Assembly (NCBI RefSeq): GCF_014196455.1
Contig: NZ_JACIDS010000004.1
Location: 372,001-436,000, forward strand
Length of the DNA: 64,000 nucleotides
Reading direction: 5' to 3'
Source: Kaistia hirudinis
GTDB taxonomy: Bacteria; Pseudomonadota; Alphaproteobacteria; Rhizobiales; Kaistiaceae
Positions 1 to 64,000 of this stretch are shown piece after piece (the stretch's first letter is position 1; each line of letters opens with the position of its first letter). A program made the position numbers and the translations under genes. Below the pieces are notes generated by a model that was given only the letters and a program-made list of their open reading frames with translations, ran no database searches and was not told the origin of the DNA.

Positions 1-490
1 TCTTGAAGGCGGTGTAGCCGATCGCGCGGGCATGCTCGAACAGCGCGCAGAAATCATCATCCGAGAGGTGATAGTCGAGGCCGCTGGCATAGGCCTTGAC
101 CCGCTTCTTGGTGCCGCCGAGCAGCTTCCAGAGCGGCAGGTCGATCTGCTTGGCCGTCAGGTCCCACAGCGCCTGGTCGATGCCTTCGGCGAAGGGGAGC
201 GAGGCGCCGCGGATATTGCCGCCGCGCGGACGGCGGATGCGATGGACGAGCGCCGCCGGCTCCTGGCCTTCGAGGCCCGGCCAGATCTCGACGCGGAACA
301 GGCGGTCGATCTCGGCGAGCGAGGGCAGGGCGTTGAAGAGCGAGGGCACGAAGCCGAGGCCGACGAGGCCGGTGTCGCTGATGAGCTCCAGCGCCGCCAT
401 GTGCGCATGCTCGATCCGGACCTGGCTGTCGCCGATGACGCGGTCACGCGCGAATTGGAAACGGGTCAGTCGATATTCCGCGATGCGCAT
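1..490 (-). CDS. Mandelate racemase/muconate lactonizing enzyme family protein (partial)
   Basis: This is the N-terminal part (about 163 residues) of an enolase-superfamily enzyme; the gene runs off the left edge, so the metal-binding acid residues and catalytic Lys/His of the barrel are not visible. The protein begins MRIAEYRLTRF, continues through the typical capping domain (phrases ISDTGLVGLGFVPSLF and LPFAEGIDQALWDL) and reaches the linker sequence LGGTKKRVKAYASGLDYH, which resembles the LLGG-(x)n-YASG segment of mandelate racemase-group enzymes. Such enzymes abstract a proton alpha to a carboxylate, often as sugar-acid dehydratases or racemases. It is divergent from the GntR-type regulator at 514, separated by only 23 bp, so the regulator probably controls it. 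The substrate cannot be told from this fragment. Confidence 0.85.
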   Translation of the reverse strand, partial: MRIAEYRLTRFQFARDRVIGDSQVRIEHAHMAALELISDTGLVGLGFVPSLFNALPSLAEIDRLFRVEIWPGLEGQEPAALVHRIRRPRGGNIRGASLPFAEGIDQALWDLTAKQIDLPLWKLLGGTKKRVKAYASGLDYHLSDDDFCALFEHARAIGYTAFK

Positions 491-513
491 GATATGAGTC
501 GCCTAATCGATCA

Positions 514-1272
514 ATGTCGAGCTTTGATATGCCACAGAAGCGATCTGATAGATCAGATTGGGCCGAGCTGCAAGACGCCGGCGTCGCTGCACCGCGGGAG
601 AGCGGGGACCGCGAGGGCGATGGCGGTGCTGTCTCGCTGAGCGAGGTGGCCTATGGCCGGATCCTCGAACTCCTGTTCGCGCGCGGTCTGCCGGCCGGTG
701 CGAGCGTGTCGCAGAACGACCTCGTCCGTCTCGTCGGCGTGCCGGTGGCGCCGCTGCGCGATGCTCTCAGGGTGCTGCAGACCGAGGGTCTGCTCACCAT
801 TCATCCGCGCTCCGGCATCCGCTTCGTGAAGGCCGATTTCGAGTTCGCCAAGAACACCTATCAATTCCGCTCGATCCTGGAGCGGCCGGCCGTGCGGGCC
901 TATGCCGAGGCCGGCGCCCTCGCCGCGATGGAGGCGCTCAGCGCCCGGCATGAGCGGGCGATCGAAGCGCTGCAGCGTGACGGCTTCTCGCTGGATATCG
1001 TCCGCGAACTGGTGAAGCTCGACGAGATCCTGCATTTCGAGATCATCGCGGCGCTCGGCAATCCGTTGGTCGAATCGACCTATCGCCGCGTGCACAATTA
1101 CCTGCAGCTGATCCGCCTCGACCGCACGCTGACGGCGCCGCTGGCGCTCAGGACGCTGCGCGAGCATCTCGACCTGCTTACCGCCTGCATGGCCCGCGAC
1201 GCCGACGCCGCCGAAGCCGCGCTGCAGGCGCATTTCGGCAATGCGCTGCAAAGGACGATCGGGATCTTCTGA
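514..1272 (+). CDS. GntR family transcriptional regulator, FCD subfamily
   Basis: A 252-residue DNA-binding regulator. After a variable N-terminus, residues about 45-110 form the GntR winged helix (LSEVAYGRILELLFARGL, then VSQNDLVRLVGVPVAPLRDALRVLQTEGLL, ending GIRFVK). The remainder is an all-helical FCD ligand-binding domain (HERAIEAL, LDEILHFEIIAALGN, REHLDLLTACMARDADAAE), which usually binds a metal and a small organic acid. It is divergent from the enolase-superfamily gene ending at 490 and is likely its local regulator. The start used is ATG 514; ATG 529 is possible. A perfect 7-2-7 inverted repeat lies inside the first codons at 543-558, so the protein may bind its own 5' coding region. 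The ligand is unknown, probably the acid used by the neighbouring enzyme. Confidence 0.88.
   Translation: MSSFDMPQKRSDRSDWAELQDAGVAAPRESGDREGDGGAVSLSEVAYGRILELLFARGLPAGASVSQNDLVRLVGVPVAPLRDALRVLQTEGLLTIHPRSGIRFVKADFEFAKNTYQFRSILERPAVRAYAEAGALAAMEALSARHERAIEALQRDGFSLDIVRELVKLDEILHFEIIAALGNPLVESTYRRVHNYLQLIRLDRTLTAPLALRTLREHLDLLTACMARDADAAEAALQAHFGNALQRTIGIF
543..558. promoter_or_regulatory. Perfect inverted repeat, candidate GntR operator
   Basis: The sequence ATCTGAT-AG-ATCAGAT is a perfect 7-bp dyad with a 2-bp centre. It lies 29 bp inside the GntR gene and 53-68 bp upstream of the divergent enolase-superfamily start codon. Its size and symmetry suit a GntR dimer. That it is the operator is inferred from position and symmetry only. 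Confidence 0.4.
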
Positions 1273-1287
1273 GAAGGGGGAGGCGAA

Positions 1288-1698
1288 ATGGCTTATGCCA
1301 TCAAGGCCGCGATCGTCGAGCCGACGGCGGAGCGCTTCGTCTTCATCGGACAGAAGACCATGTATGGCGGCAGGCGGATCGCCGCGGGCGATCTGGTCTA
1401 TCTGTTCGCGAGTGAAAACGCGGGCGGCTCCGGCCTCGTCGCGCGCGGCATCGTGACGGCTTCGGAGCCCGTTCCTCGGCGTTCCGACCTCCAGCGCCAG
1501 ACGCCGCGGGTCAGCATCGAAATCCAGCGTGCCGCATTGGCCCGCCGCGCCCTCGGGCGGCGTGAGCTGAGAGCCCATGCCGACTGGGATGACGGGCGCC
1601 CCGAGACCGAGCTCAATTTCAAGCTCTATCGCCAGGCGACCGACAAGATCATCGGCATCTCGGACGAGACTGCGGCGTTTCTCGAACGCTGCTTCTAG
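1288..1698 (+). CDS. Small EVE/PUA-like domain protein (hypothetical)
   Basis: A 136-residue soluble protein 15 bp behind the GntR gene with a clear GGGGGAGG ribosome site, so probably cotranscribed. I do not recognise an exact family. The order of motifs, an early GQKTMYGGRRIAAGDLVYLFASEN followed by GLVARGIVTAS and a C-terminal ELNFKLYRQATDKIIGIS, resembles EVE or PUA-like beta-barrel proteins, which bind modified bases or nucleic acid. No signal peptide, membrane segment or catalytic motif is visible. There is no evidence linking it to the sugar-acid metabolism suggested by its neighbours. The fold assignment is tentative. Confidence 0.6.
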   Translation: MAYAIKAAIVEPTAERFVFIGQKTMYGGRRIAAGDLVYLFASENAGGSGLVARGIVTASEPVPRRSDLQRQTPRVSIEIQRAALARRALGRRELRAHADWDDGRPETELNFKLYRQATDKIIGISDETAAFLERCF

Positions 1699-1758
1699 TC
1701 AGGGGCTGGACCCAATCGGGAATGGGTCCAGACGATCGTGGCGTTGCCCGTCCGTCCG

Positions 1759-2682
1759 CTATGCCGTCAGCTTGCGCTTCGACGACAGCATCAGCGCCAC
1801 GACGGTGACGACGAACGGGATCATGTGGATCACCTCGCCCGGGATTTGGGGGAGGATGCCGGGCAGCGCGATGGACAGCGCCTCGAAGGCCCCGAACAGG
1901 ACCGCGGCGATGGCCGTTCCCACCGGATGGCGACGGCCCAGCAGCACGGCGCCGAGCGCGATGAAGCCGCGGCCATTGGTCATGTCGCGCGTGAAGCCGA
2001 CAAAATTGAACATCGCCAGCTGCGCTCCGCCGAGACCGGCCAGCATGCCGGAGGCGATGAGGCCGTAGGTGCGCAGCTTGTTCGGCGAGATGCCGGCCGC
2101 TTCCGCCGCGGGCGGGTATTCGCCGACGGCGCGGAACCGCAATCCGCCCGGCATCCGGTACAGGAAATACCAGATCGCGAAGACCATGAAGGCGCCGAGC
2201 CAGGTCAGGTAGGAATGGCCGGAGAACATCTGCGTCACGACGGGCCCGACGACCGGGATGGGGTCGAGGAACGACAGGTCCAGCTCCGGGATCGCCGCCG
2301 AAAGGACGCGGCCGATCGAGGTGCCCTTGTCGCCCGTGGCGAGGTTGAGTGCCGTCACCGTACCGCCGGCGGCGATGATGTTGATGGCGAAGCCGACCAG
2401 GATGACGTCGGCCTTGAAGCGCAGATGGAAGAGCGCCATGACCGCGCCGAGCGCGCCGCCCGCGACCATGCCGGCGGCGACGCCGACATACCAGGGCGCA
2501 TAGGCGGAGACGAGCACCGCCGTCAGGCAGGAAATCAGCATCATGCCTTCGAGGGCAACGTTGAGCGAGCCGACGAGATCGGACAGCAGGCCGCCGAGCG
2601 AGGCGAACAGGATCGGCGTCGTCGTGCGGATGATCGCAGCGACGAAGGCGGCCGAGAACACCGTGTTGAGGATCAGTTCCAT
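1759..2682 (-). CDS. BMP-type nucleoside ABC transporter, inner-membrane permease 2
   Basis: A 307-residue polytopic membrane protein of the BPD_transp_2 family (YufQ/NupQ-like). It has hydrophobic helices throughout, with the family marker LGGLLSDLVGSLNVALEGMML near residue 28, the loop GFAINIIAAGGT in the middle, and the cytoplasmic coupling segment RAVGEYPPAAEAAGISPNKLR near residue 210. It forms the membrane channel with the permease encoded just upstream (its stop overlaps this start by one base), driven by the ATPase at 3746 and fed by the BMP binding protein at 5437. Characterised BMP-type systems import purine or pyrimidine nucleosides; the adjacent nucleoside hydrolase and deaminase-like amidohydrolase fit that. 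It is the last gene of this minus-strand transporter operon. Confidence 0.92.
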   Translation of the reverse strand: MELILNTVFSAAFVAAIIRTTTPILFASLGGLLSDLVGSLNVALEGMMLISCLTAVLVSAYAPWYVGVAAGMVAGGALGAVMALFHLRFKADVILVGFAINIIAAGGTVTALNLATGDKGTSIGRVLSAAIPELDLSFLDPIPVVGPVVTQMFSGHSYLTWLGAFMVFAIWYFLYRMPGGLRFRAVGEYPPAAEAAGISPNKLRTYGLIASGMLAGLGGAQLAMFNFVGFTRDMTNGRGFIALGAVLLGRRHPVGTAIAAVLFGAFEALSIALPGILPQIPGEVIHMIPFVVTVVALMLSSKRKLTA

Positions 2683-3745
2683 TAGCTCGCCTCGGCAGCG
2701 GACCGGCCGCCCATGATGCGATTGAGCAGGGCGCGGCCCGGCAAAGTGAAGGACGATGCGACGAGCAGGATGACGATGCCCTGCACTATGCCGATCACCT
2801 CGGCGGGGACGTCCGTCCGGTAGCCCATCAGCGCGGCGCCCTGGCGCAGATAGCCATAGCCGAGCGCGACGAAGGGAATGGCGAGCGGCCGGTTGCGGGC
2901 GACGATGGCGATCAGGATGCCCTCGAAGGAGAGGCCTGCCTCGAAGCCGGCGGCGAGTTTCGCAAAGCCCGTGCCCTGCACGAACAGCGCGCCGAGCAGG
3001 CCGCCGATCGCGCCGGAGACCGTCATCGCGCTGACCATGATGAAGTTCGAGCGGATGCCCGAATAGGCGGCGAAGCGCGCATTGTGGCCCGTGAGGCGCA
3101 GCTTGAGGCCCCAGGCGGTGCGATAGAGCAGGAACCAGACGACGACGACCGTGACGAGCGCGAGCACCAGGCCGAGATCCATGCGCGTGCGCGCGATGAA
3201 GGCGGGATAGACGGCCGTCGGCGGGAAGGGATCGGACGCCGTGAGGCCGCTTTTCGGCGAGGCGAGGTAGAGGCGCAGCATCATCGCCGTGAAGTCGTAC
3301 GCGATGTAGTTGAGCATCAGCGAGGAGACGATCTCGTTGGCGTTCAGCTTGGCCTTGGCATAGCCGGGAATGAAGCCGAGGAGGGCGCCCCCAAGCATCG
3401 CCGCGATGGCGCCAAGCGGGATCGAAATCCAGGAGAGGCCGAGCGGCGAGAGCGCGATCGTCGAGGCCAGCAGGCCGCCGATATAGACCTGTCCCTGCAC
3501 GCCGAGCGCGAATTGCCGCGCCTGGAACACGAGCGAGAAGGCGAGGCCGGCGAGCGCGAGCTTCGAGGCGTCGTCGATCCAGGTGCCGACGGTGCGCTTC
3601 GAGGAGAGCGGGCCAGTCAGGAAGGTCTGGAAGGTTTCGAGCGGCGTCTTCGAGGACAGGAGGATGATCACCAGCGCCACGGCGAGGGCGATGACGGCCG
3701 CGAAGATCATGCGGCCGGTTTCGGACAGGATCAGCTTGCCCTGGG

Positions 3746-3749
<4 letters not shown>
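2682..3749 (-). CDS. BMP-type nucleoside ABC transporter, inner-membrane permease 1
   Basis: A 355-residue BPD_transp_2 permease (YufP/NupP-like) with about ten hydrophobic segments. Family markers include LGVQGQVYIGG near residue 88, AKLNANEIVSSLMLNYIA near 136 and GHNARFAAYSGI near 223. The N-terminal extra membrane segment (FAAVIALAVALVIILLSS) is usual for the larger of the two permeases. Its start overlaps the ATPase stop by 4 bp and it abuts the second permease, so all are translated as one unit. It forms the heterodimeric channel of a nucleoside-type importer. Confidence 0.92.
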
Positions 3750-5293
<1,544 letters not shown>

Positions 5294-5397
5294 CGGGTCC
5301 GGAACTTCAGGCGGCCGGCATTGCCGGGGACCAAGCCGCAAGATCGTGACGAGGCTCTGGCAACGAGCCCAAGGGTTCTCAAAGGCGAACAAAGGCC

Positions 5398-5429
5398 GGC
5401 GGGCGGCCGGATGTCCCCGGCCGCCCGCC
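5398..5429 (-). repeat. Intergenic 13-bp hairpin between binding protein and ATPase
   Basis: Arms 5398-5410 and 5417-5429 are perfectly complementary (GGCGGGCGGCCGG and its complement) around the loop ATGTCC. On the transcribed minus strand it begins 8 bp after the BMP gene stop and is not followed by a T run, so it looks more like a 3' mRNA stabiliser or partial attenuator than a full terminator. It would favour high binding-protein expression relative to the membrane genes. Confidence 0.7.
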
Positions 5430-5436
5430 GTGCGCC

Positions 5437-6498
5437 TTAGTTCATGGTCGTCTCGACCTTGATCTCACCGGAGATGATCTTCTGCTCCTGCTCCTTGACT
5501 TCCTTGCGGACAGCCTCGGGAACGAGCGCGTCGTAGTACTTGTTCTCGGAGATGCCGACGGCGCCTTCCTGCAGGCCGAGGATCGACGACGTGCCATACT
5601 TGGCGGTGCCGTCCACGGTCTGCTTCAGGATCAGGAAGAGCGACTCGCCGACGCGCTTCTCGACCGAGGTCAGGATGACTTCGGCCTGGGCCGGGTCGGT
5701 CGCGGCGAAGATCGTCGCCTGGTCGCTGTCGACGCCGATCGCGAGCTTCTTGTCGTCGCGCGCCGCCTGCAGCGCGCCGATGCCGGTCGAGCCGGCGATC
5801 GGGAAGATCACGTCCGCGCCCTGCTGGATCTGCGCCAGAGCCAGTTCCTTGCCCTTGGCAGGGTCATTGAACGGCGTGGCCGAATTGACAGTGGCGCGGA
5901 GCAACTTGGCGTTCGGGTTGGCCGCCTTGGCGCCCTGTTCGAAGCCGACGACGAATTCGAGGATCACGGAGCCCTCGGTGCCGAGGATCTGGCCGAGCGT
6001 GCCGGTCTTCGAAACCTTGGCCGCCGCATAGCCGGCGAGATAGGCCGCCGTCGAGGTGCGGTACTGGACCGAGAGGACGTTGTCGAAGCCGCCCTTCGAA
6101 TAGTCGACCGTGTCGTCGAACAGGATGAACTTCTTGTCCGGGTACTGCGGCGCGATGTCGGCGACGAAGCCGGCCATGTCGAACGTGCCGGCGATGATGA
6201 CGTCATAGTCGCCATCGGCCGCGTCAGCGAGCGCAGGCTGCCACTTGCCGCGATCATAGCCGGGCTCGATCGTCTTCACGGTGACAGGCAATTCCTTCAT
6301 CGCCTGATCCATGCCGCGCTGGGCCGAATCGAAGAAGCTCTTGTCGCCGAGCGTGCCGTTCAGCACCAGCGCGACCTTGAGCGGGTGTTCTTTCGTGTAG
6401 GTGGACTCGGCATGTGCCGGAAGGGCTGCCATGCCGAGGCCCGTCGCCACGGTCAGCGCCGCGGCGCCCTGGGACAGCGCCTTCAAAACCTTCTTCAT
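5437..6498 (-). CDS. BMP family periplasmic nucleoside-binding protein
   Basis: A 353-residue extracytoplasmic binding protein. It starts MKKVLKALSQGAAALTVATG with a Sec signal peptide cleaved near AHA-ES. The mature part has the BMP domain: KVALVLNGTLGDKSFFDSAQRG near the N-terminus, EPGYDRGKWQPALADAADGD, and DVIFPIAGSTGIGALQA near residue 230. BMP/PnrA-like proteins bind nucleosides and hand them to the ABC permeases. It is the first gene of the transporter operon that continues to 1759; a candidate promoter lies at 6608-6635. A strong hairpin follows the stop codon. Substrate inferred as a purine-type nucleoside from the family and the flanking nucleoside hydrolase; not proven. Confidence 0.93.
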   Translation of the reverse strand: MKKVLKALSQGAAALTVATGLGMAALPAHAESTYTKEHPLKVALVLNGTLGDKSFFDSAQRGMDQAMKELPVTVKTIEPGYDRGKWQPALADAADGDYDVIIAGTFDMAGFVADIAPQYPDKKFILFDDTVDYSKGGFDNVLSVQYRTSTAAYLAGYAAAKVSKTGTLGQILGTEGSVILEFVVGFEQGAKAANPNAKLLRATVNSATPFNDPAKGKELALAQIQQGADVIFPIAGSTGIGALQAARDDKKLAIGVDSDQATIFAATDPAQAEVILTSVEKRVGESLFLILKQTVDGTAKYGTSSILGLQEGAVGISENKYYDALVPEAVRKEVKEQEQKIISGEIKVETTMN

Positions 6499-6607
6499 CG
6501 AACTGGTCTCCCTGCCGATTGGCTGTGACGCTCGAACGACGCCACATTCTTGACGAATCCACAAGGGCCGTCGCCGCCTGCGCAGCGCGACACCGGGATG
6601 GGAGGCC

Positions 6608-6635
6608 ATCCTATGAGGGCCTAATTTTAGTGCAA
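6608..6635 (-). promoter_or_regulatory. Candidate sigma-70-like promoter for the BMP operon
   Basis: On the minus strand TTGCAC (6630-6635) and TAGGAT (6608-6613) are separated by 16 bp in one of the few AT-rich patches of this gap. Transcription would leave a leader of roughly 100 nt before ATG 6498. Assigned on consensus match alone. Confidence 0.35.
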
Positions 6636-6775
6636 GCTCAAAAACTGTCGCCCTGGCGTGCAAAGCTTGGGCGATTGCAGCCGATGGTCGTGGATTTCCG
6701 GGTCGCTCGCGCCTGTCTGGGTCCGCAGGCACGCCACCCCACGGGTGCCATGTGGCTAGCGCCGGCGGGGCGATG

Positions 6776-6820
6776 ATCAAAAAGCAGGCAAAATGCGACG
6801 CCGGCCACGGCGGGGCCGGC
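6776..6820 (-). terminator. Hairpin with T-rich tail downstream of nucleoside hydrolase
   Basis: GCCGGCC at 6800-6806 pairs with GGCCGGC at 6814-6820. On the minus strand it is followed by GTCGCATTTTGCCTGCTTTTT, a broken T tract. It sits about 95 bp after the hydrolase stop. The interrupted T tract makes it a moderate terminator candidate. Confidence 0.45.
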
Positions 6821-6914
6821 CGCTCCATCCACGGCTTTTTTTCGCGTGGGACGGCTCGCCGCGACCGATGCGCGACCGCGTCGAGGTCGGCGCCAGCGAC
6901 GCTGCGAACCGGCT

Positions 6915-7871
6915 TCAGCCGGTTTCGCAGAGGCGCTCGATCGCGCCGAGGAACAGCGCCTTGAAGCGCGGCACATCGATGCCGTCGACGGTGCTGATCG
7001 GCGGCAGTCCCCATTTGGGCGGTTCGTCGAAGATCGTCGCGCCGCGGGCATAGAGGCCGCCGCATTCGACGGCGACGCCGGCGCGCACGATCGTCGTCGC
7101 GATTTCGGGATCGACGAGCACGGCGGCGGCGAGCGGGTCGGGCGGCGCGAAGCCGTCGGTCCCGCCATAGGCGATGGTGACGCGGCGGAGCTGGTCGACC
7201 AGTGCCTTCAGGAAGGCGTGGCGCGCGCCGGTTCGGGCCCGCGCGAACACGGCGTCGAGTTCCGCGCCGGAGAGCGTCGCGTCGACGCAGGGCTCCCAGG
7301 GCACGAGCTCGGTCGGCGCGGCCAGCGCGAGCACGATGGCGGCGGCTTCCGGATCCGCGAGGATGTTGAACTCCGCCGCGCCGGTGACATTGCCGCGGCC
7401 CCGCGACGTGCCGCCCATGATCACCAGCCGGCCGATGCCGGCGACGAGCGCAGGTTCGGTCCTGAGCGCCAGAGCGAGATTGGTGAGCGGGCCGAGCGCC
7501 AGGATGTCGAGCGGCCCTTCCGTCATCGCCCGACGGAGCGCAGATCGGAGGAAATCGACGCCGTCCTTTGAGGCGAGTGGCGGCAGGTGCGCGGGCCGCG
7601 GCGCGCCGCCGAGGCCGTCATCGCCGTGCACGTCGGCCGCGTTGATCGCCGCGCCGATCAGCGGGCGGTCGGCGCCGGCATGGACCGGCGCGTCGATGCC
7701 GAGCACGGCGAGCGTCGCGAGGATGTTGTCGCTCGCCTGGCCGAGCGAGACATTGCCGAAGACCGTGGTGACGAAATCCGGCGCCCGGCCGCTCGCGGCC
7801 AGAACGGCGAGCGCCATCGCGTCGTCCGTGCCGCCATCCGTATCGACGAGAAGCTGTCTCTGCATCATCAC
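6915..7871 (-). CDS. Nucleoside hydrolase (IunH/URH family)
   Basis: About 318 residues. It hydrolyses the N-glycosidic bond of a nucleoside to a base and a sugar. The calcium-binding signature is VDTDGGTDDAMA at the N-terminus; GPLTNLALAL, VIMGGTSRGRGN and AEFNILADPEAA follow in family order. The C-terminal metal motif is PPDPLAA, so the His that precedes the aspartate in most members (HDPLA) is absent, which suggests altered substrate handling. Starts GTG 7871, ATG 7868 and ATG 7865 are all possible; all overlap or touch the stop of the upstream amidohydrolase, so the two are translationally coupled. With the adjacent transporter and deaminase-like enzyme it likely processes imported nucleosides. 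Confidence 0.9.
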   Translation of the reverse strand: MMMQRQLLVDTDGGTDDAMALAVLAASGRAPDFVTTVFGNVSLGQASDNILATLAVLGIDAPVHAGADRPLIGAAINAADVHGDDGLGGAPRPAHLPPLASKDGVDFLRSALRRAMTEGPLDILALGPLTNLALALRTEPALVAGIGRLVIMGGTSRGRGNVTGAAEFNILADPEAAAIVLALAAPTELVPWEPCVDATLSGAELDAVFARARTGARHAFLKALVDQLRRVTIAYGGTDGFAPPDPLAAAVLVDPEIATTIVRAGVAVECGGLYARGATIFDEPPKWGLPPISTVDGIDVPRFKALFLGAIERLCETG

Positions 7872-9211
7872 GCCGCCTTTTTCGCCGCCGCGACCCGCGC
7901 CCAGAAGGCGCGATAGGCCGCGTCATAGTCGCTGCGGATCGCGCCGAACGGGCGCCGCGTCAGCCGGCGGTCGCGCACGAGCTGTTCGCCGGCGACGAAG
8001 ACATGGCGCGTGTCGCGGCCGGAGCCGGAATAGACCAGCAGCGTTGCAAGGTCCGGCGTGTTGGAATAGCCCGGCCCGGAAATGTCGATCGCGACGAGGT
8101 CGGCGGACTTGCCGATCTCGAGGCTGCCGATCTCGTGGTCGAGGCCGAGCGCCCGCGCACCCTCGATCGTCGCCATGCGAACGAGTTCGCGCGAGGAAAC
8201 GGGCTGCGCCCGGCCCTCGCGATGCGAGGCGACGAGGCCGGCGACGCGCATCTCGCTCACCATGTCATAGGCATTGTTGGCCGCGACATTGTCGGTTCCG
8301 AGGGCGACGGTGACGCCGGTTTCGCGCAGCGGCACGACCGGGCAGATCGCCTCGCGCCCGGACCGCAGGCCCGCCGAGGCGCAGTGCGCGACCGAGGCGG
8401 CTTCCGCGCGGGCGAAGACGGCGATGTCTTCGTCCGAAAGATCGAGGCAATGGGCGGCATGGATGCGGCCATTGAAGAAGCCGGCCTTTTCGAGCGCCAC
8501 CGAGGCGGTTGTGCCGTAGCGCTCGAGCGTCAGCTCGTTGTCCTCGGGACCGCAGGCCATATGCAGATGGATGCCGCAGCCGAGCCGGTTCGCGACCTTC
8601 ACCTCCTCGGTGAGCAGCGCTTCGGTATTGTCGACATAGGGCGCATGCGGGCCGAACCAGGGAATGATCCGCCCATCGGCCGAGCGCTGGCCCTCGACGA
8701 AGGCCGACGCCTTCGCAAGCTCTTCCGTGCCGCGCGCGGCGTCGCCGAGCTGCACGATGCCATAGGCGATGACGGCGCGAAGGCCCGCCGTGGCCGCGGC
8801 GGCGGCGATCTCCTCGGCGAAGAAATACTGGTCGCAGAAGGTGGTCGTGCCCGAGAGCGCCATCTCGGCGCAGGAGAGCGCCACGGCCGGCGCCATATCC
8901 TCGGCGACCATCGCAAGCTCCGGCTCGCGGATCGCATTGTACCAGCCATCCATGGTGAGGAGGCTCTGCCCCTCGGCATGGCCGCGGAACAGGATCATGG
9001 CGCTGTGGGTATGCGCATTGACGAGGCCGGGCATCAGGACATGCCCGGAAAGGTCGATCACCTCGTCGAAACCGCGCGCGCCAGGCCGCATCGATGCGGG
9101 CCCGAGATCGGCAATCCGCCCGTCCTCGATCACCAGCCAGCCATCATCGATGACGCGATCCTGGCGATCGACGGTGAGAAGTGCGGCGCTGTGGAGGAGG
9201 ATGCGAGTCAT
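7868..9211 (-). CDS. Amidohydrolase, MTA/SAH or guanine deaminase-like (TRZ/ATZ family)
   Basis: A 447-residue metal-dependent deaminase-type hydrolase. The N-terminal beta-sandwich precedes NAHTHSAMILFRG (metal ligands HxH), then CDQYFF, FGPHAPYVDNTE, GIHLHMACGPEDNE (metal His), AHCLDLSDEDIAVFA, SVAHCASAGLRSG and VALGTDNVAANNAYDM (metal Asp). This order and spacing match methylthioadenosine/S-adenosylhomocysteine deaminases and related aminohydrolases. It is the first gene of a two-gene unit with the nucleoside hydrolase and lies next to a nucleoside importer, with methionine salvage genes 4 kb away; deamination of MTA or another purine nucleoside is the inference. A different purine or triazine substrate cannot be excluded. 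Confidence 0.85.
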   Translation of the reverse strand: MTRILLHSAALLTVDRQDRVIDDGWLVIEDGRIADLGPASMRPGARGFDEVIDLSGHVLMPGLVNAHTHSAMILFRGHAEGQSLLTMDGWYNAIREPELAMVAEDMAPAVALSCAEMALSGTTTFCDQYFFAEEIAAAAATAGLRAVIAYGIVQLGDAARGTEELAKASAFVEGQRSADGRIIPWFGPHAPYVDNTEALLTEEVKVANRLGCGIHLHMACGPEDNELTLERYGTTASVALEKAGFFNGRIHAAHCLDLSDEDIAVFARAEAASVAHCASAGLRSGREAICPVVPLRETGVTVALGTDNVAANNAYDMVSEMRVAGLVASHREGRAQPVSSRELVRMATIEGARALGLDHEIGSLEIGKSADLVAIDISGPGYSNTPDLATLLVYSGSGRDTRHVFVAGEQLVRDRRLTRRPFGAIRSDYDAAYRAFWARVAAAKKAA

Positions 9212-9282
9212 GATAACAATTCAACTACGGATGGGGTTGATTTAGTCGGCGATGCTGCTGCACTGATGCACGAAGCGACCCT

Positions 9283-10053
9283 ATGTCGACAAGGTGCTCC
9301 ACGCCTTCGGAGGACGGTTGTGCAAGGGCCGAAAAATATCGCGTCGACGTGATGCAGGGCTTGGCCGGAAGTTCTGACCGGCGCTTCAGGGATGGGACCG
9401 TGAACGGCGAGGGGACGAGCGATCTCAATCGAAGTGGCTGGGAGGCGATCGGAGCGAGCGTTGTTTCGCCCTATCTCGGCTACCAGCACTACCGCGATGG
9501 GCTCATGGCCCTCATCGACGCGCTTCCGGGCGGTGGACGCGTGCTCGATCTAGGATGCGGGCCGGGCACTACCGTTGCCAAGCTGCTTGCTGATCGAGGG
9601 TTCGAGGTTGTGGGCGTTGATTTCGCCGAAGAGATGATCGCGGCGGCACGGCAAGCGGTTCCAGGCGCGACCTTCGTCTGCCAGTCGATGACGGAGATCT
9701 CCTACCAGGCTGAATTCGATGCGGTCGTCGCCAGCTACTCGATGCTTTGCCTGGATCCCGCCTCGTTCGGTGTCGTTGCCGCCAAGATCGCCAAGGCGCT
9801 AAGGCCGGGAGGTCGGTGCTTCGTCGCGCTCAACGAAGCGGCCGATGGCGAAGACGCTGATGCCGTAGCGATGGTCAATATCGCCGGCCAGGACATGTAC
9901 AGCCGCGCCTATACCGAGGAGGAGGTCATACGACTCTTCGCGGACATGAACTTGCTGTCGGTCGGTCGAGCGCTCGTGCGCACCGAAATGTTCGGTGACG
10001 AACGGAGTATTGTGTTTGTGTTCGGCAAGGCAGGTGATTCAGTCACTGCCTGA
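9283..10053 (+). CDS. Class I SAM-dependent methyltransferase
   Basis: A 256-residue open frame with a Methyltransf_11/25 Rossmann domain. The SAM motif is GGRVLDLGCGPGTTVAKLLADRG (glycine-rich motif I), followed by VVGVDFAEEMI (acidic loop), FDAVVASYSMLCLD and LRPGGRCFVALNE. Substrate unknown. The N-terminal 20-odd residues are not family-like; an ATG at 9352 (MQGLAGSSD) is a plausible alternative start. Codon use is less extreme in G/C third positions than neighbours (for example runs such as cttgctgatcgaggg), which it shares with the molybdenum hydroxylase genes that follow, consistent with a transferred segment. It is divergent from the amidohydrolase. Confidence 0.85.
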   Translation: MSTRCSTPSEDGCARAEKYRVDVMQGLAGSSDRRFRDGTVNGEGTSDLNRSGWEAIGASVVSPYLGYQHYRDGLMALIDALPGGGRVLDLGCGPGTTVAKLLADRGFEVVGVDFAEEMIAAARQAVPGATFVCQSMTEISYQAEFDAVVASYSMLCLDPASFGVVAAKIAKALRPGGRCFVALNEAADGEDADAVAMVNIAGQDMYSRAYTEEEVIRLFADMNLLSVGRALVRTEMFGDERSIVFVFGKAGDSVTA

Positions 10054-10072
10054 GTGAAAAGTCGCGGTCGTG

Positions 10073-10582
10073 TCAGCCCGAGGACCTGCTTTCGTCGGGT
10101 CTGATCGTCGCACCTCTGATCAGAGCGCCGGCGCGTTCTATCGCCTTGACGATCCGCTGATAGGTACCGCAACGGCAGAGATTGGCGTGCATCTCGGCGA
10201 TGATCTCTTCCCGCGTCGGCGCGTTGTTGTGCGCCAGCAATGCAGCGGCGCGCATGAGTTGGCCCGACTGGCAATAGCCGCATTGCGGCACCTGCTCCTC
10301 GATCCAGGCCCGCTGCAGCGGGTGCGTCCCGTCCGGTGAAAGACCCTCGATCGTGCGGACATTGCGACCCTCCAGCGAGCCTATCGGCGTCAGGCAGGCG
10401 AATGCCGCTTCGCCGTCGATATGAACGGTGCAGCAACCGCATGCGCCGATTCCGCAACCATATTTCGTGCCCACGAGGCCAAACACGTCGCGCAGGACCC
10501 ACAGCAGCGGTGTGTCCTCATCGACTTCCGCGCTGTGCTGTTCGCCGTTTATGCTGAGGTTGATCTTCCGGACAGCCATCAT
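10073..10582 (-). CDS. Xanthine dehydrogenase family 2Fe-2S subunit (isoquinoline 1-oxidoreductase alpha-type)
   Basis: A 169-residue iron-sulphur electron carrier. The plant-type 2Fe-2S cluster uses C43, C48, C51 and C63 ([11 protein letters not shown], then FAC); the second helical cluster uses C101, C104, C136 and C138 (CGYCQSGQ and LCRCGTY). It should pass electrons from the molybdopterin subunit encoded just upstream to an external acceptor. The start is one of two consecutive ATGs at 10582/10579. In the present sequence the frame of the large subunit runs into this gene without a stop, but a TGA overlapping these ATG codons exists in the frame the large subunit should have used, so the apparent fusion is best read as a frameshift artefact or mutation. 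Function may be lost if the partner is dead. Confidence 0.88.
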
Positions 10583-12822
10583 GTCTCGCGCGGCAAGAGG
10601 GCGTGATCGCAGACGGGCAGCTTGCGGATTCGCGGCCCGCCAAGCATCATAGATCGCATTGGTGAGCGCCGGCGGCACGACGCTGACCGCACCCTGAGAG
10701 ACGTCCCCCCAGAACTGTCGATCTGTTATCCAGTGAATCTGGACATCTGGCATGGCATCGGCGCGCAGCAATTCGTAGGTGTCGAAATTGCCCTGCTGAA
10801 CCATGCCGTCCTCGAAACTGATCCGTCCGTAGAGAGCGGACGACAGTCCGAATGCGACGCCGCCCTCTACTTGCGCCTCTGCATTGCGCGGGTTCCCAAG
10901 CATGCCGACGTCAGCGACAACCAGCACGCGATCGACCTTGAGGCTGCCGTGGCCGTCCAGCGTGACCTCGACGACGACGGCGTAGAAGCCGCCCTGGTAC
11001 TCGTGCGCTGCGATGCCACGTCCGCGCCCGCGCGGCATGGGCGTGTCCCAGTTGGAGCGCTTCGCAGCCTCGTCCAGCACCGCACGCAGCCTGCCCGCGC
11101 GTTCGGCGGACGGCAGAGGTTGGTCGAACTCCAGAAGTGGCACCTCAGGAGGGGTGGTCGCTGGGTCCAGGAGAGCGCGCTGGAACCGGTAGGCGTCGGA
11201 GCCTGCTTGGTGCGCCAGTTCGCCGAGGAAGCTCTGTATTGCGAACACGTCGATCGAATTGCCGACGCCGCGCATCAGTCCGACGGGGACGCCGAGCGGT
11301 TCGGCTGCCCAATCGACCAGGATGTTCGGAATGGAAAAGAGAATGGAATCGGCGCCATAGGTCGAATTGACCATGGCGTGGCTATCGTCCTTGGTCTGGC
11401 CGGAGATTCGGTGCGTCCAAGCCGCGAGTCTTCCGTTGGCATTGAAGCCGGCGCGCATGCGTACCATCGCGCTCTGGCGATAGATCCCATGTCGCATGGT
11501 CTCCTCACGACTCCAGACCAGCTTGACCGGGGTGCCGCGCATGGTCTTGGCGACAGCTACGGCCTGTGCGATGGCGTCGCTATGGAGACGGCGGCCGAAT
11601 CCTCCGCCCATCTGCGTGGGGTGCAGCCGGCCGGTCTCGACAGGCATGCCGGTGATGGCGGCCGCAACGCGCAGCGCCTCTTCCGGAGCTTGCGTCGGCG
11701 CCCAGACCTCGAAGCCGTCATCGCGCACCACAGCGGTGGCATTCATGGGCTCGAGCGCGCCATGTTCCAGATAGGGAAAGACATAGTCAGCCTCGAAGGT
11801 GCCCGCCGCCTGCCGCAGCGCCTCTGCCGGGTCGCCGTCGCGCCGTAGCACCCTGTAGGGCGCGCCTTCGAGCCCGGCGAGCAGCTGTGCGCTGATCGTC
11901 TCGTCCTCAAGTCGGAAGGGACATCCCACTCAATGGGAATCGAATCGAGCGCTCGCTTCGCATCCCACCAGTTCCCGGCGATCACCGCGACGGCTCGCTG
12001 GGACCCAGCGGCGAGCAGCGCTGGCTCGTCGAGCACAAGGACCTGACGCACGCCGGGCTGTTCGGCCAGTGCTTTCGTGGCAAAGACCCTGGGGCTCCCG
12101 CCGAAATAGGGGCAAGCCGCCACCGCGGCGAACACCATGCCGTCCAGTTGCACATCGATACCGAAGACCCCGGCACCGACCACTTTTCCGGGCAAGTCCA
12201 GTCGCTGAACGGATCGCCCGACATGACGCCAATCCTTGGCCTCCTTCAGGCGAACGCTTCTTGCGTCGGGCACCGGAAGTGTCGCCGCCTCCGATGCCAG
12301 ATCGCCGTAGCTCAGGCTCCTGCCGGTCTGGGTATCGATGACCGCTCCGTCCTTCGCGACGAGGCGGTCGCTCGGAACGCGCCATCTCGCCGCGGCGGCT
12401 TTGGTCAGCATCATACGGACCTGAGCTCCCGCCGTCCTGAGCCTGAGGTCGGAATCGCGCAGACCGAAGCTTGCTTCGGTCGTCGTTCGCCCGAAAGGCT
12501 GCGATTCGGCGAGATTGCGCCAGACCGGCACAAACTCGAAGCCGATTGTCGACCAGTCCGCCTCGAGCTCCTCTGCCAGCAACTGAGCCATCATCGTGAT
12601 CGTCCCCTGGCCCATCTCCATCTGGCCGATGCGCAGGACGACCCGGTTCTGTGGTGTGACGACAACCCAGTTGTTGAGTTCGATGTCGGCAGGGTTCGGC
12701 TGCGCCGACTTTCTACCAAGGCCAGCGAGCGAGAAACCGACTGTCAAGGCACCTGCGGCGAAAGCACCTGAGATCAGCAGGCTTCGCCGTGAGAGGGCCG
12801 AGTGAGTGATCCGGTCCTTCAT
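10579..12822 (-). pseudogene. Xanthine dehydrogenase family molybdopterin-binding subunit, two frameshifts
   Basis: This resembles the large subunit (about 740 residues) of isoquinoline 1-oxidoreductase/aldehyde dehydrogenase type enzymes, which hydroxylate N-heterocycles or aldehydes in the periplasm. It begins MKDRITHSALSRRSLLISG with a twin-arginine export signal. Conserved stretches are GQMEMGQGTITMMAQLLAEEL, the middle [17 protein letters not shown] and [24 protein letters not shown]. The reading frame breaks near 11910-11935, just after DSIPIEWD (one base missing), and again near 10645-10655, where AIYDA should continue [14 protein letters not shown] in another frame and end at a TGA overlapping the next ATG. 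The second break fits loss of one GC unit from GCGC. Either a pseudogene or two sequence errors. Confidence 0.8.
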
Positions 12823-12985
12823 CCCGATTCCCAACACGCTCAGCGTAGCGGGAAGATTACTCCCCGTGTACCTAACGGTTGTGTATCGACCGAGGCTCTC
12901 CTGCGTCAAGGACCACTTGTCGAAGCGAGGCGCGCAGTGACGACGTGATGCCGTCGCTGAGCGCCTCGACGCCGAAGCGGGCTGG

Positions 12986-13543
12986 TCAGGCCGCGACCTT
13001 CTCCGCGAAGCGCGGGATCGATTCGGAGATCTTGTCGCCCGTGAACTTGGCGACCCAGCCTTCCGGCGTGGTGAAGAGGCGGATGCAGGTGAAGCGGGGC
13101 TCGGGGCCCATGTCGAACCAGTGCAGCGTGCCGGCGGGGACCGAGAGCAGGTCGTCGCGGGTGCAGACCACCTGATAGACCTTGTCGCCGAGATGCAGAT
13201 AGAAGGCGCCCGACCCTTCGACGAAGAAGCGGACTTCGTCCTCGTCATGGGTGTGCTCGTCGAGGAACTTGGCGCGCAGCTCTGTCTTCTTCGGATTGTC
13301 GGGCGTCAGGCGGATCACGTCGACGGACTGGTAGCCAGCCGCGGCGGAAAGACGATCGACCTCGGTCTGATAGGCCGCGATCACCTGTTCCTGCATCGCG
13401 CCCTCGGGCAACTCGGCGCTCGCCTTCCAGCGCTCGAAATGCACGCCAACCTTGCCGAGCAGATCGGCAATCTCAGCCGGATCGCTGGTCGTGACGTCGG
13501 GATGGTCCGGATTCTTGTCGGGATAGATGATGAGCGTGGTCAT
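12986..13543 (-). CDS. mtnD: Acireductone dioxygenase
   Basis: A 185-residue cupin that converts acireductone and O2 to the 2-keto acid precursor of methionine plus formate (Fe form), or to an off-pathway product plus CO (Ni form). The metal ligands are visible as H97, H99 and E103 in DEHTHDEDEVRFFVEG and H141 in PAGTLHWFDMG. It starts MTTLIIYPDKN at ATG 13543, overlapping the mtnB stop by ATGA, so the two are coupled. Together with mtnB here and mtnK at 16502 it forms the methionine salvage pathway from methylthioribose; the isomerase mtnA and enolase-phosphatase mtnC are not in the window. Confidence 0.95.
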   Translation of the reverse strand: MTTLIIYPDKNPDHPDVTTSDPAEIADLLGKVGVHFERWKASAELPEGAMQEQVIAAYQTEVDRLSAAAGYQSVDVIRLTPDNPKKTELRAKFLDEHTHDEDEVRFFVEGSGAFYLHLGDKVYQVVCTRDDLLSVPAGTLHWFDMGPEPRFTCIRLFTTPEGWVAKFTGDKISESIPRFAEKVAA

Positions 13544-14190
13544 GGCGTGAACCTCCGATATGAAAGCTCGAAATCGAAAAGCGCTTCGAGGGCTTCGAGA
13601 TGGCGGGCGGCCTCGGCCGGGGTGCGGCCCCAAGCATAGAGGCCGTGGCCCGAGAGAAGATAGCCGGGCGCGGCATGAACGTCGGCGCCGAATGCGGCGA
13701 AGCGGGCATCGACCCGAGCCGCGAGCGTCTCCGTATCCTGCTCGTTGGCGAAGACCGGAACCTCGACGCGCGCCTCGTGCGTGGTGACGCCGGCGAGCGC
13801 CTTCTGCAGCTCCCAGCCGTTCAGGATCACGCGACCTTCCGCCTCGGCGAGACGGGCGATCACGGTCGCCGCGGGGCTGTGGACATGGAAGATCGCGCCG
13901 ATCTCCGGATGCTGGTGATAGAGCGCGACATGCAGCGGCGCCTCGGCCGAGGAGCGCGGCAGCAGCGGCGCATCGAGCGGCTGGATCAGGATGTCGGCGG
14001 CGAGCAGCGCGCCCTTGTCGACGCCCGAACGGGTGATCGCGATGCGGCCGGCGTCGATCCGCGCCGAGAAATTGCCCGAGGTCGCGGGCACCCAATGGCG
14101 TGCGGACGCCCGACGACCCGCTGCGATCACCTCGGCGACCGCATGCGCCTCGTCATTGCCTTCGCCCGCCAAATGGACGGTCGTTGCCAT
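13540..14190 (-). CDS. mtnB: Methylthioribulose-1-phosphate dehydratase
   Basis: A 216-residue class II aldolase/adducin family protein that dehydrates 5-methylthioribulose-1-phosphate in methionine salvage. Motifs include VPATSGNFSARI, RSGVDKG, a zinc-binding pair in AIFHVHSPAATV (H102, H104) and a third zinc His in YLLSGHGLYAWGRT near residue 176. The start chosen is ATG 14190 (MATTVHLAGEG); an in-frame extension upstream has no family similarity. It leads the mtnB-mtnD unit and is divergent from the binding-protein gene at 14446; an inverted repeat at 14277-14307 lies between. Confidence 0.93.
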   Translation of the reverse strand: MATTVHLAGEGNDEAHAVAEVIAAGRRASARHWVPATSGNFSARIDAGRIAITRSGVDKGALLAADILIQPLDAPLLPRSSAEAPLHVALYHQHPEIGAIFHVHSPAATVIARLAEAEGRVILNGWELQKALAGVTTHEARVEVPVFANEQDTETLAARVDARFAAFGADVHAAPGYLLSGHGLYAWGRTPAEAARHLEALEALFDFELSYRRFTP

Positions 14191-14276
14191 CCCAATTCTC
14201 CAACGGACGGTGCCGCTGCGCGACGGCTCCGTCTTTTTCTCACCTAACTCCGCGATCCGGCGCAATCCGAGGCGGA

Positions 14277-14307
14277 TTTTCCCATTTATCGGCCTTCAAA
14301 TGGAAAA
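14277..14307. promoter_or_regulatory. Imperfect dyad between mtnBD and the binding-protein/mtnK genes
   Basis: TTTTCCCATTT (14277-14287) and AAATGGAAAA (14298-14307) are complementary apart from one extra C. The AT-rich dyad lies about midway in the 255-bp divergent gap and is a candidate operator or shared promoter element for both methionine salvage units. No regulator gene is adjacent. Confidence 0.4.
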
Positions 14308-14445
14308 TCCTTCGTTCCGCGGCCGAGATCAGCCGCTGTATCAAAAAATGATTGCGAGTTCACCTCTTTTGGGCTCGTCGTAAAGGGCGCAGCACGGCGC
14401 CCTCGACGGCGCGTGGCAGAAGAAGATACATCGGGAGAGACCACC

Positions 14446-15495
14446 ATGAAACGCCGTACCATTCTCCGCCTTGCCGGGGCCGGGCTTCTCGTCGGCTCGC
14501 TGCTCGGCGGCTCCGCCTTCGCCGAGGGCATCGCCGGCGCGCCGGCGCCGTTCGACAAGGGCGGCGTCAAGGTGGCGCTCGTCACCTTCATCTCCGCCGG
14601 CGACTTCTTCCAGGCCTACCAGGCCGGCGCCCAGAAGCAGGCGAAGGAACTCGGCATCGATCTCCAGATCTTCTCCGGCCGCCAGGATGCTGCCGCGCAG
14701 CGCGAGCAGGTCGAGCAGGCGATCAATCTCGGCGTCCAGGGCATCATCATCGACCATGGCCAGCCCGAGGCGCTGAAGGACGTCGCTCAGAAGGCGCTCG
14801 ATGCCGGCATCAAGGTCGTGGCCTTCGACGTCAATCTCGACAATCCGAAGATCCCGCAGGTCGAGCAGTCCGACCATGAGCTCGCCAAGGCCGCGCTCGG
14901 CCAGGCGCTCGCCGACAATGGCACCGCGTTCAACGCGGGCTATGTCTATGTCGCCGGCTTCGCCCCGCTCGACCGCCGCAACGAGATCTGGGAAGAGGTG
15001 AAGAAGGCCAATCCCGGCATCGTCGAGAAGGCGCATTTCGGCGCCGTGAACGACACGACCGCGACCTCGACCGCCGACCAGGCCAAGGCCGCCTTCCGCG
15101 CCAATCCCGACATCACCGTCGTCTTCGCCCCCTATGACGAGTTCGCCCGCGGCGTGAAGCTCGCGACCGACGAACTCGGCATCTCCGACAAGGTGAAGAT
15201 CTATTCGGCCGACGTGTCGACCGCCGACATCACCGAAATCACCGCCGAGGGCAGCCCGTGGGTCGCCACCGCCGCGACCAACCCGGCCGTCGTCGGCGCC
15301 GTCTCGGTGCGCGCCGTCGCCAAGCTGATCGCGGGCGAGGATCCCGGCCACAACATCGTCGTGAAGCCGGTTCTGATCACGCAGAAGGACCTGCGCGCTG
15401 CCGGCATCAAGACGGTCGAGGACCTCGACGCCAAGCTGCCGGCATTCGGCCAGAGCGACGCGGCGACGGCGCCCTGGATTCCGGCCGCCAAGTAA
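14446..15495 (+). CDS. Ribose-type ABC transporter substrate-binding protein (copy 1)
   Basis: A 349-residue periplasmic sugar-binding protein (Peripla_BP_4). It starts MKRRTILRLAGAG, with an export signal containing adjacent basic residues and cleavage near AFA-EG. The mature sequence carries VALVTFISAGDFFQAYQAGA, INLGVQGIIIDHGQPEALKD, VVAFDVNLDNPKIPQVEQSD and DITVVFAPYDEFARGVKLA. It is closely related to the binding protein at 22378: both mature proteins begin EGIAGAPAPFDKGGVK and most conserved blocks match. It heads a plus-strand set with an exported unknown protein and mtnK, so methylthioribose is a likely ligand (inference). No membrane or ATPase gene follows; the nearest compatible ones are at 18415-20960. 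Confidence 0.9.
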   Translation: MKRRTILRLAGAGLLVGSLLGGSAFAEGIAGAPAPFDKGGVKVALVTFISAGDFFQAYQAGAQKQAKELGIDLQIFSGRQDAAAQREQVEQAINLGVQGIIIDHGQPEALKDVAQKALDAGIKVVAFDVNLDNPKIPQVEQSDHELAKAALGQALADNGTAFNAGYVYVAGFAPLDRRNEIWEEVKKANPGIVEKAHFGAVNDTTATSTADQAKAAFRANPDITVVFAPYDEFARGVKLATDELGISDKVKIYSADVSTADITEITAEGSPWVATAATNPAVVGAVSVRAVAKLIAGEDPGHNIVVKPVLITQKDLRAAGIKTVEDLDAKLPAFGQSDAATAPWIPAAK

Positions 15496-15525
15496 GTCCA
15501 GACGACGAGGGGAGGGGTGCGGGTG

Positions 15526-16356
15526 ATGGCGACGCTTCGGTCACGGTTCGGCATGGCGGCGCTCGCCGCTGCCTTCGCTCTTCTCCCGGCGGGCCTCGCG
15601 CTCGCCGAGGAGCCGGACAGCTTCCTCATTTCCTATGAGACGACCCCGTCCTTCGGCTTCGACCTGCCGAAGCTCAAGGCGGCGAGCTATGACGAGCGCG
15701 CCGCCTTCTCGCAGAAGATCCTCGTCGACATCGTCCCGCGCATCGCCGACGCCGTGGGGATCGATTCGGAGAACATCATCAGCGAGGTCACGCCGGGCGG
15801 CTATCTGCTGAAGACCAACGCGTCGCTGCAGAGCGCCGCAGAGGTCTCCAGCGACGAGGCGGAGCGGTTTGCCGCGGGCCTCGGCTATGTCTTCCGGCAA
15901 TACAGCGTGCTGGTCTCCGGCCTCGACGATGAGGGCGGCAATACCGGCTATGTCGTCGTCACGTTCCCCGAGAACACGCTCGACGCCAAGGTCGCGCAAG
16001 CCTTCTTCGAGAAAGCCGCCTCCGTCGAGAAGGGGCTCGGCGGCGGATATACCGCCTTTGGCGACGACCAGATCTTCCTGAATGTGGCCGATTCCGCCGG
16101 CAAGCCCTATTCGGGCCTGGACAACGCCGCGTTCCTCGCCGGCCTCACCAAGGCGGCAGCGGAATTCGGCCCGCCGCAACCCACGATCGACGGAACGGGA
16201 ACGGCGTCGGCGCGCTTCGTCGGCAATGAATGGGACAAGCAGGCGCAAGGCGAGGCCTATGTCGAGAAGCTCGGCGGACCCGGCTCCGAGATCGTGAAAT
16301 CGCTCGACGCCATCGAGTTCGACTATGCGAAGCTGGTGCAGGACGCGTTCAACTAG
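15526..16356 (+). CDS. Exported protein of unknown function in the mtnK gene set
   Basis: A protein of about 276 residues with a clear Sec signal peptide (AALAAAFALLPAGLALA, cleaved before EEPD). I do not recognise the mature domain. It has no Cys lipobox, no transmembrane helix and no catalytic signature; it is rich in acidic residues and has alternating secondary-structure stretches such as PGGYLLKTNASLQSAAEV, NTGYVVVTFPENTLDAKVA and GGGYTAFGDDQIFLNVADSAG. The start is ATG 15526 with GGAGGGG 8 bp upstream; GTG 15517 is possible. It begins 30 bp after the binding-protein gene and is followed by mtnK, so it is probably expressed with methylthioribose uptake and may assist in the periplasm. 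That role is inference. Confidence 0.75.
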   Translation: MATLRSRFGMAALAAAFALLPAGLALAEEPDSFLISYETTPSFGFDLPKLKAASYDERAAFSQKILVDIVPRIADAVGIDSENIISEVTPGGYLLKTNASLQSAAEVSSDEAERFAAGLGYVFRQYSVLVSGLDDEGGNTGYVVVTFPENTLDAKVAQAFFEKAASVEKGLGGGYTAFGDDQIFLNVADSAGKPYSGLDNAAFLAGLTKAAAEFGPPQPTIDGTGTASARFVGNEWDKQAQGEAYVEKLGGPGSEIVKSLDAIEFDYAKLVQDAFN

Positions 16357-16452
16357 GATCCGGACTGTGCCAGCCATTCGTTCGCCTCGCTTGGTCCTGT
16401 CGCGAGGCGGTATCCGCATCGCCTGAATTTGCCCTAATATCCGCGCCTTTCA

Positions 16453-16479
16453 CATCGCCCCTCAGCCTGCGGGGCGATG
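16453..16479 (+). promoter_or_regulatory. 9-bp hairpin upstream of mtnK
   Basis: CATCGCCCC (16453-16461) pairs perfectly with GGGGCGATG (16471-16479) around a 9-nt loop. It ends 22 bp before the mtnK start, leaving the ribosome site TGGGAGAA free. It could act as a leader structure or a weak attenuator. No known riboswitch consensus was recognised. Confidence 0.45.
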
Positions 16480-16501
16480 TTGCGTTGGGAGAACCCTTTC
16501 G

Positions 16502-17761
16502 ATGTCGCTCGTCACGCCGCCCGGCTATTATTCCCTCAACGAGGAATCCGTCCGCGCCTTTCTGGACGGCCTGCCGGAGATCCAGGCCCGGCTCGGCGGC
16601 AAGCCGGCGGATTGGACCGTCGTCGAAGTCGGCGACGGCAATCTGAACCTCGTCTTTCTCGTGGACGGGCCGGACGGCTCGGTCTGCGTCAAGCAGGCGC
16701 TGCCCTATGTGCGCGCCGCGGGCGAAAGCTGGCCGCTGCCGCTCGACCGCGCCTTTTTCGAGCAGGCCTATTACCGCGCCGTGGCGCCGGTCGTCGGCGC
16801 CCTGGTGCCGGCCTTCTATCACTACGAGCCCGCGCTCTATGCGATCGTGATGGAGAAGCTGGCGCCGCACATCATCTTGCGCCGCGGCCTGATCGAGGCA
16901 CGGCGCTATCCGAATGTCGCCCGCGACGTCGGTGAGTTCACGGCACAGGCGACTTTCGCGACGTCCGATCTTGGCGCGACGATCGAGGAGAAGGCGGAGT
17001 GGGCCTCGACCTTCGCCAAGAACACCTCGCTGCTCCGCATCACCGCGGAAGTTGTGTTCACCGATCCGCTCGGCACCTCGCCGCGCAATCGCTGGACCAG
17101 CCCGCATCTCGATGATCTCGCGCGCGAATTCCGCGCGGATTCAGCGCTGAAGACGATCGTCGCCGACTGGGGCTGGCGCTTCCTCACCGATGGCCAGGCG
17201 CTGATCCATGGCGACCTGCACACCGGCTCGGTGATGGTGACGGAGACGGACACGCGCGTCATGGACCCGGAATTCGCGATCCTCGGCCCGATCGGCTTCG
17301 ATGTCGGCGCCTTCATCGCCAATCTGGTGATGAACTTCATCGCTCAGCCCGGCCACGCCAAGGCGGGCGACGAGCGGCGCGAAGCGGCGGACTGGGTCCT
17401 CGATCAGGTGCCGGTCTACTGGAACACCTTTTCCAGCCGCTTCCGCGCGCTCTGGGAGACCAAGGCTTCGGGCGACGCCTATCCGCCGGCGATGTTCGGC
17501 CCCGCCGATGCGGCGGCGCTGGACGCGGCGCGCACGCGCTTCCTCGACCGGATCTTCGCCGATGCCGTCGCCTATGCCGGCGTCAAGACGATCCGCCGCA
17601 TCCTCGGCTTCGCCCACAATGCCGACTTCGAGCGGATCGCCGACCCGGCGACGCGGGCGCCGCTGGAGGCAAAGGCGGCACGTCTCGCGCGGCAGTTCCT
17701 GCTGGAGCCGGGGAGCTTCCGAACGGCGGAAGATATCGTCGCAGCGGCGCGGGCGGTTTGA
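16502..17761 (+). CDS. mtnK: S-methyl-5-thioribose kinase
   Basis: A 419-residue kinase that phosphorylates 5-methylthioribose to MTR-1-phosphate, the entry step of this form of methionine salvage. It has the aminoglycoside phosphotransferase-like fold: ATP-binding segment DGNLNLVFLVDG then SVCVKQALPYVR, the Brenner-type catalytic motif HGDLHTGSVMV starting at H236, and the metal-binding loop MDPEFAILGPIGFDVGAF. Length is normal. The 145-bp gap upstream carries a hairpin and GGGAGA ribosome site, so it may have its own promoter or be cotranscribed with the binding protein at 14446. MTR can come from MTA nucleosidase inside the cell or from uptake. Confidence 0.95.
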   Translation: MSLVTPPGYYSLNEESVRAFLDGLPEIQARLGGKPADWTVVEVGDGNLNLVFLVDGPDGSVCVKQALPYVRAAGESWPLPLDRAFFEQAYYRAVAPVVGALVPAFYHYEPALYAIVMEKLAPHIILRRGLIEARRYPNVARDVGEFTAQATFATSDLGATIEEKAEWASTFAKNTSLLRITAEVVFTDPLGTSPRNRWTSPHLDDLAREFRADSALKTIVADWGWRFLTDGQALIHGDLHTGSVMVTETDTRVMDPEFAILGPIGFDVGAFIANLVMNFIAQPGHAKAGDERREAADWVLDQVPVYWNTFSSRFRALWETKASGDAYPPAMFGPADAAALDAARTRFLDRIFADAVAYAGVKTIRRILGFAHNADFERIADPATRAPLEAKAARLARQFLLEPGSFRTAEDIVAAARAV

Positions 17762-17827
17762 GCCGGCTGCTCGAAGCCTATATGATCGGAGAAGACCAGA
17801 TCGGCTTCGACGAAGATTGGTGCAGCG

Positions 17828-18028
17828 ATGAACCACAAGCCTTCCGGAGCGAGCGCGCCCCATGAATGGCCGGGGCTTCCCGCCGACGATGATCCTCAGG
17901 CGCGTCGGGAAAGAGCGGCCTTGCGGCGCAAGGCTTTTGGATCCCTCAAGGGAAAGATCGATCTCTCCCTTGAGCAGGCCCTCGCGCCGCTCGACCCCGA
18001 AGAACGCGATCGTTGGTATGGCGATTGA
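17828..18028 (+). CDS. Small antitoxin-like protein (VapB-type) of a PIN toxin pair
   Basis: A 66-residue charged protein (MNHKPSGASAPHEWPGLP start, RRERAALRRKAFGSLKGKIDLSL in the middle, DPEERDRWYGD end) directly upstream of a PIN-domain toxin gene. Its size, basic and acidic halves and overlap (TTGA) with the toxin start are typical of type II antitoxins. The KAFGSLKGKI segment resembles the toxin-binding tail of short VapB/DUF2281-like antitoxins, and I see no clear DNA-binding domain. Function is assigned from context. Confidence 0.7.
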   Translation: MNHKPSGASAPHEWPGLPADDDPQARRERAALRRKAFGSLKGKIDLSLEQALAPLDPEERDRWYGD

Positions 18029-18414
18029 ACTATCTGGCCGACACCCACACGCTGGTCTGGTTGTTCAACGACCGGGAGAAGCTCCCGCCGCGCGTGATCG
18101 ACGCGATTGCAGGCGACGAGAACGACATCTTCGTCAGTCCTGTATCGGCCTATGAGATCGCCCTGAAGTTCAATATCGGGAAATGGCCTGAAGTCGGCGC
18201 GCTCGCCAGCGCTCTCGAGGCACAATGCCGATCCGCAGGACTCCTCTCGCTGGCTATTTCCCTCCGCGATGCTCAGGCGGCCGGGCTGCTGCCCCTCAGC
18301 CACCGTGATCCCTTCGATCGCTTGCTGGCGGCGCAGAGTCTGTCAAACGGACTCCCCATCCTGTCCGCCGATCCGGCGCTCGATCTCTTCGAGGTCGAGC
18401 GCATCTGGGATTGA
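18025..18414 (+). CDS. PIN-domain toxin, VapC family
   Basis: A 129-residue PIN-domain ribonuclease. Acidic metal-binding residues appear in YLADTHTLVWLFND (first Asp), SAYEIALKFNIGKW (Glu) and LSHRDPFDRLLAAQSL (Asp pair), ending PILSADPALDLFEVERIWD. Such toxins cut RNA until neutralised by the antitoxin made from the upstream gene. The start is best placed at TTG 18025, overlapping the antitoxin stop; TTG 18013 is also in frame but less likely. Its TGA directly abuts the reverse-strand stop of the ribose-type permease (shared TGATCA), leaving no space for a terminator. Confidence 0.85.
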   Translation: MNYLADTHTLVWLFNDREKLPPRVIDAIAGDENDIFVSPVSAYEIALKFNIGKWPEVGALASALEAQCRSAGLLSLAISLRDAQAAGLLPLSHRDPFDRLLAAQSLSNGLPILSADPALDLFEVERIWD

Positions 18415-19434
18415 TCACCGCTTCCGCTTGCCCAATCCGAAGGTCAGTGCCAACGCGCCGACGAGGACCGCGCCCTTGACGAAGTCCTGCGTGTAATAGG
18501 GCGCGTTGAGCATGGTGAGGCCGTTCAGCAGCACGCCGACGAAGATCGCGCCGAGCACGGTGCCGAGGACGTGGGGGCGGCGCTTGTCGAGCACGGCGAA
18601 GCCGATCAGCGAGGCGGCGACCGCATCAAGCAGCAGCGAGTTGCCGGCCGAGACGTCGCCGCGGCCGACGCGCGACGCGATGATCAGGCCGCCGAGCGAA
18701 GCGAGGGTGCCGGAAATGATGTAGGCGGCGAGGCGATACGCCTTGGTCGGCGCACCGGCGAGATGTGCGGCCGTCTCGTTGCCGCCGATCGCGTAGAAGA
18801 CGCGGCCGAAGCGGGTGCGCTCCATCAGGAACCAGGCGATCACCGCCACGACAGCCATGATGACGACGGGCAGCGGCACGATGTCGAACAGGCGCGAGCG
18901 GCCGAGCAGCAGGAAGGCCGGGTCATAGGCGCCCTTGGCCGTCGAGCCGTCGGGCAGCACCATGCCGGCGGTGATCGAGCGCCCGCCCGTCGGGATCAGC
19001 TGCAGGCCGGCGAGCAGGAACATGGTCGAGAGCGTCGCGAGCAGGTCGGGCACGCCGACCTTGACGATCAGCAGCCCGTTGGCGAGCCCGATCAGTGCGC
19101 CGATCGCCAGCACGAGGATGAAGGTCGAGACGGCGTCGAGCTGCAGCACGACCATCGCATAGCTCGCGGCCATCACGGCCGAGGCGGCGACGCTGCCGAC
19201 CGAAAGGTCGAAGCCCCCGGCCGACATGGTGATCGAGACGCCGACGCCGAGGATCGCAACGACGGAGACCGCCTGCAGGATCGAGAACAGATTGGCCGAA
19301 TTAATGAAGGCCGGCTGCGCCCACCAGAAGCCCAGCAGCATCAGGCCGAGCAGCACGAAGAGGGCGTAGCGCCGTGCCGTCTCGGCGATGTTCGATGCCC
19401 GCGGGGCGGACTTCTGCGACGTGTCGGTGGTCAT
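18415..19434 (-). CDS. Ribose-type ABC transporter permease (RbsC-like)
   Basis: A 339-residue inner-membrane permease of the BPD_transp_2 family with about ten helices. Typical blocks are GVSITMSAGGFDLSVGSVAA near residue 67, NGLLIVKVGVPDLLATLSTMFL and FYAIGGNETAAHLAGAPTKAYRL near 218 (the ATPase-coupling loop). It ends LTFGLGKRKR. It overlaps the ATPase gene stop by 4 bp and forms the channel for ligand delivered by the binding proteins at 22378 and perhaps 14446. Substrate inferred as a pentose-like sugar such as methylthioribose. Confidence 0.92.
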   Translation of the reverse strand: MTTDTSQKSAPRASNIAETARRYALFVLLGLMLLGFWWAQPAFINSANLFSILQAVSVVAILGVGVSITMSAGGFDLSVGSVAASAVMAASYAMVVLQLDAVSTFILVLAIGALIGLANGLLIVKVGVPDLLATLSTMFLLAGLQLIPTGGRSITAGMVLPDGSTAKGAYDPAFLLLGRSRLFDIVPLPVVIMAVVAVIAWFLMERTRFGRVFYAIGGNETAAHLAGAPTKAYRLAAYIISGTLASLGGLIIASRVGRGDVSAGNSLLLDAVAASLIGFAVLDKRRPHVLGTVLGAIFVGVLLNGLTMLNAPYYTQDFVKGAVLVGALALTFGLGKRKR

Positions 19435-20960
19435 GGTTCGAGCTTTCGCGGCGAGGCGCTCGCGGCGCCGCCGATCGCCGCGGCGAGCGAGCCTTCGCTG
19501 CCGTCGGCGGAGATGAGGGTGTGGTCGCGCATGACGAGGATGCGGTCGGCAACCTCGAGCGCTTCTTCGGTGTCCGAGGTCGCGATTACCGTCGCCGAGC
19601 CGCCCTGGCTGCCGCGGATCGCGGCGATCAGGTCCTCGCGCGCGCCGACATCGACGCCCTGGAACGGCTCGTCGAGCAGCAGAAGCCGGCAGGGCTCGGC
19701 CTGCCAGCGGGCGAGCACGACCTTCTGCTGGTTGCCGCCGGAGAGCTGGTCGAGCGTCGCGTCGGCATTGCGCGCCTTGATGCCGAGACGGCGGATCGCG
19801 TCGGTCGCGACGAGGCGTTCGCGGGTCGCGTCGATGATGCCCGCCGGAAACCAGCGCGGCAGATGCGGCAGGGCGATCGTGCCGGCGATCGAGGCGCCCG
19901 GCGTCTCGGGCGGCAGCAGCGAGGATTGCCAGCGATCCTCGGCGACCATGAAGACGCCCTTGGCGATCGAGCGTCCCGGGCCGTCGGAATGCCAGGGCTT
20001 GCCGTCGAGCGTGACCGTGCCGGCATGCGGCGTGTCGAGGCCGAAGAGTACGCGCAGCAGCCGGCTCTTGCCGGAGCCGAGCGTGCCGGTGATCGCGACG
20101 ACTTCGCCGGAGCGGAGGTCAAGGTCGAACCGCACGGCGCCCGGGATCAGCTGGACGTTGCGGAGCGCGGCGATGATCGGCGCCGTCGACGGTTCGCCGC
20201 CATGCGCCGCGGCTTCGAGCGGTCGGCCGATCATAGCCGCGACGGCGGCCGGAAAATCGATCGGGCGGGGGAAGGCGCCGACGATGCGCCCGCCGCGCAG
20301 CACGACGGCGCGGTCCGCGATCGCGGCGAGATCGCCGAGGCGGTGCGAGATATAGAGGATCGCCATGCCTTGCGCGCGAAGGCGCTTCAGCAGGGCGAAC
20401 AGCCGCTCGGCCTCCGCCGTCGAGAGGCTGGAGGTCGGCTCGTCGAGGATCAGCACCGAGGCCTTGGCCGCGACCGCGCGGGCGATCGCGACGAGCTGGC
20501 GCTCGGCCGGCCGCAGATCGAGGAAATCCCGATCCATCGGCAGGTCGAGATCGATGAGGCCCGCGATGGCGCGCGCCCGGCGGCGGATCGAGCGGCCGGA
20601 GACGAAGAGGGGGCCGGTGCCGCAGAGTTCGTCCAGCGTCAGGTTTTCGGCGACCGTGAGGCCGGCCGCGCCGGCCTGGTCCGTCGCCTGGTGCACCGTG
20701 GCGATGCCGGCGGCCTTGGCCTCGCGCGGCGAGGCGAAGGAGACGGCCTTGCCGCCCAGCGTCATGGTCCCGGCGTCGGGCCAATAGCTGCCGGAGATGA
20801 TCTTGACGAGCGTCGACTTGCCGGCGCCGTTGGCCCCCATCAGCGCCACGATCTCGCCGGCGGCAACCGTCAGGTCCGCCCCGGCGAGCGCGCGCGTCGG
20901 GCCGAACGATTTCTCGATGCCGGTGACGGACAGGGCGATGGAGGCTTGGGGTGCGCTCAA
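19431..20960 (-). CDS. Ribose-type ABC transporter ATP-binding protein (RbsA-like)
   Basis: A 509-residue tandem ATPase. Domain 1: Walker A GANGAGKS, Walker B VLILDEPTSSL, H-loop YISHR, but the signature is LRPAERQL instead of LSGGQ. Domain 2: Walker A GTLGSGKS, intact signature LSGGNQQK, Walker B LLLLDEPFQGVD, and IATSD in place of the H-loop His. Each composite site therefore mixes conserved and altered parts, as is common in RbsA-type proteins. It lies 12 bp behind the LVIVD-repeat gene and overlaps the permease start, so these genes are cotranscribed. Confidence 0.92.
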   Translation of the reverse strand: MSAPQASIALSVTGIEKSFGPTRALAGADLTVAAGEIVALMGANGAGKSTLVKIISGSYWPDAGTMTLGGKAVSFASPREAKAAGIATVHQATDQAGAAGLTVAENLTLDELCGTGPLFVSGRSIRRRARAIAGLIDLDLPMDRDFLDLRPAERQLVAIARAVAAKASVLILDEPTSSLSTAEAERLFALLKRLRAQGMAILYISHRLGDLAAIADRAVVLRGGRIVGAFPRPIDFPAAVAAMIGRPLEAAAHGGEPSTAPIIAALRNVQLIPGAVRFDLDLRSGEVVAITGTLGSGKSRLLRVLFGLDTPHAGTVTLDGKPWHSDGPGRSIAKGVFMVAEDRWQSSLLPPETPGASIAGTIALPHLPRWFPAGIIDATRERLVATDAIRRLGIKARNADATLDQLSGGNQQKVVLARWQAEPCRLLLLDEPFQGVDVGAREDLIAAIRGSQGGSATVIATSDTEEALEVADRILVMRDHTLISADGSEGSLAAAIGGAASASPRKLEP

Positions 20961-20972
20961 GATGGGTTCGTT

Positions 20973-22226
20973 CTAGCCGCCATATTCGATGATCGAAAGG
21001 CCCGCATTGTAGTCGGTCGAATAGATCAGCCCGTTTGCGTCCACGAAGAGATCGGCGGACTGGATCACCGGCGGGCGCCCCTGCCGCTTGTCGACCATGC
21101 GGGTCGGACCCGCCGGGACCAGCGCGCCGGTCTCCTTCGGGCGATAGGGATCGGAGATGTCGAAGGCGCGGACGCCGGCATTTTGCCAGGTCGCGAAGAT
21201 CAGCGTGTCGGACTGGAAGCTGCCCGGCCGGTTCTCGTGCAGATTATGCGGGCCGAAATGGCCGCCCTTGACCGTGTAGTCGGCCTCGTCGGGCACGGGC
21301 AGCGTCGCGATCGAGATCGGGTTGGACGGCTCGCGCAGATCGAAGATCCAGGTGAGCTTGCGCCCGTCCTCTTCATGGTCGAGCACCGCCTCGTCGGCGA
21401 CGACCAGAAGATCACGCTTCGGCAGCGGCAGGGCCGAATGCGTGCCGCCGCCATAGGGCGGCGACCAGTTGCGGTGCGTGAGGAGCTTCGGCGCCGTGCG
21501 GTCCTTGATGTCGAGGATCGTCAGGCCGCCGTCGCGCCAGCAGGCATAGGCCGTGTCGCCCTCGACCAGCGCGTGATGCAGCGCATAGCGGCGGCCATCC
21601 GGCCAGGACGCCGTCTCGCCGCCGGCGAGATGCATGCCGGGGATCCACCAGCGCCCCGCCTCGACGGGCTTCGTCGGGTCGGCGAGGTCGATGACGACGA
21701 AGATATAGTCGCTATAGCCGTCGATCAGCGCCGAGACATAGGCGTAGCGGCCGCCGACATACCAGATGCGATGGACGCCCACGCCTTCGACGGGGAAGAA
21801 GCCGATCCGGCGCGGCGCCGTCGGGTTGGCGATGTCGTAGATCGCGACGCCCGCCGACCAATTGCGCGCCGAGCGGCCGCCCGCGGCTGTGCCGACGGTC
21901 TCGCCGACCGACTTCGTGTAATAGACCTTCTCGTCGACCGCGAAGGCGGCATCGGCGAAGAGATCGCGCGCATGGATGACGAGCAGCAGGTCGTCATGCG
22001 TCTGGAGATGGATGTTCCAGGTATTGGGCGGCGCCGGCACGAACACCGTCTCGCCGGGGTTCTTCGGATCGCGCACATCGATGATCGAAAAGCCCTGCGA
22101 CCAGGGATGCGCGACATAGGCATAGCCCCGATGCACCATGACCTGGAGCGCATCCGGCCGCCCGCCCTGATCGGAATGGCCGATGAGGCGCATGTTGCGG
22201 GCGAAATCGGGGGTGGGCAGGGTCAT
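20973..22226 (-). CDS. LVIVD-repeat beta-propeller protein of unknown function
   Basis: A 417-residue protein made of LVIVD-type repeats, each shaped like GYAYVAHPWSQGFSIIDVRDPKNP; clear copies are GVAIYDIANPTAPRRIGF, IFVVIDLADPTKPVEAGRW, GLTILDIKDRTAPKLL and GVRAFDISDPYRPKETGAL. The repeats should form a beta-propeller. There is no signal peptide, so it is probably cytoplasmic, unlike many LVIVD proteins. Histidine-rich stretches (GGHFGPHNLHENRPGS, GVHRIWYVGG) and DEADYT recall metal-dependent or selenium-binding-like propellers, but no catalytic site is certain. It sits between a sugar-binding protein gene and the RbsA-like gene, so it is expressed with a sugar importer. Role unknown. Confidence 0.8.
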   Translation of the reverse strand: MTLPTPDFARNMRLIGHSDQGGRPDALQVMVHRGYAYVAHPWSQGFSIIDVRDPKNPGETVFVPAPPNTWNIHLQTHDDLLLVIHARDLFADAAFAVDEKVYYTKSVGETVGTAAGGRSARNWSAGVAIYDIANPTAPRRIGFFPVEGVGVHRIWYVGGRYAYVSALIDGYSDYIFVVIDLADPTKPVEAGRWWIPGMHLAGGETASWPDGRRYALHHALVEGDTAYACWRDGGLTILDIKDRTAPKLLTHRNWSPPYGGGTHSALPLPKRDLLVVADEAVLDHEEDGRKLTWIFDLREPSNPISIATLPVPDEADYTVKGGHFGPHNLHENRPGSFQSDTLIFATWQNAGVRAFDISDPYRPKETGALVPAGPTRMVDKRQGRPPVIQSADLFVDANGLIYSTDYNAGLSIIEYGG

Positions 22227-22261
22227 GGAGAATTCCGGAGCGTCTGGGTAACCGAGTTCGC

Positions 22262-22347
22262 CGTCATTGCCGGGCTCGTCCCGGCAATCCAGCTCTTTTG
22301 CAGTGGCCTCTCAAGAACGGATCCCCGGGACAAGCCCGGGGATGACA
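22262..22347. repeat. Palindromic intergenic repeat (two hairpins)
   Basis: Two adjacent palindromes: ATTGCCGGG-CTCGT-CCCGGCAAT (22266-22288) and ATCCCCGGG-ACAAG-CCCGGGGAT (22321-22343), bounded by GTCAT and ATGAC. Related elements with the same borders occur at 50259-50356 and 56860-56951. It lies between the binding-protein stop (22378) and the LVIVD gene start. Confidence 0.75.
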
Positions 22348-22377
22348 GTCTTGCCGGCCGCGACGCCTTGCGCGCCG

Positions 22378-23418
22378 TTACTTCGGCTCGGGAATCCAGG
22401 GCGCCTTGGCGGCGTCGCTGTCCTTGAAGGCCGGGAACTTCGCCTGCAGTTCCTCGATCGTCTTGATGTTGTTGTCGACGAGGTCGTTCTTGGTGACGAG
22501 CGTCGGCTGGATCAGGATCGAATGGCCGGGGTCCTGGCCGGCGATGAGCTGGGCAAGGCCGCGCACCGAGGCTTCGCCGACGACGGAGGGATTGGTGGCT
22601 GCCGTCGCGACCCAGGGGCTGCCGGGCTCGATGATCGCCTGGATGTCCGAAGTCGAGATGTCGACGCCGTAGATCTTGACCTTGTCGCCGAGGCCGAGCT
22701 CGTCGACGGCGAGCTTCACGCCGCGCGCGAATTCGTCCCAGGGCGTGAAGACGACCGAGAGGTTCGGGTTGGCGCGCAGCACCGCCTTGGTCTGGTCCGC
22801 GACGGAGGCGGCGACCGTGTCGTTCACGACGCCCCAGGTCGCGACGTCCTTGATGCCGGGATTCTTGGCGACGATGTCCTTCCAGACCGCATAGCGCCGG
22901 TCGAGCGGGGCGAAGCCGGCGACATAGACCACGCCGCCTTCGAAGCTGGTGCCCTCGTCCTTCAGCGCCTGCTCGAGCACGAGGCGCGCCATGTCGGCGT
23001 CGGACTGCTCGACCTGCGGGATCTTCGGATTGTCGAGGTTCACGTCATAGGCGATGACCGGAATGCCGGCGTCGAGCGCGGCCTGCGCCACGTCCTTCAG
23101 CGCTTCCGGCTGGCCATTGTTGATGATGATGCCTTTGACGCCGAGATTGATCGCCTGCTGGATCAGCTCGCGTTCCTGGTTGATGTCGTTGCGGGCCTGC
23201 GAAATGTTCGCCTCGATGCCCAGCGCCTCGGCCTGGCGCTTCACGCCCGCCTCGAAGGCCTGCAGCCAGTCGCCCGAGCCCAGGAAGCTGACGACGGCGA
23301 TCTTCACGCCGCCCTTGTCGAAGGGCGCGGGCGCGCCGGCGATCCCCTCGGCGAAGGCACTGCCGCCGATGGCGGCAAGGCTTGCCGCGAGGGCGAGGGA
23401 GATTAAGCTGCGTCTCAT
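22378..23418 (-). CDS. Ribose-type ABC transporter substrate-binding protein (copy 2)
   Basis: A 346-residue periplasmic sugar-binding protein with signal peptide MRRSLISLALAASLAAIGG and cleavage near AFA-EG. Mature blocks are IAVVSFLGSGDWLQAFEAGV, INLGVKGIIINNGQPEALKD, VIAYDVNLDNPKIPQVEQSD and NLSVVFTPWDEFARGVKLAVDEL. It is a clear paralogue of the protein at 14446, differing mainly in the N-lobe. It is the first gene of the minus-strand operon with the LVIVD protein, RbsA-like ATPase and RbsC-like permease, so it is the cognate binding protein for that importer. A palindromic repeat follows its stop. Confidence 0.92.
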   Translation of the reverse strand: MRRSLISLALAASLAAIGGSAFAEGIAGAPAPFDKGGVKIAVVSFLGSGDWLQAFEAGVKRQAEALGIEANISQARNDINQERELIQQAINLGVKGIIINNGQPEALKDVAQAALDAGIPVIAYDVNLDNPKIPQVEQSDADMARLVLEQALKDEGTSFEGGVVYVAGFAPLDRRYAVWKDIVAKNPGIKDVATWGVVNDTVAASVADQTKAVLRANPNLSVVFTPWDEFARGVKLAVDELGLGDKVKIYGVDISTSDIQAIIEPGSPWVATAATNPSVVGEASVRGLAQLIAGQDPGHSILIQPTLVTKNDLVDNNIKTIEELQAKFPAFKDSDAAKAPWIPEPK

Positions 23419-23591
23419 GGTCCAGTCCTCCTTGCGGAGCGCGGCCCGCTGGCGCATTAAGCGCCGTGGCCGTCCCGTTGTTGTCTGCCAATTGTCCGAG
23501 GCGACCGAAATTAGCCAGCGGCACGGGTTGGCATAAGGAATTTTGTTCCAGATTTCGAGATGGTGTGGGTCGTTTATTCTCGTCATCGGCA

Positions 23592-23614
23592 GGGCATGGC
23601 CGGATGGGCCGTGC
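23592..23614. repeat. Small inverted repeat in divergent gap
   Basis: GGCATGGCC-GGAT-GGGCCGTGCC forms an imperfect hairpin in the 263-bp gap between the divergent binding-protein and aldo/keto reductase genes. It could be an operator for either; nothing else in the gap stands out beyond short AT-rich patches near 23535-23580. Confidence 0.3.
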
Positions 23615-23681
23615 CGGCGGGCCGGGAAGGACGGAGTTGGGCTGAGGGGCTCGCGAGAGCCGTCAGGCAGGAATTTTGAGA

Positions 23682-24674
23682 ATGATTGAGACCAGGACAA
23701 TCGGCCGGACCGGCCTCGACGTCACCACGCTGTCGTTCGGCTGCGCGGGCATCGGCAATCTCTATCGCGCGGTATCGCGCGAGGACGCCGAGGCGACGCT
23801 CGCCATGGCTTGGGGCGCCGGCATCCGCTATTTCGATACGGCGCCGCGCTACGGCCACGGCCTTTCGGAACGCCGTCTCGGCGACTTCCTCCGCGACAAG
23901 CCGTCCGACGCCTATGTCGTCTCGACCAAGGTCGGCCGCCTGCTGAAGCCCGTGCCGGAGAACGAGGTGCCGGACTACGGCTTCGTCGATCCGCTGCCCT
24001 TCCGTGCAGACTATGACTATTCCTATGACGGCGTGATGCGCTCGCTGGAGTTCAGCCTGGCGCGGCTCGGGCTCAACAAGGTCGAGATCCTCTTCGTCCA
24101 CGACATCGGCGCGCTGACGCATGGCGCGGAGGAAAATGCCCGCCATTTCCGCGATCTGATGGATGGCGGCATGAAGGCGCTCGACGAACTCAAGAGCGCC
24201 GGCGTGATCAAGGCGGTCGGTCTCGGCGTCAACGAGGTCGAGATCTGCCTGGAGACGATGGCGCGCACGCCGATCGACTGCATCCTGCTCGCCGGGCGCT
24301 ACACGCTGCTCGACCGGAATGCCGAAGCCGAGCTTCTGGCGCGCTGCGCGGAAGCCGGCACGTCGCTGATCATCGGCGGCGTGTTCAATTCGGGCATCCT
24401 CGCCACCGGTGCCAAGCCGGGCGCGCCGTTCAACTACGAGCCGGCTTCCGAGGATATTCTGGAGCGCGTGCGCGGGCTCGAAGCGGTCGCGCAGAAGCAT
24501 GGCGTCTCGCTCGGCGGCGCGGCCATGGCCTTCCCGCTGATGAGCCCGGTCGTCGCTTCCGTCCTGATCGGGACGGCCAAGCCCTCGAGCCTCGAGCGCA
24601 ATCTCGACCTGCTCAAGGAGACCGTGCCGGCGGCGGCCTGGCCGGAATTCGAGGCCTTCGCGCTGCGTTCCTGA
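23682..24674 (+). CDS. Aldo/keto reductase, aldose 1-dehydrogenase-like
   Basis: A 330-residue NAD(P)-dependent oxidoreductase of the AKR fold. The catalytic tetrad is visible as D and Y in YFDTAPRYGHGLSERRLGD, K in VVSTKVGRLL and H in EILFVHDIGAL. The long insertion PVPENEVPDYGFVDPLPFRADYDYSYDG and the C-terminal VLIGTAKPSSLERN place it near D-threo-aldose 1-dehydrogenases (L-fucose/galactose dehydrogenases) and pyridoxal 4-dehydrogenases. It would oxidise an aldose to a lactone. The start is ATG 23682 with AGGCAGGA upstream. It is divergent from the ribose-type ABC operon and convergent with the SDR gene at 24730. Confidence 0.88.
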   Translation: MIETRTIGRTGLDVTTLSFGCAGIGNLYRAVSREDAEATLAMAWGAGIRYFDTAPRYGHGLSERRLGDFLRDKPSDAYVVSTKVGRLLKPVPENEVPDYGFVDPLPFRADYDYSYDGVMRSLEFSLARLGLNKVEILFVHDIGALTHGAEENARHFRDLMDGGMKALDELKSAGVIKAVGLGVNEVEICLETMARTPIDCILLAGRYTLLDRNAEAELLARCAEAGTSLIIGGVFNSGILATGAKPGAPFNYEPASEDILERVRGLEAVAQKHGVSLGGAAMAFPLMSPVVASVLIGTAKPSSLERNLDLLKETVPAAAWPEFEAFALRS

Positions 24675-24694
24675 ACGACGTCAAAGCAAAACCG

Positions 24695-24725
24695 AAGGGC
24701 GAAGCGGTTGCCGCTTCGCCCTTTT
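24695..24725. terminator. Bidirectional rho-independent terminator
   Basis: AAGGGCGAAGCGG (24695-24707) and CCGCTTCGCCCTT (24711-24723) form a perfect 13-bp stem with loop TTG. On the plus strand CCCTTTTGC follows; on the minus strand CGGTTTTGCTTT follows. It sits exactly between the convergent aldo/keto reductase and SDR genes and should end both. Confidence 0.85.
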
Positions 24726-24729
24726 GCTG

Positions 24730-25551
24730 TCAGCGGATCAGCGGATAGGCCTCGGCGTCCGGCGCATTGGCCCAGCTCTGCATGGTCTGCCCGCCGTCGA
24801 TCAGCCAGCCGACGCCCGTCACATGGCGCGCATCGTCGGATGCGAGGAAGGCCACCACCGCCGCGACATCGTCCGGCTGGCCGATACGGCGCAGCGGAAT
24901 GCGGTTCGCGAAGCGCTCGATGCCCTTGCGATAGGCTTCCCTGTCTGCCGCCGGAACGCCGAGCGTCGTCTCTATGACGCCGGGACAGACCGCGTTGACG
25001 CGAATGCCGTAGCGGGCCATGTCGAAGGCCGCGACCTTGGTGAGGCCGAGGATCGCGTGCTTGGTCGAGGCATAGCCGGCGCCGCCGTCCAGCACGTCCC
25101 AGCCGGACATGGACGAGGCCATGTTGATGATCGCGCCGCGGATGCGGGCGTCGATCATGGCGCGGAGCGCGAAGCGCTGGACCAGGAAGACCCCGCGGAG
25201 ATTGATGCGCACGATCTCGTCCCAATCGGCGACGGAGAGCTCGTGCACCGGCGCGACCTTGCCGGCGATGCCGGCATTGTTGAAGACGACGTCGAGCCGT
25301 CCCAAGGCCTTCACGGCCTCGGCCACCGCGCGCTCGGCCTCCGCTTCATCCGCGATATCCGCGGTGATGCCCACCGCATTGCGTCCAGCCGCCTTCAGCG
25401 CATCGACGAAGCTCGCCGTTCGGAGCGGGTCGCGGTCGACGACGGCGATCGAAGCGCCCTCGTCGGCGAAACGCCGGCATGCGGCCGAACCGATCGCACC
25501 GGCGCCGCCGGTGACGAGCACGACTTTTCCGGCGAAGCGTTCTTCAGCCAT
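24730..25551 (-). CDS. SDR family oxidoreductase
   Basis: A 273-residue short-chain dehydrogenase. The cofactor-binding TGGAGAIGSAACRRF is at the N-terminus, NNAGIAG in the middle, and the catalytic YASTK near residue 158 with the upstream Ser in NMASSMSG. The final WLIDGGQTMQSW is typical of classical SDRs. It is the last gene of a minus-strand operon with an epimerase-like protein, a Gfo/Idh/MocA protein and a CUT1 sugar importer, so it probably oxidises a sugar, polyol or lactone precursor. It starts 2 bp after the upstream stop. Confidence 0.88.
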   Translation of the reverse strand: MAEERFAGKVVLVTGGAGAIGSAACRRFADEGASIAVVDRDPLRTASFVDALKAAGRNAVGITADIADEAEAERAVAEAVKALGRLDVVFNNAGIAGKVAPVHELSVADWDEIVRINLRGVFLVQRFALRAMIDARIRGAIINMASSMSGWDVLDGGAGYASTKHAILGLTKVAAFDMARYGIRVNAVCPGVIETTLGVPAADREAYRKGIERFANRIPLRRIGQPDDVAAVVAFLASDDARHVTGVGWLIDGGQTMQSWANAPDAEAYPLIR

Positions 25552-25553
25552 GG

Positions 25554-26387
25554 TCAGTACTCCCGCCAGGAGTGTTGCGGAACGAAGCCGAGCGCCTGCC
25601 GGGCCGCCTGCGTGTCGATCACGGCCTCATGACCGGCGAAGCTGCGCTTCAGCGCGATGTCGCGGAAGGCGGCGTGGATCAGTTCGGCTGTCGGCGTCTC
25701 GCTATAGGTGTCGGCAGCGGAGAGGAAGAGACGGATATGGCCGCGCGTCGATCCCTCCACGGCGGCGAGGAAGGCCGCCGCGGCGTCGCGCGCATCGATA
25801 TAGCTCCAGAGGTCGCGGCCCGACTCGGCGCTCGCCCGGCGCGGCCCGACCTGCTCGAAGAAGGTTGCCGGGCCCTGGATCCACGGCATGCGCAGGCTGA
25901 CGGCATCGAGCGCGCCGCGACGCACGGCGGCTTCGACCACCTCCTCGCCGAGCGTCTTCGACAGCGCATAGGCGTCCTGCGGTGCGTTGGGATGCGCCTC
26001 GTCGATGGGAAGATATTGAAGCTCCACCGGCTTTTCGAAGAACGGGAAGCCGAGCACGCTGAAGGAGGAGGCATAGACGAGGCGGCGTATGCCGAGCACG
26101 ACTGCGGCCTCGACGACGCCGAACATGATCGACATGTTGGTCGAGAACACCGCCGTCGCCGTGCGACCCGTCGGCCGCGGAATCGCCGCGGCATGGACGA
26201 CCACATCGGCACCGCGGAGCGCCAGCACCGCCTCGCCGAAATCGGTGAGGTCGACGGTCAGGTGCTGGGTGAGCTTCGTCGTGGCGGGCACGCTGTCGAT
26301 GCCGCGCACGCTATGGCCGGCTGCCATCAGCGCGTCGACGATGCTGCGCCCGAGCAATCCGCTCGAGCCGGTCACGGCGACGATCAT
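25554..26387 (-). CDS. NAD-dependent epimerase/dehydratase family protein
   Basis: A 277-residue extended SDR. The N-terminal Rossmann motif is VTGSSGLLGRSIVDAL; VVHAAAIPRP and the catalytic YALSK (in DAYALSKTLGEEVVE) follow, then SLRMPWIQGPATFFEQ. Proteins of this size in sugar-oxidation operons include uronate dehydrogenases and nucleotide-sugar-like epimerases; the substrate cannot be decided. The start chosen is ATG 26387, because the longer open frame upstream overlaps the end of the Gfo/Idh gene and is not family-like. Confidence 0.85.
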   Translation of the reverse strand: MIVAVTGSSGLLGRSIVDALMAAGHSVRGIDSVPATTKLTQHLTVDLTDFGEAVLALRGADVVVHAAAIPRPTGRTATAVFSTNMSIMFGVVEAAVVLGIRRLVYASSFSVLGFPFFEKPVELQYLPIDEAHPNAPQDAYALSKTLGEEVVEAAVRRGALDAVSLRMPWIQGPATFFEQVGPRRASAESGRDLWSYIDARDAAAAFLAAVEGSTRGHIRLFLSAADTYSETPTAELIHAAFRDIALKRSFAGHEAVIDTQAARQALGFVPQHSWREY

Positions 26388-26430
26388 CGCGTTGTTCCCC
26401 CTGGGTTCTGCATCATTTCGCCGGCCCCTC

Positions 26431-27501
26431 TCAGCCTTTCGCCGGCATCGCCTTGATGATGGCGACCGCCAGATCGAGATCGGCGAGACCGCCCGAGAGC
26501 GGCGTGCGCGGCGTCGCACCGTTCAGGATGCAATCGGCGAAATGCAGCCATTCGCGGCGGAAGGCGGTGTCCGGCGTTCCGGGCAGCACCGTCTCGACCG
26601 GCGCCTCGCCGACAGCCTCCTTGACGGTCACGAAGGCCGAGGCGTGCTTCCAGTACGGGTTCTGGAAAGTGATGCGCACCTCGTCCGTGTCGCCATGGAC
26701 GTGCAGGAACTCGTCCCACCATTCGTACTTCGCGACGCCGATGTCGAGATAACACGGAACACCGCCGGGAAATTCGAGCAGGGCGAGGAGCTGATCGCTG
26801 CCGACCGGGCGCGCATAGGCGACATGCGCCTCGGTGCCGAAGGCGCCGCGCAGCACAGCGAGATCATGACTGCCGAGCATCAGCAGCAGCAAATAATGAT
26901 CGCGATAGCCGGCATGATCGGGGCCGAGCGCCGCGTCGATACGCTGCGCGGCCGCAGCGCGGGCCGTGGCCATGACGTCGGGCGGAATGTCGCTCGCGCG
27001 ATGCTGCGTATAGAGCGCGCCGTAGCGATCGAACCGGCCGGCGAAATCATGGATCTGGATCGAGCGCGGGGTGCCGATCGCGGCGATCTTCTTGAGGCCC
27101 GTCTCATAGCCGGGATCGTAGAGCTTCATATAGCCGACCAGCGCGACGAGACCGCTCGCCTCAGCCTGCTCGACCAGGGGGCGTGCCTCTTCGGGCGTGA
27201 AGGCGAGCGGCTTCTCGACCAGCACATGTTTGCCGGCTGCCAGCGCGGCCGCGACGATCTCGCCATGGTCGTAGGTGCAGATCGCGACGGCATCGACGGC
27301 GGGATCGGCGAGCAGGGCACGATAGTCGGAATAGAGCGCGGAAACGGCATATTGGTCGCCGAGCTTCGCCAGCACGCCGGGCGAGATATCGCAGAGCGCC
27401 GCGACGCGGAAGGCCGGCAGCTCCTGGATGAAGGGGAGGTGCATGAGCTGGGCGATCTCGCCGCAGCCGATGACGCCGACGCCGATGACTTTGTCAGACA
27501 T
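26431..27501 (-). CDS. Gfo/Idh/MocA family oxidoreductase
   Basis: A 356-residue NAD(P)-dependent oxidoreductase. The N-terminal Rossmann fold reads GVGVIGCGEIAQLMHLPF, then ICTYDHGEIVAAAL and the family hallmark GKHVLVEKPLAFTPEEA (Lys of EKP). The C-terminal beta-sheet domain begins near residue 130. Such enzymes oxidise inositols, glucose derivatives or other sugars. It starts 1 bp after the stop of the upstream permease gene, so it belongs to the operon that begins at 31798. Confidence 0.9.
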   Translation of the reverse strand: MSDKVIGVGVIGCGEIAQLMHLPFIQELPAFRVAALCDISPGVLAKLGDQYAVSALYSDYRALLADPAVDAVAICTYDHGEIVAAALAAGKHVLVEKPLAFTPEEARPLVEQAEASGLVALVGYMKLYDPGYETGLKKIAAIGTPRSIQIHDFAGRFDRYGALYTQHRASDIPPDVMATARAAAAQRIDAALGPDHAGYRDHYLLLLMLGSHDLAVLRGAFGTEAHVAYARPVGSDQLLALLEFPGGVPCYLDIGVAKYEWWDEFLHVHGDTDEVRITFQNPYWKHASAFVTVKEAVGEAPVETVLPGTPDTAFRREWLHFADCILNGATPRTPLSGGLADLDLAVAIIKAMPAKG

Positions 27502-27502
27502 G

Positions 27503-28405
27503 TCAAGCCTTTACCGCGCCGGCCGTCAGCCCGGCGATGAACTGCCGCTGCATCAGGAGGAAGATGATGATCACGGGCAGCGTCGTGATCATCAAGGTCG
27601 CGAAATAGAGGTTCCACAGCGAATCATACTGCTGGAAGAAGGCGACGAGCCCGAGCGGGATCGTCTGCAGCTCCGGCTTCCTGAGCAGCAGGAACGCCAG
27701 GAAGAAATCGTTCCAGATCTCGATGAAGGCGAAGATCACAACCAGCGCGACGCCCGGCTTGACGAGCGGCAGCATGATCCGCGTCAGGATGGCGAGGCGG
27801 CTCGCGCCGTCGACCCGCGCCGCATCCTCGAGATCGGCCGGCAGCGTCAGGAAGAACGAGCGCAGGATGAAGACAGAGAGCGGCATCGACGTCGCGGCGT
27901 AGATCACGGCGAGGCCGAGGCGGTTGTTGATCATGCCGAGATCGCGGGCGACCAGGAAGAGCGGGATCGCCATGACCTGCGGCGGGACCAGCATGGCGGC
28001 GACCGTGACGGCGAGCACGACCGCGCGGCCGCGGAACTTGAGCCGGGCGAGCGCATAGGCGCAGGGCGTCGCGACGGCGACGAGGACTACCAGCGCCGCC
28101 GCCGTGATCGAGAGGCTGTTGACGATGCGGGAGCCGATGCCGGCGATGCGCCAGGCGTCCGCATAGTTCTGGAACACCAGTTCCTGCGGCGGTCCCCAGA
28201 CATTGTTGATGAGATCGGTCTTGGTCTTGAGCGAGCCGAACAGCACCCAGAGCAGCGGATAGACCGTCTGCAGCAGGACGATGCCGAGCGCGAGATAGAT
28301 GCCAGAGAATTCGAGGAGCCCGCGCCAGCCGAGATCACCGAGCGTATCGGCAACGCCGCGGCGTGCGGGTCGCGGAGTGGCGAAGGACGAGGTTCCGGCG
28401 GCCAT
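27503..28405 (-). CDS. CUT1 sugar ABC transporter permease (MalG-like)
   Basis: A 300-residue inner-membrane permease with six predicted helices. The ATPase-coupling EAA loop is PADLEDAARVDGASRLAILTRIMLPLVKP near residue 200. The N-terminal cytoplasmic part is short and Arg-rich. It overlaps the upstream permease stop by one base and pairs with it. The operon has no ATP-binding gene, so an ATPase from elsewhere is needed, for example the UgpC/SmoK-type protein at 58811 or another in the genome. Confidence 0.92.
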   Translation of the reverse strand: MAAGTSSFATPRPARRGVADTLGDLGWRGLLEFSGIYLALGIVLLQTVYPLLWVLFGSLKTKTDLINNVWGPPQELVFQNYADAWRIAGIGSRIVNSLSITAAALVVLVAVATPCAYALARLKFRGRAVVLAVTVAAMLVPPQVMAIPLFLVARDLGMINNRLGLAVIYAATSMPLSVFILRSFFLTLPADLEDAARVDGASRLAILTRIMLPLVKPGVALVVIFAFIEIWNDFFLAFLLLRKPELQTIPLGLVAFFQQYDSLWNLYFATLMITTLPVIIIFLLMQRQFIAGLTAGAVKA

Positions 28406-29364
28406 CAGACGGCGAGCCTCGAGCGGCGCATCAGCGCGAGCAGCAGCACGCAGGCGAGGCCGACGATCAGGAACAGTACATAGCCCATGGCCGAGGCATA
28501 GCTCATCTGCCCGTCCTGGAAGGCCTTGGTCATCATATAGGTGAGCGCGACCTCCGTCGCGTGGTTCGGGCCGCCCTTGGTCAGGACATAGACGATGTCG
28601 AAATTGCGCACGAAGGCGCCGGAGAGACCGAGGATCGTGTTGATGAAGACGATCGGCATGATCAGCGGCAGCGTGATGTGCCAGAAGCGGCGGACGCGGC
28701 TCGCGCCGTCCATGGTCGCCGATTCATAGAGGTCGGTCGGGATGGTCTGCAGGCCGGCGAGATAGATGACGGCGTGGAAGCCGAGCCATTTCCAGACATC
28801 GACGGCGATGACCGAATAGAGCGCGATATGCGCGTCGCCGAGCCAGGATTGCTTGAGTGCCCCGAGGCCGACGGCGTCGAGGCCGGCATTCAGGAGGCCG
28901 AAGACGGGATTGTAGATCCATGACCAGAGCAGCCCGACCGCCACGAAGGACATGGTGACCGGGATGAAGGCGGCGGCGCGGAAGAAGGCCCGGCCGAGCA
29001 GCGCGCGGTTGAGGAGGAGCGCCAGCGCGAGGCCGAGGATGTTCTTCAGCACCAGCACGGAGAGCACGAAGATCAGATTGTTCTCGATCGCGCCGAGGAA
29101 GATCGGATCGCGGGCGAGACGCCAGTAATTGGCGAGACCGGCAAAGCGCGGCTCCGAGAAGCCGTCCCAGTTGGTGAGGCTCAGCCAGAAGCCGTGCAGG
29201 AACGGCCAGACATAGAACAGCGCGAACAGGATGCCGGCCGGCAGGATCATCCAGAAGGCGACCGCGCCGTCCCCGGTCTCGGGGCGCCGTGGCGCCCCGA
29301 GACGTGCAGGCTTGCGGCCGGGAGAGGGGGCCTTCGCCTGCTCTGGGAGGACGTCGGTCGGCAT
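28405..29364 (-). CDS. CUT1 sugar ABC transporter permease (MalF/UgpA-like)
   Basis: A 319-residue inner-membrane permease. A 35-residue hydrophilic Pro/Arg-rich N-terminus precedes AFWMILPAGILFALFYVWPF; five further helices follow. The EAA loop is PTDLYESATMDGASRVRRFWHITLPLIMP, and ILGLSGAFVRNFDIVYVLTKGGPNHATEV is the typical substrate-path segment. The start is ATG 29364; the longer frame upstream belongs to no recognised domain. It forms the channel with the permease at 27503. Confidence 0.92.
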   Translation of the reverse strand: MPTDVLPEQAKAPSPGRKPARLGAPRRPETGDGAVAFWMILPAGILFALFYVWPFLHGFWLSLTNWDGFSEPRFAGLANYWRLARDPIFLGAIENNLIFVLSVLVLKNILGLALALLLNRALLGRAFFRAAAFIPVTMSFVAVGLLWSWIYNPVFGLLNAGLDAVGLGALKQSWLGDAHIALYSVIAVDVWKWLGFHAVIYLAGLQTIPTDLYESATMDGASRVRRFWHITLPLIMPIVFINTILGLSGAFVRNFDIVYVLTKGGPNHATEVALTYMMTKAFQDGQMSYASAMGYVLFLIVGLACVLLLALMRRSRLAV

Positions 29365-29377
29365 GTCCGCGCGCCGG

Positions 29378-30343
29378 CTACGGAACCCGCCCGGGCGCGC
29401 CGGGCGGAGTGAGGACCAGGCCGAGCGTGTCGCGGATATAGGCGATGCTCTCCAGCGCCGATTGCTCGGCCGTCTTCTGCGACGCGTCGAGCTCGATGAT
29501 GGCAAGGCCCGCATAGTCATTGTCGAGCAGCACGTCGACGAGGGCGGGCAGGTCGACGACGCCGGCGCCGAGTTCGCAGAAGGCCGCATAGCGGTCATAG
29601 CCCTTGAGCGCCGGATCGACTGCGGAATCCTTGAAGTGCATGTAGCGCACCGCCGAGATGTAGGTCTTCAGCGCGTCGACGGGATCGGAATTGGTGTGGA
29701 CCAGATGCGCCGGGTCGATGCACAGCCCCGCTACGGAGGTGTCGAGCTCGTCCATCATCCGGTCGAGCTGGTCGCGCCGCTCGATGAAGGTATCGAGATG
29801 CGGGTGGTAGACGGTGTCGATGCCCAGATCCTTGGTCCGCCGGCCTATATCCTCGAGCGCACGGCAGAAATCGACATAGTCCTGCTTGGTGTGCGGGCCG
29901 GCGACGCCTTCCGAGGGGCCGCCGCCGAGCACGAGCACCGGCGCGCCGAAGCCCTTCAGCAGCCGGGCGAGCCCGACGAGCACGTCGCGCTCATATTCCC
30001 AGGCGACCGGGTTGGTGAAGATCGCATTCACATAGAGCGAGGAAAGGCGGATGCCGTTCGCCGTCTGCTCCTCGGAAAGCAGCGCATAGCGGCGCAGAAT
30101 GTCGGTGTCGGTCGTGACGCCCATCGGCGCCTGATTGCCGAGCTGCATATATTTGCGGGCGTACTGGTCCGAAAGGCTCGTGAAGGCGAGGATCTCGAAC
30201 CAGCCGAAGCCCTGCTCGGCGAGGAACTTGATCGCCGGCCGCAGAGGCTGGCCCGTGAGGTCCCAGCTGTTCAGATGGTAGCCGATCGAGAAGCGCTGAC
30301 GCTCGGAGCGGGGCTTGGTCATGGTTTCACCAGACTTGGACAT
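29378..30343 (-). CDS. Sugar phosphate isomerase/epimerase family protein (xylose isomerase-like TIM barrel)
   Basis: About 321 residues with an AP endonuclease 2/xylose isomerase-like barrel. Recognisable strands are FSIGYHLNSWDL, GFGWFEILAFTS, VLVLGGGPSEGVAG, DTVYHPHLDTFIE (metal His and Glu), LCIDPAHLVHTNSDPV (Asp, His), RYMHFKDSAVDP and DYAGLAIIELDAS (Glu). The metal ligands are all present. Relatives include inosose dehydratases and sugar epimerases, consistent with the neighbouring Gfo/Idh enzyme. The start is uncertain between ATG 30343 and ATG 30322. Confidence 0.85.
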   Translation of the reverse strand: MSKSGETMTKPRSERQRFSIGYHLNSWDLTGQPLRPAIKFLAEQGFGWFEILAFTSLSDQYARKYMQLGNQAPMGVTTDTDILRRYALLSEEQTANGIRLSSLYVNAIFTNPVAWEYERDVLVGLARLLKGFGAPVLVLGGGPSEGVAGPHTKQDYVDFCRALEDIGRRTKDLGIDTVYHPHLDTFIERRDQLDRMMDELDTSVAGLCIDPAHLVHTNSDPVDALKTYISAVRYMHFKDSAVDPALKGYDRYAAFCELGAGVVDLPALVDVLLDNDYAGLAIIELDASQKTAEQSALESIAYIRDTLGLVLTPPGAPGRVP

Positions 30344-30397
30344 GTCGCCGGATCCGGGACCTTGCACGCGCAACGCCTCGGGAAATTGCGGGAAAGG

Positions 30398-30430
30398 GCG
30401 CCGCCGCCCGGGAGGGAAAGGCGGCGGCGC
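30398..30430 (-). repeat. Intergenic 11-bp GC hairpin after the sugar-binding protein gene
   Basis: GCGCCGCCGCC (30398-30408) pairs perfectly with GGCGGCGGCGC (30420-30430). On the minus strand it lies 19 bp behind the binding-protein stop (30449) and upstream of the isomerase-like gene. No T tract follows, so transcription may continue while the upstream mRNA is protected. Confidence 0.65.
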
Positions 30431-30448
30431 AAAGTACCGGTCAGAAGC

Positions 30449-31798
30449 TCACTTGGGCGGCCACTGGCCGGATGCCTTGACCTCGTCGAAGGCGGTCTGG
30501 ACGGAAGCGGCGGCCGCTTCCGGCGTCATCGTGCCGCCGACCACGCCGGCGATCGCAGATGCCGTCGCGGTTGCGACTTCCGAGGGCCAGATCCAGTCGA
30601 GGAACTTGATCGTGGCCGGGAAGGCCTCCTTGCGCAGTTCGATCGCATAGGGCGCGTCGACCTGCGGGACGCCCTTGATCGAGGCGGCGATCGGCTGTTC
30701 CGGCGCCAGATAGAGCGTCGCGACCTCGGGCCGCGTCAGATATTCGATGAAGCCGATGGCCGCATCGACCTTCTCCGGCGGGATGTTCGAGGACAGGCAG
30801 ATGCCGTTGTCCGGGCCGCCGCCATGGCCGGGATTGCCCGGCGTGCCGTCCATCTTCGGGAAGGCGAAGACGCCCCACTTGAAGTCCTTGACGGTCTGCT
30901 GCAGCGAGGGAATTTCCCAGGTGCCGCCGTAATACATGGCGCTCTTGCCGGCGGCGAAGGCGGCGCGCATGCCGTCCTGGTCGACCGAGAGCGAGTCCTT
31001 CGACAGGACGCCGTCATCGACCCACTGCTTGATCAGCTTGAACGCCTCGACATCGGGCGCGTCGGTGAACTTGGTCGTGCCCTCGAGATTGGTCTGCGTC
31101 TTGGCGATGGCGTCGCCCGAGGCCTGCGAGAAGGTCTCGAAGAACCACATCGGCCACATGACCGTGTTCGAGCCCTGGTGCAGCAGCGGAATGACGCCGG
31201 CTTCCTTCAGCTTCGGAACGGCGGCCTTGAGATCGGCATAGGTCTTCGGCACGGGGATGCCGAGCTTCTCGAACAGATCGACATTGTAGTAGATCGTCGA
31301 GGTCGACAGCGTCGAGATCGGCACGCCATAGACTTCGCCATTCGTCGTGTAGGCGGCCAGCGCGGCCGGGTCGATGCGGTCCTTGAAGGGGCCGATCTTG
31401 TCGGTGATCGGCGAGACCAGCTTGCGGCGGATATAGACGCCATTGGTGTAGAAGGCCGGGCAGGCGATGAGGTCCATCTCCTGGTCGGCCATGCGCGCGG
31501 TCATCATCCGCTGGATGCCGTCGCCCTGGGCGCCCTGCGCATCCCATTCGACGGCCGTGACCTGCGGATAGGCCTTGATGAAGCCGCTCACGACCTCGTC
31601 GAGGATCTTCTGCTGCTCGTCCGGCGTCTGGCGCGGCGCGAGGCGATCGAGCGCCGAGGCGCCGAAGACCTTGAGCGTCACGCCATCGGCGTAGCTCGCG
31701 GCGGGCGCCGCGAGGAGGCCGAGCCCGACGAGGCCGGCTGCGAGACGGCGCCGCAACAGGCGGCGTGATGATTTGGTAGTTCCCTGCTGGATTGGCAT
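30449..31798 (-). CDS. CUT1 sugar ABC transporter substrate-binding protein
   Basis: A 449-residue extracytoplasmic solute-binding protein (family 1). The N-terminus MPIQQGTTKSSRRLLRRRL plus LVGLGLLAAPAASYADG is an Arg-rich signal sequence. The mature protein has VTLKVFGASALDRLAPRQTP, YGVPISTLSTSTIYYNVDLFEKLGI, AAFAAGKSAMYYGGTWEIPSL and GFIEYLTRPEVATLYL, in the usual order. It is the first gene of the operon ending at 24730 and supplies the permeases at 27503 and 28405. The sugar is not known. Confidence 0.92.
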   Translation of the reverse strand: MPIQQGTTKSSRRLLRRRLAAGLVGLGLLAAPAASYADGVTLKVFGASALDRLAPRQTPDEQQKILDEVVSGFIKAYPQVTAVEWDAQGAQGDGIQRMMTARMADQEMDLIACPAFYTNGVYIRRKLVSPITDKIGPFKDRIDPAALAAYTTNGEVYGVPISTLSTSTIYYNVDLFEKLGIPVPKTYADLKAAVPKLKEAGVIPLLHQGSNTVMWPMWFFETFSQASGDAIAKTQTNLEGTTKFTDAPDVEAFKLIKQWVDDGVLSKDSLSVDQDGMRAAFAAGKSAMYYGGTWEIPSLQQTVKDFKWGVFAFPKMDGTPGNPGHGGGPDNGICLSSNIPPEKVDAAIGFIEYLTRPEVATLYLAPEQPIAASIKGVPQVDAPYAIELRKEAFPATIKFLDWIWPSEVATATASAIAGVVGGTMTPEAAAASVQTAFDEVKASGQWPPK

Positions 31799-31886
31799 CT
31801 GGTTCTCCGTTGTTCCCCAGATCGAGGCAGTGCCTCGAGACCAAATTCATTGATGGTCATACGATCCTGTGCGCCGGTTTCGATTT

Positions 31887-31916
31887 TTGTCAATCCTGTA
31901 AGCACGCACGTAAATT
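31887..31916 (+). promoter_or_regulatory. Candidate sigma-70-like promoter of the second BMP operon
   Basis: TTGTCA (31887-31892) and TAAATT (31911-31916) are spaced 18 bp apart. Use of this promoter would give a long leader of about 350 nt before the BMP start at 32275. Confidence 0.4.
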
Positions 31917-31935
31917 TGGCAGTTTCCGATCGAAA

Positions 31936-31954
31936 TTGGTCAAGCCGTGATCAA
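31936..31954. promoter_or_regulatory. Dyad TTGGTCA-N5-TGATCAA, candidate operator
   Basis: Half-sites TTGGTCA (31936-31942) and TGATCAA (31948-31954) are complementary at six of seven positions. The dyad lies about 20 bp downstream of the candidate promoter, a position suited to a repressor. The regulator could be the MarR protein encoded at 39732 (inference). Confidence 0.4.
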
Positions 31955-32274
31955 GTTCGCGCAGGATCCGGCATGCCTCGATTGGTTGAAACGCCTAGAG
32001 TTTCGAGCCTCGCGCTGCGGCTGTGCAGGCGAATGCCGATTCACGCGCCGCTGGCGCGTTCGGCTGGTTCCGGCGACCATTCTGCCCATTCGGTAGGCAT
32101 TATTGCCCCGTGCACGGTTGTGCCGACCCGATTGACAAATGCCAAAACTCGCGCAGGATCATATGACCACCAACGATATCCGGTGATCGGCGCAGGGAAA
32201 GCAAGCCGGGCCGGGAGGTCGGTGATGGGCGCGTCAAACGCGATCGTTTCTCAACTCCAGAGGTCCCGATCATC

Positions 32275-33285
32275 ATGTCCAGCTGGTCTCGCCGTCTCAT
32301 CGCGCTCGCCGGGGCTTCCGCCCTCGCGCTCGCGGCCAACGCCGCCTCGGCGAAGGAAGTGTCCATCGCCGCGATCTCGGGCTATTTCGCGCAGGGTTTC
32401 GGCGTCTCGATCGTCGACGGCCTCAAGAAGGCCGAGAAGGATTTCGGCATCAAGCTGAAGCTGGTCGACACGGGAAACCGTGCGCTCGACTATGAGGAGC
32501 AGTTCAACAACATCGCCAAGGACGGATCCTACGATCTCGTCTTCGTCATGGGCTGGGAACTGGTCGACGCGCTGCAGAAGACCGCCGCCGCCTATCCGAA
32601 CACGCATTTCGTGTTCATCGACGGCGTGCTCGATTCCAAGAACATCATCTATGCGAATTTTGCGCAGAACCAGGGTTCGTTCCTGGCCGGCGCGCTCGCC
32701 GCGTCGATGGCCGAGAAGGGCAGCGCCATCGCCGGTCTCGGCGACGGCAAGGCGATCGGCTTCGTCGGCGGCCGCGACATTCCGGTGATCCGCGACTTCC
32801 TCGGGGGCTATGAGGCGGGCGCCAAGGCCGCCGCGCCGGATGTGCGCCTCGACGCCGTCTTCGCCGGCACGTTCGACGATCCGGCCAAGGGTTCCGAGCT
32901 GACCATGGCGCTCTACGGCCAGGGTTCGGACATCGTCTACAACGTCGCCGGTCCGACGGGCGAGGGCGTGCTGCAGGCCTCCGCCGCGGCCGACAAATAT
33001 TCGATCGGCGTCGATATCGACCAGTGCGGCGTCGCGCCGGGCCATGTCATGGCGTCGATGCTGAAGAAGGCCGATGTCGCCGTCTACAGCCTCGTCAAGG
33101 ATGTCGTCGACGGCAAGCCGCCGGAGCCCGGTTCGATCCACACCTATGACCTGAAGTCGGGTGGCGTCGAGCTGCTGCTCTGCCCGCAGGTCGTGGACAA
33201 GATCCCGGCCGAGGTGAAGGCGAAGGTCGAGGCGCTCAAGGCTGACGTCGTCTCCGGCAAGATCACCGTCCCCACGGTGAAGTAG
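32275..33285 (+). CDS. BMP family periplasmic binding protein (second system)
   Basis: A 336-residue extracytoplasmic protein. The signal peptide (RRLIALAGASALALAANAASA) is cut before KEVS. The BMP domain shows IAAISGYFAQGFGVSIVDGLKKAEKDFG, DLVFVMGWELVDALQKTA, ANFAQNQGSFLAGALAAS, GGRDIPVIRDFLGGYEAGAK, IVYNVAGPTGEGVLQAS and YSIGVDIDQCGVAPGHV. It is only distantly similar to the BMP protein at 5437, so the ligand is likely different. It heads a plus-strand run of transporter and nucleoside-catabolic genes reaching 41536. An inverted repeat element follows the stop. Confidence 0.92.
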   Translation: MSSWSRRLIALAGASALALAANAASAKEVSIAAISGYFAQGFGVSIVDGLKKAEKDFGIKLKLVDTGNRALDYEEQFNNIAKDGSYDLVFVMGWELVDALQKTAAAYPNTHFVFIDGVLDSKNIIYANFAQNQGSFLAGALAASMAEKGSAIAGLGDGKAIGFVGGRDIPVIRDFLGGYEAGAKAAAPDVRLDAVFAGTFDDPAKGSELTMALYGQGSDIVYNVAGPTGEGVLQASAAADKYSIGVDIDQCGVAPGHVMASMLKKADVAVYSLVKDVVDGKPPEPGSIHTYDLKSGGVELLLCPQVVDKIPAEVKAKVEALKADVVSGKITVPTVK

Positions 33286-33307
33286 GCCGGTGCTGCGTTC
33301 TTGAACT

Positions 33308-33460
33308 CTCCCCTTGAGGGAGGGTCAAAACCGCTTAGCGGCTTTGGGGAGGGGTCCGCCGGATCCAACGGCGAGAACGCTTGGGCCTTGCCCAAGCTAG
33401 CCCCCTCCCGAAGCCGCTGTCGCTTCGCTCCGCGCCTTCGACCTCCCCTCAAGGGGGAGG
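33308..33460. repeat. Intergenic repeat with inverted termini between BMP gene and ATPase gene
   Basis: The left end CTCCCCTTGAGGGAGGGT (33308-33325) and right end ACCTCCCCTCAAGGGGGAGG (33441-33460) are inverted versions of each other with two or three mismatches. Between them are a smaller hairpin (AACCGCTTAGCGGCTTT) and TTGGGCCTTGCCCAA. Elements with such ends are scattered in many Rhizobiales genomes. It separates binding-protein and ATPase genes that otherwise look like one operon. Confidence 0.75.
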
Positions 33461-33496
33461 TTCAGAACGTGTCTCTTGCTCGCCGGACCGATCACC

Positions 33497-35023
33497 ATGT
33501 CCCTCGCCATCGAGCTGAAATCGATCACGAAGCGGTTCGGCTCCTTCGTCGCCAACGAGGATGTGAGCCTCGCCGTCGAGCGCGGTCGTATTCACGCGAT
33601 CATCGGGGAGAACGGCGCGGGCAAGACGACGCTGATGAACGTCCTTTTCGGGCTGCTGCAGCCGGACGAGGGCGAGATCTTCATCGACGGCGAGAAGAAG
33701 GTGCTGCCCAATCCCGCCGCGGCCATCGCGGCCGGCATCGGCATGGTGCACCAGCACTTCAAGCTCGTGCCCTCGCTCACCGTGGCCGAGAACGTGTTTC
33801 TCGGCATGGAGATCCGCAAGGGCGGCCTCATCGACCACAAGGCACAGATCGCGCGCACCGCCGAGCTGTCGCAGAAGTTCGGCCTGCGGGTCGATCCCGG
33901 CGAGCGGGTCGGGCTGCTCTCGGTGGGCATCGAGCAGCGCATCGAGATCCTGAAGGTGCTGGCCCGTGGCGCGCGCACCATCATCCTGGATGAGCCGACC
34001 GCCGTACTGACGCCGCAGGAGAGCCGCGAACTCTTCCAGACGCTGCGCGGCTTCGTCGCGCAGGGCATGACCGTGCTCTTCATCTCGCATCATCTCGAAG
34101 AGGTCATGGAGGTCTCCGACACCGTGACCGTGCTGCGCCATGGCAAGGAGGTCGCGACGCGGCCGACGGCGGAGCTCACCAAGGCCGATCTCGTGCAGAT
34201 GATGGTCGGCCGCGCCGTCTCCTTCGACCGCCGCCCGCGCGGCCCCGTGACGGGCAAGCCGGTGCTGGAGGTCTCGGACCTTTGGGCGCGCGACGAGCGC
34301 GGATTGCAGGCGCTGAAGGGCGTCTCGTTCCAGGTCCGCGCCGGCGAGATCGTCGGCATCGCCGGTGTCGCCGGCAATGGTCAGACGGAGCTCGCCGAGG
34401 TGCTGTCCGGCCTTCGCCCGGCCTCGCACGGTACGATCATGCTGGCCGGACAGGCGATCCAGAACCGCTCGGCGCGCGCGATCCGCCATGCCGGCGTGGC
34501 ACATGTGCCGGGCGATCGTCTGGTGCGCGGCGTCGACCGCGGCGCCTCCGTCGCGCAGAACATCCTGATGGGCCGGCAGGACCAGAGCCCCTGGTCGCGC
34601 TTCGGCGTCATCGACCGAACCTATCTGAACGAGCAGACCAAGCGGCTGATCAGTCGTTTCGATATCCGTACGCGTTCGCCGGAAACGCCGGTGAAGAGCC
34701 TTTCGGGCGGCAATATCCAGAAGGTCGTGCTGGCGCGCGAATTCTCCGGCGATGCCGGCTTCCTGCTCGTCGACCAGCCGACGCGCGGCGTCGATATCGG
34801 CGCGACCGAGGCCATCCATTCCGAAATCATGCGTCAGCGCGAGGCGGGCAAGGCGATCCTGCTCATCTCGGTCCAGCTCGACGAACTCATCGCGCTCGCC
34901 GACCGCATCCTCGTTATGTTCGCCGGGCGCATCATGGGCGATCTGCCCGGCGAGGGTGTCAGCGAGGAGGCGATTGGCCTGCTGATGGCCGGCGTCGAAA
35001 GCGCCCCGGCGGAGGTCGCATGA
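33497..35023 (+). CDS. BMP-type nucleoside ABC transporter, ATP-binding protein (second system)
   Basis: A 508-residue tandem ATPase. Domain 1: Walker A GENGAGKT, signature LSVGIEQR, Walker B IILDEPTAVL, H-loop ISHHLEE. Domain 2: degenerate Walker A GVAGNGQTEL, signature LSGGNIQK, altered Walker B LLVDQPTRGVD. The start is ATG 33497 (MSLAIELKSITKRFG) after the repeat element; a few upstream in-frame codons are not conserved. Its stop overlaps the next permease start (ATGA). It powers uptake of the BMP ligand. Confidence 0.93.
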   Translation: MSLAIELKSITKRFGSFVANEDVSLAVERGRIHAIIGENGAGKTTLMNVLFGLLQPDEGEIFIDGEKKVLPNPAAAIAAGIGMVHQHFKLVPSLTVAENVFLGMEIRKGGLIDHKAQIARTAELSQKFGLRVDPGERVGLLSVGIEQRIEILKVLARGARTIILDEPTAVLTPQESRELFQTLRGFVAQGMTVLFISHHLEEVMEVSDTVTVLRHGKEVATRPTAELTKADLVQMMVGRAVSFDRRPRGPVTGKPVLEVSDLWARDERGLQALKGVSFQVRAGEIVGIAGVAGNGQTELAEVLSGLRPASHGTIMLAGQAIQNRSARAIRHAGVAHVPGDRLVRGVDRGASVAQNILMGRQDQSPWSRFGVIDRTYLNEQTKRLISRFDIRTRSPETPVKSLSGGNIQKVVLAREFSGDAGFLLVDQPTRGVDIGATEAIHSEIMRQREAGKAILLISVQLDELIALADRILVMFAGRIMGDLPGEGVSEEAIGLLMAGVESAPAEVA

Positions 35024-36066
35024 TGTCCGATCGCGTCGCGGGCTTGATGGGACAACTGATCGCCGTCGCGATCGCGCTGGCCATCGGAGCGGTCATCATC
35101 CTGGCGGTCAATGAGAGCCCGCTGCGCGTGCTGGTCACGCTGATCGACGGCGCCTTCGGCAATCCGGAGCGCATCGCCGGCACGCTGCTCCAGATGACGC
35201 CGATCCTCATCTGCGGCATCGCCGCCTGCATCTCGCTGCGTGGCGGGCTGTTCAATATCGGTATCGAGGGTCAGCTTTTCATCGGCGGTTTCGCGGCGAC
35301 CTGGGTCGGCTTCTCCTTCGCGCTGCCGCCCTTGGTGCATGTGCTGTTCGGCCTTGCCTTCGCCGCGCTCGCCGGGATGCTGTGGATCGCGGTGCCCGCC
35401 TTCTTCCGCGCCCGCTTCAACACCAATGAGGTGGTTTCGACCATCCTCGCGAACTATGTCGCGATCCTGCTGACCTCCTATCTCACGATCAACGTGTTCA
35501 AGCGGCCGGGCGGCCAGCCGGATACGCCGGCGATCCTCGAAAGCGCCTATCTGCCGCAGATCTTCTCGTTCTCGCGGCTGAACTGGGGTCTCTTCATCGG
35601 CGTCGCGCTGGCGATCGGCGCCTATCTGTTCTTCACGCGGACGGCGCGCGGCTATGCCGTGACCGAGATGGGCGCGAACCCGAAATTCGCCGAATATGGC
35701 GGCATTGACATCAAGCGGCAGACCTTCGTGCTGCTGCTCGTCTCCGGCGCGGTCGGCGGCCTGGCCGGGGGCATCGAGTCGCTCGGCGTCCATCACCGCT
35801 TCATGGAGGGCTTCGCGCCGGGCTTCGGCTTTGACGGCGTGATCGCCGCGCTGCTCGCCAATGGCAGCCCAATCGGCACCATCGTCACGGCGCTCTTCTT
35901 CGGCGCGCTGCGGAACGGCTCGCTGCTGCTCGAAGTCGACACCACCGCCTCGCGCGAGATCATCACGGTGATCCAGGCGCTCATCATCCTCGCCGTTTCG
36001 GCGCAGATCCTGGTTCGGCGCCGCGCGTCGGACTCGACCGCTGGAGAACGTCGTTGGAAGTTCTAG
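35020..36066 (+). CDS. BMP-type ABC transporter permease 1 (second system)
   Basis: A 348-residue BPD_transp_2 permease. Markers are ISLRGGLFNIGIEGQLFIGGF near residue 68, FFRARFNTNEVVSTILANYVA near 130 and VTEMGANPKFAEYGGIDIKR near 210. An N-terminal extra helix (IAVAIALAIGAVIILAV) matches the larger partner of the pair. It overlaps both neighbours by a few bases, which indicates translational coupling. Channel subunit of the second nucleoside-type importer. Confidence 0.93.
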   Translation: MMSDRVAGLMGQLIAVAIALAIGAVIILAVNESPLRVLVTLIDGAFGNPERIAGTLLQMTPILICGIAACISLRGGLFNIGIEGQLFIGGFAATWVGFSFALPPLVHVLFGLAFAALAGMLWIAVPAFFRARFNTNEVVSTILANYVAILLTSYLTINVFKRPGGQPDTPAILESAYLPQIFSFSRLNWGLFIGVALAIGAYLFFTRTARGYAVTEMGANPKFAEYGGIDIKRQTFVLLLVSGAVGGLAGGIESLGVHHRFMEGFAPGFGFDGVIAALLANGSPIGTIVTALFFGALRNGSLLLEVDTTASREIITVIQALIILAVSAQILVRRRASDSTAGERRWKF

Positions 36067-37028
36067 AGCGCCTCTTCAATGCCGCCCTCATCGTGGCGAT
36101 GCTGCGCACTACGGCGCCGATCCTGCTGGTCGCACTCGGCGGATCGTTCACGACCAAGGCCGGCATCTTCAATATCGGCCTCGAGGGCCAGATGCTGCTC
36201 GGCGCCTTCTTCGCCGTGATCGGCACGATCGTATCCGGCTCGCCCTGGATTGGCGTGCTGTGCGGCGTCGCCGCGGCGCTGGTGCTCGCCTACATCTTCG
36301 CGCTGCTCGTCGTCACCTTCCGCGCCAATGAAGTGGTCGTCGGCCTCGCGCTCAACATCCTCGCCAGCGGCATGACGATATCGCTCATGAAGGCGATCTT
36401 CGGCACGCGCGGCTCCATTTTCGGTCATGGCCTGGTGGGGCTGCCGATCATCCGCCTGCCCTTCGCCAAGGATCTCGGCTGGTTCGGACAGATCATCTCG
36501 GGCTATACGCCCCTCGTTTATGTCGCCTTCCTCGCCGTCCCGGTCCTGATCATCTTCTACAAGCGCTCGCGGCTCGGGCTCTATATCCGCGTCGTCGGCG
36601 AGAAGCCGGAGGCGGCGGAGGCGCTCGGCATCTCGATTGCGCGCATCCGCTATACCGCCTCGCTCATCTGCGGCGTGCTGGCGGGGCTCGCCGGCGCGCA
36701 TCTGTCGCTCGGCTACACGACGATGTTCACCGAGAACATGTCATCGGGCCGCGGCTTCATGGCGGTGGCGATCCTGATCTTCTCGAATGGCGATCCGCTC
36801 AAGCTGCTCGCCGGATGCCTGCTGTTCGGCTTCTCCGATGCGCTCTCGCTGCGCATGCAGACGACGCTCGGCGTCTCGTCCTACATCATTCTGGCCGTGC
36901 CCTATCTGGTGGCTCTGGCCGCGCTCTTCGCGCTTTCCTATCGTTCGCGACCACGACTCATCCAGGAGACGCTTGCCACGATGGGACGCGCCCTATCCGT
37001 GAAACCCAACGGCGCCTCGGGAAGCTGA
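36054..37028 (+). CDS. BMP-type ABC transporter permease 2 (second system)
   Basis: A 324-residue BPD_transp_2 permease beginning at TTG 36054 (MEVLERLFNAALIVAMLRTT) inside the end of the preceding gene. Markers are FTTKAGIFNIGLEGQMLLGAF, FRANEVVVGLALNILASGM and VVGEKPEAAEALGISIARIRY. The C-terminal tail (RPRLIQETLATMGRALSVKPNG) is hydrophilic and longer than usual. It partners with the permease at 35020. The nucleoside hydrolase gene begins 17 bp later. Confidence 0.92.
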   Translation: MEVLERLFNAALIVAMLRTTAPILLVALGGSFTTKAGIFNIGLEGQMLLGAFFAVIGTIVSGSPWIGVLCGVAAALVLAYIFALLVVTFRANEVVVGLALNILASGMTISLMKAIFGTRGSIFGHGLVGLPIIRLPFAKDLGWFGQIISGYTPLVYVAFLAVPVLIIFYKRSRLGLYIRVVGEKPEAAEALGISIARIRYTASLICGVLAGLAGAHLSLGYTTMFTENMSSGRGFMAVAILIFSNGDPLKLLAGCLLFGFSDALSLRMQTTLGVSSYIILAVPYLVALAALFALSYRSRPRLIQETLATMGRALSVKPNGASGS

Positions 37029-37045
37029 GAACCGGGCCAGAGGAC

Positions 37046-38062
37046 ATGATGGAACGTATCATTCTCGATGTGGATTCGGCCGGAGACGACATCTTGGCGG
37101 TGCTCTTCGCCGCCGTGTCGCCCTCGGTGAAGCTCGAAGGCGTCACGACCTGCACCGGCGCCGCCGGTCCGATCGAGCAGGTGACCAATGTCGTCCTCAA
37201 CACGCTGACGCTGGCGGGCCGCGAGGATATCCCGGTCGCCAAGGGCGCGTGGCGCCCGATCGTCGGCAATTCGAAGGAGGACATGCAGGCGCCGGTCCAT
37301 TTCGAAAAGCGCCTCGTCGCACGCTTCGGCGAGCGGCTGAAGAAGTTCAATCCGCCGGCGCCGACGCCGACCCATCCCGTCCTCGACAAGCATGCAGCCG
37401 ATTTCATCATCGACACCGTCATGGCGTCGCCCGGCGAGATCACGCTGGTCGCGACCGGGCCGATGACCAATCTCGCCATGGCCTTTCTGCAGGAGCCGCG
37501 CCTCGCGGCCAATGTGAAGCGCATGTGCCTGCTCGGCGGCAATTTCGTTACGCCCGGCAACATCACGCCGCTCAGCGAATACAATATCTGGGCCGATGCC
37601 GAGGCCGCGCGCGTCGTGCTGAACCAGGGCGTCGAGACGATCCTGGTGCCGCTCGACGTGTGCGAGGACAATCGCGCCGCCGCCTCGATGCTGACGCGCG
37701 ACGATCTCGCCGATCTGCTCGACGCCGCGCCGGCCCATCCGGTGCGCGACATGATGCAGGATCGCTTCCCGATCTATATCGACATCTGGCGTGAGTTCTT
37801 CGATCTCGTCGGCTTCCCGATGGACGACATCATCACCGTCGCGCTCGCCTTCGATCCGACGCTCTGCACCATGACCGAACCGCTATTCTGCGACATCGTC
37901 CTCGACGGACGGCTCGCGCGTGGCCAGACGGTTGCCTATCGCGGCCGTCAGCTTCTGCCCGGCGGCGGGCCGAAGACGACCCGCATCTGCACCGATATCG
38001 ACGGACGGCGCTTCATGAAGCTGTTCAAGGAAACCATTGCCCTTTACGGCACGGCGGCGTGA
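37046..38062 (+). CDS. Nucleoside hydrolase family protein (first of two)
   Basis: A 338-residue hydrolase of N-ribosides. The calcium site is DVDSAGDDILAV, a departure from the usual DTDPGxDD. ATGPMTNLAMAF, LLGGNFVTPGN and EYNIWADAEAARV follow in order. The C-terminal HDPLA motif is not evident; DDIITVALAFDP occupies that region. An internal insertion (KKFNPPAPTPTHPVLDKHA) is also unusual. The differences suggest a non-standard nucleoside or nucleoside-like substrate. It starts at ATG 37046 with AGAGGA upstream and is coupled (GTGA) to the next hydrolase. Confidence 0.88.
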   Translation: MMERIILDVDSAGDDILAVLFAAVSPSVKLEGVTTCTGAAGPIEQVTNVVLNTLTLAGREDIPVAKGAWRPIVGNSKEDMQAPVHFEKRLVARFGERLKKFNPPAPTPTHPVLDKHAADFIIDTVMASPGEITLVATGPMTNLAMAFLQEPRLAANVKRMCLLGGNFVTPGNITPLSEYNIWADAEAARVVLNQGVETILVPLDVCEDNRAAASMLTRDDLADLLDAAPAHPVRDMMQDRFPIYIDIWREFFDLVGFPMDDIITVALAFDPTLCTMTEPLFCDIVLDGRLARGQTVAYRGRQLLPGGGPKTTRICTDIDGRRFMKLFKETIALYGTAA

Positions 38063-38073
38063 GGACGGATCCG

Positions 38074-39021
38074 ATGAGCCTGACCCCAGAGACCCGCCCG
38101 ACGCCGATCATTCTCGACTGCGATCCCGGCCATGACGACGCGATCGCGCTCGTCATGGCGCATCGCTCAAAGGCCGTCGACCTGCTCGGCGTGACCGTGA
38201 CCTGCGGCAATGCCGAACTCGACAAATGCGTGTCGAATGCGCTGCGCATCCTCGAATTCATCGGCGCCGGCGACGTGCCGGTCGCGGCCGGCTGCTATCG
38301 CCCGCTGGCGCGCCCGCTGGTGCTCGGCACGGCCGACGGCCCGAGCGGGCTCGAAGGCTCGCCCTATCTGCCGATGGCGACGAAGACCGTCGAGCCGCTG
38401 CATGCGGTCGATTTCATCGCCAAGACGCTCCGGGAGCGGGACGAGCCGCTGCGCATCGTCGCGACCGGACCGCTGTGCAATATCGGCCTGTTCATCCTGA
38501 AATATCCCGAGCTGTTGCCGAAGATCAAAGACATCACCTGGATGGGCGGCGTCTTCTGGCGCAAGAGCGAGATCATCACGCCGACGGAATTCAACGCCTT
38601 CTGCGACCCCGAGGCGCTGCGGATCGTGCTCGATTCCGGCGTGAAGCTGACCATGGTCGGCCTCGACGTTACCATGCAGGTGCTGGTCGAAGAGGAGCAA
38701 TATGCCGAGTTCCGCAAGATCGACACGGAACTCGGCCGCGTCGTGAACGACTGGCTGCTGTTCTACGAGAAGCTGCATCGCAACTCGATGGGCGTCGGCG
38801 GCGCCCTGCACGACCCGCTCGCTCTCGCTCTGATCATCGACCCGACGCTGGTGCGCACGCGCCCGGCCCATATCGGCGTCGATCTCTCGGGCACCTACAC
38901 CTTCGGCGCCACCGTCGCCGATTTCTGGAACGAGCGCGGCCTGCCGCCGAATGCGGAGATCTGCAAGGAGGTCGATGCCGACCGCTTCTTCGACCTGCTG
39001 TATTCGCTGCTGCGCGACTGA
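38074..39021 (+). CDS. Nucleoside hydrolase family protein (second of two)
   Basis: About 315 residues. It keeps the classical motifs: DCDPGHDDAIALVMA, GVTVTCGNAELDKCVSNALRILE, ATGPLCNIGLFIL, WMGGVFWRKSE, EFNAFCDPEALRIV and the C-terminal LHDPLALAL with its His. It is therefore likely to be a fully active N-ribohydrolase. The start is ATG 38074 behind GAGG; GTG 38059 overlaps the previous stop and is an alternative. The pair of unlike hydrolases in tandem suggests two substrates or two steps. Confidence 0.9.
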   Translation: MSLTPETRPTPIILDCDPGHDDAIALVMAHRSKAVDLLGVTVTCGNAELDKCVSNALRILEFIGAGDVPVAAGCYRPLARPLVLGTADGPSGLEGSPYLPMATKTVEPLHAVDFIAKTLRERDEPLRIVATGPLCNIGLFILKYPELLPKIKDITWMGGVFWRKSEIITPTEFNAFCDPEALRIVLDSGVKLTMVGLDVTMQVLVEEEQYAEFRKIDTELGRVVNDWLLFYEKLHRNSMGVGGALHDPLALALIIDPTLVRTRPAHIGVDLSGTYTFGATVADFWNERGLPPNAEICKEVDADRFFDLLYSLLRD

Positions 39022-39042
39022 TCCATCAGAGGAGAATCCGCC

Positions 39043-39687
39043 ATGTCCATCGACGTCTTCTCGGCCCACCACCATTCCGAACAGATCAAGCTTCATCCGG
39101 CCCACACCGCCGTGATCGTGGTCGACATGATCAACGAGTTCTGCAAGCCGGGCGGCAAGATGGTGCTGCCGGGCTACGAGGTGCTGGTGCCGCCGCAGCT
39201 CGCCGTGATCGATGCGGCGCGCGAGGCCGGCGCGGCGGTGCTCTGGGTGCATGACAGTCACCGCCGCAACATGCGTCGCGACCGGGAGCATCTGAAGCGC
39301 AAGCCGCATGGCGAAGAGGGAACCTGGGCGACCGAGATCATCGAGGATCTCGGCGCGCGCGACGACGAGATCCACATCATCAAGCGCCGTTATTCCAGCT
39401 TCTTCCAGACCGACCTCGATCTGGTGTTGAAGGACATGCATATCCATCAGCTCGTGGTGTTCGGCGTCGTCACCAATATCTGCGTGCGCTCGACGGTTCA
39501 CGACGCCTTCTTCCACGGCTATGAAGTCGTCGTTCCGCGCGATTGCTGCGCGGCGACGGGGCCCCGCGAGCAGGAATCGACGCTCTATGACATCGCGACG
39601 CATTTCGGCGTGGTGAGCGATGCGGCTTCCGTCGTCGCCGGGCTGACGTCGGGGACGATCATCGAGAACCATACCATCGCGGCCTGA
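39043..39687 (+). CDS. Isochorismatase-fold cysteine hydrolase
   Basis: A 214-residue amide hydrolase of the isochorismatase superfamily. The catalytic triad is D28 (VIVVDMINEFC), K114 (IIKRRYSSFF) and C147 (VVTNICVRST). Relatives include nicotinamidase, maleamate amidohydrolase, N-carbamoylsarcosine amidase and RutB (ureidoacrylate amidohydrolase). An N-terminal His-rich segment (SAHHHSEQ) precedes the fold. It lies 21 bp after the second nucleoside hydrolase and 652 bp before an amidohydrolase, so it probably removes an amide or carbamoyl group from the released base or its ring-opened form. Exact substrate unknown. Confidence 0.9.
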   Translation: MSIDVFSAHHHSEQIKLHPAHTAVIVVDMINEFCKPGGKMVLPGYEVLVPPQLAVIDAAREAGAAVLWVHDSHRRNMRRDREHLKRKPHGEEGTWATEIIEDLGARDDEIHIIKRRYSSFFQTDLDLVLKDMHIHQLVVFGVVTNICVRSTVHDAFFHGYEVVVPRDCCAATGPREQESTLYDIATHFGVVSDAASVVAGLTSGTIIENHTIAA

Positions 39688-39731
39688 GGGCGGCGGGCGG
39701 CGCACATGCCGCGGACAGAGAAGAGAGGCGA

Positions 39732-40295
39732 GTGAGCCGCATGGCATCGAATGAAGGGAATGTTGCGGCGTCGGAAATAGCCGGACGGGATGTCTGGCCC
39801 GATGCCTCAGCGGACCTCGACCTCATGGAGCGCGCCAAGCAGCTCTATGAGGCATCGGCCTATGACCTCGGCGAGCACGCCGCGCATATCATCCGCCGTG
39901 CCCATCAGCGCGCGACCATGCGCTTCCAGGAGGTGATGGGCGAGCACGACCTGACGCCGACGCAGATGGCCGCCCTCGCCACGATCATGAAGCATGGCGA
40001 ACTGTCGCAGAACCAGCTCGGCCGGCTGACCGCGATGGACCCGTCCACGATCAGCATCGTCATCCGCAAGCTGCTGAAGCACGGGCTGGTCCAGCGCTAC
40101 GCCTCGCCGGAGGATCAGCGCCTCACCATCATCCGCCTGACGAAGGCGGGGATGGACTACACCGCACCGCTGCTCGTCAAGAGCGTCGAGGTCGGCCGGC
40201 GCGTGCTGGCGCCGCTCAAGCCGAGCGAGCGCGCGCTGTTCATGGAAATGCTGCACAGAGTTGCGGACGGCGAAGACATCGCGCCCGGAGACTAA
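39732..40295 (+). CDS. MarR family transcriptional regulator
   Basis: A 187-residue winged-helix regulator with a 45-residue N-terminal extension. The core shows HAAHIIRRAHQRATMRF, LTPTQMAALATIMKHGELSQNQLGRLTAMDPSTISIVIRKLLKHGLV (recognition helix) and the wing SPEDQRLTIIRLTKAG. It lies inside the catabolic gene run, between the isochorismatase-fold gene and the amidohydrolase, and is the likely local regulator. MarR proteins usually sense aromatic or heterocyclic small molecules. Start GTG 39732 or ATG 39741. Dyads at 31936-31954 and 42788-42813 are possible targets. Confidence 0.9.
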   Translation: MSRMASNEGNVAASEIAGRDVWPDASADLDLMERAKQLYEASAYDLGEHAAHIIRRAHQRATMRFQEVMGEHDLTPTQMAALATIMKHGELSQNQLGRLTAMDPSTISIVIRKLLKHGLVQRYASPEDQRLTIIRLTKAGMDYTAPLLVKSVEVGRRVLAPLKPSERALFMEMLHRVADGEDIAPGD

Positions 40296-40339
40296 CGGGC
40301 CGCCGCCTCCCCGGCGGTCACTGACGGAAAGGACTGAAT

Positions 40340-41536
40340 ATGAGTCACGACGCCCCGACCGGCCCGGCGGGTCCGACCAAACTCGTCATCGAGAATATCG
40401 GCCTCATCCTTTCCGGCGATCTCGGCAATCCCATCCTCGATGGCGATACGGTCGTCGCGATCGACGGCAAGATCGTCGCCTTCGGACACGGCGGGGATAT
40501 CGATCTCGAGGGTGCGACGACGCGCGTCGATGCGCGCGGATCGACGCTGACGCCCGGCCTCATCGACAGTCATGTCCATCCTGTCGCCGGCGATTGGACG
40601 CCGCGCCAGAACCAGCTCGGCTGGATCGATTCCTGCCTGCATGGCGGGGTCACGACCATGATCTCGGCTGGCGAGGTGCATACGCCGGGTCGTCCGACCG
40701 ACATCATCGGGCTCAAGGCGCTCGCCATCTCGGCGCAGCGCCAGTTCTCCGCCTTCCGTCCGTCGGGCGTGAAGGTGCATGCCGGCGCGCCGGTGATCGA
40801 GAAGGGGATGGTCGAGGAGGATTTCGCCGAACTCGCCCGGGCCGGCGTGACGATGCTCGGCGAGGTCGGCCTCGGCTCGGTCAAGGATGGCGAGACGGCG
40901 CGCCAGATGGTGGCCTGGGCGCGCAAATACGGCATGAAGTCGATCATCCATACCGGCGGACCGTCGATCCCCGGCTCCGGCCTGATCGACAAGGACATCG
41001 TGCTCGCCGCCGACACCGATGTCATCGGCCATATCAATGGCGGTCACACGGCGCTGCCGGACGACCAGATCGTTTGCCTGTGCGAAAGCTGCGGCCGCGG
41101 CCTCGAGATCGTCCACAACGGCAATCTGCGCGCGGCGCTGCTCGCGCTCAACACAGCGCGCGAACTCGGCCAGCTCGAGCGCATCGTTCTCGGGACCGAT
41201 GCGCCGGCCGGCTCCGGCGTGCAGCCGCTCGGCATCCTGCGCACCATCTCGATGCTCGCTTCGCTCACCGACATCGCGCCGGAAATAGCCTTCTGCTTCG
41301 CGACCGGCAATACGGCGCGCATGCGCGATCTCGACTGCGGCCTGATCGAGATCGGCCGCTCCGCGGATTTCGTGCTGATGGACAAGCCGCAGCATTCGGC
41401 CGGCGCGACCATGCTGGAGGCCGTCAAGCTCGGCGACCTGCCGGGCATCTCGATGACCGTCATCGACGGCGTCGTGCGGACGGGCCGCTCGCGCAACACG
41501 CCGCCGGCGAACACCATGGCCGAGGTCGTAGGGTAG
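40340..41536 (+). CDS. Amidohydrolase, enamidase-like
   Basis: A 398-residue amidohydrolase-superfamily enzyme. The metal-binding HxH is TPGLIDSHVHPVAGDW; further ligands are likely in MLGEVGLGSVKDG (Glu/Lys), MKSIIHTGGPSI (His), VIGHINGGHTALP (His) and IVLGTDAPAGSGVQPLG (Asp). This arrangement resembles enamidase of anaerobic nicotinate breakdown and other cyclic-amide hydrolases rather than deaminases. It would open a cyclic amide or enamide. The ribosome site GGAAAGG precedes ATG 40340. It is convergent with the AA_synth genes, with a hairpin between. Confidence 0.85.
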   Translation: MSHDAPTGPAGPTKLVIENIGLILSGDLGNPILDGDTVVAIDGKIVAFGHGGDIDLEGATTRVDARGSTLTPGLIDSHVHPVAGDWTPRQNQLGWIDSCLHGGVTTMISAGEVHTPGRPTDIIGLKALAISAQRQFSAFRPSGVKVHAGAPVIEKGMVEEDFAELARAGVTMLGEVGLGSVKDGETARQMVAWARKYGMKSIIHTGGPSIPGSGLIDKDIVLAADTDVIGHINGGHTALPDDQIVCLCESCGRGLEIVHNGNLRAALLALNTARELGQLERIVLGTDAPAGSGVQPLGILRTISMLASLTDIAPEIAFCFATGNTARMRDLDCGLIEIGRSADFVLMDKPQHSAGATMLEAVKLGDLPGISMTVIDGVVRTGRSRNTPPANTMAEVVG

Positions 41537-41542
41537 TTCTTT

Positions 41543-41572
41543 CCCGGGCCCTGCCTTCGAGCGGGGCTCGGG
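41543..41572. terminator. Hairpin between convergent genes
   Basis: CCCGGGCCCTGC (41543-41554) and GCGGGGCTCGGG (41561-41572) pair along 12 bp with two G-U wobbles on the plus strand, loop CTTCGA. No strong T run follows. It fills the 40-bp gap between the convergent amidohydrolase and AA_synth genes. Confidence 0.5.
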
Positions 41573-41576
41573 CTGA

Positions 41577-42161
41577 CTACCGCAGCCCGTCCTCGCCCTT
41601 GATCTCGCTCTTCTGCAGACCGCCGACGCGGGGATGGGGCCGTCCCGAATCCGTCACGGCGATCGCCACGGCGACTTCGTTCTCGCGCGGCGCGTCCGAG
41701 ACATGGACTTCCATGCCGTCGAAATGCGAGCGGACATAGGCCGCATCCTTGTGGCCGAGCGGAATGTCGAAGGTCGAGCCGGGGGCGGCGCGCTTCTTGG
41801 ACGAGGGAATGAGTGCCGCACCTTTGCCGAGCGCACGGCGGAGCGGCGCGCCGATCTTGGGATGCAGCAGCGCCGCCGCATGTTCGAGTTCGCCCTCGGC
41901 GCCGACGGCGGCCGCCTTGCCGAAGCTCTCGACCTGAGGGCCGGGAATGCCGAGTGCCGCCACGGCGCGCGCCGAGAGCAGCGTACCGAGTTCGTCGCCG
42001 ATCTCATAGAGCGGCGTCAGATCCTCGACATAGCGGCCGGCATAGGGGTTCTCGATCACGGCGATCGCCGCCGCGCGCCGGGTCGGCGGCGAGACCGGCT
42101 CGCCGCCCTCGATCAGCGTCTCTTCGAGGATCGTGACGATCTTGCGGATCTTGGCGCTCAC
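41577..42161 (-). CDS. AA_synth family protein (DUF1185), copy A
   Basis: A 194-residue protein of Pfam AA_synth (PF06684), a family with a chorismate-mutase-like trimeric fold and no settled enzymatic role. Hallmarks are IRKIVTILEETLIEGGEP, AVIENPYAGRYVEDL, ELEHAAALLHPKIGAPLRRALG, ALIPSSKKRAAPGSTFDIPLGHKDAAYVRSHFDGMEV and the end RPHPRVGGL. It starts at GTG 42161, overlapping the stop of copy B (GTGA). The two copies are clearly related but diverged. Family members often neighbour amide hydrolases and ABC importers, as here. Confidence 0.9.
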   Translation of the reverse strand: MSAKIRKIVTILEETLIEGGEPVSPPTRRAAAIAVIENPYAGRYVEDLTPLYEIGDELGTLLSARAVAALGIPGPQVESFGKAAAVGAEGELEHAAALLHPKIGAPLRRALGKGAALIPSSKKRAAPGSTFDIPLGHKDAAYVRSHFDGMEVHVSDAPRENEVAVAIAVTDSGRPHPRVGGLQKSEIKGEDGLR

Positions 42162-42742
42162 CGGAGGCCGTCCCCGGCCGAGATGCCGTCCACCGTGAGG
42201 CCGCCGACGCGCGCATGGACGCGCGGTCCGGTCGTCATCACCAGAACGAGCACGATCTCGTTTCGCCGCGGCGCGTCGCCGATGCCGATCTCGAAGGCGT
42301 CGAAATGCGAGCGCACATAGGAGGCGTTGATATGGGTGACCGGAATGTCGATGCGCGTGCCGAGCCCGCCGACCTTCTTCGACGACGGAACGATCGCCTT
42401 GGCGCCACCGAGCACCTCGCGCATCGAATAGCCGCCCGGCACATGCCAGAGCGCACCATGCTCGAGCTCGCCCGCCTCGCCGACGATCGCGCCCTTGCCA
42501 TAGCCCTCGACGACCTTGGGATCGCCGCCGAGCGCCGCGACCAGCCGCTTGGCCATGTCGACGCCGAGCGGCTTCAGATCGTCCATCAGCCCCGTAATGT
42601 CCTCATGATAGGCGCCGGCATAGGGATTCTCGATCACCGCCGCGATCGCCGCACGCTTCGGCGGATGCGCCGCCGGCGGGCCGCCTTCATGCAGGATTTC
42701 CTCGACGATGGTGACGAATTTCCTGACCTTGATGTCGGCCAT
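42158..42742 (-). CDS. AA_synth family protein (DUF1185), copy B
   Basis: A 194-residue paralogue of copy A. Shared landmarks are VRKFVTIVEEILHEGGPP, AVIENPYAGAYHEDI, GELEHGALWHVPGGYSMREVLGG, AIVPSSKKVGGLGTRIDIPVTHINASYVRSHFDAFEI and GPRVHARVGGL. It is the first gene of the two-gene minus-strand operon and starts MADIKVRK at ATG 42742. The tandem arrangement suggests a hetero-oligomer or two related substrates. A pair of overlapping dyads lies 46-71 bp upstream of the start. Confidence 0.9.
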   Translation of the reverse strand: MADIKVRKFVTIVEEILHEGGPPAAHPPKRAAIAAVIENPYAGAYHEDITGLMDDLKPLGVDMAKRLVAALGGDPKVVEGYGKGAIVGEAGELEHGALWHVPGGYSMREVLGGAKAIVPSSKKVGGLGTRIDIPVTHINASYVRSHFDAFEIGIGDAPRRNEIVLVLVMTTGPRVHARVGGLTVDGISAGDGLR

Positions 42743-42787
42743 GACGCTTCCTGGTTCGGCTGGGGACGCAGTCCATGCTGCGCAAAC

Positions 42788-42813
42788 TTGTTAGACCATC
42801 AACAATCTGGTCT
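42788..42813. promoter_or_regulatory. Overlapping dyads upstream of the AA_synth operon
   Basis: TTGTT (42788-42792) pairs with AACAA (42801-42805), and AGACCA (42793-42798) with TGGTCT (42808-42813). The site lies in the 177-bp divergent gap between the AA_synth and LysE genes, close to the AA_synth start. GntR- or MarR-type regulators use sites of this size; none is proven. Confidence 0.4.
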
Positions 42814-42919
42814 CGCAGTCGCGGTGTCAAGAAGCGCGTGGCTCAGCCATGCGTTTCGAGGCTTGGATCGTGATTTCCGATCTTCTATCGTATGCAATCC
42901 GTCCGCAGAGTTCGCCGCC

Positions 42920-43546
42920 GTGTCGCCTCTCGCCTCCCTGTTCGCCATCCTGGGTGCCCTGCTTGTCGGCGCGATAAGCCCGGGCCCGAGCTTCGTCTTC
43001 GTCGTGCGGACATCGGTTGCCCGCTCCCGCGTCGACGGGCTGGCGGCGGCGGTCGGCATGGGCGTCGGCGCCATGACCTTCGGCGCGCTGGCGCTGCTCG
43101 GCCTTCGCGCGCTGATGACCGAGGCGGCCGGTCTCTACTGGGCGCTGAAGATCGCGGGCGGTCTCTATCTCGTCTATCTCGGCGTCCGGATCTGGCTCGG
43201 CGCGAGCGCGCCGCTGGAAGCCATGGCCGGTGACGGGGGCAGCCGTTCGGCGCCGCTGCGCTCGTTTTCGCTCGGCCTGCTGACGCAGTTCAGCAATCCC
43301 AAGATCGTCGCCGTATTCGGGGCCGTGTTTGCCGCGCTGCTGCCGGCCGACTATCCGCTATGGCTCGCGCTCGTCCTTCCGGTCCTGATCTTCGTCCAGG
43401 AGACGGCCTGGTACGCGATCGTGGCCTTCGCCTTTTCATCGGCGCGCCCGCGCGCGCTTTATCTGCGGGCGCGGACCATTATCGACCGCGCCGCCGGGGC
43501 CGTGATCGGCCTGCTCGGCCTCAGGCTTCTCATTGACTCGCGCTGA
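42920..43546 (+). CDS. LysE family translocator
   Basis: A 208-residue inner-membrane exporter of the LysE/RhtB family with about six helices. The family signature is ILGALLVGAISPGPSFVFVVRTSVARS near the N-terminus; GGLYLVYLGVRIWLG and FSLGLLTQFSNPKIVAVFGAVF follow. It probably exports an amino acid or related metabolite. The start is GTG 42920 (MSPLASLFAILG); no upstream ATG in frame gives a family-like N-terminus. It is divergent from the AA_synth operon, so export of a product of that pathway is possible but unproven. Confidence 0.9.
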   Translation: MSPLASLFAILGALLVGAISPGPSFVFVVRTSVARSRVDGLAAAVGMGVGAMTFGALALLGLRALMTEAAGLYWALKIAGGLYLVYLGVRIWLGASAPLEAMAGDGGSRSAPLRSFSLGLLTQFSNPKIVAVFGAVFAALLPADYPLWLALVLPVLIFVQETAWYAIVAFAFSSARPRALYLRARTIIDRAAGAVIGLLGLRLLIDSR

Positions 43547-43646
43547 AGGCAGATGCTTGCGCGTCTCCTGACAGCGAGCGGACAGGTTGATCGTCCAGAT
43601 TGCCCCCGTCGCCACGATGCGGCGGTCAGGAAAACTGGAGCACTTG

Positions 43647-43916
43647 ATGCGTATTGCCCTTCTCCTCGCCCTCACGGGCACGTCGATCGTTCTCGGAGCC
43701 GGCGCGGCCTTTGCAGATCCGGTCTGCACCAAGGAGCCGAAGTCGGCCTGGATGAGCGAAGACGCCATGAAGGCGAAGATCGCCGAGCTCGGATACCAGA
43801 AGATCAAGACCTTCAAGGTTTCGGGCTCGTGCTACGAGATCTATGGCTACGACAAGAACAACAAGAAGGCTGAAGTCTACTTCAATCCGGTCGACGGCTC
43901 GATCGTCAAGGAATGA
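43647..43916 (+). CDS. PepSY domain-containing exported protein
   Basis: An 89-residue protein with signal peptide MRIALLLALTGTSIVLGAG, cleaved near AFA-DP, and one PepSY domain (WMSEDAMKAKIAELGYQKIKTFKVSGSCYEIYGYDKNNKKAEVYFNPVDGSIV region). Two Cys (VCTKEP and GSCYE) may form a disulphide. Its stop overlaps the cytochrome start (ATGA). Small PepSY proteins with cytochrome b and a two-component system are a recurring operon thought to respond to envelope or redox state; the exact function is unknown. Confidence 0.88.
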   Translation: MRIALLLALTGTSIVLGAGAAFADPVCTKEPKSAWMSEDAMKAKIAELGYQKIKTFKVSGSCYEIYGYDKNNKKAEVYFNPVDGSIVKE

Positions 43917-44497
43917 GTTCGGCAATGAGGAAAATCGAGCCCCACTCGTCCTCTGCCGACGTCGTGCTCGCCCCGAAAGGGGCGAGCACGATTGCCGTCT
44001 GGGACCCGGTCGTGCGCATCTTCCACTGGACGATCGTCACGGCCTGCGTGCTGAACCTCTTCGTCCTCGAGGAGGGCGAGACGGCGCACCGCTTCGTCGG
44101 CTATGTCGTGGCCGTCATGCTGGCGCTCCGCTTCCTCTGGGGCTTCGTCGGCACGCGCCATGCGCGCTTTACCGACTTCTTCCCGACGCCGTCGCGCATC
44201 CTGCCCTATCTGCGCGATCTGATGCGCGGGCGCGAGCCGCGCTATGTCGGCCACAATCCCGCCGGCGGCGCCATGATGCTGCTTCTCATGCTTCTGCTGG
44301 CGAGCGTATGCTTGACAGGCTGGATGATGGGGCTGGATGCGTTCTGGGGCGAAGAGTGGCTGGAAGAAGTGCACGGCGCGCTCGCCAATTCGATCCTCGT
44401 TCTGGCGCTCCTGCATGCGGCGGCCGCGATCATCGAGAGCTGGCGCCACCGTGAAAATCTCGTGCTCTCCATGGTAACGGGCCGCAAGCGCGCATGA
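43913..44497 (+). CDS. Cytochrome b561-type membrane protein
   Basis: A 194-residue membrane protein of the Ni/Fe-hydrogenase b-type/cytochrome b561 family. After about 25 hydrophilic residues, VWDPVVRIFHWTIVTACVLNLF carries a haem-ligand His, TAHRFVGYVVAVMLALRFLWGFVG a second, and LEEVHGALANSILVLALLHAAAAI two more. ARFTDFFPTP and GHNPAGGAMMLLLMLLL are family-typical. It should carry electrons across the membrane to or from a periplasmic partner. It is coupled by ATGA overlaps to the PepSY gene before it and the response regulator after it. Confidence 0.9.
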   Translation: MSSAMRKIEPHSSSADVVLAPKGASTIAVWDPVVRIFHWTIVTACVLNLFVLEEGETAHRFVGYVVAVMLALRFLWGFVGTRHARFTDFFPTPSRILPYLRDLMRGREPRYVGHNPAGGAMMLLLMLLLASVCLTGWMMGLDAFWGEEWLEEVHGALANSILVLALLHAAAAIIESWRHRENLVLSMVTGRKRA

Positions 44498-45174
44498 AAG
44501 TACTGCTGGTCGAGGACAGTCTTCGGCTTCGCGAACTCCTGGCCGACTCGATTCACCAGGCGGATTGGCGCGTCGATGCGGTGGCGAGCCTCGGCGAGGC
44601 GCTCGCCGCCGTCGCGGTGTCGGAATACGATCTCGTGCTCGTCGACCTCGGCCTTCCCGATGGCGACGGGCTCGATCTCGTCCGCAGGCTGCGGGGCAAG
44701 GGGCTGAGCCTGCCGATCATGGTGATCACCGCGCGCGGCGCCGTCGACGAGCGGATCGCCGGGCTCGACGCCGGTGCCGACGACTATCTCGTGAAGCCGT
44801 TCAACCATTTCGAACTGCTCGCCCGCTGCCGTGCCGTCCTGCGGCGCGCGCCCGGGCGCGTCGCCGAGACGATCGAGTTCGGCCGCGTCGTGTTCGATCC
44901 GGTCAGCGCGACGCTGACCTGCGATGGCGAGATCATCGCCATGTCGCCGCGCGAGCGTTCCGTCGCGGCGCTGCTGCTGCGCCATGCCGGCGCGGTGGTG
45001 CCCAAGGATCGGATCGAGGCGAACCTGTCGGAGTTCGGCGACGAGATTTCGTCCAATGCGGTCGAGCTCGCGGTCTCACGGCTGCGCAAGCGGCTGGAAG
45101 GCGTCAATTCCGGTCTCGCGATCGAGACGCTGCGCGGTGCGGGGTATCTGCTGCGCGAAGTCCGCAATGGCTGA
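44494..45174 (+). CDS. Response regulator, OmpR/PhoB family
   Basis: A 226-residue transcription factor. The receiver domain has E7/D8 (LLVEDS), phospho-acceptor D51 (LVLVDLGLPDGDG), ITARG and LVKPF (Lys). The C-terminal winged helix shows [25 protein letters not shown] and NAVELAVSRLRKRLEG. Its start overlaps the cytochrome stop and its end overlaps the kinase start by 8 bp, so it works with that kinase. Likely targets include its own operon. Confidence 0.93.
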   Translation: MKVLLVEDSLRLRELLADSIHQADWRVDAVASLGEALAAVAVSEYDLVLVDLGLPDGDGLDLVRRLRGKGLSLPIMVITARGAVDERIAGLDAGADDYLVKPFNHFELLARCRAVLRRAPGRVAETIEFGRVVFDPVSATLTCDGEIIAMSPRERSVAALLLRHAGAVVPKDRIEANLSEFGDEISSNAVELAVSRLRKRLEGVNSGLAIETLRGAGYLLREVRNG

Positions 45175-46552
45175 AGTCCGCGGCACAAGGCCCGCTCTGA
45201 TCGCGACGCTGGCCCGCCGGATCATGGCGTTCGCCCTGCTCGCCATGGTCGTTCAGGTCGTCATCGTCTTCGCTGACTATTATTTCGACGATGTCGAGCT
45301 CGGCTCGCTGATCGTGGAGCGCGAGACCGTCGCGCTGGCTGCGGGTCTGCACGACGAAGATGGTGTCCTCCGCTTCGATCTGCCGGAGGCGGCCATCGCC
45401 TATCGCCTCGACCCGGCGACACATATCGCGCGTATCCGCGCTGACGACGGCAACACGATCTTTTCGAACTGCGAGGATCGCTGCATCCTGCACCTGCTGC
45501 CCGAGCAGGTCGACCCGCCCGACATGTGGTCGCGCCTTCTCTCCTATGGCAAGCCGCTCTCCGTCGCCGGCGGGCGTGCCGTGACGGTGGGGGACGAGCG
45601 CGTCTCGATCGAGATCGCCGTCATCGACCGAACGGAAACGGCGATGTGGCGCGCGATCGGCCATGAATTCGTCGATCATCTGGCGATCCCGATGTCGCTG
45701 CAGCTCGCCCTCGTGCTCGGCGGCGCGCTCGTCTCCACCGTTATGGCGCTGCGGCCGCTGAAGGAGGCGGCGCGGCAGGCGGAGCGGATCGATCCGCTCG
45801 ATCCGGAAAAGCGGATCGAGACGGCCGGACTGCCGCGCGAGATCGCGGAACTCGGCGAGGCGGTCAATCGGGCGCTGGCCCGCATTGGTGGCCTGATGCG
45901 TGAACAGAAGCTCTTCACCACCGCCGTTGCGCATGAGATCCGCACGCCGCTTGCCATGCTGAAGCTGGAACTCGGGACGATCGATCATCCCCACGCCCGC
46001 CGCATGGAGGCGGATATCGACGATCTCGCCCGCTTCGTCGGCCAGATCACGGCGCTCGGACGGCTGGAGGCCACCGGCCGCTCCGCCTTCGCGCCGCTGG
46101 ACCCGGCGCAGCTGGTGCGCAATGTCGCGACCTCGATCGGGCCGTTCGTCTATGATCGCGGTCATACGATCGGCCTCGCCGAGGACGAGGGCGGGCAGGT
46201 TTTCCGGGGCGACCGGGCGCTGATCGAGGATGCGCTCGTCAACCTCGTGACCAATGCGGTGACTCACACGCCGGCCGGAACGGCCATCCTGCTCCGCGCC
46301 GGGCCGGGGCGGGAGATCGCGGTCGAGGATGATGCCGGCCTCATGCGCGTGCCGGCATCCGCAATCGGCGCCGACGCGACAGGGGCCCGGCCCGACAATC
46401 GCCTCGGCATCGGGCTCGAGATCGTGCGGCGTATCGCGATGCTGCATGGTGGTCGCCTGATCTTCGACGTCGATCCCGGACGACGAACGACGGCGCGGAT
46501 CGTCTTCGGCGAGCCGTCGCCGAGCCCGTCATCGGGCGGAGAGGCCGGCTAG
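45167..46552 (+). CDS. Sensor histidine kinase
   Basis: A 461-residue membrane kinase. Helix 1 spans about residues 16-36 and helix 2 about 177-196, framing a 140-residue periplasmic sensor that contains NCEDRC (C102, C106). The dimerisation box is FTTAVAHEIRTPLAML with phospho-acceptor H256. The ATPase domain has the N-box ALVNLVTNAVTHTP and the G2 box GIGLEIVRRIAMLHGG, while the G1 box is altered to VEDDAGLM. The start is ATG 45167 inside the regulator gene. The periplasmic Cys pair could sense redox state (inference), in keeping with the cytochrome in the operon. Confidence 0.92.
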   Translation: MAEVRGTRPALIATLARRIMAFALLAMVVQVVIVFADYYFDDVELGSLIVERETVALAAGLHDEDGVLRFDLPEAAIAYRLDPATHIARIRADDGNTIFSNCEDRCILHLLPEQVDPPDMWSRLLSYGKPLSVAGGRAVTVGDERVSIEIAVIDRTETAMWRAIGHEFVDHLAIPMSLQLALVLGGALVSTVMALRPLKEAARQAERIDPLDPEKRIETAGLPREIAELGEAVNRALARIGGLMREQKLFTTAVAHEIRTPLAMLKLELGTIDHPHARRMEADIDDLARFVGQITALGRLEATGRSAFAPLDPAQLVRNVATSIGPFVYDRGHTIGLAEDEGGQVFRGDRALIEDALVNLVTNAVTHTPAGTAILLRAGPGREIAVEDDAGLMRVPASAIGADATGARPDNRLGIGLEIVRRIAMLHGGRLIFDVDPGRRTTARIVFGEPSPSPSSGGEAG

Positions 46553-46654
46553 GGTAGATTTGGGCGAAGCCCATTGGCTCGATGCCGAAAATGCAAAAGA
46601 TTTCAATTGATTGTGCGGCTCGATCGACTGGATGCCGCGGCCAAGGAGGCTGAC

Positions 46655-47356
46655 ATGCCACGCGCTTTATCCCATCGCGAAAACCATCTGGTTCAGCGAA
46701 TCGGCTGGCTTCGCGCCGCGGTGCTCGGCGCCAATGACGGCATCGTCTCGACCTCCAGCCTGATCGTCGGCGTCGCTGCGGCGGCGACCGGAACCGGCGA
46801 GATCGCGCTCGCCGGCGTTGCCGGGCTGGTGGCCGGCGCCATGTCGATGGCGGCGGGCGAATATGTCTCGGTCAGCAGCCAGTCGGATACCGAGAACGCG
46901 GATCTGGCGCGCGAGAAGAAGGAGCTCGCCACCGATATCGAGGCGGAAAGACAAGAGCTGGCAGGGATTTACGAGGCGCGCGGCCTCGACCCGGCTCTGG
47001 CGCGCGAGGTCGCCATCCAGCTGATGGCGAAAGACGCGCTCGGCGCGCATGCCCGCGACGAGCTCGGCATCTCGGAGATCACGGCGGCGCGGCCGATCCA
47101 GGCGGCGCTGACCTCGGCGGCAACCTTTTCGATCGGCGCGGCCATGCCGCTCGCCATGGCCCTGCTGGCGCCCAAGGCCTATCTCGTGCCGGCGGTCTCG
47201 ATCGCCTCGCTCGCTTTCCTGGCGCTGCTCGGCGCGATCGGTGCGCGGGCCGGCGGGGCGAATGTCGTGAAGGCCACCGTTCGGGTGACCTTCTGGGGCG
47301 CGCTCGCCATGGCGATTACAGCCGGCATCGGCGCCGTATTCGGAACGGTCGTCTGA
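46655..47356 (+). CDS. VIT1/CCC1 family iron/manganese transporter
   Basis: A 233-residue membrane protein. The N-terminal helix WLRAAVLGANDGIVSTSSLIVGV and the second AGVAGLVAGAMSMAAGEYVSVSSQ are the family signatures. A cytoplasmic helical segment rich in Glu (REKKELATDIEAERQELAGIYEARGLD) is the presumed metal-binding part, and three further helices end at GIGAVFGTVV. Such proteins move Fe2+ or Mn2+ out of the cytoplasm. A strong AAGGAGG site precedes ATG 46655. Separate transcription unit from the kinase operon. Confidence 0.92.
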   Translation: MPRALSHRENHLVQRIGWLRAAVLGANDGIVSTSSLIVGVAAAATGTGEIALAGVAGLVAGAMSMAAGEYVSVSSQSDTENADLAREKKELATDIEAERQELAGIYEARGLDPALAREVAIQLMAKDALGAHARDELGISEITAARPIQAALTSAATFSIGAAMPLAMALLAPKAYLVPAVSIASLAFLALLGAIGARAGGANVVKATVRVTFWGALAMAITAGIGAVFGTVV

Positions 47357-47388
47357 GCGAACGTCTTCCGAAGAAGAGTCTGATCCGA

Positions 47389-47739
47389 TCAGGCCTTGGC
47401 GGCCGTGATGATGATCTCGACCTTGTACTTCGGTGCGGCGAGCTTCGCCTCGCCGGTTGCACGGGCCGGCGGGTTATTCTTGTCGACCCAGGCGTCCCAA
47501 ACCGAGTTCATCTCGGCGAAATCATTGACGTCGGCGAGCCAGATCGTCGCCGACAGCAGGCGCGACTTGTCGGAGCCGGTCAGCGCGAGCAGGCGATCGA
47601 CCTCGGCCAGCGCCGACGCCGTCTGCTCCGCAACGGTCTCGCCCGTGGGGCCGACCTGGCCGGCGAGGTAGATCGTGTCGCCATGAACCACGGCCTGGCT
47701 CATGCGGGGGCCGCTCTCGAAACGGGTGATCGTGCTCAT
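47389..47739 (-). CDS. RidA family protein
   Basis: A 116-residue protein of the RidA/YjgF fold, which hydrolyses reactive enamines and imines. Recognisable parts are SQAVVHGDTIYLAGQVGPTGETVAEQTASALAEVDRLL and TIWLADVNDFAEMNSVWDAWV, with a cationic PPARATGEAKLAAPKYKVEI that should hold the substrate carboxylate (Arg in ARAT, at the position of E. coli RidA R105) and the typical end IIITAAKA. Convergent with the VIT-family gene; short inverted bases at the junction are too weak to call a terminator. Confidence 0.9.
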   Translation of the reverse strand: MSTITRFESGPRMSQAVVHGDTIYLAGQVGPTGETVAEQTASALAEVDRLLALTGSDKSRLLSATIWLADVNDFAEMNSVWDAWVDKNNPPARATGEAKLAAPKYKVEIIITAAKA

Positions 47740-47829
47740 CGTGAATGCCTTGCAGTCTGAAGGTTGATGTCCCTGGACGGCCGTCCTATCGGCGACAGCC
47801 GCCTTCGGGTCAAGGGTGCATGCGCCTCT

Positions 47830-48942
47830 TTAGAGGGTGCCGAGGAAGCCGGCGTCGAAGGGCAGCTCGATCCTTTCGCCGCTTTCGCCCGTGATGGCCA
47901 GCAGGCCGCCATTGGCGACGATGCTCGCGATCTTTCCCCATCCGGCGGGCAGAGGCACCGCGCCGATGACGTTCCCGACGCTCGCTTCGCCCTCCGGGGC
48001 GAGTTCGAGCGCGGTCGGGATGCCCTCTTCCGTCAGCGCGTTCGGATTGATCGAGGCGCGGTGTCCGGCGCCGGCGAAGGTACGGCCCTCCTCGATGCCG
48101 AGCACGCCGACATGGCGGCCGTTCCAGGGTGCATAGTCGCGACCGCCATTCGAGAACCAGAGCATGGTGATCGGCAGCTCGGCGACATTGCGAAGGCTCA
48201 GGAACAGATCGCCCTGGTCGGCGCGCGCCGCAGTGGCCCAGCCGAGACCCTCGGTGGCTTCCTCGACCAGCGCGGCGAAATCCTCCTGCCGGTCGCCGAT
48301 CGGATAACGCGTCAGGTCGACGGTGCCGCCATTCTTGAGCGGCGCAGCGGCCAGGTCGGTGAAGCGGGCGGGATAGGCGAGGGCGTAGCGACCCTGCGCG
48401 GGATCGGGTTCGAGCGCGGTTGCGGGCGTGAAGGCGAAGCGCTTCGGCGAGAAGGAGAGCGTGCCGCCGGCGGCGAAACGCAGCATGGCGTGGTTGGCGA
48501 CCGGCAGTGCACCGGCACCGCCGCTGAAGACGTGGCGCTCATAGAGGAAGGGGTGACCGTCGAGAAGCGTGAATTCCTTGACGAGGCGCGCGCCGAGGAC
48601 ATCGTGCTCCAGTTCGTAGCGGGCCGTGGTCCCGCCGGCTGCGTGCGGGGTGACATCGAGCAGGCGCCAGCGCGAATTGGCCGGCCAGCCATGCGGCGGC
48701 GCTCCATCGACATCGGCTGTCGAGAAGGGCGCGCAGAAGAAATCGCCCGAGAGGAAGCGGAGATTCGGCAGCAGCGACTCGTCGCCGATGATCGCCGGAT
48801 CGTCGACCCAGGGCGCGCTGTGCAGCGGCTCGATCCGCTTGACGTCACGCTCGATCACGAGGCTGCGGACATGGCCGACGCGCAGATCCAGCGTCGCGCT
48901 GATGCCCTTGGCGGTGATGGTATGAAAATCGGCGGTGGTCAT
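47830..48942 (-). CDS. Aldose 1-epimerase-like (galactose mutarotase fold) protein
   Basis: A 370-residue cytoplasmic protein. I place it tentatively in the galactose mutarotase-like/DUF4432-type beta-sandwich fold, from alternating strands such as ATLDLRVGHVRSLVIERDVKRIEPLH, LPNLRFLSGDFFCAPF, HPFLYERHVFSG, LPITMLWFSNGGRDYAPWNGRHVGVLGIEEG. Catalytic His and Glu cannot be assigned with certainty. It precedes a lactonase gene reading the same way (reverse order on the minus strand, 39 bp gap), so both may act on an aldose and its lactone. Role inferred. Confidence 0.65.
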   Translation of the reverse strand: MTTADFHTITAKGISATLDLRVGHVRSLVIERDVKRIEPLHSAPWVDDPAIIGDESLLPNLRFLSGDFFCAPFSTADVDGAPPHGWPANSRWRLLDVTPHAAGGTTARYELEHDVLGARLVKEFTLLDGHPFLYERHVFSGGAGALPVANHAMLRFAAGGTLSFSPKRFAFTPATALEPDPAQGRYALAYPARFTDLAAAPLKNGGTVDLTRYPIGDRQEDFAALVEEATEGLGWATAARADQGDLFLSLRNVAELPITMLWFSNGGRDYAPWNGRHVGVLGIEEGRTFAGAGHRASINPNALTEEGIPTALELAPEGEASVGNVIGAVPLPAGWGKIASIVANGGLLAITGESGERIELPFDAGFLGTL

Positions 48943-48981
48943 GGTTTCCCCTTGAGCTTTTCTTGTGTTGTTCCGGATGGA

Positions 48982-50091
48982 TCAGAGACGGGTGAAGACG
49001 AGGCGCATCGGCGTCGGGTGGCGCACCTCGTCGACCTGCGACAGGCCGCCGGTGACGGGATCCTGGCGGAAGATCACGATGTTGTCGCCATGCTGGTTGG
49101 CGACCAGCAGGAAGCGGCCCGACGGGTCGAAGGTCAGGTTGCGCGGCCAGTGGCCGCCGGTCGAGGTCCAGTCGGGCAGGGAGAGCGTGCCGTCCGGTGC
49201 GACGGCGAAGCGCACGATGCTGTCATGGCCGCGATTGGTGCCATAGAGGAAGCGCCCGTCCGGCGAAAGCGCCAGCTCGGCGCAATAGGAGGTGGCGGTA
49301 TAGCCGTCCGGCAGGGTCGAGATCACCTGGCGGAGCGCGAGCCCGGCGGTTTCCGCGTCATAGTCGAACACGGCCATGGTGTTGCCGAGCTCGTTGATCA
49401 CATAGACGATCGTGCCATTCGCATTGAAGAGGAGATGGCGCGGGCCGCTGCCCGGCGGCAGCGCGCCGAACGGCGCGGCGGCGAGTTCGAGCGTCTCGCC
49501 CGCGGGCGGCAGGCGATAGGCCATCACGCGGTCGATGCCGAGATCGGCGACGAGGAGATGGCGGTTGTCCGGGCTGGCGAGCGCCAGATGGGCATGCGAG
49601 CGCGTGGCGACGGGCAGCACGGCCGCCACGCCCTCATGCGCCACGGTCGCGAGCGGCGGCGAGATGCCGCCATCGTCCCGGACCTGATAGGCCGTCACCG
49701 CCTTCCCCGGCCGGGCGCCCTCCGGCGCGACGGTGAAATTGGCCGCGAACAGATAGCGGCCCGTCTGGTCGAGCGAGACATGGCAGGCGACGCTGCCGAG
49801 CGTCGGCCGCATGTTGATGTAGTCGAGCGCCCCCGTCTCCGGGTCGATGTCGAAGGCGGTGATGAGCCCCTCATTGCGCCCGGTGAGTTCGCTCGTCGCA
49901 TAGAGGTGACGGCCCGCCGCGTCGACGGCGAGGAAGCTCGGATTGTCGACGCCCTCGAAGGTGCTGGCGAGCGTCATCCGCCCGCTCTCCTCGTCGAAGC
50001 GGAACGTTGCGATGCCCGCGCCCTTGGCCGGCGGCAGGTCGGGCATGGCGCGGTTCAGCGTTCCGACGAAGGCGAAAGTCTTGGCGGGCAT
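48982..50091 (-). CDS. Lactonase family protein (6-phosphogluconolactonase YbhE-type)
   Basis: A 369-residue seven-bladed beta-propeller of the Lactonase family (PF10282). Repeated blade motifs are NPSFLAVDAAGRHLYATSEL, VACHVSLDQTGRYLFAANF, SHAHLALASPDNRHLLVADLGIDRV, GPRHLLFNANGTIVYVINELGNTMAVFDYD, CAELALSPDGRFLYGTNRGHDSI and WPRNLTFDPSGRFLLVANQHGDNI. Such enzymes open sugar lactones. The start is ATG 50091 (MPAKTFAFVGTLNRA); the longer frame upstream overlaps a palindromic repeat. It is the first gene of a two-gene unit with the epimerase-like protein. Confidence 0.9.
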   Translation of the reverse strand: MPAKTFAFVGTLNRAMPDLPPAKGAGIATFRFDEESGRMTLASTFEGVDNPSFLAVDAAGRHLYATSELTGRNEGLITAFDIDPETGALDYINMRPTLGSVACHVSLDQTGRYLFAANFTVAPEGARPGKAVTAYQVRDDGGISPPLATVAHEGVAAVLPVATRSHAHLALASPDNRHLLVADLGIDRVMAYRLPPAGETLELAAAPFGALPPGSGPRHLLFNANGTIVYVINELGNTMAVFDYDAETAGLALRQVISTLPDGYTATSYCAELALSPDGRFLYGTNRGHDSIVRFAVAPDGTLSLPDWTSTGGHWPRNLTFDPSGRFLLVANQHGDNIVIFRQDPVTGGLSQVDEVRHPTPMRLVFTRL

Positions 50092-50466
50092 GGGGGAAGT
50101 CCTCGGGCAGGCTCGGGAAGGGCGTCGGGTGATCGGATGTCGGCCCGCCCATTCGTAGAGCCTCGGCGCGCGAATGGGAACGGGGGCAGGGGTGTCGCGC
50201 GCGCCCGTGAGAGACGCGGTGCGCGACAGGGATCGGTTTCCGACCTCTGTCCAGTTCGCCGTCATCCCGGCGGACGCCGGGATCCATTCAGCCTGAGGCC
50301 CCGATCGTCTCGCGCCTCGGCTGCATGGATCCCGTGTCGAGCACGGGATGACGGCGGAGACTGGGGCGAAATCGGAGCATCGATGTCTTGCAGAGAAATC
50401 CGCGCGGGCACCCGAAGCGAACACCATGCGATTGCCCCGGCCGGACCTGCGGGATAGACATCAATC
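50092..50466. other. Divergent gap between lactonase and soxR
   Basis: No gene is visible in these 375 bp. It contains a palindromic repeat element at 50259-50356 and, at its right end, the left half of a SoxR-like box that runs into the soxR start codon. The rest is GC-rich and featureless. Confidence 0.6.
50259..50356. repeat. Palindromic intergenic repeat (two hairpins)
   Basis: Two palindromes, ATCCCGGC/GCCGGGAT (50264-50283) and ATCCCGTG/CACGGGAT (about 50329-50349), bordered by GTCAT and ATGAC. The right part GCGCCTCGGCTG-x-ATGGATCCCG is nearly identical to the element at 56860-56951, which marks them as copies of one family. Confidence 0.75.
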
Positions 50467-50478
50467 ATGGTTGAGGTT
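50456..50478 (+). promoter_or_regulatory. SoxR-like box overlapping the soxR start codon
   Basis: The stretch ACATCAATCATGGTTGAGGT (50458-50477) aligns with the box upstream of the MFS gene (ACCTGAACCATGCTTGAGGT); both share CATG-x-TTGAGGTTG. The ATG at 50467 lies in its centre. It suggests autoregulation, or a translation start further downstream at GTG 50506. Confidence 0.5.
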
Positions 50479-50940
50479 GATGACGAGCAGGGGCACCGCG
50501 GCGCGGTGCTGACGGTTGGCGAGGTCGCGCGGCGCAGCGGCGTCGCCGTGTCGACCGTGCATTTCTACGAGACGAAGGGGCTGATCGAAAGCTGGCGGAC
50601 GGGCGGCAATCAGCGGCGCTATCACCGCTCGGTCCTTCGCCGCATCGCCATCATCCGCATCGCCCAGAGCGCCGGCATTTCGCTCGCCGCGGTGCGCGCG
50701 GCGCTGGACGGCCTGCCGCATGATCGCGTCCCCGGATCGGCCGACTGGAAGCGCTTCGCGGGCGATTGGCGCGACCTGCTCGACGGCCGCATCGTGGCCC
50801 TGCTGCAGCTCCGGGACCAGATCACGAGCTGCATCGGCTGCGGTTGCCTGTCGCTGGAGGATTGCCCGCTGCGCAACAGCGATGACCAGCTCGGCAAGAG
50901 TGGACCGGGGCCGCGCCGCCTCGTTCCGGGGCCGCGCTGA
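50467..50940 (+). CDS. soxR: Redox-sensitive transcriptional activator SoxR
   Basis: A 157-residue MerR-family regulator. The N-terminal winged helix reads LTVGEVARRSGVAVSTVHFYETKGLI and QRRYHRSVLRRIAIIRIAQSAGISL. The 2Fe-2S cluster ligands are C122, C125, C127 and C133 in SCIGCGCLSLEDC, the SoxR hallmark. Oxidation of the cluster by redox-cycling compounds activates target promoters. Its likely target is the MFS gene 105 bp downstream, whose promoter carries a SoxR box. The start is either ATG 50467, which lies in a second box, or GTG 50506 in frame; the ATG gives the usual length before LTVGEV. Confidence 0.94.
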   Translation: MVEVDDEQGHRGAVLTVGEVARRSGVAVSTVHFYETKGLIESWRTGGNQRRYHRSVLRRIAIIRIAQSAGISLAAVRAALDGLPHDRVPGSADWKRFAGDWRDLLDGRIVALLQLRDQITSCIGCGCLSLEDCPLRNSDDQLGKSGPGPRRLVPGPR

Positions 50941-50972
50941 CGACGAATTCCCCTCTGGTCCCGCAAAGCCAC

Positions 50973-51000
50973 TTGACCTGAACCATGCTTGAGGTTGTAC
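50973..51000 (+). promoter_or_regulatory. SoxR box and promoter of the MFS gene
   Basis: TTGACC (50973-50978) serves as -35, and the dyad ACCTGAA (50976-50982) / TTGAGGT (50989-50995) lies directly on the spacer, as in known SoxR-controlled promoters with a long spacer of about 19 bp. The -10 is weak (around 50996-51003). It fits activation by DNA distortion typical of MerR proteins. Confidence 0.7.
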
Positions 51001-51045
51001 GGAACCGTCGGTCTGGCCATAGCTGTGGCCGAAGCGAGGACTGAC

Positions 51046-52515
51046 ATGCAGAGCGATTCCCCCAGCACGAACGAGGCCCCGGCGAAGGGCGGCACGGATC
51101 ATCCGGCACATGAAGACGGGCGCTGGGGTCAGCTCTTTTCCGGGCGCAACGGCATTTATTCGGCGGCGCTGGCCGGTGGCGTCGTGCTGCATGCCTGCAA
51201 CATGTATGTCGCGACCACGGTCATGCCTTCGGTGGTCGCCGATATTGGCGGCCTCGACTTCTATGCCTGGGCGACGACGCTCTTCGTCGTGACGTCGATC
51301 CTGGCGGCAACGCTGACGGCGAAGCTCCTGAAGGCGCTCGGTCCGCGCGGCGCCTATTGCGTTTCGCTGCTGATCTTCGCTGCCGGCACCATCGTCGCGT
51401 CACTGGCCAACGATATGGCGGTGATGCTGCTTGGCCGCAGCATTCAGGGTTTCGGCGGCGGCTTCCTCTATGCGCTCGCCTATGCCGTGACGCGGCTCGT
51501 GTTTCCGCCGGCGCTGTGGGCGCGGGCGGTCGGCCTGATCGGGGCGATGTTCGGCATTGCGACGCTGATCGGCCCGGCCATCGGCGGCATCTTCGCCGAA
51601 TTCGGCGATTGGCGAGCAGCGTTTTGGTCGCTGCTGCCGGTCATCGCCATCTTCGCCGTGATCGCTTTCATCAGCCTGCCGCGCACCAGCCCCGGCAAGG
51701 AGGAGCGCGCGCCGATCGCCTATGCGCAGATCCTGCTGCTGACGGCGGCCGTGCTGATCGTCTCGGCCGGATCGCTCTCGCCCGTGCTGCTGTGGAACCT
51801 CGCCGGCCTCGGGGCGGCGGTGGTGCTGATCGCGCTGATCGTAGTGATCGAGCGGAGCGGCGGGGCGCGGCTGCTGCCGCGCGGCTCGTTCAGCCGCGGC
51901 GCGCCGCTCGGCCTCGTCTATCTGATGATCGCACTGCTGATGACCGGGGTGCAGCCCGAAATCTTCGTGCCCTATCTCGTCCAGACGCTGCATGGCCAGT
52001 CGCCGCTATGGGCCGGCTATCTCGCGGCGCTCGTCGCCGTCGGCTGGTCGACCGCCTCATTGCTGAGCCCGCGTTTCCGGGGCCGCGGCGGTGACCGGCT
52101 GCTCATCATCGGGCCGCCGATCCTGCTGGCCGGCCTGGTGCTGCTCGCCATCGTGATGCCGGTCCCCGGCGGTGGCGCCTGGCAATGGCTCGCGCCGATC
52201 TGCCTCGGGTTGATCCTGGTCGGTTTCGGCATCGGCCTGACCTGGCCCGGCCTCGTCACCATGGTCTATCGCCACGCGCCTGTGGATGAGCAGGACCTCG
52301 CCTCCGGCGGCATGACCACGGTCCAGCTGTTCGCGGCGGCGCTCGGCGCGGCGCTGGCCGGCATGATCGCCAATGTCGCCGGCGTCGCCGATCCCGGCGG
52401 GGTCGCGGGGGCATCGAAGGCGGCGTTCTGGATCTTCGCCCTGTTCGCCCTCGCGCCGCTGGCCAGCATCGTGCTGGCCCGCCCGCTGCTCCGCCTCGCC
52501 GGCGCGCGGTCCTAG
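51046..52515 (+). CDS. MFS transporter, probable SoxR-controlled efflux pump
   Basis: A 489-residue major facilitator protein. A 40-residue hydrophilic N-terminus precedes the first helix. MYVATTVMPSVVADIGG, LFVVTSILAATLTAKLLKALGPRGAY (the A-motif-like loop) and GRSIQGFGGGFLYALAYAV are typical of drug/proton antiporters (DHA2-like, about 12-14 helices). It starts at ATG 51046, soon after the SoxR box, so it probably exports redox-active toxic compounds. Its stop overlaps that of the convergent kinase gene by CTAG. Confidence 0.9.
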   Translation: MQSDSPSTNEAPAKGGTDHPAHEDGRWGQLFSGRNGIYSAALAGGVVLHACNMYVATTVMPSVVADIGGLDFYAWATTLFVVTSILAATLTAKLLKALGPRGAYCVSLLIFAAGTIVASLANDMAVMLLGRSIQGFGGGFLYALAYAVTRLVFPPALWARAVGLIGAMFGIATLIGPAIGGIFAEFGDWRAAFWSLLPVIAIFAVIAFISLPRTSPGKEERAPIAYAQILLLTAAVLIVSAGSLSPVLLWNLAGLGAAVVLIALIVVIERSGGARLLPRGSFSRGAPLGLVYLMIALLMTGVQPEIFVPYLVQTLHGQSPLWAGYLAALVAVGWSTASLLSPRFRGRGGDRLLIIGPPILLAGLVLLAIVMPVPGGGAWQWLAPICLGLILVGFGIGLTWPGLVTMVYRHAPVDEQDLASGGMTTVQLFAAALGAALAGMIANVAGVADPGGVAGASKAAFWIFALFALAPLASIVLARPLLRLAGARS

Positions 52516-54155
52516 CTGCCCGCCAGCACGGAACCGATGAGGGCCCGGGAGCGGCGGTCTTCGTCCTGCAGCGACAGGAAGATCTCGTATTTCGCGTCAT
52601 GGATCCGGCGCGACAAGCCGCCGGCCGGCCGGTATTCATTGCCGAGCCGTGACATCGCCTCGATCGCCTCGCCCGTTCCGGCGAAGCGGCCCGCGGCGAC
52701 GGCGCCGAGGATCGCCGCGCCGAGCAGCACGGGCTCTGGCGCTTCCGGCACGGCGACGACGAGGCCGGTCGCGTCCGCCAGCGTCTGGCGGACCAGCGCG
52801 CTCTGCCCGGCGCCGCCCGAGAGCACGATCGTATCGATCTCGATGCCCTGGATGGCGAGCGCCTCGACGATCTGCCGCGCGCCATAGGAAAGGCCGCAAA
52901 GGCCGGCGAGATAGAGGCGGGCGAGGCTGTCGGTGTTTTCCGAAAGGTCGAGCCCGGCGATCGTGCCGCGCGCATCCGGCTCGGCCTTGGGCGAGCGATT
53001 GCCGAGGAATTCCGGCACCACCTGGATTTCGGCGGCGAGACGCACGGTCTCCTCCATCCGGTCGGCCAGCGCGGCGATGCGCTCCTCGAGATAGGCGAAG
53101 AGCGACTGTCCCTCTTCCCCCGCCTTGATCCGCGCGGCCGGCGTCGCGGGGTGCAGCGTGACGAGATGGTCGATCGCGGCGCCCGCCGCGGACTGGCCGC
53201 CTTCGTTCAGCCAGAGGCCGGGCAGCATGGCCGAGAAATAGGGGCCCCAGACGCCGGGGACGAATTCGGGATCCGCGGTGGTCGCCATGGCGCAGGCCGA
53301 GGTGCCGAAGATATAGGCGAGCTGGCGCGCGGCATCGGTGGCAGCGCCCGAGGCGTCGCGCCCGCCGACCGAGCCGAGGCCGCCGGCATGGGCGTCGATC
53401 AGCGCGGCGCCGACGGCGATGCCGGGCCGGAGGCCGAGTTCGGCCGCCGCCTCCGCGCTCAGGCCCTTGCCGAGCGGCGTCCCGGGCTCGACCACCTCGG
53501 TGCCGATCCGCGCGAAGCCCTCGTCGGCCAGCATGCCGAGGCCGATCTGGCGGAAATAGCCTTCGTCGAAGCGCTTCTCATGCGCGAGATAGGTCCATTT
53601 GCAGGTGAGCGTGCAGGTCGAGCGAGCCGTGCTGCCGGTGGCGCGATAGGTCAGCCAGTCGGCGAGATCGAAGAAATGCACGGCCGCGGCGAAGCTCTGC
53701 GGCATGTTCTCGGCCAGCCAGAGCAGCTTCGGCGTTTCCATTTCCGGCGAGATGGCGCCGCCGACATAGGAGAGCACGCGGTGCCCGGACGCATTGATGC
53801 GCCGCGTCTGGTCCAGCGCGCGATGATCCATCCAGACGATGATGTTGCGCTCCGCATCGCCGGACGGGCCGACCGCGACGGGCGCGCCGCCTTCGCCGAT
53901 CGCGACCAGCGAGCAGGTGGCGTCGAAGCCGATGCCGGCGATCTCGTCGGCGGTCACGGACGCCGCCTGCACGGCCTCGCGGACGGATTCACAGACGGCG
54001 CGCCAGATGTCGCTCGAGGATTGCTCGACGATCTCGCCGGCCTCGTGCCAGATCGCGATCGCGCGCTTCGCCGATCCGACCAGCCGGCCGGCCTCGTCGA
54101 AAATGCCCGCGCGCGCACTGCCGGTGCCGACATCGATGCCGATGAAGAAGGCCAT
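52512..54155 (-). CDS. FGGY-family carbohydrate kinase, probable ribulokinase
   Basis: A 547-residue sugar kinase. The N-terminal ATPase fold is FIGIDVGTGSARAGIFDEAG, IGFDATCSLVAIG carries the DAT phosphate loop, WMDHRALDQT follows, and the C-terminal signature LSGGAGQSALVRQTLADATG closes the active site. Length and the DATCSLVA/WMDHRA motifs match the D-ribulokinase/YDR109-type branch. It would phosphorylate the ketose made by the polyol dehydrogenase at 59878. It is divergent from the SorC regulator. Confidence 0.9.
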   Translation of the reverse strand: MAFFIGIDVGTGSARAGIFDEAGRLVGSAKRAIAIWHEAGEIVEQSSSDIWRAVCESVREAVQAASVTADEIAGIGFDATCSLVAIGEGGAPVAVGPSGDAERNIIVWMDHRALDQTRRINASGHRVLSYVGGAISPEMETPKLLWLAENMPQSFAAAVHFFDLADWLTYRATGSTARSTCTLTCKWTYLAHEKRFDEGYFRQIGLGMLADEGFARIGTEVVEPGTPLGKGLSAEAAAELGLRPGIAVGAALIDAHAGGLGSVGGRDASGAATDAARQLAYIFGTSACAMATTADPEFVPGVWGPYFSAMLPGLWLNEGGQSAAGAAIDHLVTLHPATPAARIKAGEEGQSLFAYLEERIAALADRMEETVRLAAEIQVVPEFLGNRSPKAEPDARGTIAGLDLSENTDSLARLYLAGLCGLSYGARQIVEALAIQGIEIDTIVLSGGAGQSALVRQTLADATGLVVAVPEAPEPVLLGAAILGAVAAGRFAGTGEAIEAMSRLGNEYRPAGGLSRRIHDAKYEIFLSLQDEDRRSRALIGSVLAGS

Positions 54156-54320
54156 GGCGGCTCACTCCCCTTGGGTTGCCTTGCTGCCGGTCTCCGGCTT
54201 GCCTGCACGGGAGCGTTCCGGCGCGAGCCTGTCAAGGGGCGCGCAGATTTGCTCGCCCTGTGCAAGAATGATCGATAGGGAATGGGCCGGCAGAGCGAAG
54301 GCGAGGGACGAGGGCAGAGC

Positions 54321-55274
54321 ATGAGCCAGGACAGCGAACGCTCCCGCCTCGACGATGCGGCCCGCGCCGGCTGGCTCTATTTCATCGCCGGTAACACGCA
54401 GGACGAGATCGCGAAGAAGCTGAACGTCTCGCGTCCGACCGCGCAACGCCTCGTCTCGCTGGCGCTGTCCGAGCGGCTGATCACCTTCCGCCTCGACCAC
54501 CCGATCGCCGCCTGCATGGAGCTCGCCGCGCGGCTGACCGAGCGCCATGGTCTCGCCCATTGCCAGATCGTGCCGACCGATCCCGATTCCGACAGTTCCG
54601 TCGTCGGTCTCGCCGAGGCGGCGGCGGCGTTTCTGGAGCAGAAGCTCGGCGCGGCGGAGCCGCTGGTGGTCGGCGTCGGCACGGGGCGGACGCTGCGCGC
54701 CGCCGTCGAGCAGATCCCGCGCATGAACTGCCCGCAGCACCGTCTGGTCTCGCTGGTCGGCCATATCTCGATGGAGGGTTCGGCGAGCTTCTTCGACGTG
54801 TTGGCGCGGCTCTCCGATCTCGTGCGCGCGCCGCATTATCCGATGCCGCTGCCGGTCGTGGTGCCGAGCCGGGCCGAGCGCGACCAGCTCCTGAATCTCG
54901 AGCCGGTACGGCGGCTGCGCGAACTCGCCGCTGCCGCCGATGTGACGCTGGTCGGCATCGGGCGGATGGACGAGAGCGCGCCGCTGCATATCGACGGCTT
55001 CATCTCCGCCGCCGAGCTCTCGGCCATGCGCCGGCTCGGTGCGGCGGGCGAGATCACGGGCTGGGCGTTCGACGCCACCGGCCGGATCATCGAGGGCGGC
55101 ACCAATGACCGCCTGACCTCCGTGCCGCGCATCGTGCCGGCGCGCGGTCTCGTCGTCGGCGTCGCCAAGGGCGTCTCCAAGGCGCTGCCGATTCACGCGG
55201 CGCTACGCGGGCGCCTCATCAACGGCCTCGTCACCGACGAGTCGACGGCGCGGCTGCTGCTCGATATCGGCTGA
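54321..55274 (+). CDS. SorC/DeoR-type sugar-binding transcriptional regulator
   Basis: A 317-residue regulator. The N-terminal helix-turn-helix is AGWLYFIAGNTQDEIAKKLNVSRPTAQRLVSLALSERLI. The remainder is a sugar-phosphate-binding domain (PF04198) with VVGVGTGRTLRAAVEQIP, RLVSLVGHISMEGSASFFDVLARLSD and GLVVGVAKGVSKALPIHAALRGRLINGLVTDE. It is placed between the kinase and the polyol transporter and should control both. The start is ATG 54321 (MSQDSERSRLDD); an in-frame ATG at 54282 is less likely. A perfect dyad upstream of the next gene is its probable operator. Confidence 0.9.
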   Translation: MSQDSERSRLDDAARAGWLYFIAGNTQDEIAKKLNVSRPTAQRLVSLALSERLITFRLDHPIAACMELAARLTERHGLAHCQIVPTDPDSDSSVVGLAEAAAAFLEQKLGAAEPLVVGVGTGRTLRAAVEQIPRMNCPQHRLVSLVGHISMEGSASFFDVLARLSDLVRAPHYPMPLPVVVPSRAERDQLLNLEPVRRLRELAAAADVTLVGIGRMDESAPLHIDGFISAAELSAMRRLGAAGEITGWAFDATGRIIEGGTNDRLTSVPRIVPARGLVVGVAKGVSKALPIHAALRGRLINGLVTDESTARLLLDIG

Positions 55275-55415
55275 GTCCGATCGGCGGCGCGTGTTGCGCT
55301 GCAAGAAGAGCAATTGTTCAATCGAATAGCAAACTTGCGGCTCTCGCGAGGCGCGATCGGCCAATTCCGCCGCTGCTGTGCGGAATCGAATTGCCGTTGA
55401 CAGTCGTCGCGACTT

Positions 55416-55456
55416 CGTTTGAGCATATGATCAGTGTCGTAGCAAATGCTCAAACG
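55416..55456. promoter_or_regulatory. Perfect 11-bp inverted repeat, candidate SorC-type operator
   Basis: CGTTTGAGCAT (55416-55426) and ATGCTCAAACG (55446-55456) are exact complements 30 bp apart centre to centre, about three helix turns. They end 34 bp before the binding-protein start and 142 bp after the SorC stop. A -35-like TTGACA lies at 55397-55402 and TATGAT at 55426-55431. The three-turn spacing suits tetrameric SorC-type regulators. Confidence 0.65.
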
Positions 55457-55490
55457 CAGTGGATGCGCGCGGCACCCAAGGGAGGAGCAT

Positions 55491-56801
55491 ATGAGGATTC
55501 TTTACGGCGCCCTTCTGGGCGCGGCATCGCTGCTGGCCGTCGCCCCGGCGCAGGCGGAGAAGCTGACCATCGCCACGGTCAATAATGGCGACATGATCCG
55601 CATGCAGGGCCTGACCGAGGACTTCAAGGCGAAGAACCCCGGTATCGACGTCGAGTGGGTGACGCTCGAGGAGAACGCGCTGCGCCAGAAGGTGACCACC
55701 GATATCGCCACCAAGGGCGGGCAGTTCGACGTGCTGACCATCGGCACGTATGAGGTTCCGATCTGGGCCAAGAAGGGCTGGCTGGTGCCGCTCGACAATC
55801 TCGGCGCCGATTATGACGTCGACGACCTGCTGCCGGCCATCCGCTCGGGCCTGTCGCTGGACGGCAAGCTCTACGCCGCGCCGTTCTATGGCGAGAGCTC
55901 GATGGTCATGTACCGCAAGGACCTGTTCGAGAAGGCCGGGCTGACCATGCCCGACTCGCCGACCTGGGACTTCATCGCGGACGCGGCGAAGAAGATCACC
56001 GACAAGCCCGGCGAAGTCTACGGCATTTGCCTCCGCGGCAAGGCGGGCTGGGGCGAGAACATGGCCTTCCTGACCGCCATGTCGAACTCGTTCGGCGCGC
56101 GCTGGTTCGACGAGCAGTGGAAGCCGCAGTTCGACCAGCCCGAATGGAAGGACACGCTCTCCTTCTATGTCGACCTGATGAAGGATGCCGGACCGCCCGG
56201 CGCCTCGTCGAACGGCTTCAACGAGAACCTCGCTCTGTTCAATTCCGGCAAGTGCGGCATGTGGATCGACGCCACCGTGGCGGCCTCCTTCGTGACCAAT
56301 CCCAAGGATTCGAAGGTCGCGGACAAGGTCGGCTTCGCACTGGCGCCCAACAAGGGCCTCGGCAAGAACGCCAACTGGCTCTGGGCATGGTCGCTCGCCG
56401 TTCCCGCCGGCTCGAAGAAGACGGAGGCGGCCGAGAAGTTCATCGCCTGGGCGACGTCGAAGGGCTATCTCGACCTCGTCGCCGCCAAGGAGGGCTGGGC
56501 CAATGTGCCGCCCGGCACGCGCTCCTCGCTCTATGCGAACCCGGAATACCAGAAGGCGGCGCCCTTCGCGAAGATGACGCTCGACTCGATCAATTCGGCC
56601 GATCCGACTCATCCGACGGTGAAGCCGGTGCCCTATGTCGGCGTGCAGTTCGTGGCGATCCCCGAGTTCCAGGGTCTCGGCACGACGGTCGGGCAGCTCT
56701 TCTCCGCGGCCCTCGCCGGCTCCTCCACGGTCGACCAGGCACTCGCCTCGGCGCAGCAGGCCTCGACCCGCGAGATGACCAAGGCCGGCTACATCAAGTA
56801 G
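55491..56801 (+). CDS. Polyol/sugar ABC transporter substrate-binding protein
   Basis: A 436-residue extracytoplasmic protein of family 1, similar to sorbitol/mannitol-binding SmoE. The signal peptide MRILYGALLGAASLLAVAP is cleaved near AQA-EK. Mature landmarks are LTIATVNNGDMIRMQGLTEDF, VTTDIATKGGQFDVLTIGTYEVPIWAKKGWLVPLD, AAPFYGESSMVMYRKDLFEKAGL, ALFNSGKCGMWIDATVAASF and WAWSLAVPAGSKKTEAAEKF. It is the first gene of the polyol uptake operon and has a strong GGAGGAG ribosome site. Hairpins and a repeat element follow its stop. Confidence 0.93.
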   Translation: MRILYGALLGAASLLAVAPAQAEKLTIATVNNGDMIRMQGLTEDFKAKNPGIDVEWVTLEENALRQKVTTDIATKGGQFDVLTIGTYEVPIWAKKGWLVPLDNLGADYDVDDLLPAIRSGLSLDGKLYAAPFYGESSMVMYRKDLFEKAGLTMPDSPTWDFIADAAKKITDKPGEVYGICLRGKAGWGENMAFLTAMSNSFGARWFDEQWKPQFDQPEWKDTLSFYVDLMKDAGPPGASSNGFNENLALFNSGKCGMWIDATVAASFVTNPKDSKVADKVGFALAPNKGLGKNANWLWAWSLAVPAGSKKTEAAEKFIAWATSKGYLDLVAAKEGWANVPPGTRSSLYANPEYQKAAPFAKMTLDSINSADPTHPTVKPVPYVGVQFVAIPEFQGLGTTVGQLFSAALAGSSTVDQALASAQQASTREMTKAGYIK

Positions 56802-56817
56802 GCGGCGGTTCCGGTCT

Positions 56818-56852
56818 GAGAGGTCTCTCGGGCATGGCGCCCGAAGCCTCTC
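56818..56852 (+). repeat. Interrupted hairpin after the polyol-binding protein gene
   Basis: GAGAGG (56818-56823) pairs with CCTCTC (56847-56852), and CGGGC (56829-56833) with GCCCG (56839-56843). It begins 16 bp after the stop codon, ahead of the palindromic repeat, and probably blocks 3' decay of the binding-protein message. Confidence 0.5.
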
Positions 56853-56859
56853 GGGCTGG

Positions 56860-56951
56860 CGTCACCCCGGCGAAAGCCGGGGCCCACACAGCCGAAGCGG
56901 CATTCGATCAGCGCCTCGGCTGAATGGATCCCGGCTTTCGCCGGGATGACG
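56860..56951. repeat. Palindromic intergenic repeat (same family as 50259-50356)
   Basis: Bordered by GTCA and ATGAC, with an inner palindrome CCCGGCGAAAGCCGGGG at the left and ATCCCGGCTTTCGCCGGGAT at the right. The section GCGCCTCGGCTGAATGGATCCCG nearly equals that of the 50-kb copy. It separates the binding-protein and first permease genes of the polyol operon. Confidence 0.75.
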
Positions 56952-57066
56952 GAGCCCATGCGGGCAGGGAGCCCTCGTCTTCCCGCCACCTTCCTCCCAG
57001 GACTGCCGTCCGGCCATGGCCGGGCGGCTCTTTCCGAGCAACCCAAGCACCAGCGCGAGAAACATC

Positions 57067-57939
57067 GTGGCCACGCAGCAGACAAGGACACTCGGGCGCG
57101 TCCTGCTCGCCCCGTCGGTCATCCTGCTCTTCCTGTGGATGATCGTGCCGCTCGGCATGACGATCTGGTTTTCGCTGCTGCGCTATAATCTGCTCGATCC
57201 GGGCACTGAGAGCTTCGTCGGGCTGCTGAACTATCAGTATTTCCTGACCGACCCGGCCTTCTTCGCCGCGCTCGCCAACACGCTGATCCTGGTCGGCTCC
57301 GTCCTCGCCATCACGGTCATCGGCGGCATCCTGATCGCGCTCCTGATGGACCAGCCGATCTTCGGCCGCGGCATCGTGCGTCTCATGGTCATCGCGCCGT
57401 TCTTCGTCATGCCGACCGTTTCGGCGCTCGTCTGGAAGAACCTCCTGATGCATCCCGTCTCCGGGCTCTTCGCCTGGGTGGCGGGGCTGCTCGGCCTGCC
57501 AGCCATCGACTGGTTCACCAACTGGCCGCTCCTGTCGATCATCCTCATCGTCGCCTGGCAATGGCTGCCGTTCGCGACGCTGATCCTGCTCACCGCGCTG
57601 CAATCCTTCGACGAGGAGCAGAAGGAGGCGGCCGAGATGGACGGCACGCCGGCGATCTCCTTCTTCTTCCTCCTGGTGCTGCCGCATCTCGCCCGCGCGA
57701 TCACCGTCGTGATCCTGATCGAGACGATCTTCCTGCTCTCGGTCTTCGCGGAGATCCTCGTCACCACGGGCGGCGGGCCGGGCCTTGCCACCACCAACAT
57801 CGCCTTCCTGGTCTATGCGCAGGCCCTGCTGCAATACGACGTCGGCGGCGCCTCTGCCGGCGGCATCGTGGCGGTGGTGCTCGCCAATATCGTCGCGATC
57901 TTCCTGGTCCGCCTCGTCGGCAAAAATCTGGACGCCTGA
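57067..57939 (+). CDS. Polyol/sugar ABC transporter permease (SmoF-like)
   Basis: About 290 residues with six helices. The first is LLAPSVILLFLWMIVPLGMTIWFSLL; the ATPase-coupling EAA loop reads DEEQKEAAEMDGTPAISFFFLLVLPHLARA, and VFAEILVTTGGGPGLATTNIAFLVYAQALL is typical of the sorbitol/mannitol subgroup. The start is uncertain: GTG 57067 (MATQQTRTLGR) gives a normal length, while ATG 57016 lacks a ribosome site. It is followed 3 bp later by the second permease. Confidence 0.92.
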   Translation: MATQQTRTLGRVLLAPSVILLFLWMIVPLGMTIWFSLLRYNLLDPGTESFVGLLNYQYFLTDPAFFAALANTLILVGSVLAITVIGGILIALLMDQPIFGRGIVRLMVIAPFFVMPTVSALVWKNLLMHPVSGLFAWVAGLLGLPAIDWFTNWPLLSIILIVAWQWLPFATLILLTALQSFDEEQKEAAEMDGTPAISFFFLLVLPHLARAITVVILIETIFLLSVFAEILVTTGGGPGLATTNIAFLVYAQALLQYDVGGASAGGIVAVVLANIVAIFLVRLVGKNLDA

Positions 57940-57942
57940 ACC

Positions 57943-58773
57943 ATGGCACGCCGCATCTCGACCACGCACAGGGTGACCGCCACGGCAGCCGGCTGGCTCG
58001 TCGGCTTCCTGATCTTCTTTCCGATCCTGTGGATGGTGCTGACCAGCTTCAAGACGGAACTCGACGCCTTCTCGACGCCGCCGCAGTTCCTGTTCTTCCA
58101 CTGGACGACCGAGAACTACGCCATCGTGCAGGAGCGCAGCAATTACCTGCACCACGCAATGAACTCGATCATCCTCGCCTTCGGCTCGACGGCGGTGGCG
58201 CTGGTGGTCGCGATCCCGGCGGCCTGGTCGATGGCCTTCGCGCCGACCAAGCGCACGCGCGACACGCTGCTCTGGATGCTCTCCACCAAGATGATGCCGC
58301 CGGTCGGCGTGCTCGTGCCGATCTATCTGCTGTTCCGCGACGGCGGCCTGCTCGACACGCATATCGGCCTGATCATGGTCGAGTTCCTCGCCAATCTGCC
58401 GATCGTGGTCTGGATGCTCTACACCTATTTCAAGGAGATCCCGAAGGACATCCTCGAGGCCGCGCGCATGGATGGCGCGACCATCGGCAAGGAACTCATC
58501 TTCGTGCTGGCGCCGATGGCGGTGCCCGGGATCGCCTCGACAGTGCTGCTCAACGTCATCCTCGCCTGGAACGAGGCGTTCTGGACGCTGAACCTCACCA
58601 CGGTCGACGCGGCGCCGCTCACCACCTTCATCGCCTCCTATTCGAGCCCCGAAGGGCTCTTTTGGGCCAAGCTCTCGGCCGCCTCCACGCTCGCCATCGC
58701 GCCGATCCTGGTGCTCGGCTGGTTCAGCCAGAAGCAGCTCGTGCGCGGCCTCACATTCGGCGCGGTCAAGTAA
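57943..58773 (+). CDS. Polyol/sugar ABC transporter permease (SmoG-like)
   Basis: A 276-residue inner-membrane permease, six helices. The EAA loop is [60 protein letters not shown] and [41 protein letters not shown] match the SmoG/MtlG group. It pairs with the permease at 57067 and is driven by the ATPase encoded next. Confidence 0.93.
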
Positions 58774-58810
58774 CCGCCCCCAGATAGCCGATCCAAAGGA
58801 CAGGAAGATC

Positions 58811-59821
58811 ATGGGAAAGATCGAACTCGTCGGCGTCGAGAAGGCCTTCGGCAACGTCCACGTGATCCGTAACGTCCACCTCCAGGTGGAAGATGGCGAG
58901 TTCGTCGTCTTCGTCGGGCCGTCGGGCTGCGGAAAATCGACGCTGCTGCGCCTCATCGCCGGGCTGGAGGACACGACCGGCGGCAAGATCCTGATCGACG
59001 GCACCGATGTCTCGGATACGCCGCCGGCCAAGCGCGGCCTCTCCATGGTGTTCCAGTCCTATGCGCTCTATCCGCATATGAGCGTGCGCTCCAATATCGG
59101 CTTCGGCCTGCGCATGGCCGGCATGCCGAAGGAGGAGCGCAATCGGAAGGTCGAGGCTGCCGCCCAGGTGCTCAACCTGACGCCCTATCTCGATCGCCGA
59201 CCCGGCCAGCTTTCCGGCGGCCAACGCCAGCGCGTCGCGATTGGCCGCGCCATCGTGCGCGAGCCGAAAGCGTTCCTGTTCGACGAGCCGCTCTCCAATC
59301 TCGACGCGGCCTTGCGCGTCAATATGCGCCTCGAAATCGCGCGCCTGCAGGACACGCTCGGCACGACGGCGATCTATGTGACGCATGACCAGATCGAGGC
59401 GATGACGCTCGCCGACAAGATCGTCGTGCTCTCCGCCGGCCAGATCGAGCAGGTCGGCTCGCCGCTGGAACTCTACGACCATCCCGCCAACCTCTTCGTC
59501 GCCGGCTTCATCGGCTCGCCGAAGATGAATTTCGTAACGGGGCAGGCGGCGGCCGCGCGCGGCGCCGCGACGATCGGCGTCCGGCCGGAGCACATTGCCG
59601 GCTCGCGCACCGACGGCGAATGGGCCGGCACGGTCACGGTCGCGGAGCATGTCGGCTCCGACACCTTCCTCTATGTCGCAGTGCCGGGCATCGGCGACAT
59701 CACCATGCGCGCCGTCGGCGAGTTCGCGCTCAAGCCGGGCGAAAGCGTCTATCTCACGCCCGATCCCGACCGTATCCACCGCTTCGATGCGGAAGGGCAG
59801 GCGATGCTCGCCGCGCGCTGA
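58811..59821 (+). CDS. Polyol/sugar ABC transporter ATP-binding protein (UgpC/SmoK-like)
   Basis: A 336-residue single-domain ATPase with a C-terminal regulatory TOBE domain. Walker A is GPSGCGKS, Q-loop [12 protein letters not shown], signature LSGGQRQR, Walker [12 protein letters not shown] and H-loop VTHDQIEAM. All catalytic residues are intact. The tail (from about residue 240) begins [14 protein letters not shown] and carries IGVRPEHI. It energises the polyol importer and might also serve the CUT1 system at 27503-31798, which has no ATPase. Confidence 0.95.
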
Positions 59822-59877
59822 CGCCTACGCGCCCGGCCGCCCGGCCGTTCCGTCCCGCTTCTTGAGGAGTAGCAGCC

Positions 59878-60651
59878 ATGTATCTCGAAAAATTCCGTCT
59901 GGACGGACAGGTCGCGCTGGTGACCGGCGGCGGCCAGGCGATCGGCCTCGCCTCGGTCGAGGCGCTCGCCGAGGCGGGCGCCAAGGTGATCATCGCCGAT
60001 CGCGATCCGGCGATTGCGGCGAACGGGCAGGCGGCGATGAAGGCCAAAGGCTATGACGTCGACGTGGCGATCATGGACGTGACCAATTCGGCGCGTGTCG
60101 ACGCGGTCGCCGCCGAGGTTCTGAAGACGCATGGCAAGATCGACATTCTCGTCAACAATGCCGGCATCGCCCGCAGCGAGACGCCGGCCGAGACGGTGAC
60201 GGACGAGCACTGGCTGAACGTCATCGACGTCAATCTGAACGGCACCTTCTGGTGCTGCCGCGCCTTCGGCAACGCCATGCTGAAGGCGGGCTCGGGCAAG
60301 ATCGTCAATATCGGCTCGATGTCGGGCTTCATCGTCAACAAGCCGCAGGAACAGGCGTTCTACAACGCGTCCAAGGCGGCCGTGCATCATCTGACCAAGT
60401 CACTCGCGGCCGAATGGGGCGCGCGCGGCGTGCGCGTCAACGCGGTAGCGCCGACCTATATCAACACGCCGCTCAACGCCTTCGTGAAAACGAAGCCGGC
60501 CATGTGGGACGCGTGGATCGGCGGCACGCCGATGGGCCGCATGGGCGAGGTCGAGGAAATAGCCTCGGTCGTGCTCTTCCTCGCCAGCGAGGCGTCGAGC
60601 CTGATGACCGGCTCGATCGTGGTCGTCGACGGCGGCTATACCTGCTGGTAG
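59878..60651 (+). CDS. SDR family polyol dehydrogenase, galactitol dehydrogenase-like
   Basis: A 257-residue classical SDR. The cofactor motif is VTGGGQAIGLAS, followed by IIADRDPAI (Asp after strand 2, which favours NAD), NNAGIARSETPAE, the catalytic Ser in NIGSMSGFIVNKPQ and YNASK. The GSMSG-x-IVNxPQ segment and the ending TGSIVVVDGGYTCW closely resemble Rhodobacter galactitol dehydrogenase. It would oxidise the imported polyol to a ketose for the FGGY kinase. It is 56 bp downstream of the ATPase gene with its own GAGGAG site, the last gene of the operon. Confidence 0.9.
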   Translation: MYLEKFRLDGQVALVTGGGQAIGLASVEALAEAGAKVIIADRDPAIAANGQAAMKAKGYDVDVAIMDVTNSARVDAVAAEVLKTHGKIDILVNNAGIARSETPAETVTDEHWLNVIDVNLNGTFWCCRAFGNAMLKAGSGKIVNIGSMSGFIVNKPQEQAFYNASKAAVHHLTKSLAAEWGARGVRVNAVAPTYINTPLNAFVKTKPAMWDAWIGGTPMGRMGEVEEIASVVLFLASEASSLMTGSIVVVDGGYTCW

Positions 60652-60763
60652 GGCGCTCGTTCAGCGCTTCATGGGATCGCTGAGCGGCTCCCTTCTGTAT
60701 TTGGTCGCGTTTTCTTCACGCGAACCGGGGGCCACTTCGCTCGAAAACGCTCTGGAAACGAAA

Positions 60764-60785
60764 AGGGCCGGCTTTCGCCGGCCCT
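60764..60785. terminator. Hairpin terminator of csbD-like gene
   Basis: AGGGCCGGC (60764-60772) and GCCGGCCCT (60777-60785) form a perfect 9-bp stem with loop TTTC. On the minus strand TTTTCGTTTCC follows, 28 bp after the CsbD stop. It may also stop plus-strand transcription from the polyol operon. Confidence 0.75.
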
Positions 60786-60812
60786 CGCGCGTCGGGGGAG
60801 GAGAAACGCGCG

Positions 60813-61028
60813 TCAGAGATTGCGGTGCGCGGCGTCCGCGACCTTGTCCGTGGTCTTCTTGACCGCGTCCTTGGCCTTGCCGATCGCCTGCTGCGTCTCG
60901 CCCTTGATTTCCTGGACGACGCCTTCGGCCTCGAGCTTCTCATTGCCCGTGGCGCGGCCGACGCCCTGCTTCACATTGCCCATCGCCTCATTGGCGACGC
61001 CCTTGATCTTGTCCGTGGTGCTGCCCAT
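60813..61028 (-). CDS. CsbD family stress-response protein
   Basis: A 71-residue hydrophilic protein beginning MGSTTDKIKGVANEAMGNVKQGVGRATGNEKLEAEG, the typical CsbD repeat (DKIKGxxxEAxGxxKxxxGxxTGxxxLxxEG), and continuing as a lysine-rich helical tail (AIGKAKDAVKKTTDKVADAAHRNL). CsbD proteins accumulate under general stress; their biochemical role is unknown. It is monocistronic with a terminator at 60764. Confidence 0.93.
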   Translation of the reverse strand: MGSTTDKIKGVANEAMGNVKQGVGRATGNEKLEAEGVVQEIKGETQQAIGKAKDAVKKTTDKVADAAHRNL

Positions 61029-61162
61029 TGGAGAGCCTCCTTGGTCGGGGGTGGGACACGTGTAGCAAACCCCCGGCGGCCGGATTGGTTCCCGCGATCA
61101 GCGACAGGATCAAGGCCGCGCGCCTTGACCAAGCGGCGCGCGGGCGGATCGCTCGGATCGCG

Positions 61163-62599
61163 TCAGGACGAGACCTGGACTTCCTCGCCGTCCTGGGCCC
61201 AGCGGGTATGGAACTTGCCGGGCTTGTCGAGGCGGGCATAGGTATGCGCGCCGAAATAATCGCGCAGGCCCTGCAGCAGATTGGCCGGACCGCGGGCACG
61301 GCGCAGGCCATCATAATAGGCGAGCGAGGACGAGAATGCCGGCACCGGAATGCCGCTCGCCACTGCGAGGCCGACGACCTCGCGCCAGGCCGGCTCGGCC
61401 TTCAGCACCGCGTCGCGGAAATAATCCTCCAGCACCAGGTTCGAGGCGCCGCCGCCGGCCTTGTAGGCTTCGCGGATGCGATTGAGGAAGCGGGCGCGGA
61501 TGATGCAGCCGCCGCGCCAGATCGTGGCGAGCTCGTCGAGCTTCAGCTTCCAGCCGAACTGCGCCGAGGCGACCGAGAGCTGCTCGAAACCCTGCGCATA
61601 GGCGATGATCTTGGAGGCGAACAGCGCCTGGCGGATCGCCTCGATATCGGCGGGCGAGGGCTTCCGCGCGGCAACCGGCGCATGCGGCAGCAGCTTCTCC
61701 GCCTCCGCCCGGCCGGCGCGGCGGGCCGAAAGCGCACGGGCGAACACCGCCTCGGTGATCGAGGTGAGCGGAATGCCGAGATCGAGCGCGGACTGCGCCG
61801 TCCAGCGGCCGGTGCCCTTCTGCTCCGCCTCATCGACGATCGAATCGACCAGCGGCTTTCCGGTCGAATCGACCTTGGCGAGCACGGCGGCGGTGATCTC
61901 GATCAGGTAGGAATTGAGCTCCCCCTTGTTCCACTCGGCGAAGATGTCCGAGATCGTCTTGGCGTCGAGGCCATAGACGGTCTTGAACAGGTCATAGGCC
62001 TCGGTGATCAGCTGCATGTCGGCATATTCGATGCCGTTATGGACCATCTTGACGAAATGGCCCGAGCCCTCGGTGCCGATATAGGTGCAGCACGGCTCGC
62101 CATCGACCTGCGCCGCCATCTTGGTCACGATCGGCTCGATGCGCGAATAGGCTTCCAGCGTGCCGCCGGGCATCATGCTCGGCCCTTCCAGCGCGCCTTC
62201 CTCGCCGCCCGACACGCCCATGCCGATGAAGCGCAGCTTCTTCTCGGTCAGGTAATGGAAGCGGCGATTTGTGTCGGTGAACAGCGAATTGCCACCGTCG
62301 ATGATGATGTCGCCCTCGTCGAGATGCGGGATCAACTCCTCGATCACCTCGTCGACCGGCTTGCCGGCCTTGACCATGATGATGATCGGGCGCGGGCGCG
62401 CGATCGCGGCGACGAAGTCGGCGATCTCCTTGGCCGGATGGAAGCGGCCTTCCGAGCCATATTGCGAGATCAGCTCGTCGGTACGCGCGCCGTGCCGGTT
62501 GAAAACGGCGACGCCGAAACCCTTGCGCGCCGCGTTGCGGGCGAGGTTCGCGCCCATGACGGCGAGTCCGAGCACGCCGATATCAGCCAGTTCCGCCAC
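61163..62599 (-). CDS. gnd: 6-phosphogluconate dehydrogenase, decarboxylating (NADP-dependent type)
   Basis: A 478-residue enzyme of the oxidative pentose phosphate pathway, converting 6-phosphogluconate to ribulose-5-phosphate and CO2. The N-terminal Rossmann fold is IGVLGLAVMGANLARN with FNRHGARTDEL. The substrate-binding parts are IDGGNSLFTDTNRR, GMGVSGGEEGALEGPSMMPGG, GSGHFVKMVHNGIEYADMQL (catalytic Lys and the HNGIEY signature) and DEAEQKGTGRWTAQSALDLG. The start is GTG 62599 with GGGTGG upstream; an in-frame extension reaching 62794 is not conserved. Its product is the same pentose phosphate pool that the polyol route would feed. Confidence 0.95.
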   Translation of the reverse strand: MAELADIGVLGLAVMGANLARNAARKGFGVAVFNRHGARTDELISQYGSEGRFHPAKEIADFVAAIARPRPIIIMVKAGKPVDEVIEELIPHLDEGDIIIDGGNSLFTDTNRRFHYLTEKKLRFIGMGVSGGEEGALEGPSMMPGGTLEAYSRIEPIVTKMAAQVDGEPCCTYIGTEGSGHFVKMVHNGIEYADMQLITEAYDLFKTVYGLDAKTISDIFAEWNKGELNSYLIEITAAVLAKVDSTGKPLVDSIVDEAEQKGTGRWTAQSALDLGIPLTSITEAVFARALSARRAGRAEAEKLLPHAPVAARKPSPADIEAIRQALFASKIIAYAQGFEQLSVASAQFGWKLKLDELATIWRGGCIIRARFLNRIREAYKAGGGASNLVLEDYFRDAVLKAEPAWREVVGLAVASGIPVPAFSSSLAYYDGLRRARGPANLLQGLRDYFGAHTYARLDKPGKFHTRWAQDGEEVQVSS

Positions 62600-62792
62600 G
62601 TTTCCACCCTCTTGTGCTTCGGTGAGTTTCTTCGGATGGCCGGACCTTACAACGCTCGGGCGCCGCGGGCCATCCGGGGCGAGGACTAGAATCTTCGTGA
62701 CCCGAGGAAAAAAGTGCGTCGGCCGCGTAACGCAAGCGCGTGCTGCGTCGTCATGGGTGGGTAACCCCGTGAAAACACCGAAGGAGACCGCC

Positions 62793-63260
62793 ATGTCCGA
62801 GAGACTGAATTTCGCCGCCGCCGCGCCCGAGGCCTATAAGGCGATGTTCGGCGTCAGCCAGTATGTCGCCCAGTCCAGCATCGAGCACAGCCTCGCGGAG
62901 CTCGTGAAGATCCGCGCCTCGCAGATCAATGGCTGCGCCAATTGCCTCCATATGCACACGGCCGATGCGCGCAAGGCCGGCGAGAGCGAGGAGCGCATCT
63001 ATCTCCTGTCCGCCTGGCGGGAATCGATGCTCTACACCCCGCGCGAAAAGGCGGCGCTCGCCTGGACCGAGGCGCTGACGCTGCTGCCGCAGAGCGGGGC
63101 GAGCGATGCCGACTATGCGCTGCTCGCCGAACATTTCTCGCCGCGCGAGCAGGTCGACCTGACGCTGGCGATCAGCGCCATCAACAGCTGGAACCGGCTT
63201 GCGGTCGGCTTCCGGACGGTGCATCCGAATGAGAAGAAGGCCGCGCGCGCCGCGGCGTAA
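62793..63260 (+). CDS. AhpD-like carboxymuconolactone decarboxylase family protein
   Basis: A 155-residue alkylhydroperoxidase-like protein. The core CxxC with downstream His is GCANCLHMHTADARK (C48, C51, H55), preceded by EHSLAELVKIRASQI; ALAWTEALTLL and AISAINSWNRLAVGF follow. It is immediately upstream of an ECF41 sigma factor, a well-known pairing in which the sigma factor controls this gene. The sequence GAAGGAG precedes ATG 62793. Confidence 0.92.
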   Translation: MSERLNFAAAAPEAYKAMFGVSQYVAQSSIEHSLAELVKIRASQINGCANCLHMHTADARKAGESEERIYLLSAWRESMLYTPREKAALAWTEALTLLPQSGASDADYALLAEHFSPREQVDLTLAISAINSWNRLAVGFRTVHPNEKKAARAAA

Positions 63261-63289
63261 GCCTTGCGACCGAGGCCTGCGGATCGACG

Positions 63290-64000
63290 ATGAGCGAAGC
63301 TTCTGCGATCGAATTCGAGCGCGATCGCCCGTTCCTGACGGGTCTCGCCTATCGCATGCTGGGCTCCTTCGCCGATGCGCAGGACATCGTCCAGGATGCG
63401 TTCCTGCGCTGGCACGGCGCGGCCAAGGCGGATATCGCGAACCGGCGCGGCTGGCTCGCGACCGTCGTGACGCGGCTCTGCCTCGACCGGCTCGGCTCCG
63501 CCCGGGCGCGGCGCGAGAGCTATGTCGGCGCCTGGCTGCCCGATCCCGTGGTGGAGACGCTCGCCGCGCCCGAGCGCGAGGCGCCGGATGCGCGCATCGA
63601 TGCGCCGGTCGCGCTGATGCTGGCCATGGAGCGCCTTTCGCCGCTCGAGCGCGCGGCCTTCGTGCTGCATGACCTTATGGATATCGAGATGGGCGAGCTC
63701 TCGGCCGCGCTGCAGCGCAGCGAGGGCGCCTGCCGGCAGCTTCTGATGCGGGCCCGCGCCCATGTCGGCGAGCCGAAGGCGCGCTTTCCCGTCGCCACGG
63801 AGGAGGGCGCGCGGATCGCCGCGGCCTTCTTCGCCGCGGTCGAGACCGGCGAGGTCGGCCCGCTCCGCGATCTCCTCGCCGAGCAGGCGGTGATGATCAG
63901 CGATGGCGGCGGCAAGGTCATCGCGACGCTCAACCCGGTCCGCGGCGGCGACAAGGTCTATCGCTTCTTCCGCGGCATCGCCGCCAAGCGCCGTCCGGGC
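63290..64000 (+). CDS. ECF41-type RNA polymerase sigma factor (partial at right edge)
   Basis: The visible 237 residues start MSEASAIEFERDRP. Region 2 shows FLTGLAYRMLGSFADAQDIVQDAFLRW, then RRGWLATVVTRLCLDRLGSARARR and the ECF41 linker YVGAWLPDP. Region 4 includes LERAAFVLHDLMDIEMGELSAALQRSEGACRQLLMRARAHV. The C-terminal SnoaL-like domain begins near residue 165 with AAFFAAVETGEVGPLRDLL and contains DGGGK, which modulates sigma activity in this group instead of an anti-sigma protein. The end lies beyond the window. Start ATG 63290. Confidence 0.92.
   Translation, partial: MSEASAIEFERDRPFLTGLAYRMLGSFADAQDIVQDAFLRWHGAAKADIANRRGWLATVVTRLCLDRLGSARARRESYVGAWLPDPVVETLAAPEREAPDARIDAPVALMLAMERLSPLERAAFVLHDLMDIEMGELSAALQRSEGACRQLLMRARAHVGEPKARFPVATEEGARIAAAFFAAVETGEVGPLRDLLAEQAVMISDGGGKVIATLNPVRGGDKVYRFFRGIAAKRRPG

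Follow-up and report, generated by a model that had tools for sequence, protein, structure and literature searches.

A candidate operon in Kaistia hirudinis for the catabolism of an N-ribosylated nicotinamide-type compound

Eleven genes of Kaistia hirudinis probably include a catabolic operon (a rough probability of 0.55) for an N-ribosylated nicotinamide-type compound, which would be stripped of its ribose, deamidated and converted by ring opening to 2-formylglutarate. The genes lie at positions 32275-42742 of the window, the whole stretch of 64,000 nucleotides that was analysed (contig NZ_JACIDS010000004.1, positions 372,001 to 436,000). In the proposed pathway, for which we infer every substrate and reaction, a BMP-type ABC importer would take up the riboside, and the N-glycosidic bond would be hydrolysed by either or both of two nucleoside hydrolases, NH1 and NH2. 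The isochorismatase-fold cysteine hydrolase ISO would remove the carboxamide nitrogen, either ahead of ring opening or once the ring is open; the enamidase ENA would convert a cyclic enamide of the 1,4,5,6-tetrahydro-6-oxonicotinate (THON) level to 2-formylglutarate and ammonia. Two AA_synth proteins would then act on 2-formylglutarate, through tautomerisation or decarboxylation to glutarate semialdehyde, with the carbon proceeding through glutarate, and a MarR protein is the likely regulator. The initial annotation had proposed nucleoside import, deribosylation, amide chemistry and the opening of a cyclic amide, an outline with which the predicted functions agree.

All eleven reading frames are open, from the importer through the second AA_synth gene (ORF check and Pfam scan), and every gene named earlier exists within the range given for it. 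On the + strand, the importer gene set is complete by Pfam, with a BMP/PnrA-type substrate-binding protein (32275..33285; PF02608, 3.5e-57), an ABC ATPase containing two ABC_tran stretches (33497..35023; PF00005, 8.8e-51) and two BPD_transp_2 permeases (35020..36066 and 36054..37028; PF02653, 4.2e-37 and 2e-36). These are followed on the same strand by the IU_nuc_hydro proteins NH1 (37049..38062; PF01156, 2.1e-72) and NH2 (38059..39021; PF01156, 5.1e-87), by ISO (39043..39687; PF00857, 2.7e-43), by the MarR-family regulator (39732..40295, with a GTG start at 39732 and scanned from 39735; PF01047, 4.5e-15) and by ENA, an Amidohydro_1 protein and predicted cyclic enamide hydrolase (40340..41536). 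The AA_synth genes (PF06684, formerly DUF1185) occupy the - strand at 41577..42161 (2.4e-73) and 42158..42742 (1.1e-72; solved structure 3byq, 7.5e-58), and both are convergent with the operon, as had been described. The operon is tightly packed over the stretch that runs from the ATPase gene through ENA, its junctions there lying between a 13-bp overlap and a 44-bp gap with the start codons chosen in this analysis, on which these lengths depend; the one wide gap, of about 210 bp, is found 3' of the BMP gene. Since the arrangement is conserved in relatives, the operon is more than a chance juxtaposition. A sugar-type ABC transporter and a TIM-barrel gene are conserved neighbours, divergent from the cluster on the - strand (27506..31798). 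The Rhizobium rhododendri cluster is also flanked by a binding-protein gene and a TIM-barrel gene.

The closest solved relatives of the BMP protein are Lbp (7x0r) and TmpC (2fqw), and its best identities to paralogues in the same genome are 38% and 33% among the seven of ten other BMP matches that were compared. The four-gene importer is that of BMP/PnrA-type nucleoside ABC importers; it differs from them in being coupled to an enamidase (in relatives, to an enamidase or to hydantoinase A/B) and not to purine genes. A second, separate BMP cluster in the same genome adjoins xanthine dehydrogenase and allantoate amidohydrolase, so common purines are unlikely substrates for the window cluster, and common purine catabolism was rejected as its likeliest role. 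NH1 and NH2 are 31% identical. NH1 carries DVDSAGDD at residue 7 and MDD at residue 258, the site of HDP in NH2; NH2 has DCDPGHDD together with HDP and is RihA-like, with a score under the equivalog cut-off. At E<=1e-60, NH1 was found in only 3 of 398 sampled phylum genomes, all three of which have ENA. URH1p, a group I nucleoside hydrolase of yeast, hydrolyses nicotinamide riboside and uridine with equal efficiency, according to the accessible part of PMC11241417.

ISO has the catalytic D-K-C of nicotinamidase (PncA). The residues involved, D28, K114 and C147, are intact, as claimed earlier, and these three are invariant, along with D71, H73 and H89, in 19/19 rows (window counted in). D71 and H73 align with the DWH of E. 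coli PncA, and H89 matches by position, not by alignment column; we take the metal site of the E. coli enzyme to be this D-x-H plus a further H. D71, H73 and H89 of ISO may form a metal site. The protein scores under every NCBIfam equivalog cut-off, including those for PncA (52.7 bits against 174) and RutB (122 bits against 378), and its closest solved relatives include RutB, biuret hydrolase and maleamate amidase, nicotinamidase not being the nearest, a point against the proposed pathway. What ISO shares with these three is the fold and the catalytic D-K-C; E. coli RutB differs in having N-x-H at the place of the ISO D-x-H, and no RutA monooxygenase is present among the eleven genes at 32275-42742. 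The AlphaFold model of ISO is of moderate quality (pLDDT 72.9, pTM 0.77), the loop around H89 being poorly modelled, with residues 74-97 below 50; its best Foldseek matches are RutB, biuret hydrolase, maleamate amidase and triuret hydrolase, which single out no substrate.

The earlier call of ENA as enamidase-like proved to be an understatement: its best solved relative is the Eubacterium barkeri enamidase 2vun (E=2.9e-113, residues 13-396), of which it keeps the HxH, KVH, GEVGL, HTGG, HINGG and DAP stretches. Enamidase converts THON to 2-formylglutarate (accessible part of PMC9304392). In other proteobacteria, 35 of 80 ENA loci, 21 of the 80 being shorter than 20 kb, contain 6-hydroxynicotinate reductase (HNR); all 35 have AA_synth in one or two copies, 29 have MarR, and the ENA proteins of these 35 loci are 73-77% identical to that of the window. 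Annotated Sulfitobacter and Comamonadaceae plasmids carry ENA, two AA_synth genes, HNR and UPF0280; both Sulfitobacter stretches also encode a molybdenum hydroxylase and MarR, neither of which is present in the Comamonadaceae stretch. In another locus (L033) the run from BMP to ENA is followed directly by hydroxylase subunits. Judged by gene content, ENA and AA_synth are the core of a reductive nicotinate (THON) gene set. Because they accompany HNR elsewhere, the ENA half of the window cluster, which has ENA, AA_synth and MarR, is predicted to belong to the reductive nicotinate route through THON. The statement in the initial annotation that the genes do not match the Nic set is therefore half right: ENA and AA_synth do belong to the THON set, but the nucleoside importer, the two nucleoside hydrolases and the isochorismatase-fold hydrolase set the cluster apart from it. 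The window resembles the reductive nicotinate pathway of E. barkeri and Azorhizobium caulinodans in its close enamidase, and proteobacterial HNR clusters in having AA_synth and, as is often the case there, MarR; it differs from the pathway in that its genome has no detectable HNR or nicotinate hydroxylase. The A. caulinodans route passes via glutarate (accessible part of PMC3511419).

The AA_synth family has solved structures, yet no proven reaction for it was found in the accessible parts of the open-licence literature, where nothing was found joining enamidase with AA_synth either. Family members TgnF (trigonelline) and HcdD (7-hydroxycoumarin) have been tied to ring-compound breakdown (accessible part of PMC7913881), and in this link to ring compounds they resemble the window proteins, although the pathways are other ones.

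The enzymes searched for upstream of THON were not found in most Kaistia. HNR has no match in the window genome at E<=1e-10 and was not found in 13/14 Kaistia genomes. Two types of nicotinate hydroxylase were searched for, the MoCo type of P0002 and the NicAB type: full-length NicB was not found in the window genome and is missing in 13/14 Kaistia genomes, and at E<=1e-100 no match to the MoCo hydroxylase exceeds 36% in any of the 14. The window genome has no close P0002 orthologue, its sole match at E<=1e-60 being xanthine dehydrogenase. The lack of an evident source of a THON-level base in that genome counts against the proposed riboside operon. The ordinary catabolism of nicotinamide riboside, from nicotinamide through nicotinate and 6-hydroxynicotinate to THON, would account for the cluster if the hydroxylase and reductase lay elsewhere and were of unrecognised families. 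This reading, which is on the unlikely side, draws on four genomes that have the BMP cluster with HNR and a nicotinate-hydroxylase orthologue (G123, G194, G402 and G398, the last being K. dalseonensis and identical to G423), on a fifth (G401, identical to G419; L032/L137) with ISO-MarR-ENA on the same contig as hydroxylase and HNR, on G433, in which the MoCo hydroxylase has a match of 36% over its full length, and on the D-x-H and H of ISO noted above; the results for HNR, NicB and the MoCo hydroxylase in Kaistia argue against it. Nicotinamide riboside, which had been put forward among the ligands to screen, is still a sensible candidate, but its breakdown in these Kaistia is incomplete by the enzymes searched. 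No reductase candidate near the cluster is conserved across clusters. In four loci (L029, L030, L172 and L173) ENA is separated from AA_synth by a gene of one family, ketopantoate-reductase-like in its L030 copy, and the window has no such gene at this place; SDR-like genes (28-31% matches) occur near L029, L132 and L134, and SDR-like and epimerase-type genes are found upstream of BMP in Sinorhizobium medicae and R. rhododendri.

In genomes that encode HNR and a nicotinate hydroxylase as well, the complete route could start from nicotinamide riboside. For the 13/14 Kaistia in which neither enzyme was found, the window genome among them, the base is probably already at the oxidation level of THON on entry, unless unrecognised enzymes carry out the two steps. 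We tentatively suggest that the cluster serves ribosides of reduced or damaged nicotinamide, which would feed into the THON pathway after the hydroxylase and reductase steps, with ENA and hydantoinase A/B as interchangeable openers and AA_synth acting on 2-formylglutarate. An example would be 6-oxo-1,4,5,6-tetrahydronicotinamide riboside, a compound that damage to NAD(P)H might generate.

The conservation of the cluster as a unit in Hyphomicrobiales, proposed earlier as a check, is borne out by 10 loci that hold the full eleven-gene set (the window, L029, L030, L031, L170, L171, L172, L173, L132 and L134), with the order rearranged in L132 and L134. NH1 (at least 75% identity) is present in 16/17 ENA-bearing and 0/11 ENA-free family genomes, including genomes in which the modules are unlinked (Fisher p 5.6e-7, uncorrected for kinship); most of these rows come from one genus, which counts against the proposed riboside operon. 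It might be argued that two unrelated modules are simply adjacent, a general nucleoside importer with its hydrolases and a separate enamidase module, since the BMP-NH1-NH2 operon lies away from ENA in six Kaistia genomes (in a seventh, G428, contig ends interrupt the region), G419 has ISO-MarR-ENA without NH1, and NH2 is RihA-like. This is improbable in view of the joint presence and absence of NH1 and ENA, of the separate BMP cluster serving purines, and of the linkage of the nucleoside half to a ring opener in Kaistia and two further genera of its family, in two genomes from a different family of the order, in one MAG and, with a different ring opener, on Rhizobiaceae plasmids. In keeping with the proposed riboside operon, ISO-MarR is separated from AA_synth-ENA by genes for a CoA-transferase and an acyl-CoA dehydrogenase in six Kaistia loci of rearranged order. 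The L178 copy of the CoA-transferase resembles succinate-glutarate CoA-transferase, with a score under the cut-off; the CoA-transferase is no marker of the cluster because it also occurs in 5/11 ENA-free family genomes.

The different opener on the Rhizobiaceae plasmids, those of S. medicae and R. rhododendri, is hydantoinase A/B, which replaces ENA in the BMP cluster. Of 26 HNR plasmids, 16 carry ENA, 10 carry HyuA and none carries both; conversely, 17 plasmids with HyuA (at least 58%) divide into 10 with HNR and 7 with BMP-NH-ISO. In the HNR and the BMP setting alike, ENA and HyuA stand in for one another, and HyuA/B of the two settings are 59-73% identical. Among the matches listed from the open-licence literature, none links hydantoinase with HNR or enamidase.

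The base could instead be some other cyclic enamide, with an origin other than nicotinamide, to which ENA has drifted. Besides the lack of HNR in most Kaistia, two ENA columns, 223 and 269, speak for this: both hold Ala in each of the 15 rows whose genomes lack HNR, as compared with 4/90 and 9/90 'HNR-type' rows, which were labelled by exclusion, and 3/5 and 1/5 BMP/ISO-type rows with HNR. Because of these columns, the ENA of genomes without HNR may have changed its substrate. ENA-like proteins of about 45% identity also co-occur with AA_synth in settings without HNR. A general switch of ENA specificity with the presence of HNR was rejected, most differing columns following clades and none lying in the aligned stretches of 2vun that we take to hold its metal-binding residues. 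This last point, the close identity of the window ENA to those of the 35 HNR loci and the similarity of HyuA/B between settings make a different enamide more doubtful still than two unrelated modules. That the cluster is a decaying relic whose upstream steps were lost in Kaistia, as the missing HNR and hydroxylase might suggest, is very improbable, given that the frames are open, that ENA is free of internal stops in 14/14 Kaistia genomes and that Kaistia ENA has two separate origins in a quick tree.

No description of this cluster was found among the matches listed from the accessible open-licence literature. The cluster supplies concrete candidate substrates for four enzymes; it suggests a role for AA_synth and points to hydantoinase A/B as another enzyme that may open the THON ring. 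If the catabolism of an N-ribosylated nicotinamide-type compound is indeed its function, the cluster would represent a new nucleoside entry into the known reductive degradation of nicotinate, possibly for damaged pieces of NAD.

Eleven genes make up the cluster at 32275-42742 of the window. By Pfam, the plus strand carries the BMP substrate-binding protein of an ABC importer, an ATPase with two ABC stretches, two permeases, two nucleoside hydrolases of the IU_nuc_hydro family (NH1 and NH2), an isochorismatase-fold hydrolase (ISO), a MarR regulator and an amidohydrolase; two AA_synth genes are convergent with these. None of the eight cluster proteins scanned, out of eleven, reached an NCBIfam cut-off. 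The initial annotation placed these genes correctly, all frames are open, and the cluster is real and conserved. Its logic, that a nucleoside is imported, stripped of ribose and opened at the base, was a good guess overall, but it overlooked the nicotinate identity of one half, which is a known module. Between the BMP and ATPase genes lies an imperfect inverted repeat (33302-33464; 39-nt arms, 74% complementary, 85 nt apart), whose 26-nt core has no second copy in the window at up to 3 mismatches.

The amidohydrolase matches the enamidase of Eubacterium barkeri (2vun) over almost its full length (2.9e-113), and such an enamidase (ENA) is found at E<=1e-40 in 20 of 398 genomes of the phylum. 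On annotated Sulfitobacter and Comamonadaceae plasmids it lies with 6-hydroxynicotinate reductase (HNR), UPF0280, two AA_synth genes and an ABC transporter; both Sulfitobacter stretches also have MarR and a molybdenum hydroxylase, which are absent from the Comamonadaceae stretch. HNR is present in 35 of 80 ENA loci drawn from genome contigs (21 of these 80 span less than 20 kb), AA_synth in all 35 of these, and a Sulfitobacter-like MarR gene in 29. PMC3511419 describes the HNR cluster as conserved. The enamidase half is therefore the portion of the reductive nicotinate route in which 1,4,5,6-tetrahydro-6-oxonicotinate (THON) is opened. A distinct enamidase-like clade (L111, L112, L144, L145; 44-47% identical) has one AA_synth gene at each locus, with an FAD monooxygenase-type gene near L112 and L144.

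All eleven genes occur together in the window and at nine other loci: L029 (Kaistia dalseonensis) and L030 (K. soli), both of the window's genus, L031, L170-L173, L132 and L134. The last two are rearranged, with NH2-NH1-permeases-ATPase-BMP on one strand, the AA_synth pair on the other, and then ENA-MarR-ISO. L174 has the full set except adjacent AA_synth, and L033 runs from BMP through ENA directly into nicotinate hydroxylase subunits. Among ENA loci at large the linkage is rare, since BMP, NH1 and NH2 (at least 60%) are found in 4 of 80 and ISO in 5. In seven further Kaistia genomes ("type B"), BMP-ATPase-permeases-NH1-NH2 forms an operon with no ENA in the stretch (L208-L214). In six of them ISO, MarR, acyl-CoA dehydrogenase, CoA-transferase (families read in L178), the AA_synth pair and ENA are grouped elsewhere; the seventh, G428, is interrupted by contig ends. 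Of the 398 phylum genomes, 3 contain NH1 at E<=1e-60 and each of these also has ENA, which makes NH1 a good marker. Across 28 family genomes, ENA is present in 17 and NH1 (at least 75% identity) in 16, all within these 17, G419 being the exception (Fisher p 5.6e-7, although independent events are few, since 14 of the 17 belong to one genus). ENA is single-copy in 11 genomes tested, except for two copies in G404. In a quick-method tree, therefore a possible lead, type B proteins group with G382 and Methylobrevis (SH-aLRT 96), and a basal grade contains most type A proteins, L033 not among them. At ENA columns 223 and 269, all 15 rows without HNR have Ala, versus 4 and 9 of 90 others.

The steps upstream of THON are mostly missing from the family. 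HNR is found in 17 of a selection of 22 ENA-bearing genomes (two of the five others have only a 44-45% ENA) versus 2 of 28 in the family, G423 (K. dalseonensis) and G419; it was not found in 15 of the 17 ENA-bearing family genomes. Within the family, the MoCo hydroxylase (59%) occurs in G419 only, G433 having a 36% match, and full-length NicB, a nicotinate hydroxylase subunit (63%), in G423 only; remaining NicB matches begin at residue 704 or later. In the window's genome (5.26 Mb, 14 contigs, listed as 100% complete), the sole match to the MoCo hydroxylase query at E<=1e-60 is xanthine dehydrogenase, accompanied by XdhC, a BMP transporter and allantoate amidohydrolase. Elsewhere in this genome (L215, C2:307000-326900), an acyl-CoA dehydrogenase and a glutarate-type CoA-transferase adjoin a ferredoxin reductase, a Rieske ferredoxin and a fatty-acid-desaturase-type protein.

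A plasmid search with NH1 and ISO returned seven records, one of Rhizobium rhododendri and six of Sinorhizobium medicae (NH1 67%, ISO 67-71%), in which ENA at E<=1e-30 is absent. The R. rhododendri record and the one S. medicae record read have BMP-ATPase-permeases-NH1-NH2-ISO-MarR-AA_synth, with two and one AA_synth copies, respectively, and hydantoinase A and B genes adjoin both of these clusters. Of 26 HNR plasmid records, 16 have ENA (at least 67%) and 10 have hydantoinase A (HyuA, at least 58%), none both and none neither. Judged by coordinates, each of these 10 has HyuA no more than 8 kb from HNR; four were read with annotation. The 17 HyuA records at this level comprise the 10 with HNR and the seven with BMP-NH-ISO, for which the HNR search covered plasmids; the next HyuA match is 46.6%. 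Many of the plasmid records compared are near-duplicates (12 Sulfitobacter, 6 S. medicae). That the same two alternatives recur in both settings argues that ENA and hydantoinase A/B open the same lactam, and the hydantoinase A/B of HNR clusters is a candidate second opener of the THON ring. It takes the place of enamidase in the HNR clusters on plasmids of Neorhizobium, Sagittula, Pleomorphomonas and Fuscovulum (L225-L228). In S. medicae ml29 (L223, 11580-12957), annotation splits the importer ATPase into two coding pieces, which may mean a broken importer in that strain.

In all 19 rows compared, ISO keeps D28, K114 and C147 unchanged, along with D71, H73 and H89. In alignment, D71 and H73 fall on the D-x-H of E. 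coli PncA; RutB has N-x-H at this place. In sequence and fold ISO is closer to RutB, biuret hydrolase and maleamate amidase. Its substrate may be a ring carboxamide, or a linear amide once the ring is opened. Nicotinate and trigonelline degradation may share a formyl-dicarboxylate intermediate, and we therefore propose that AA_synth would act on such a compound. AA_synth relatives of solved structure are 3byq and 2qtp. According to PMC7913881, oxidation of succinic semialdehyde during trigonelline degradation is stimulated by the homologue TgnF, and HcdD showed no comparable effect.

Two further systems lie in the window. A second importer-type cluster on the minus strand (1762-9211) has a BMP match (5452-6378) beside three genes of permease/ATPase size, a RihC-like nucleoside hydrolase (6918-7871, minus) and a deaminase-like TRZ/ATZ-family hydrolase (7871-9211, minus); it shares the layout of import, deribosylation and action on the base, here with a deaminase-like enzyme. 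Divergent from the eleven genes, a sugar-type ABC transporter and a TIM-barrel gene occupy 27506-31798 (minus); its binding protein is conserved next to the clusters of both Kaistia types, and also in R. rhododendri (L224), where it follows a second MarR gene.

The base of the presumed imported riboside may be nicotinamide, or an oxidised or reduced form of it. As far as searches of the open-licence literature show, three features are new: the proposed entry by way of a nucleoside, the absence of hydroxylase and reductase, and the exchange of enamidase for hydantoinase.
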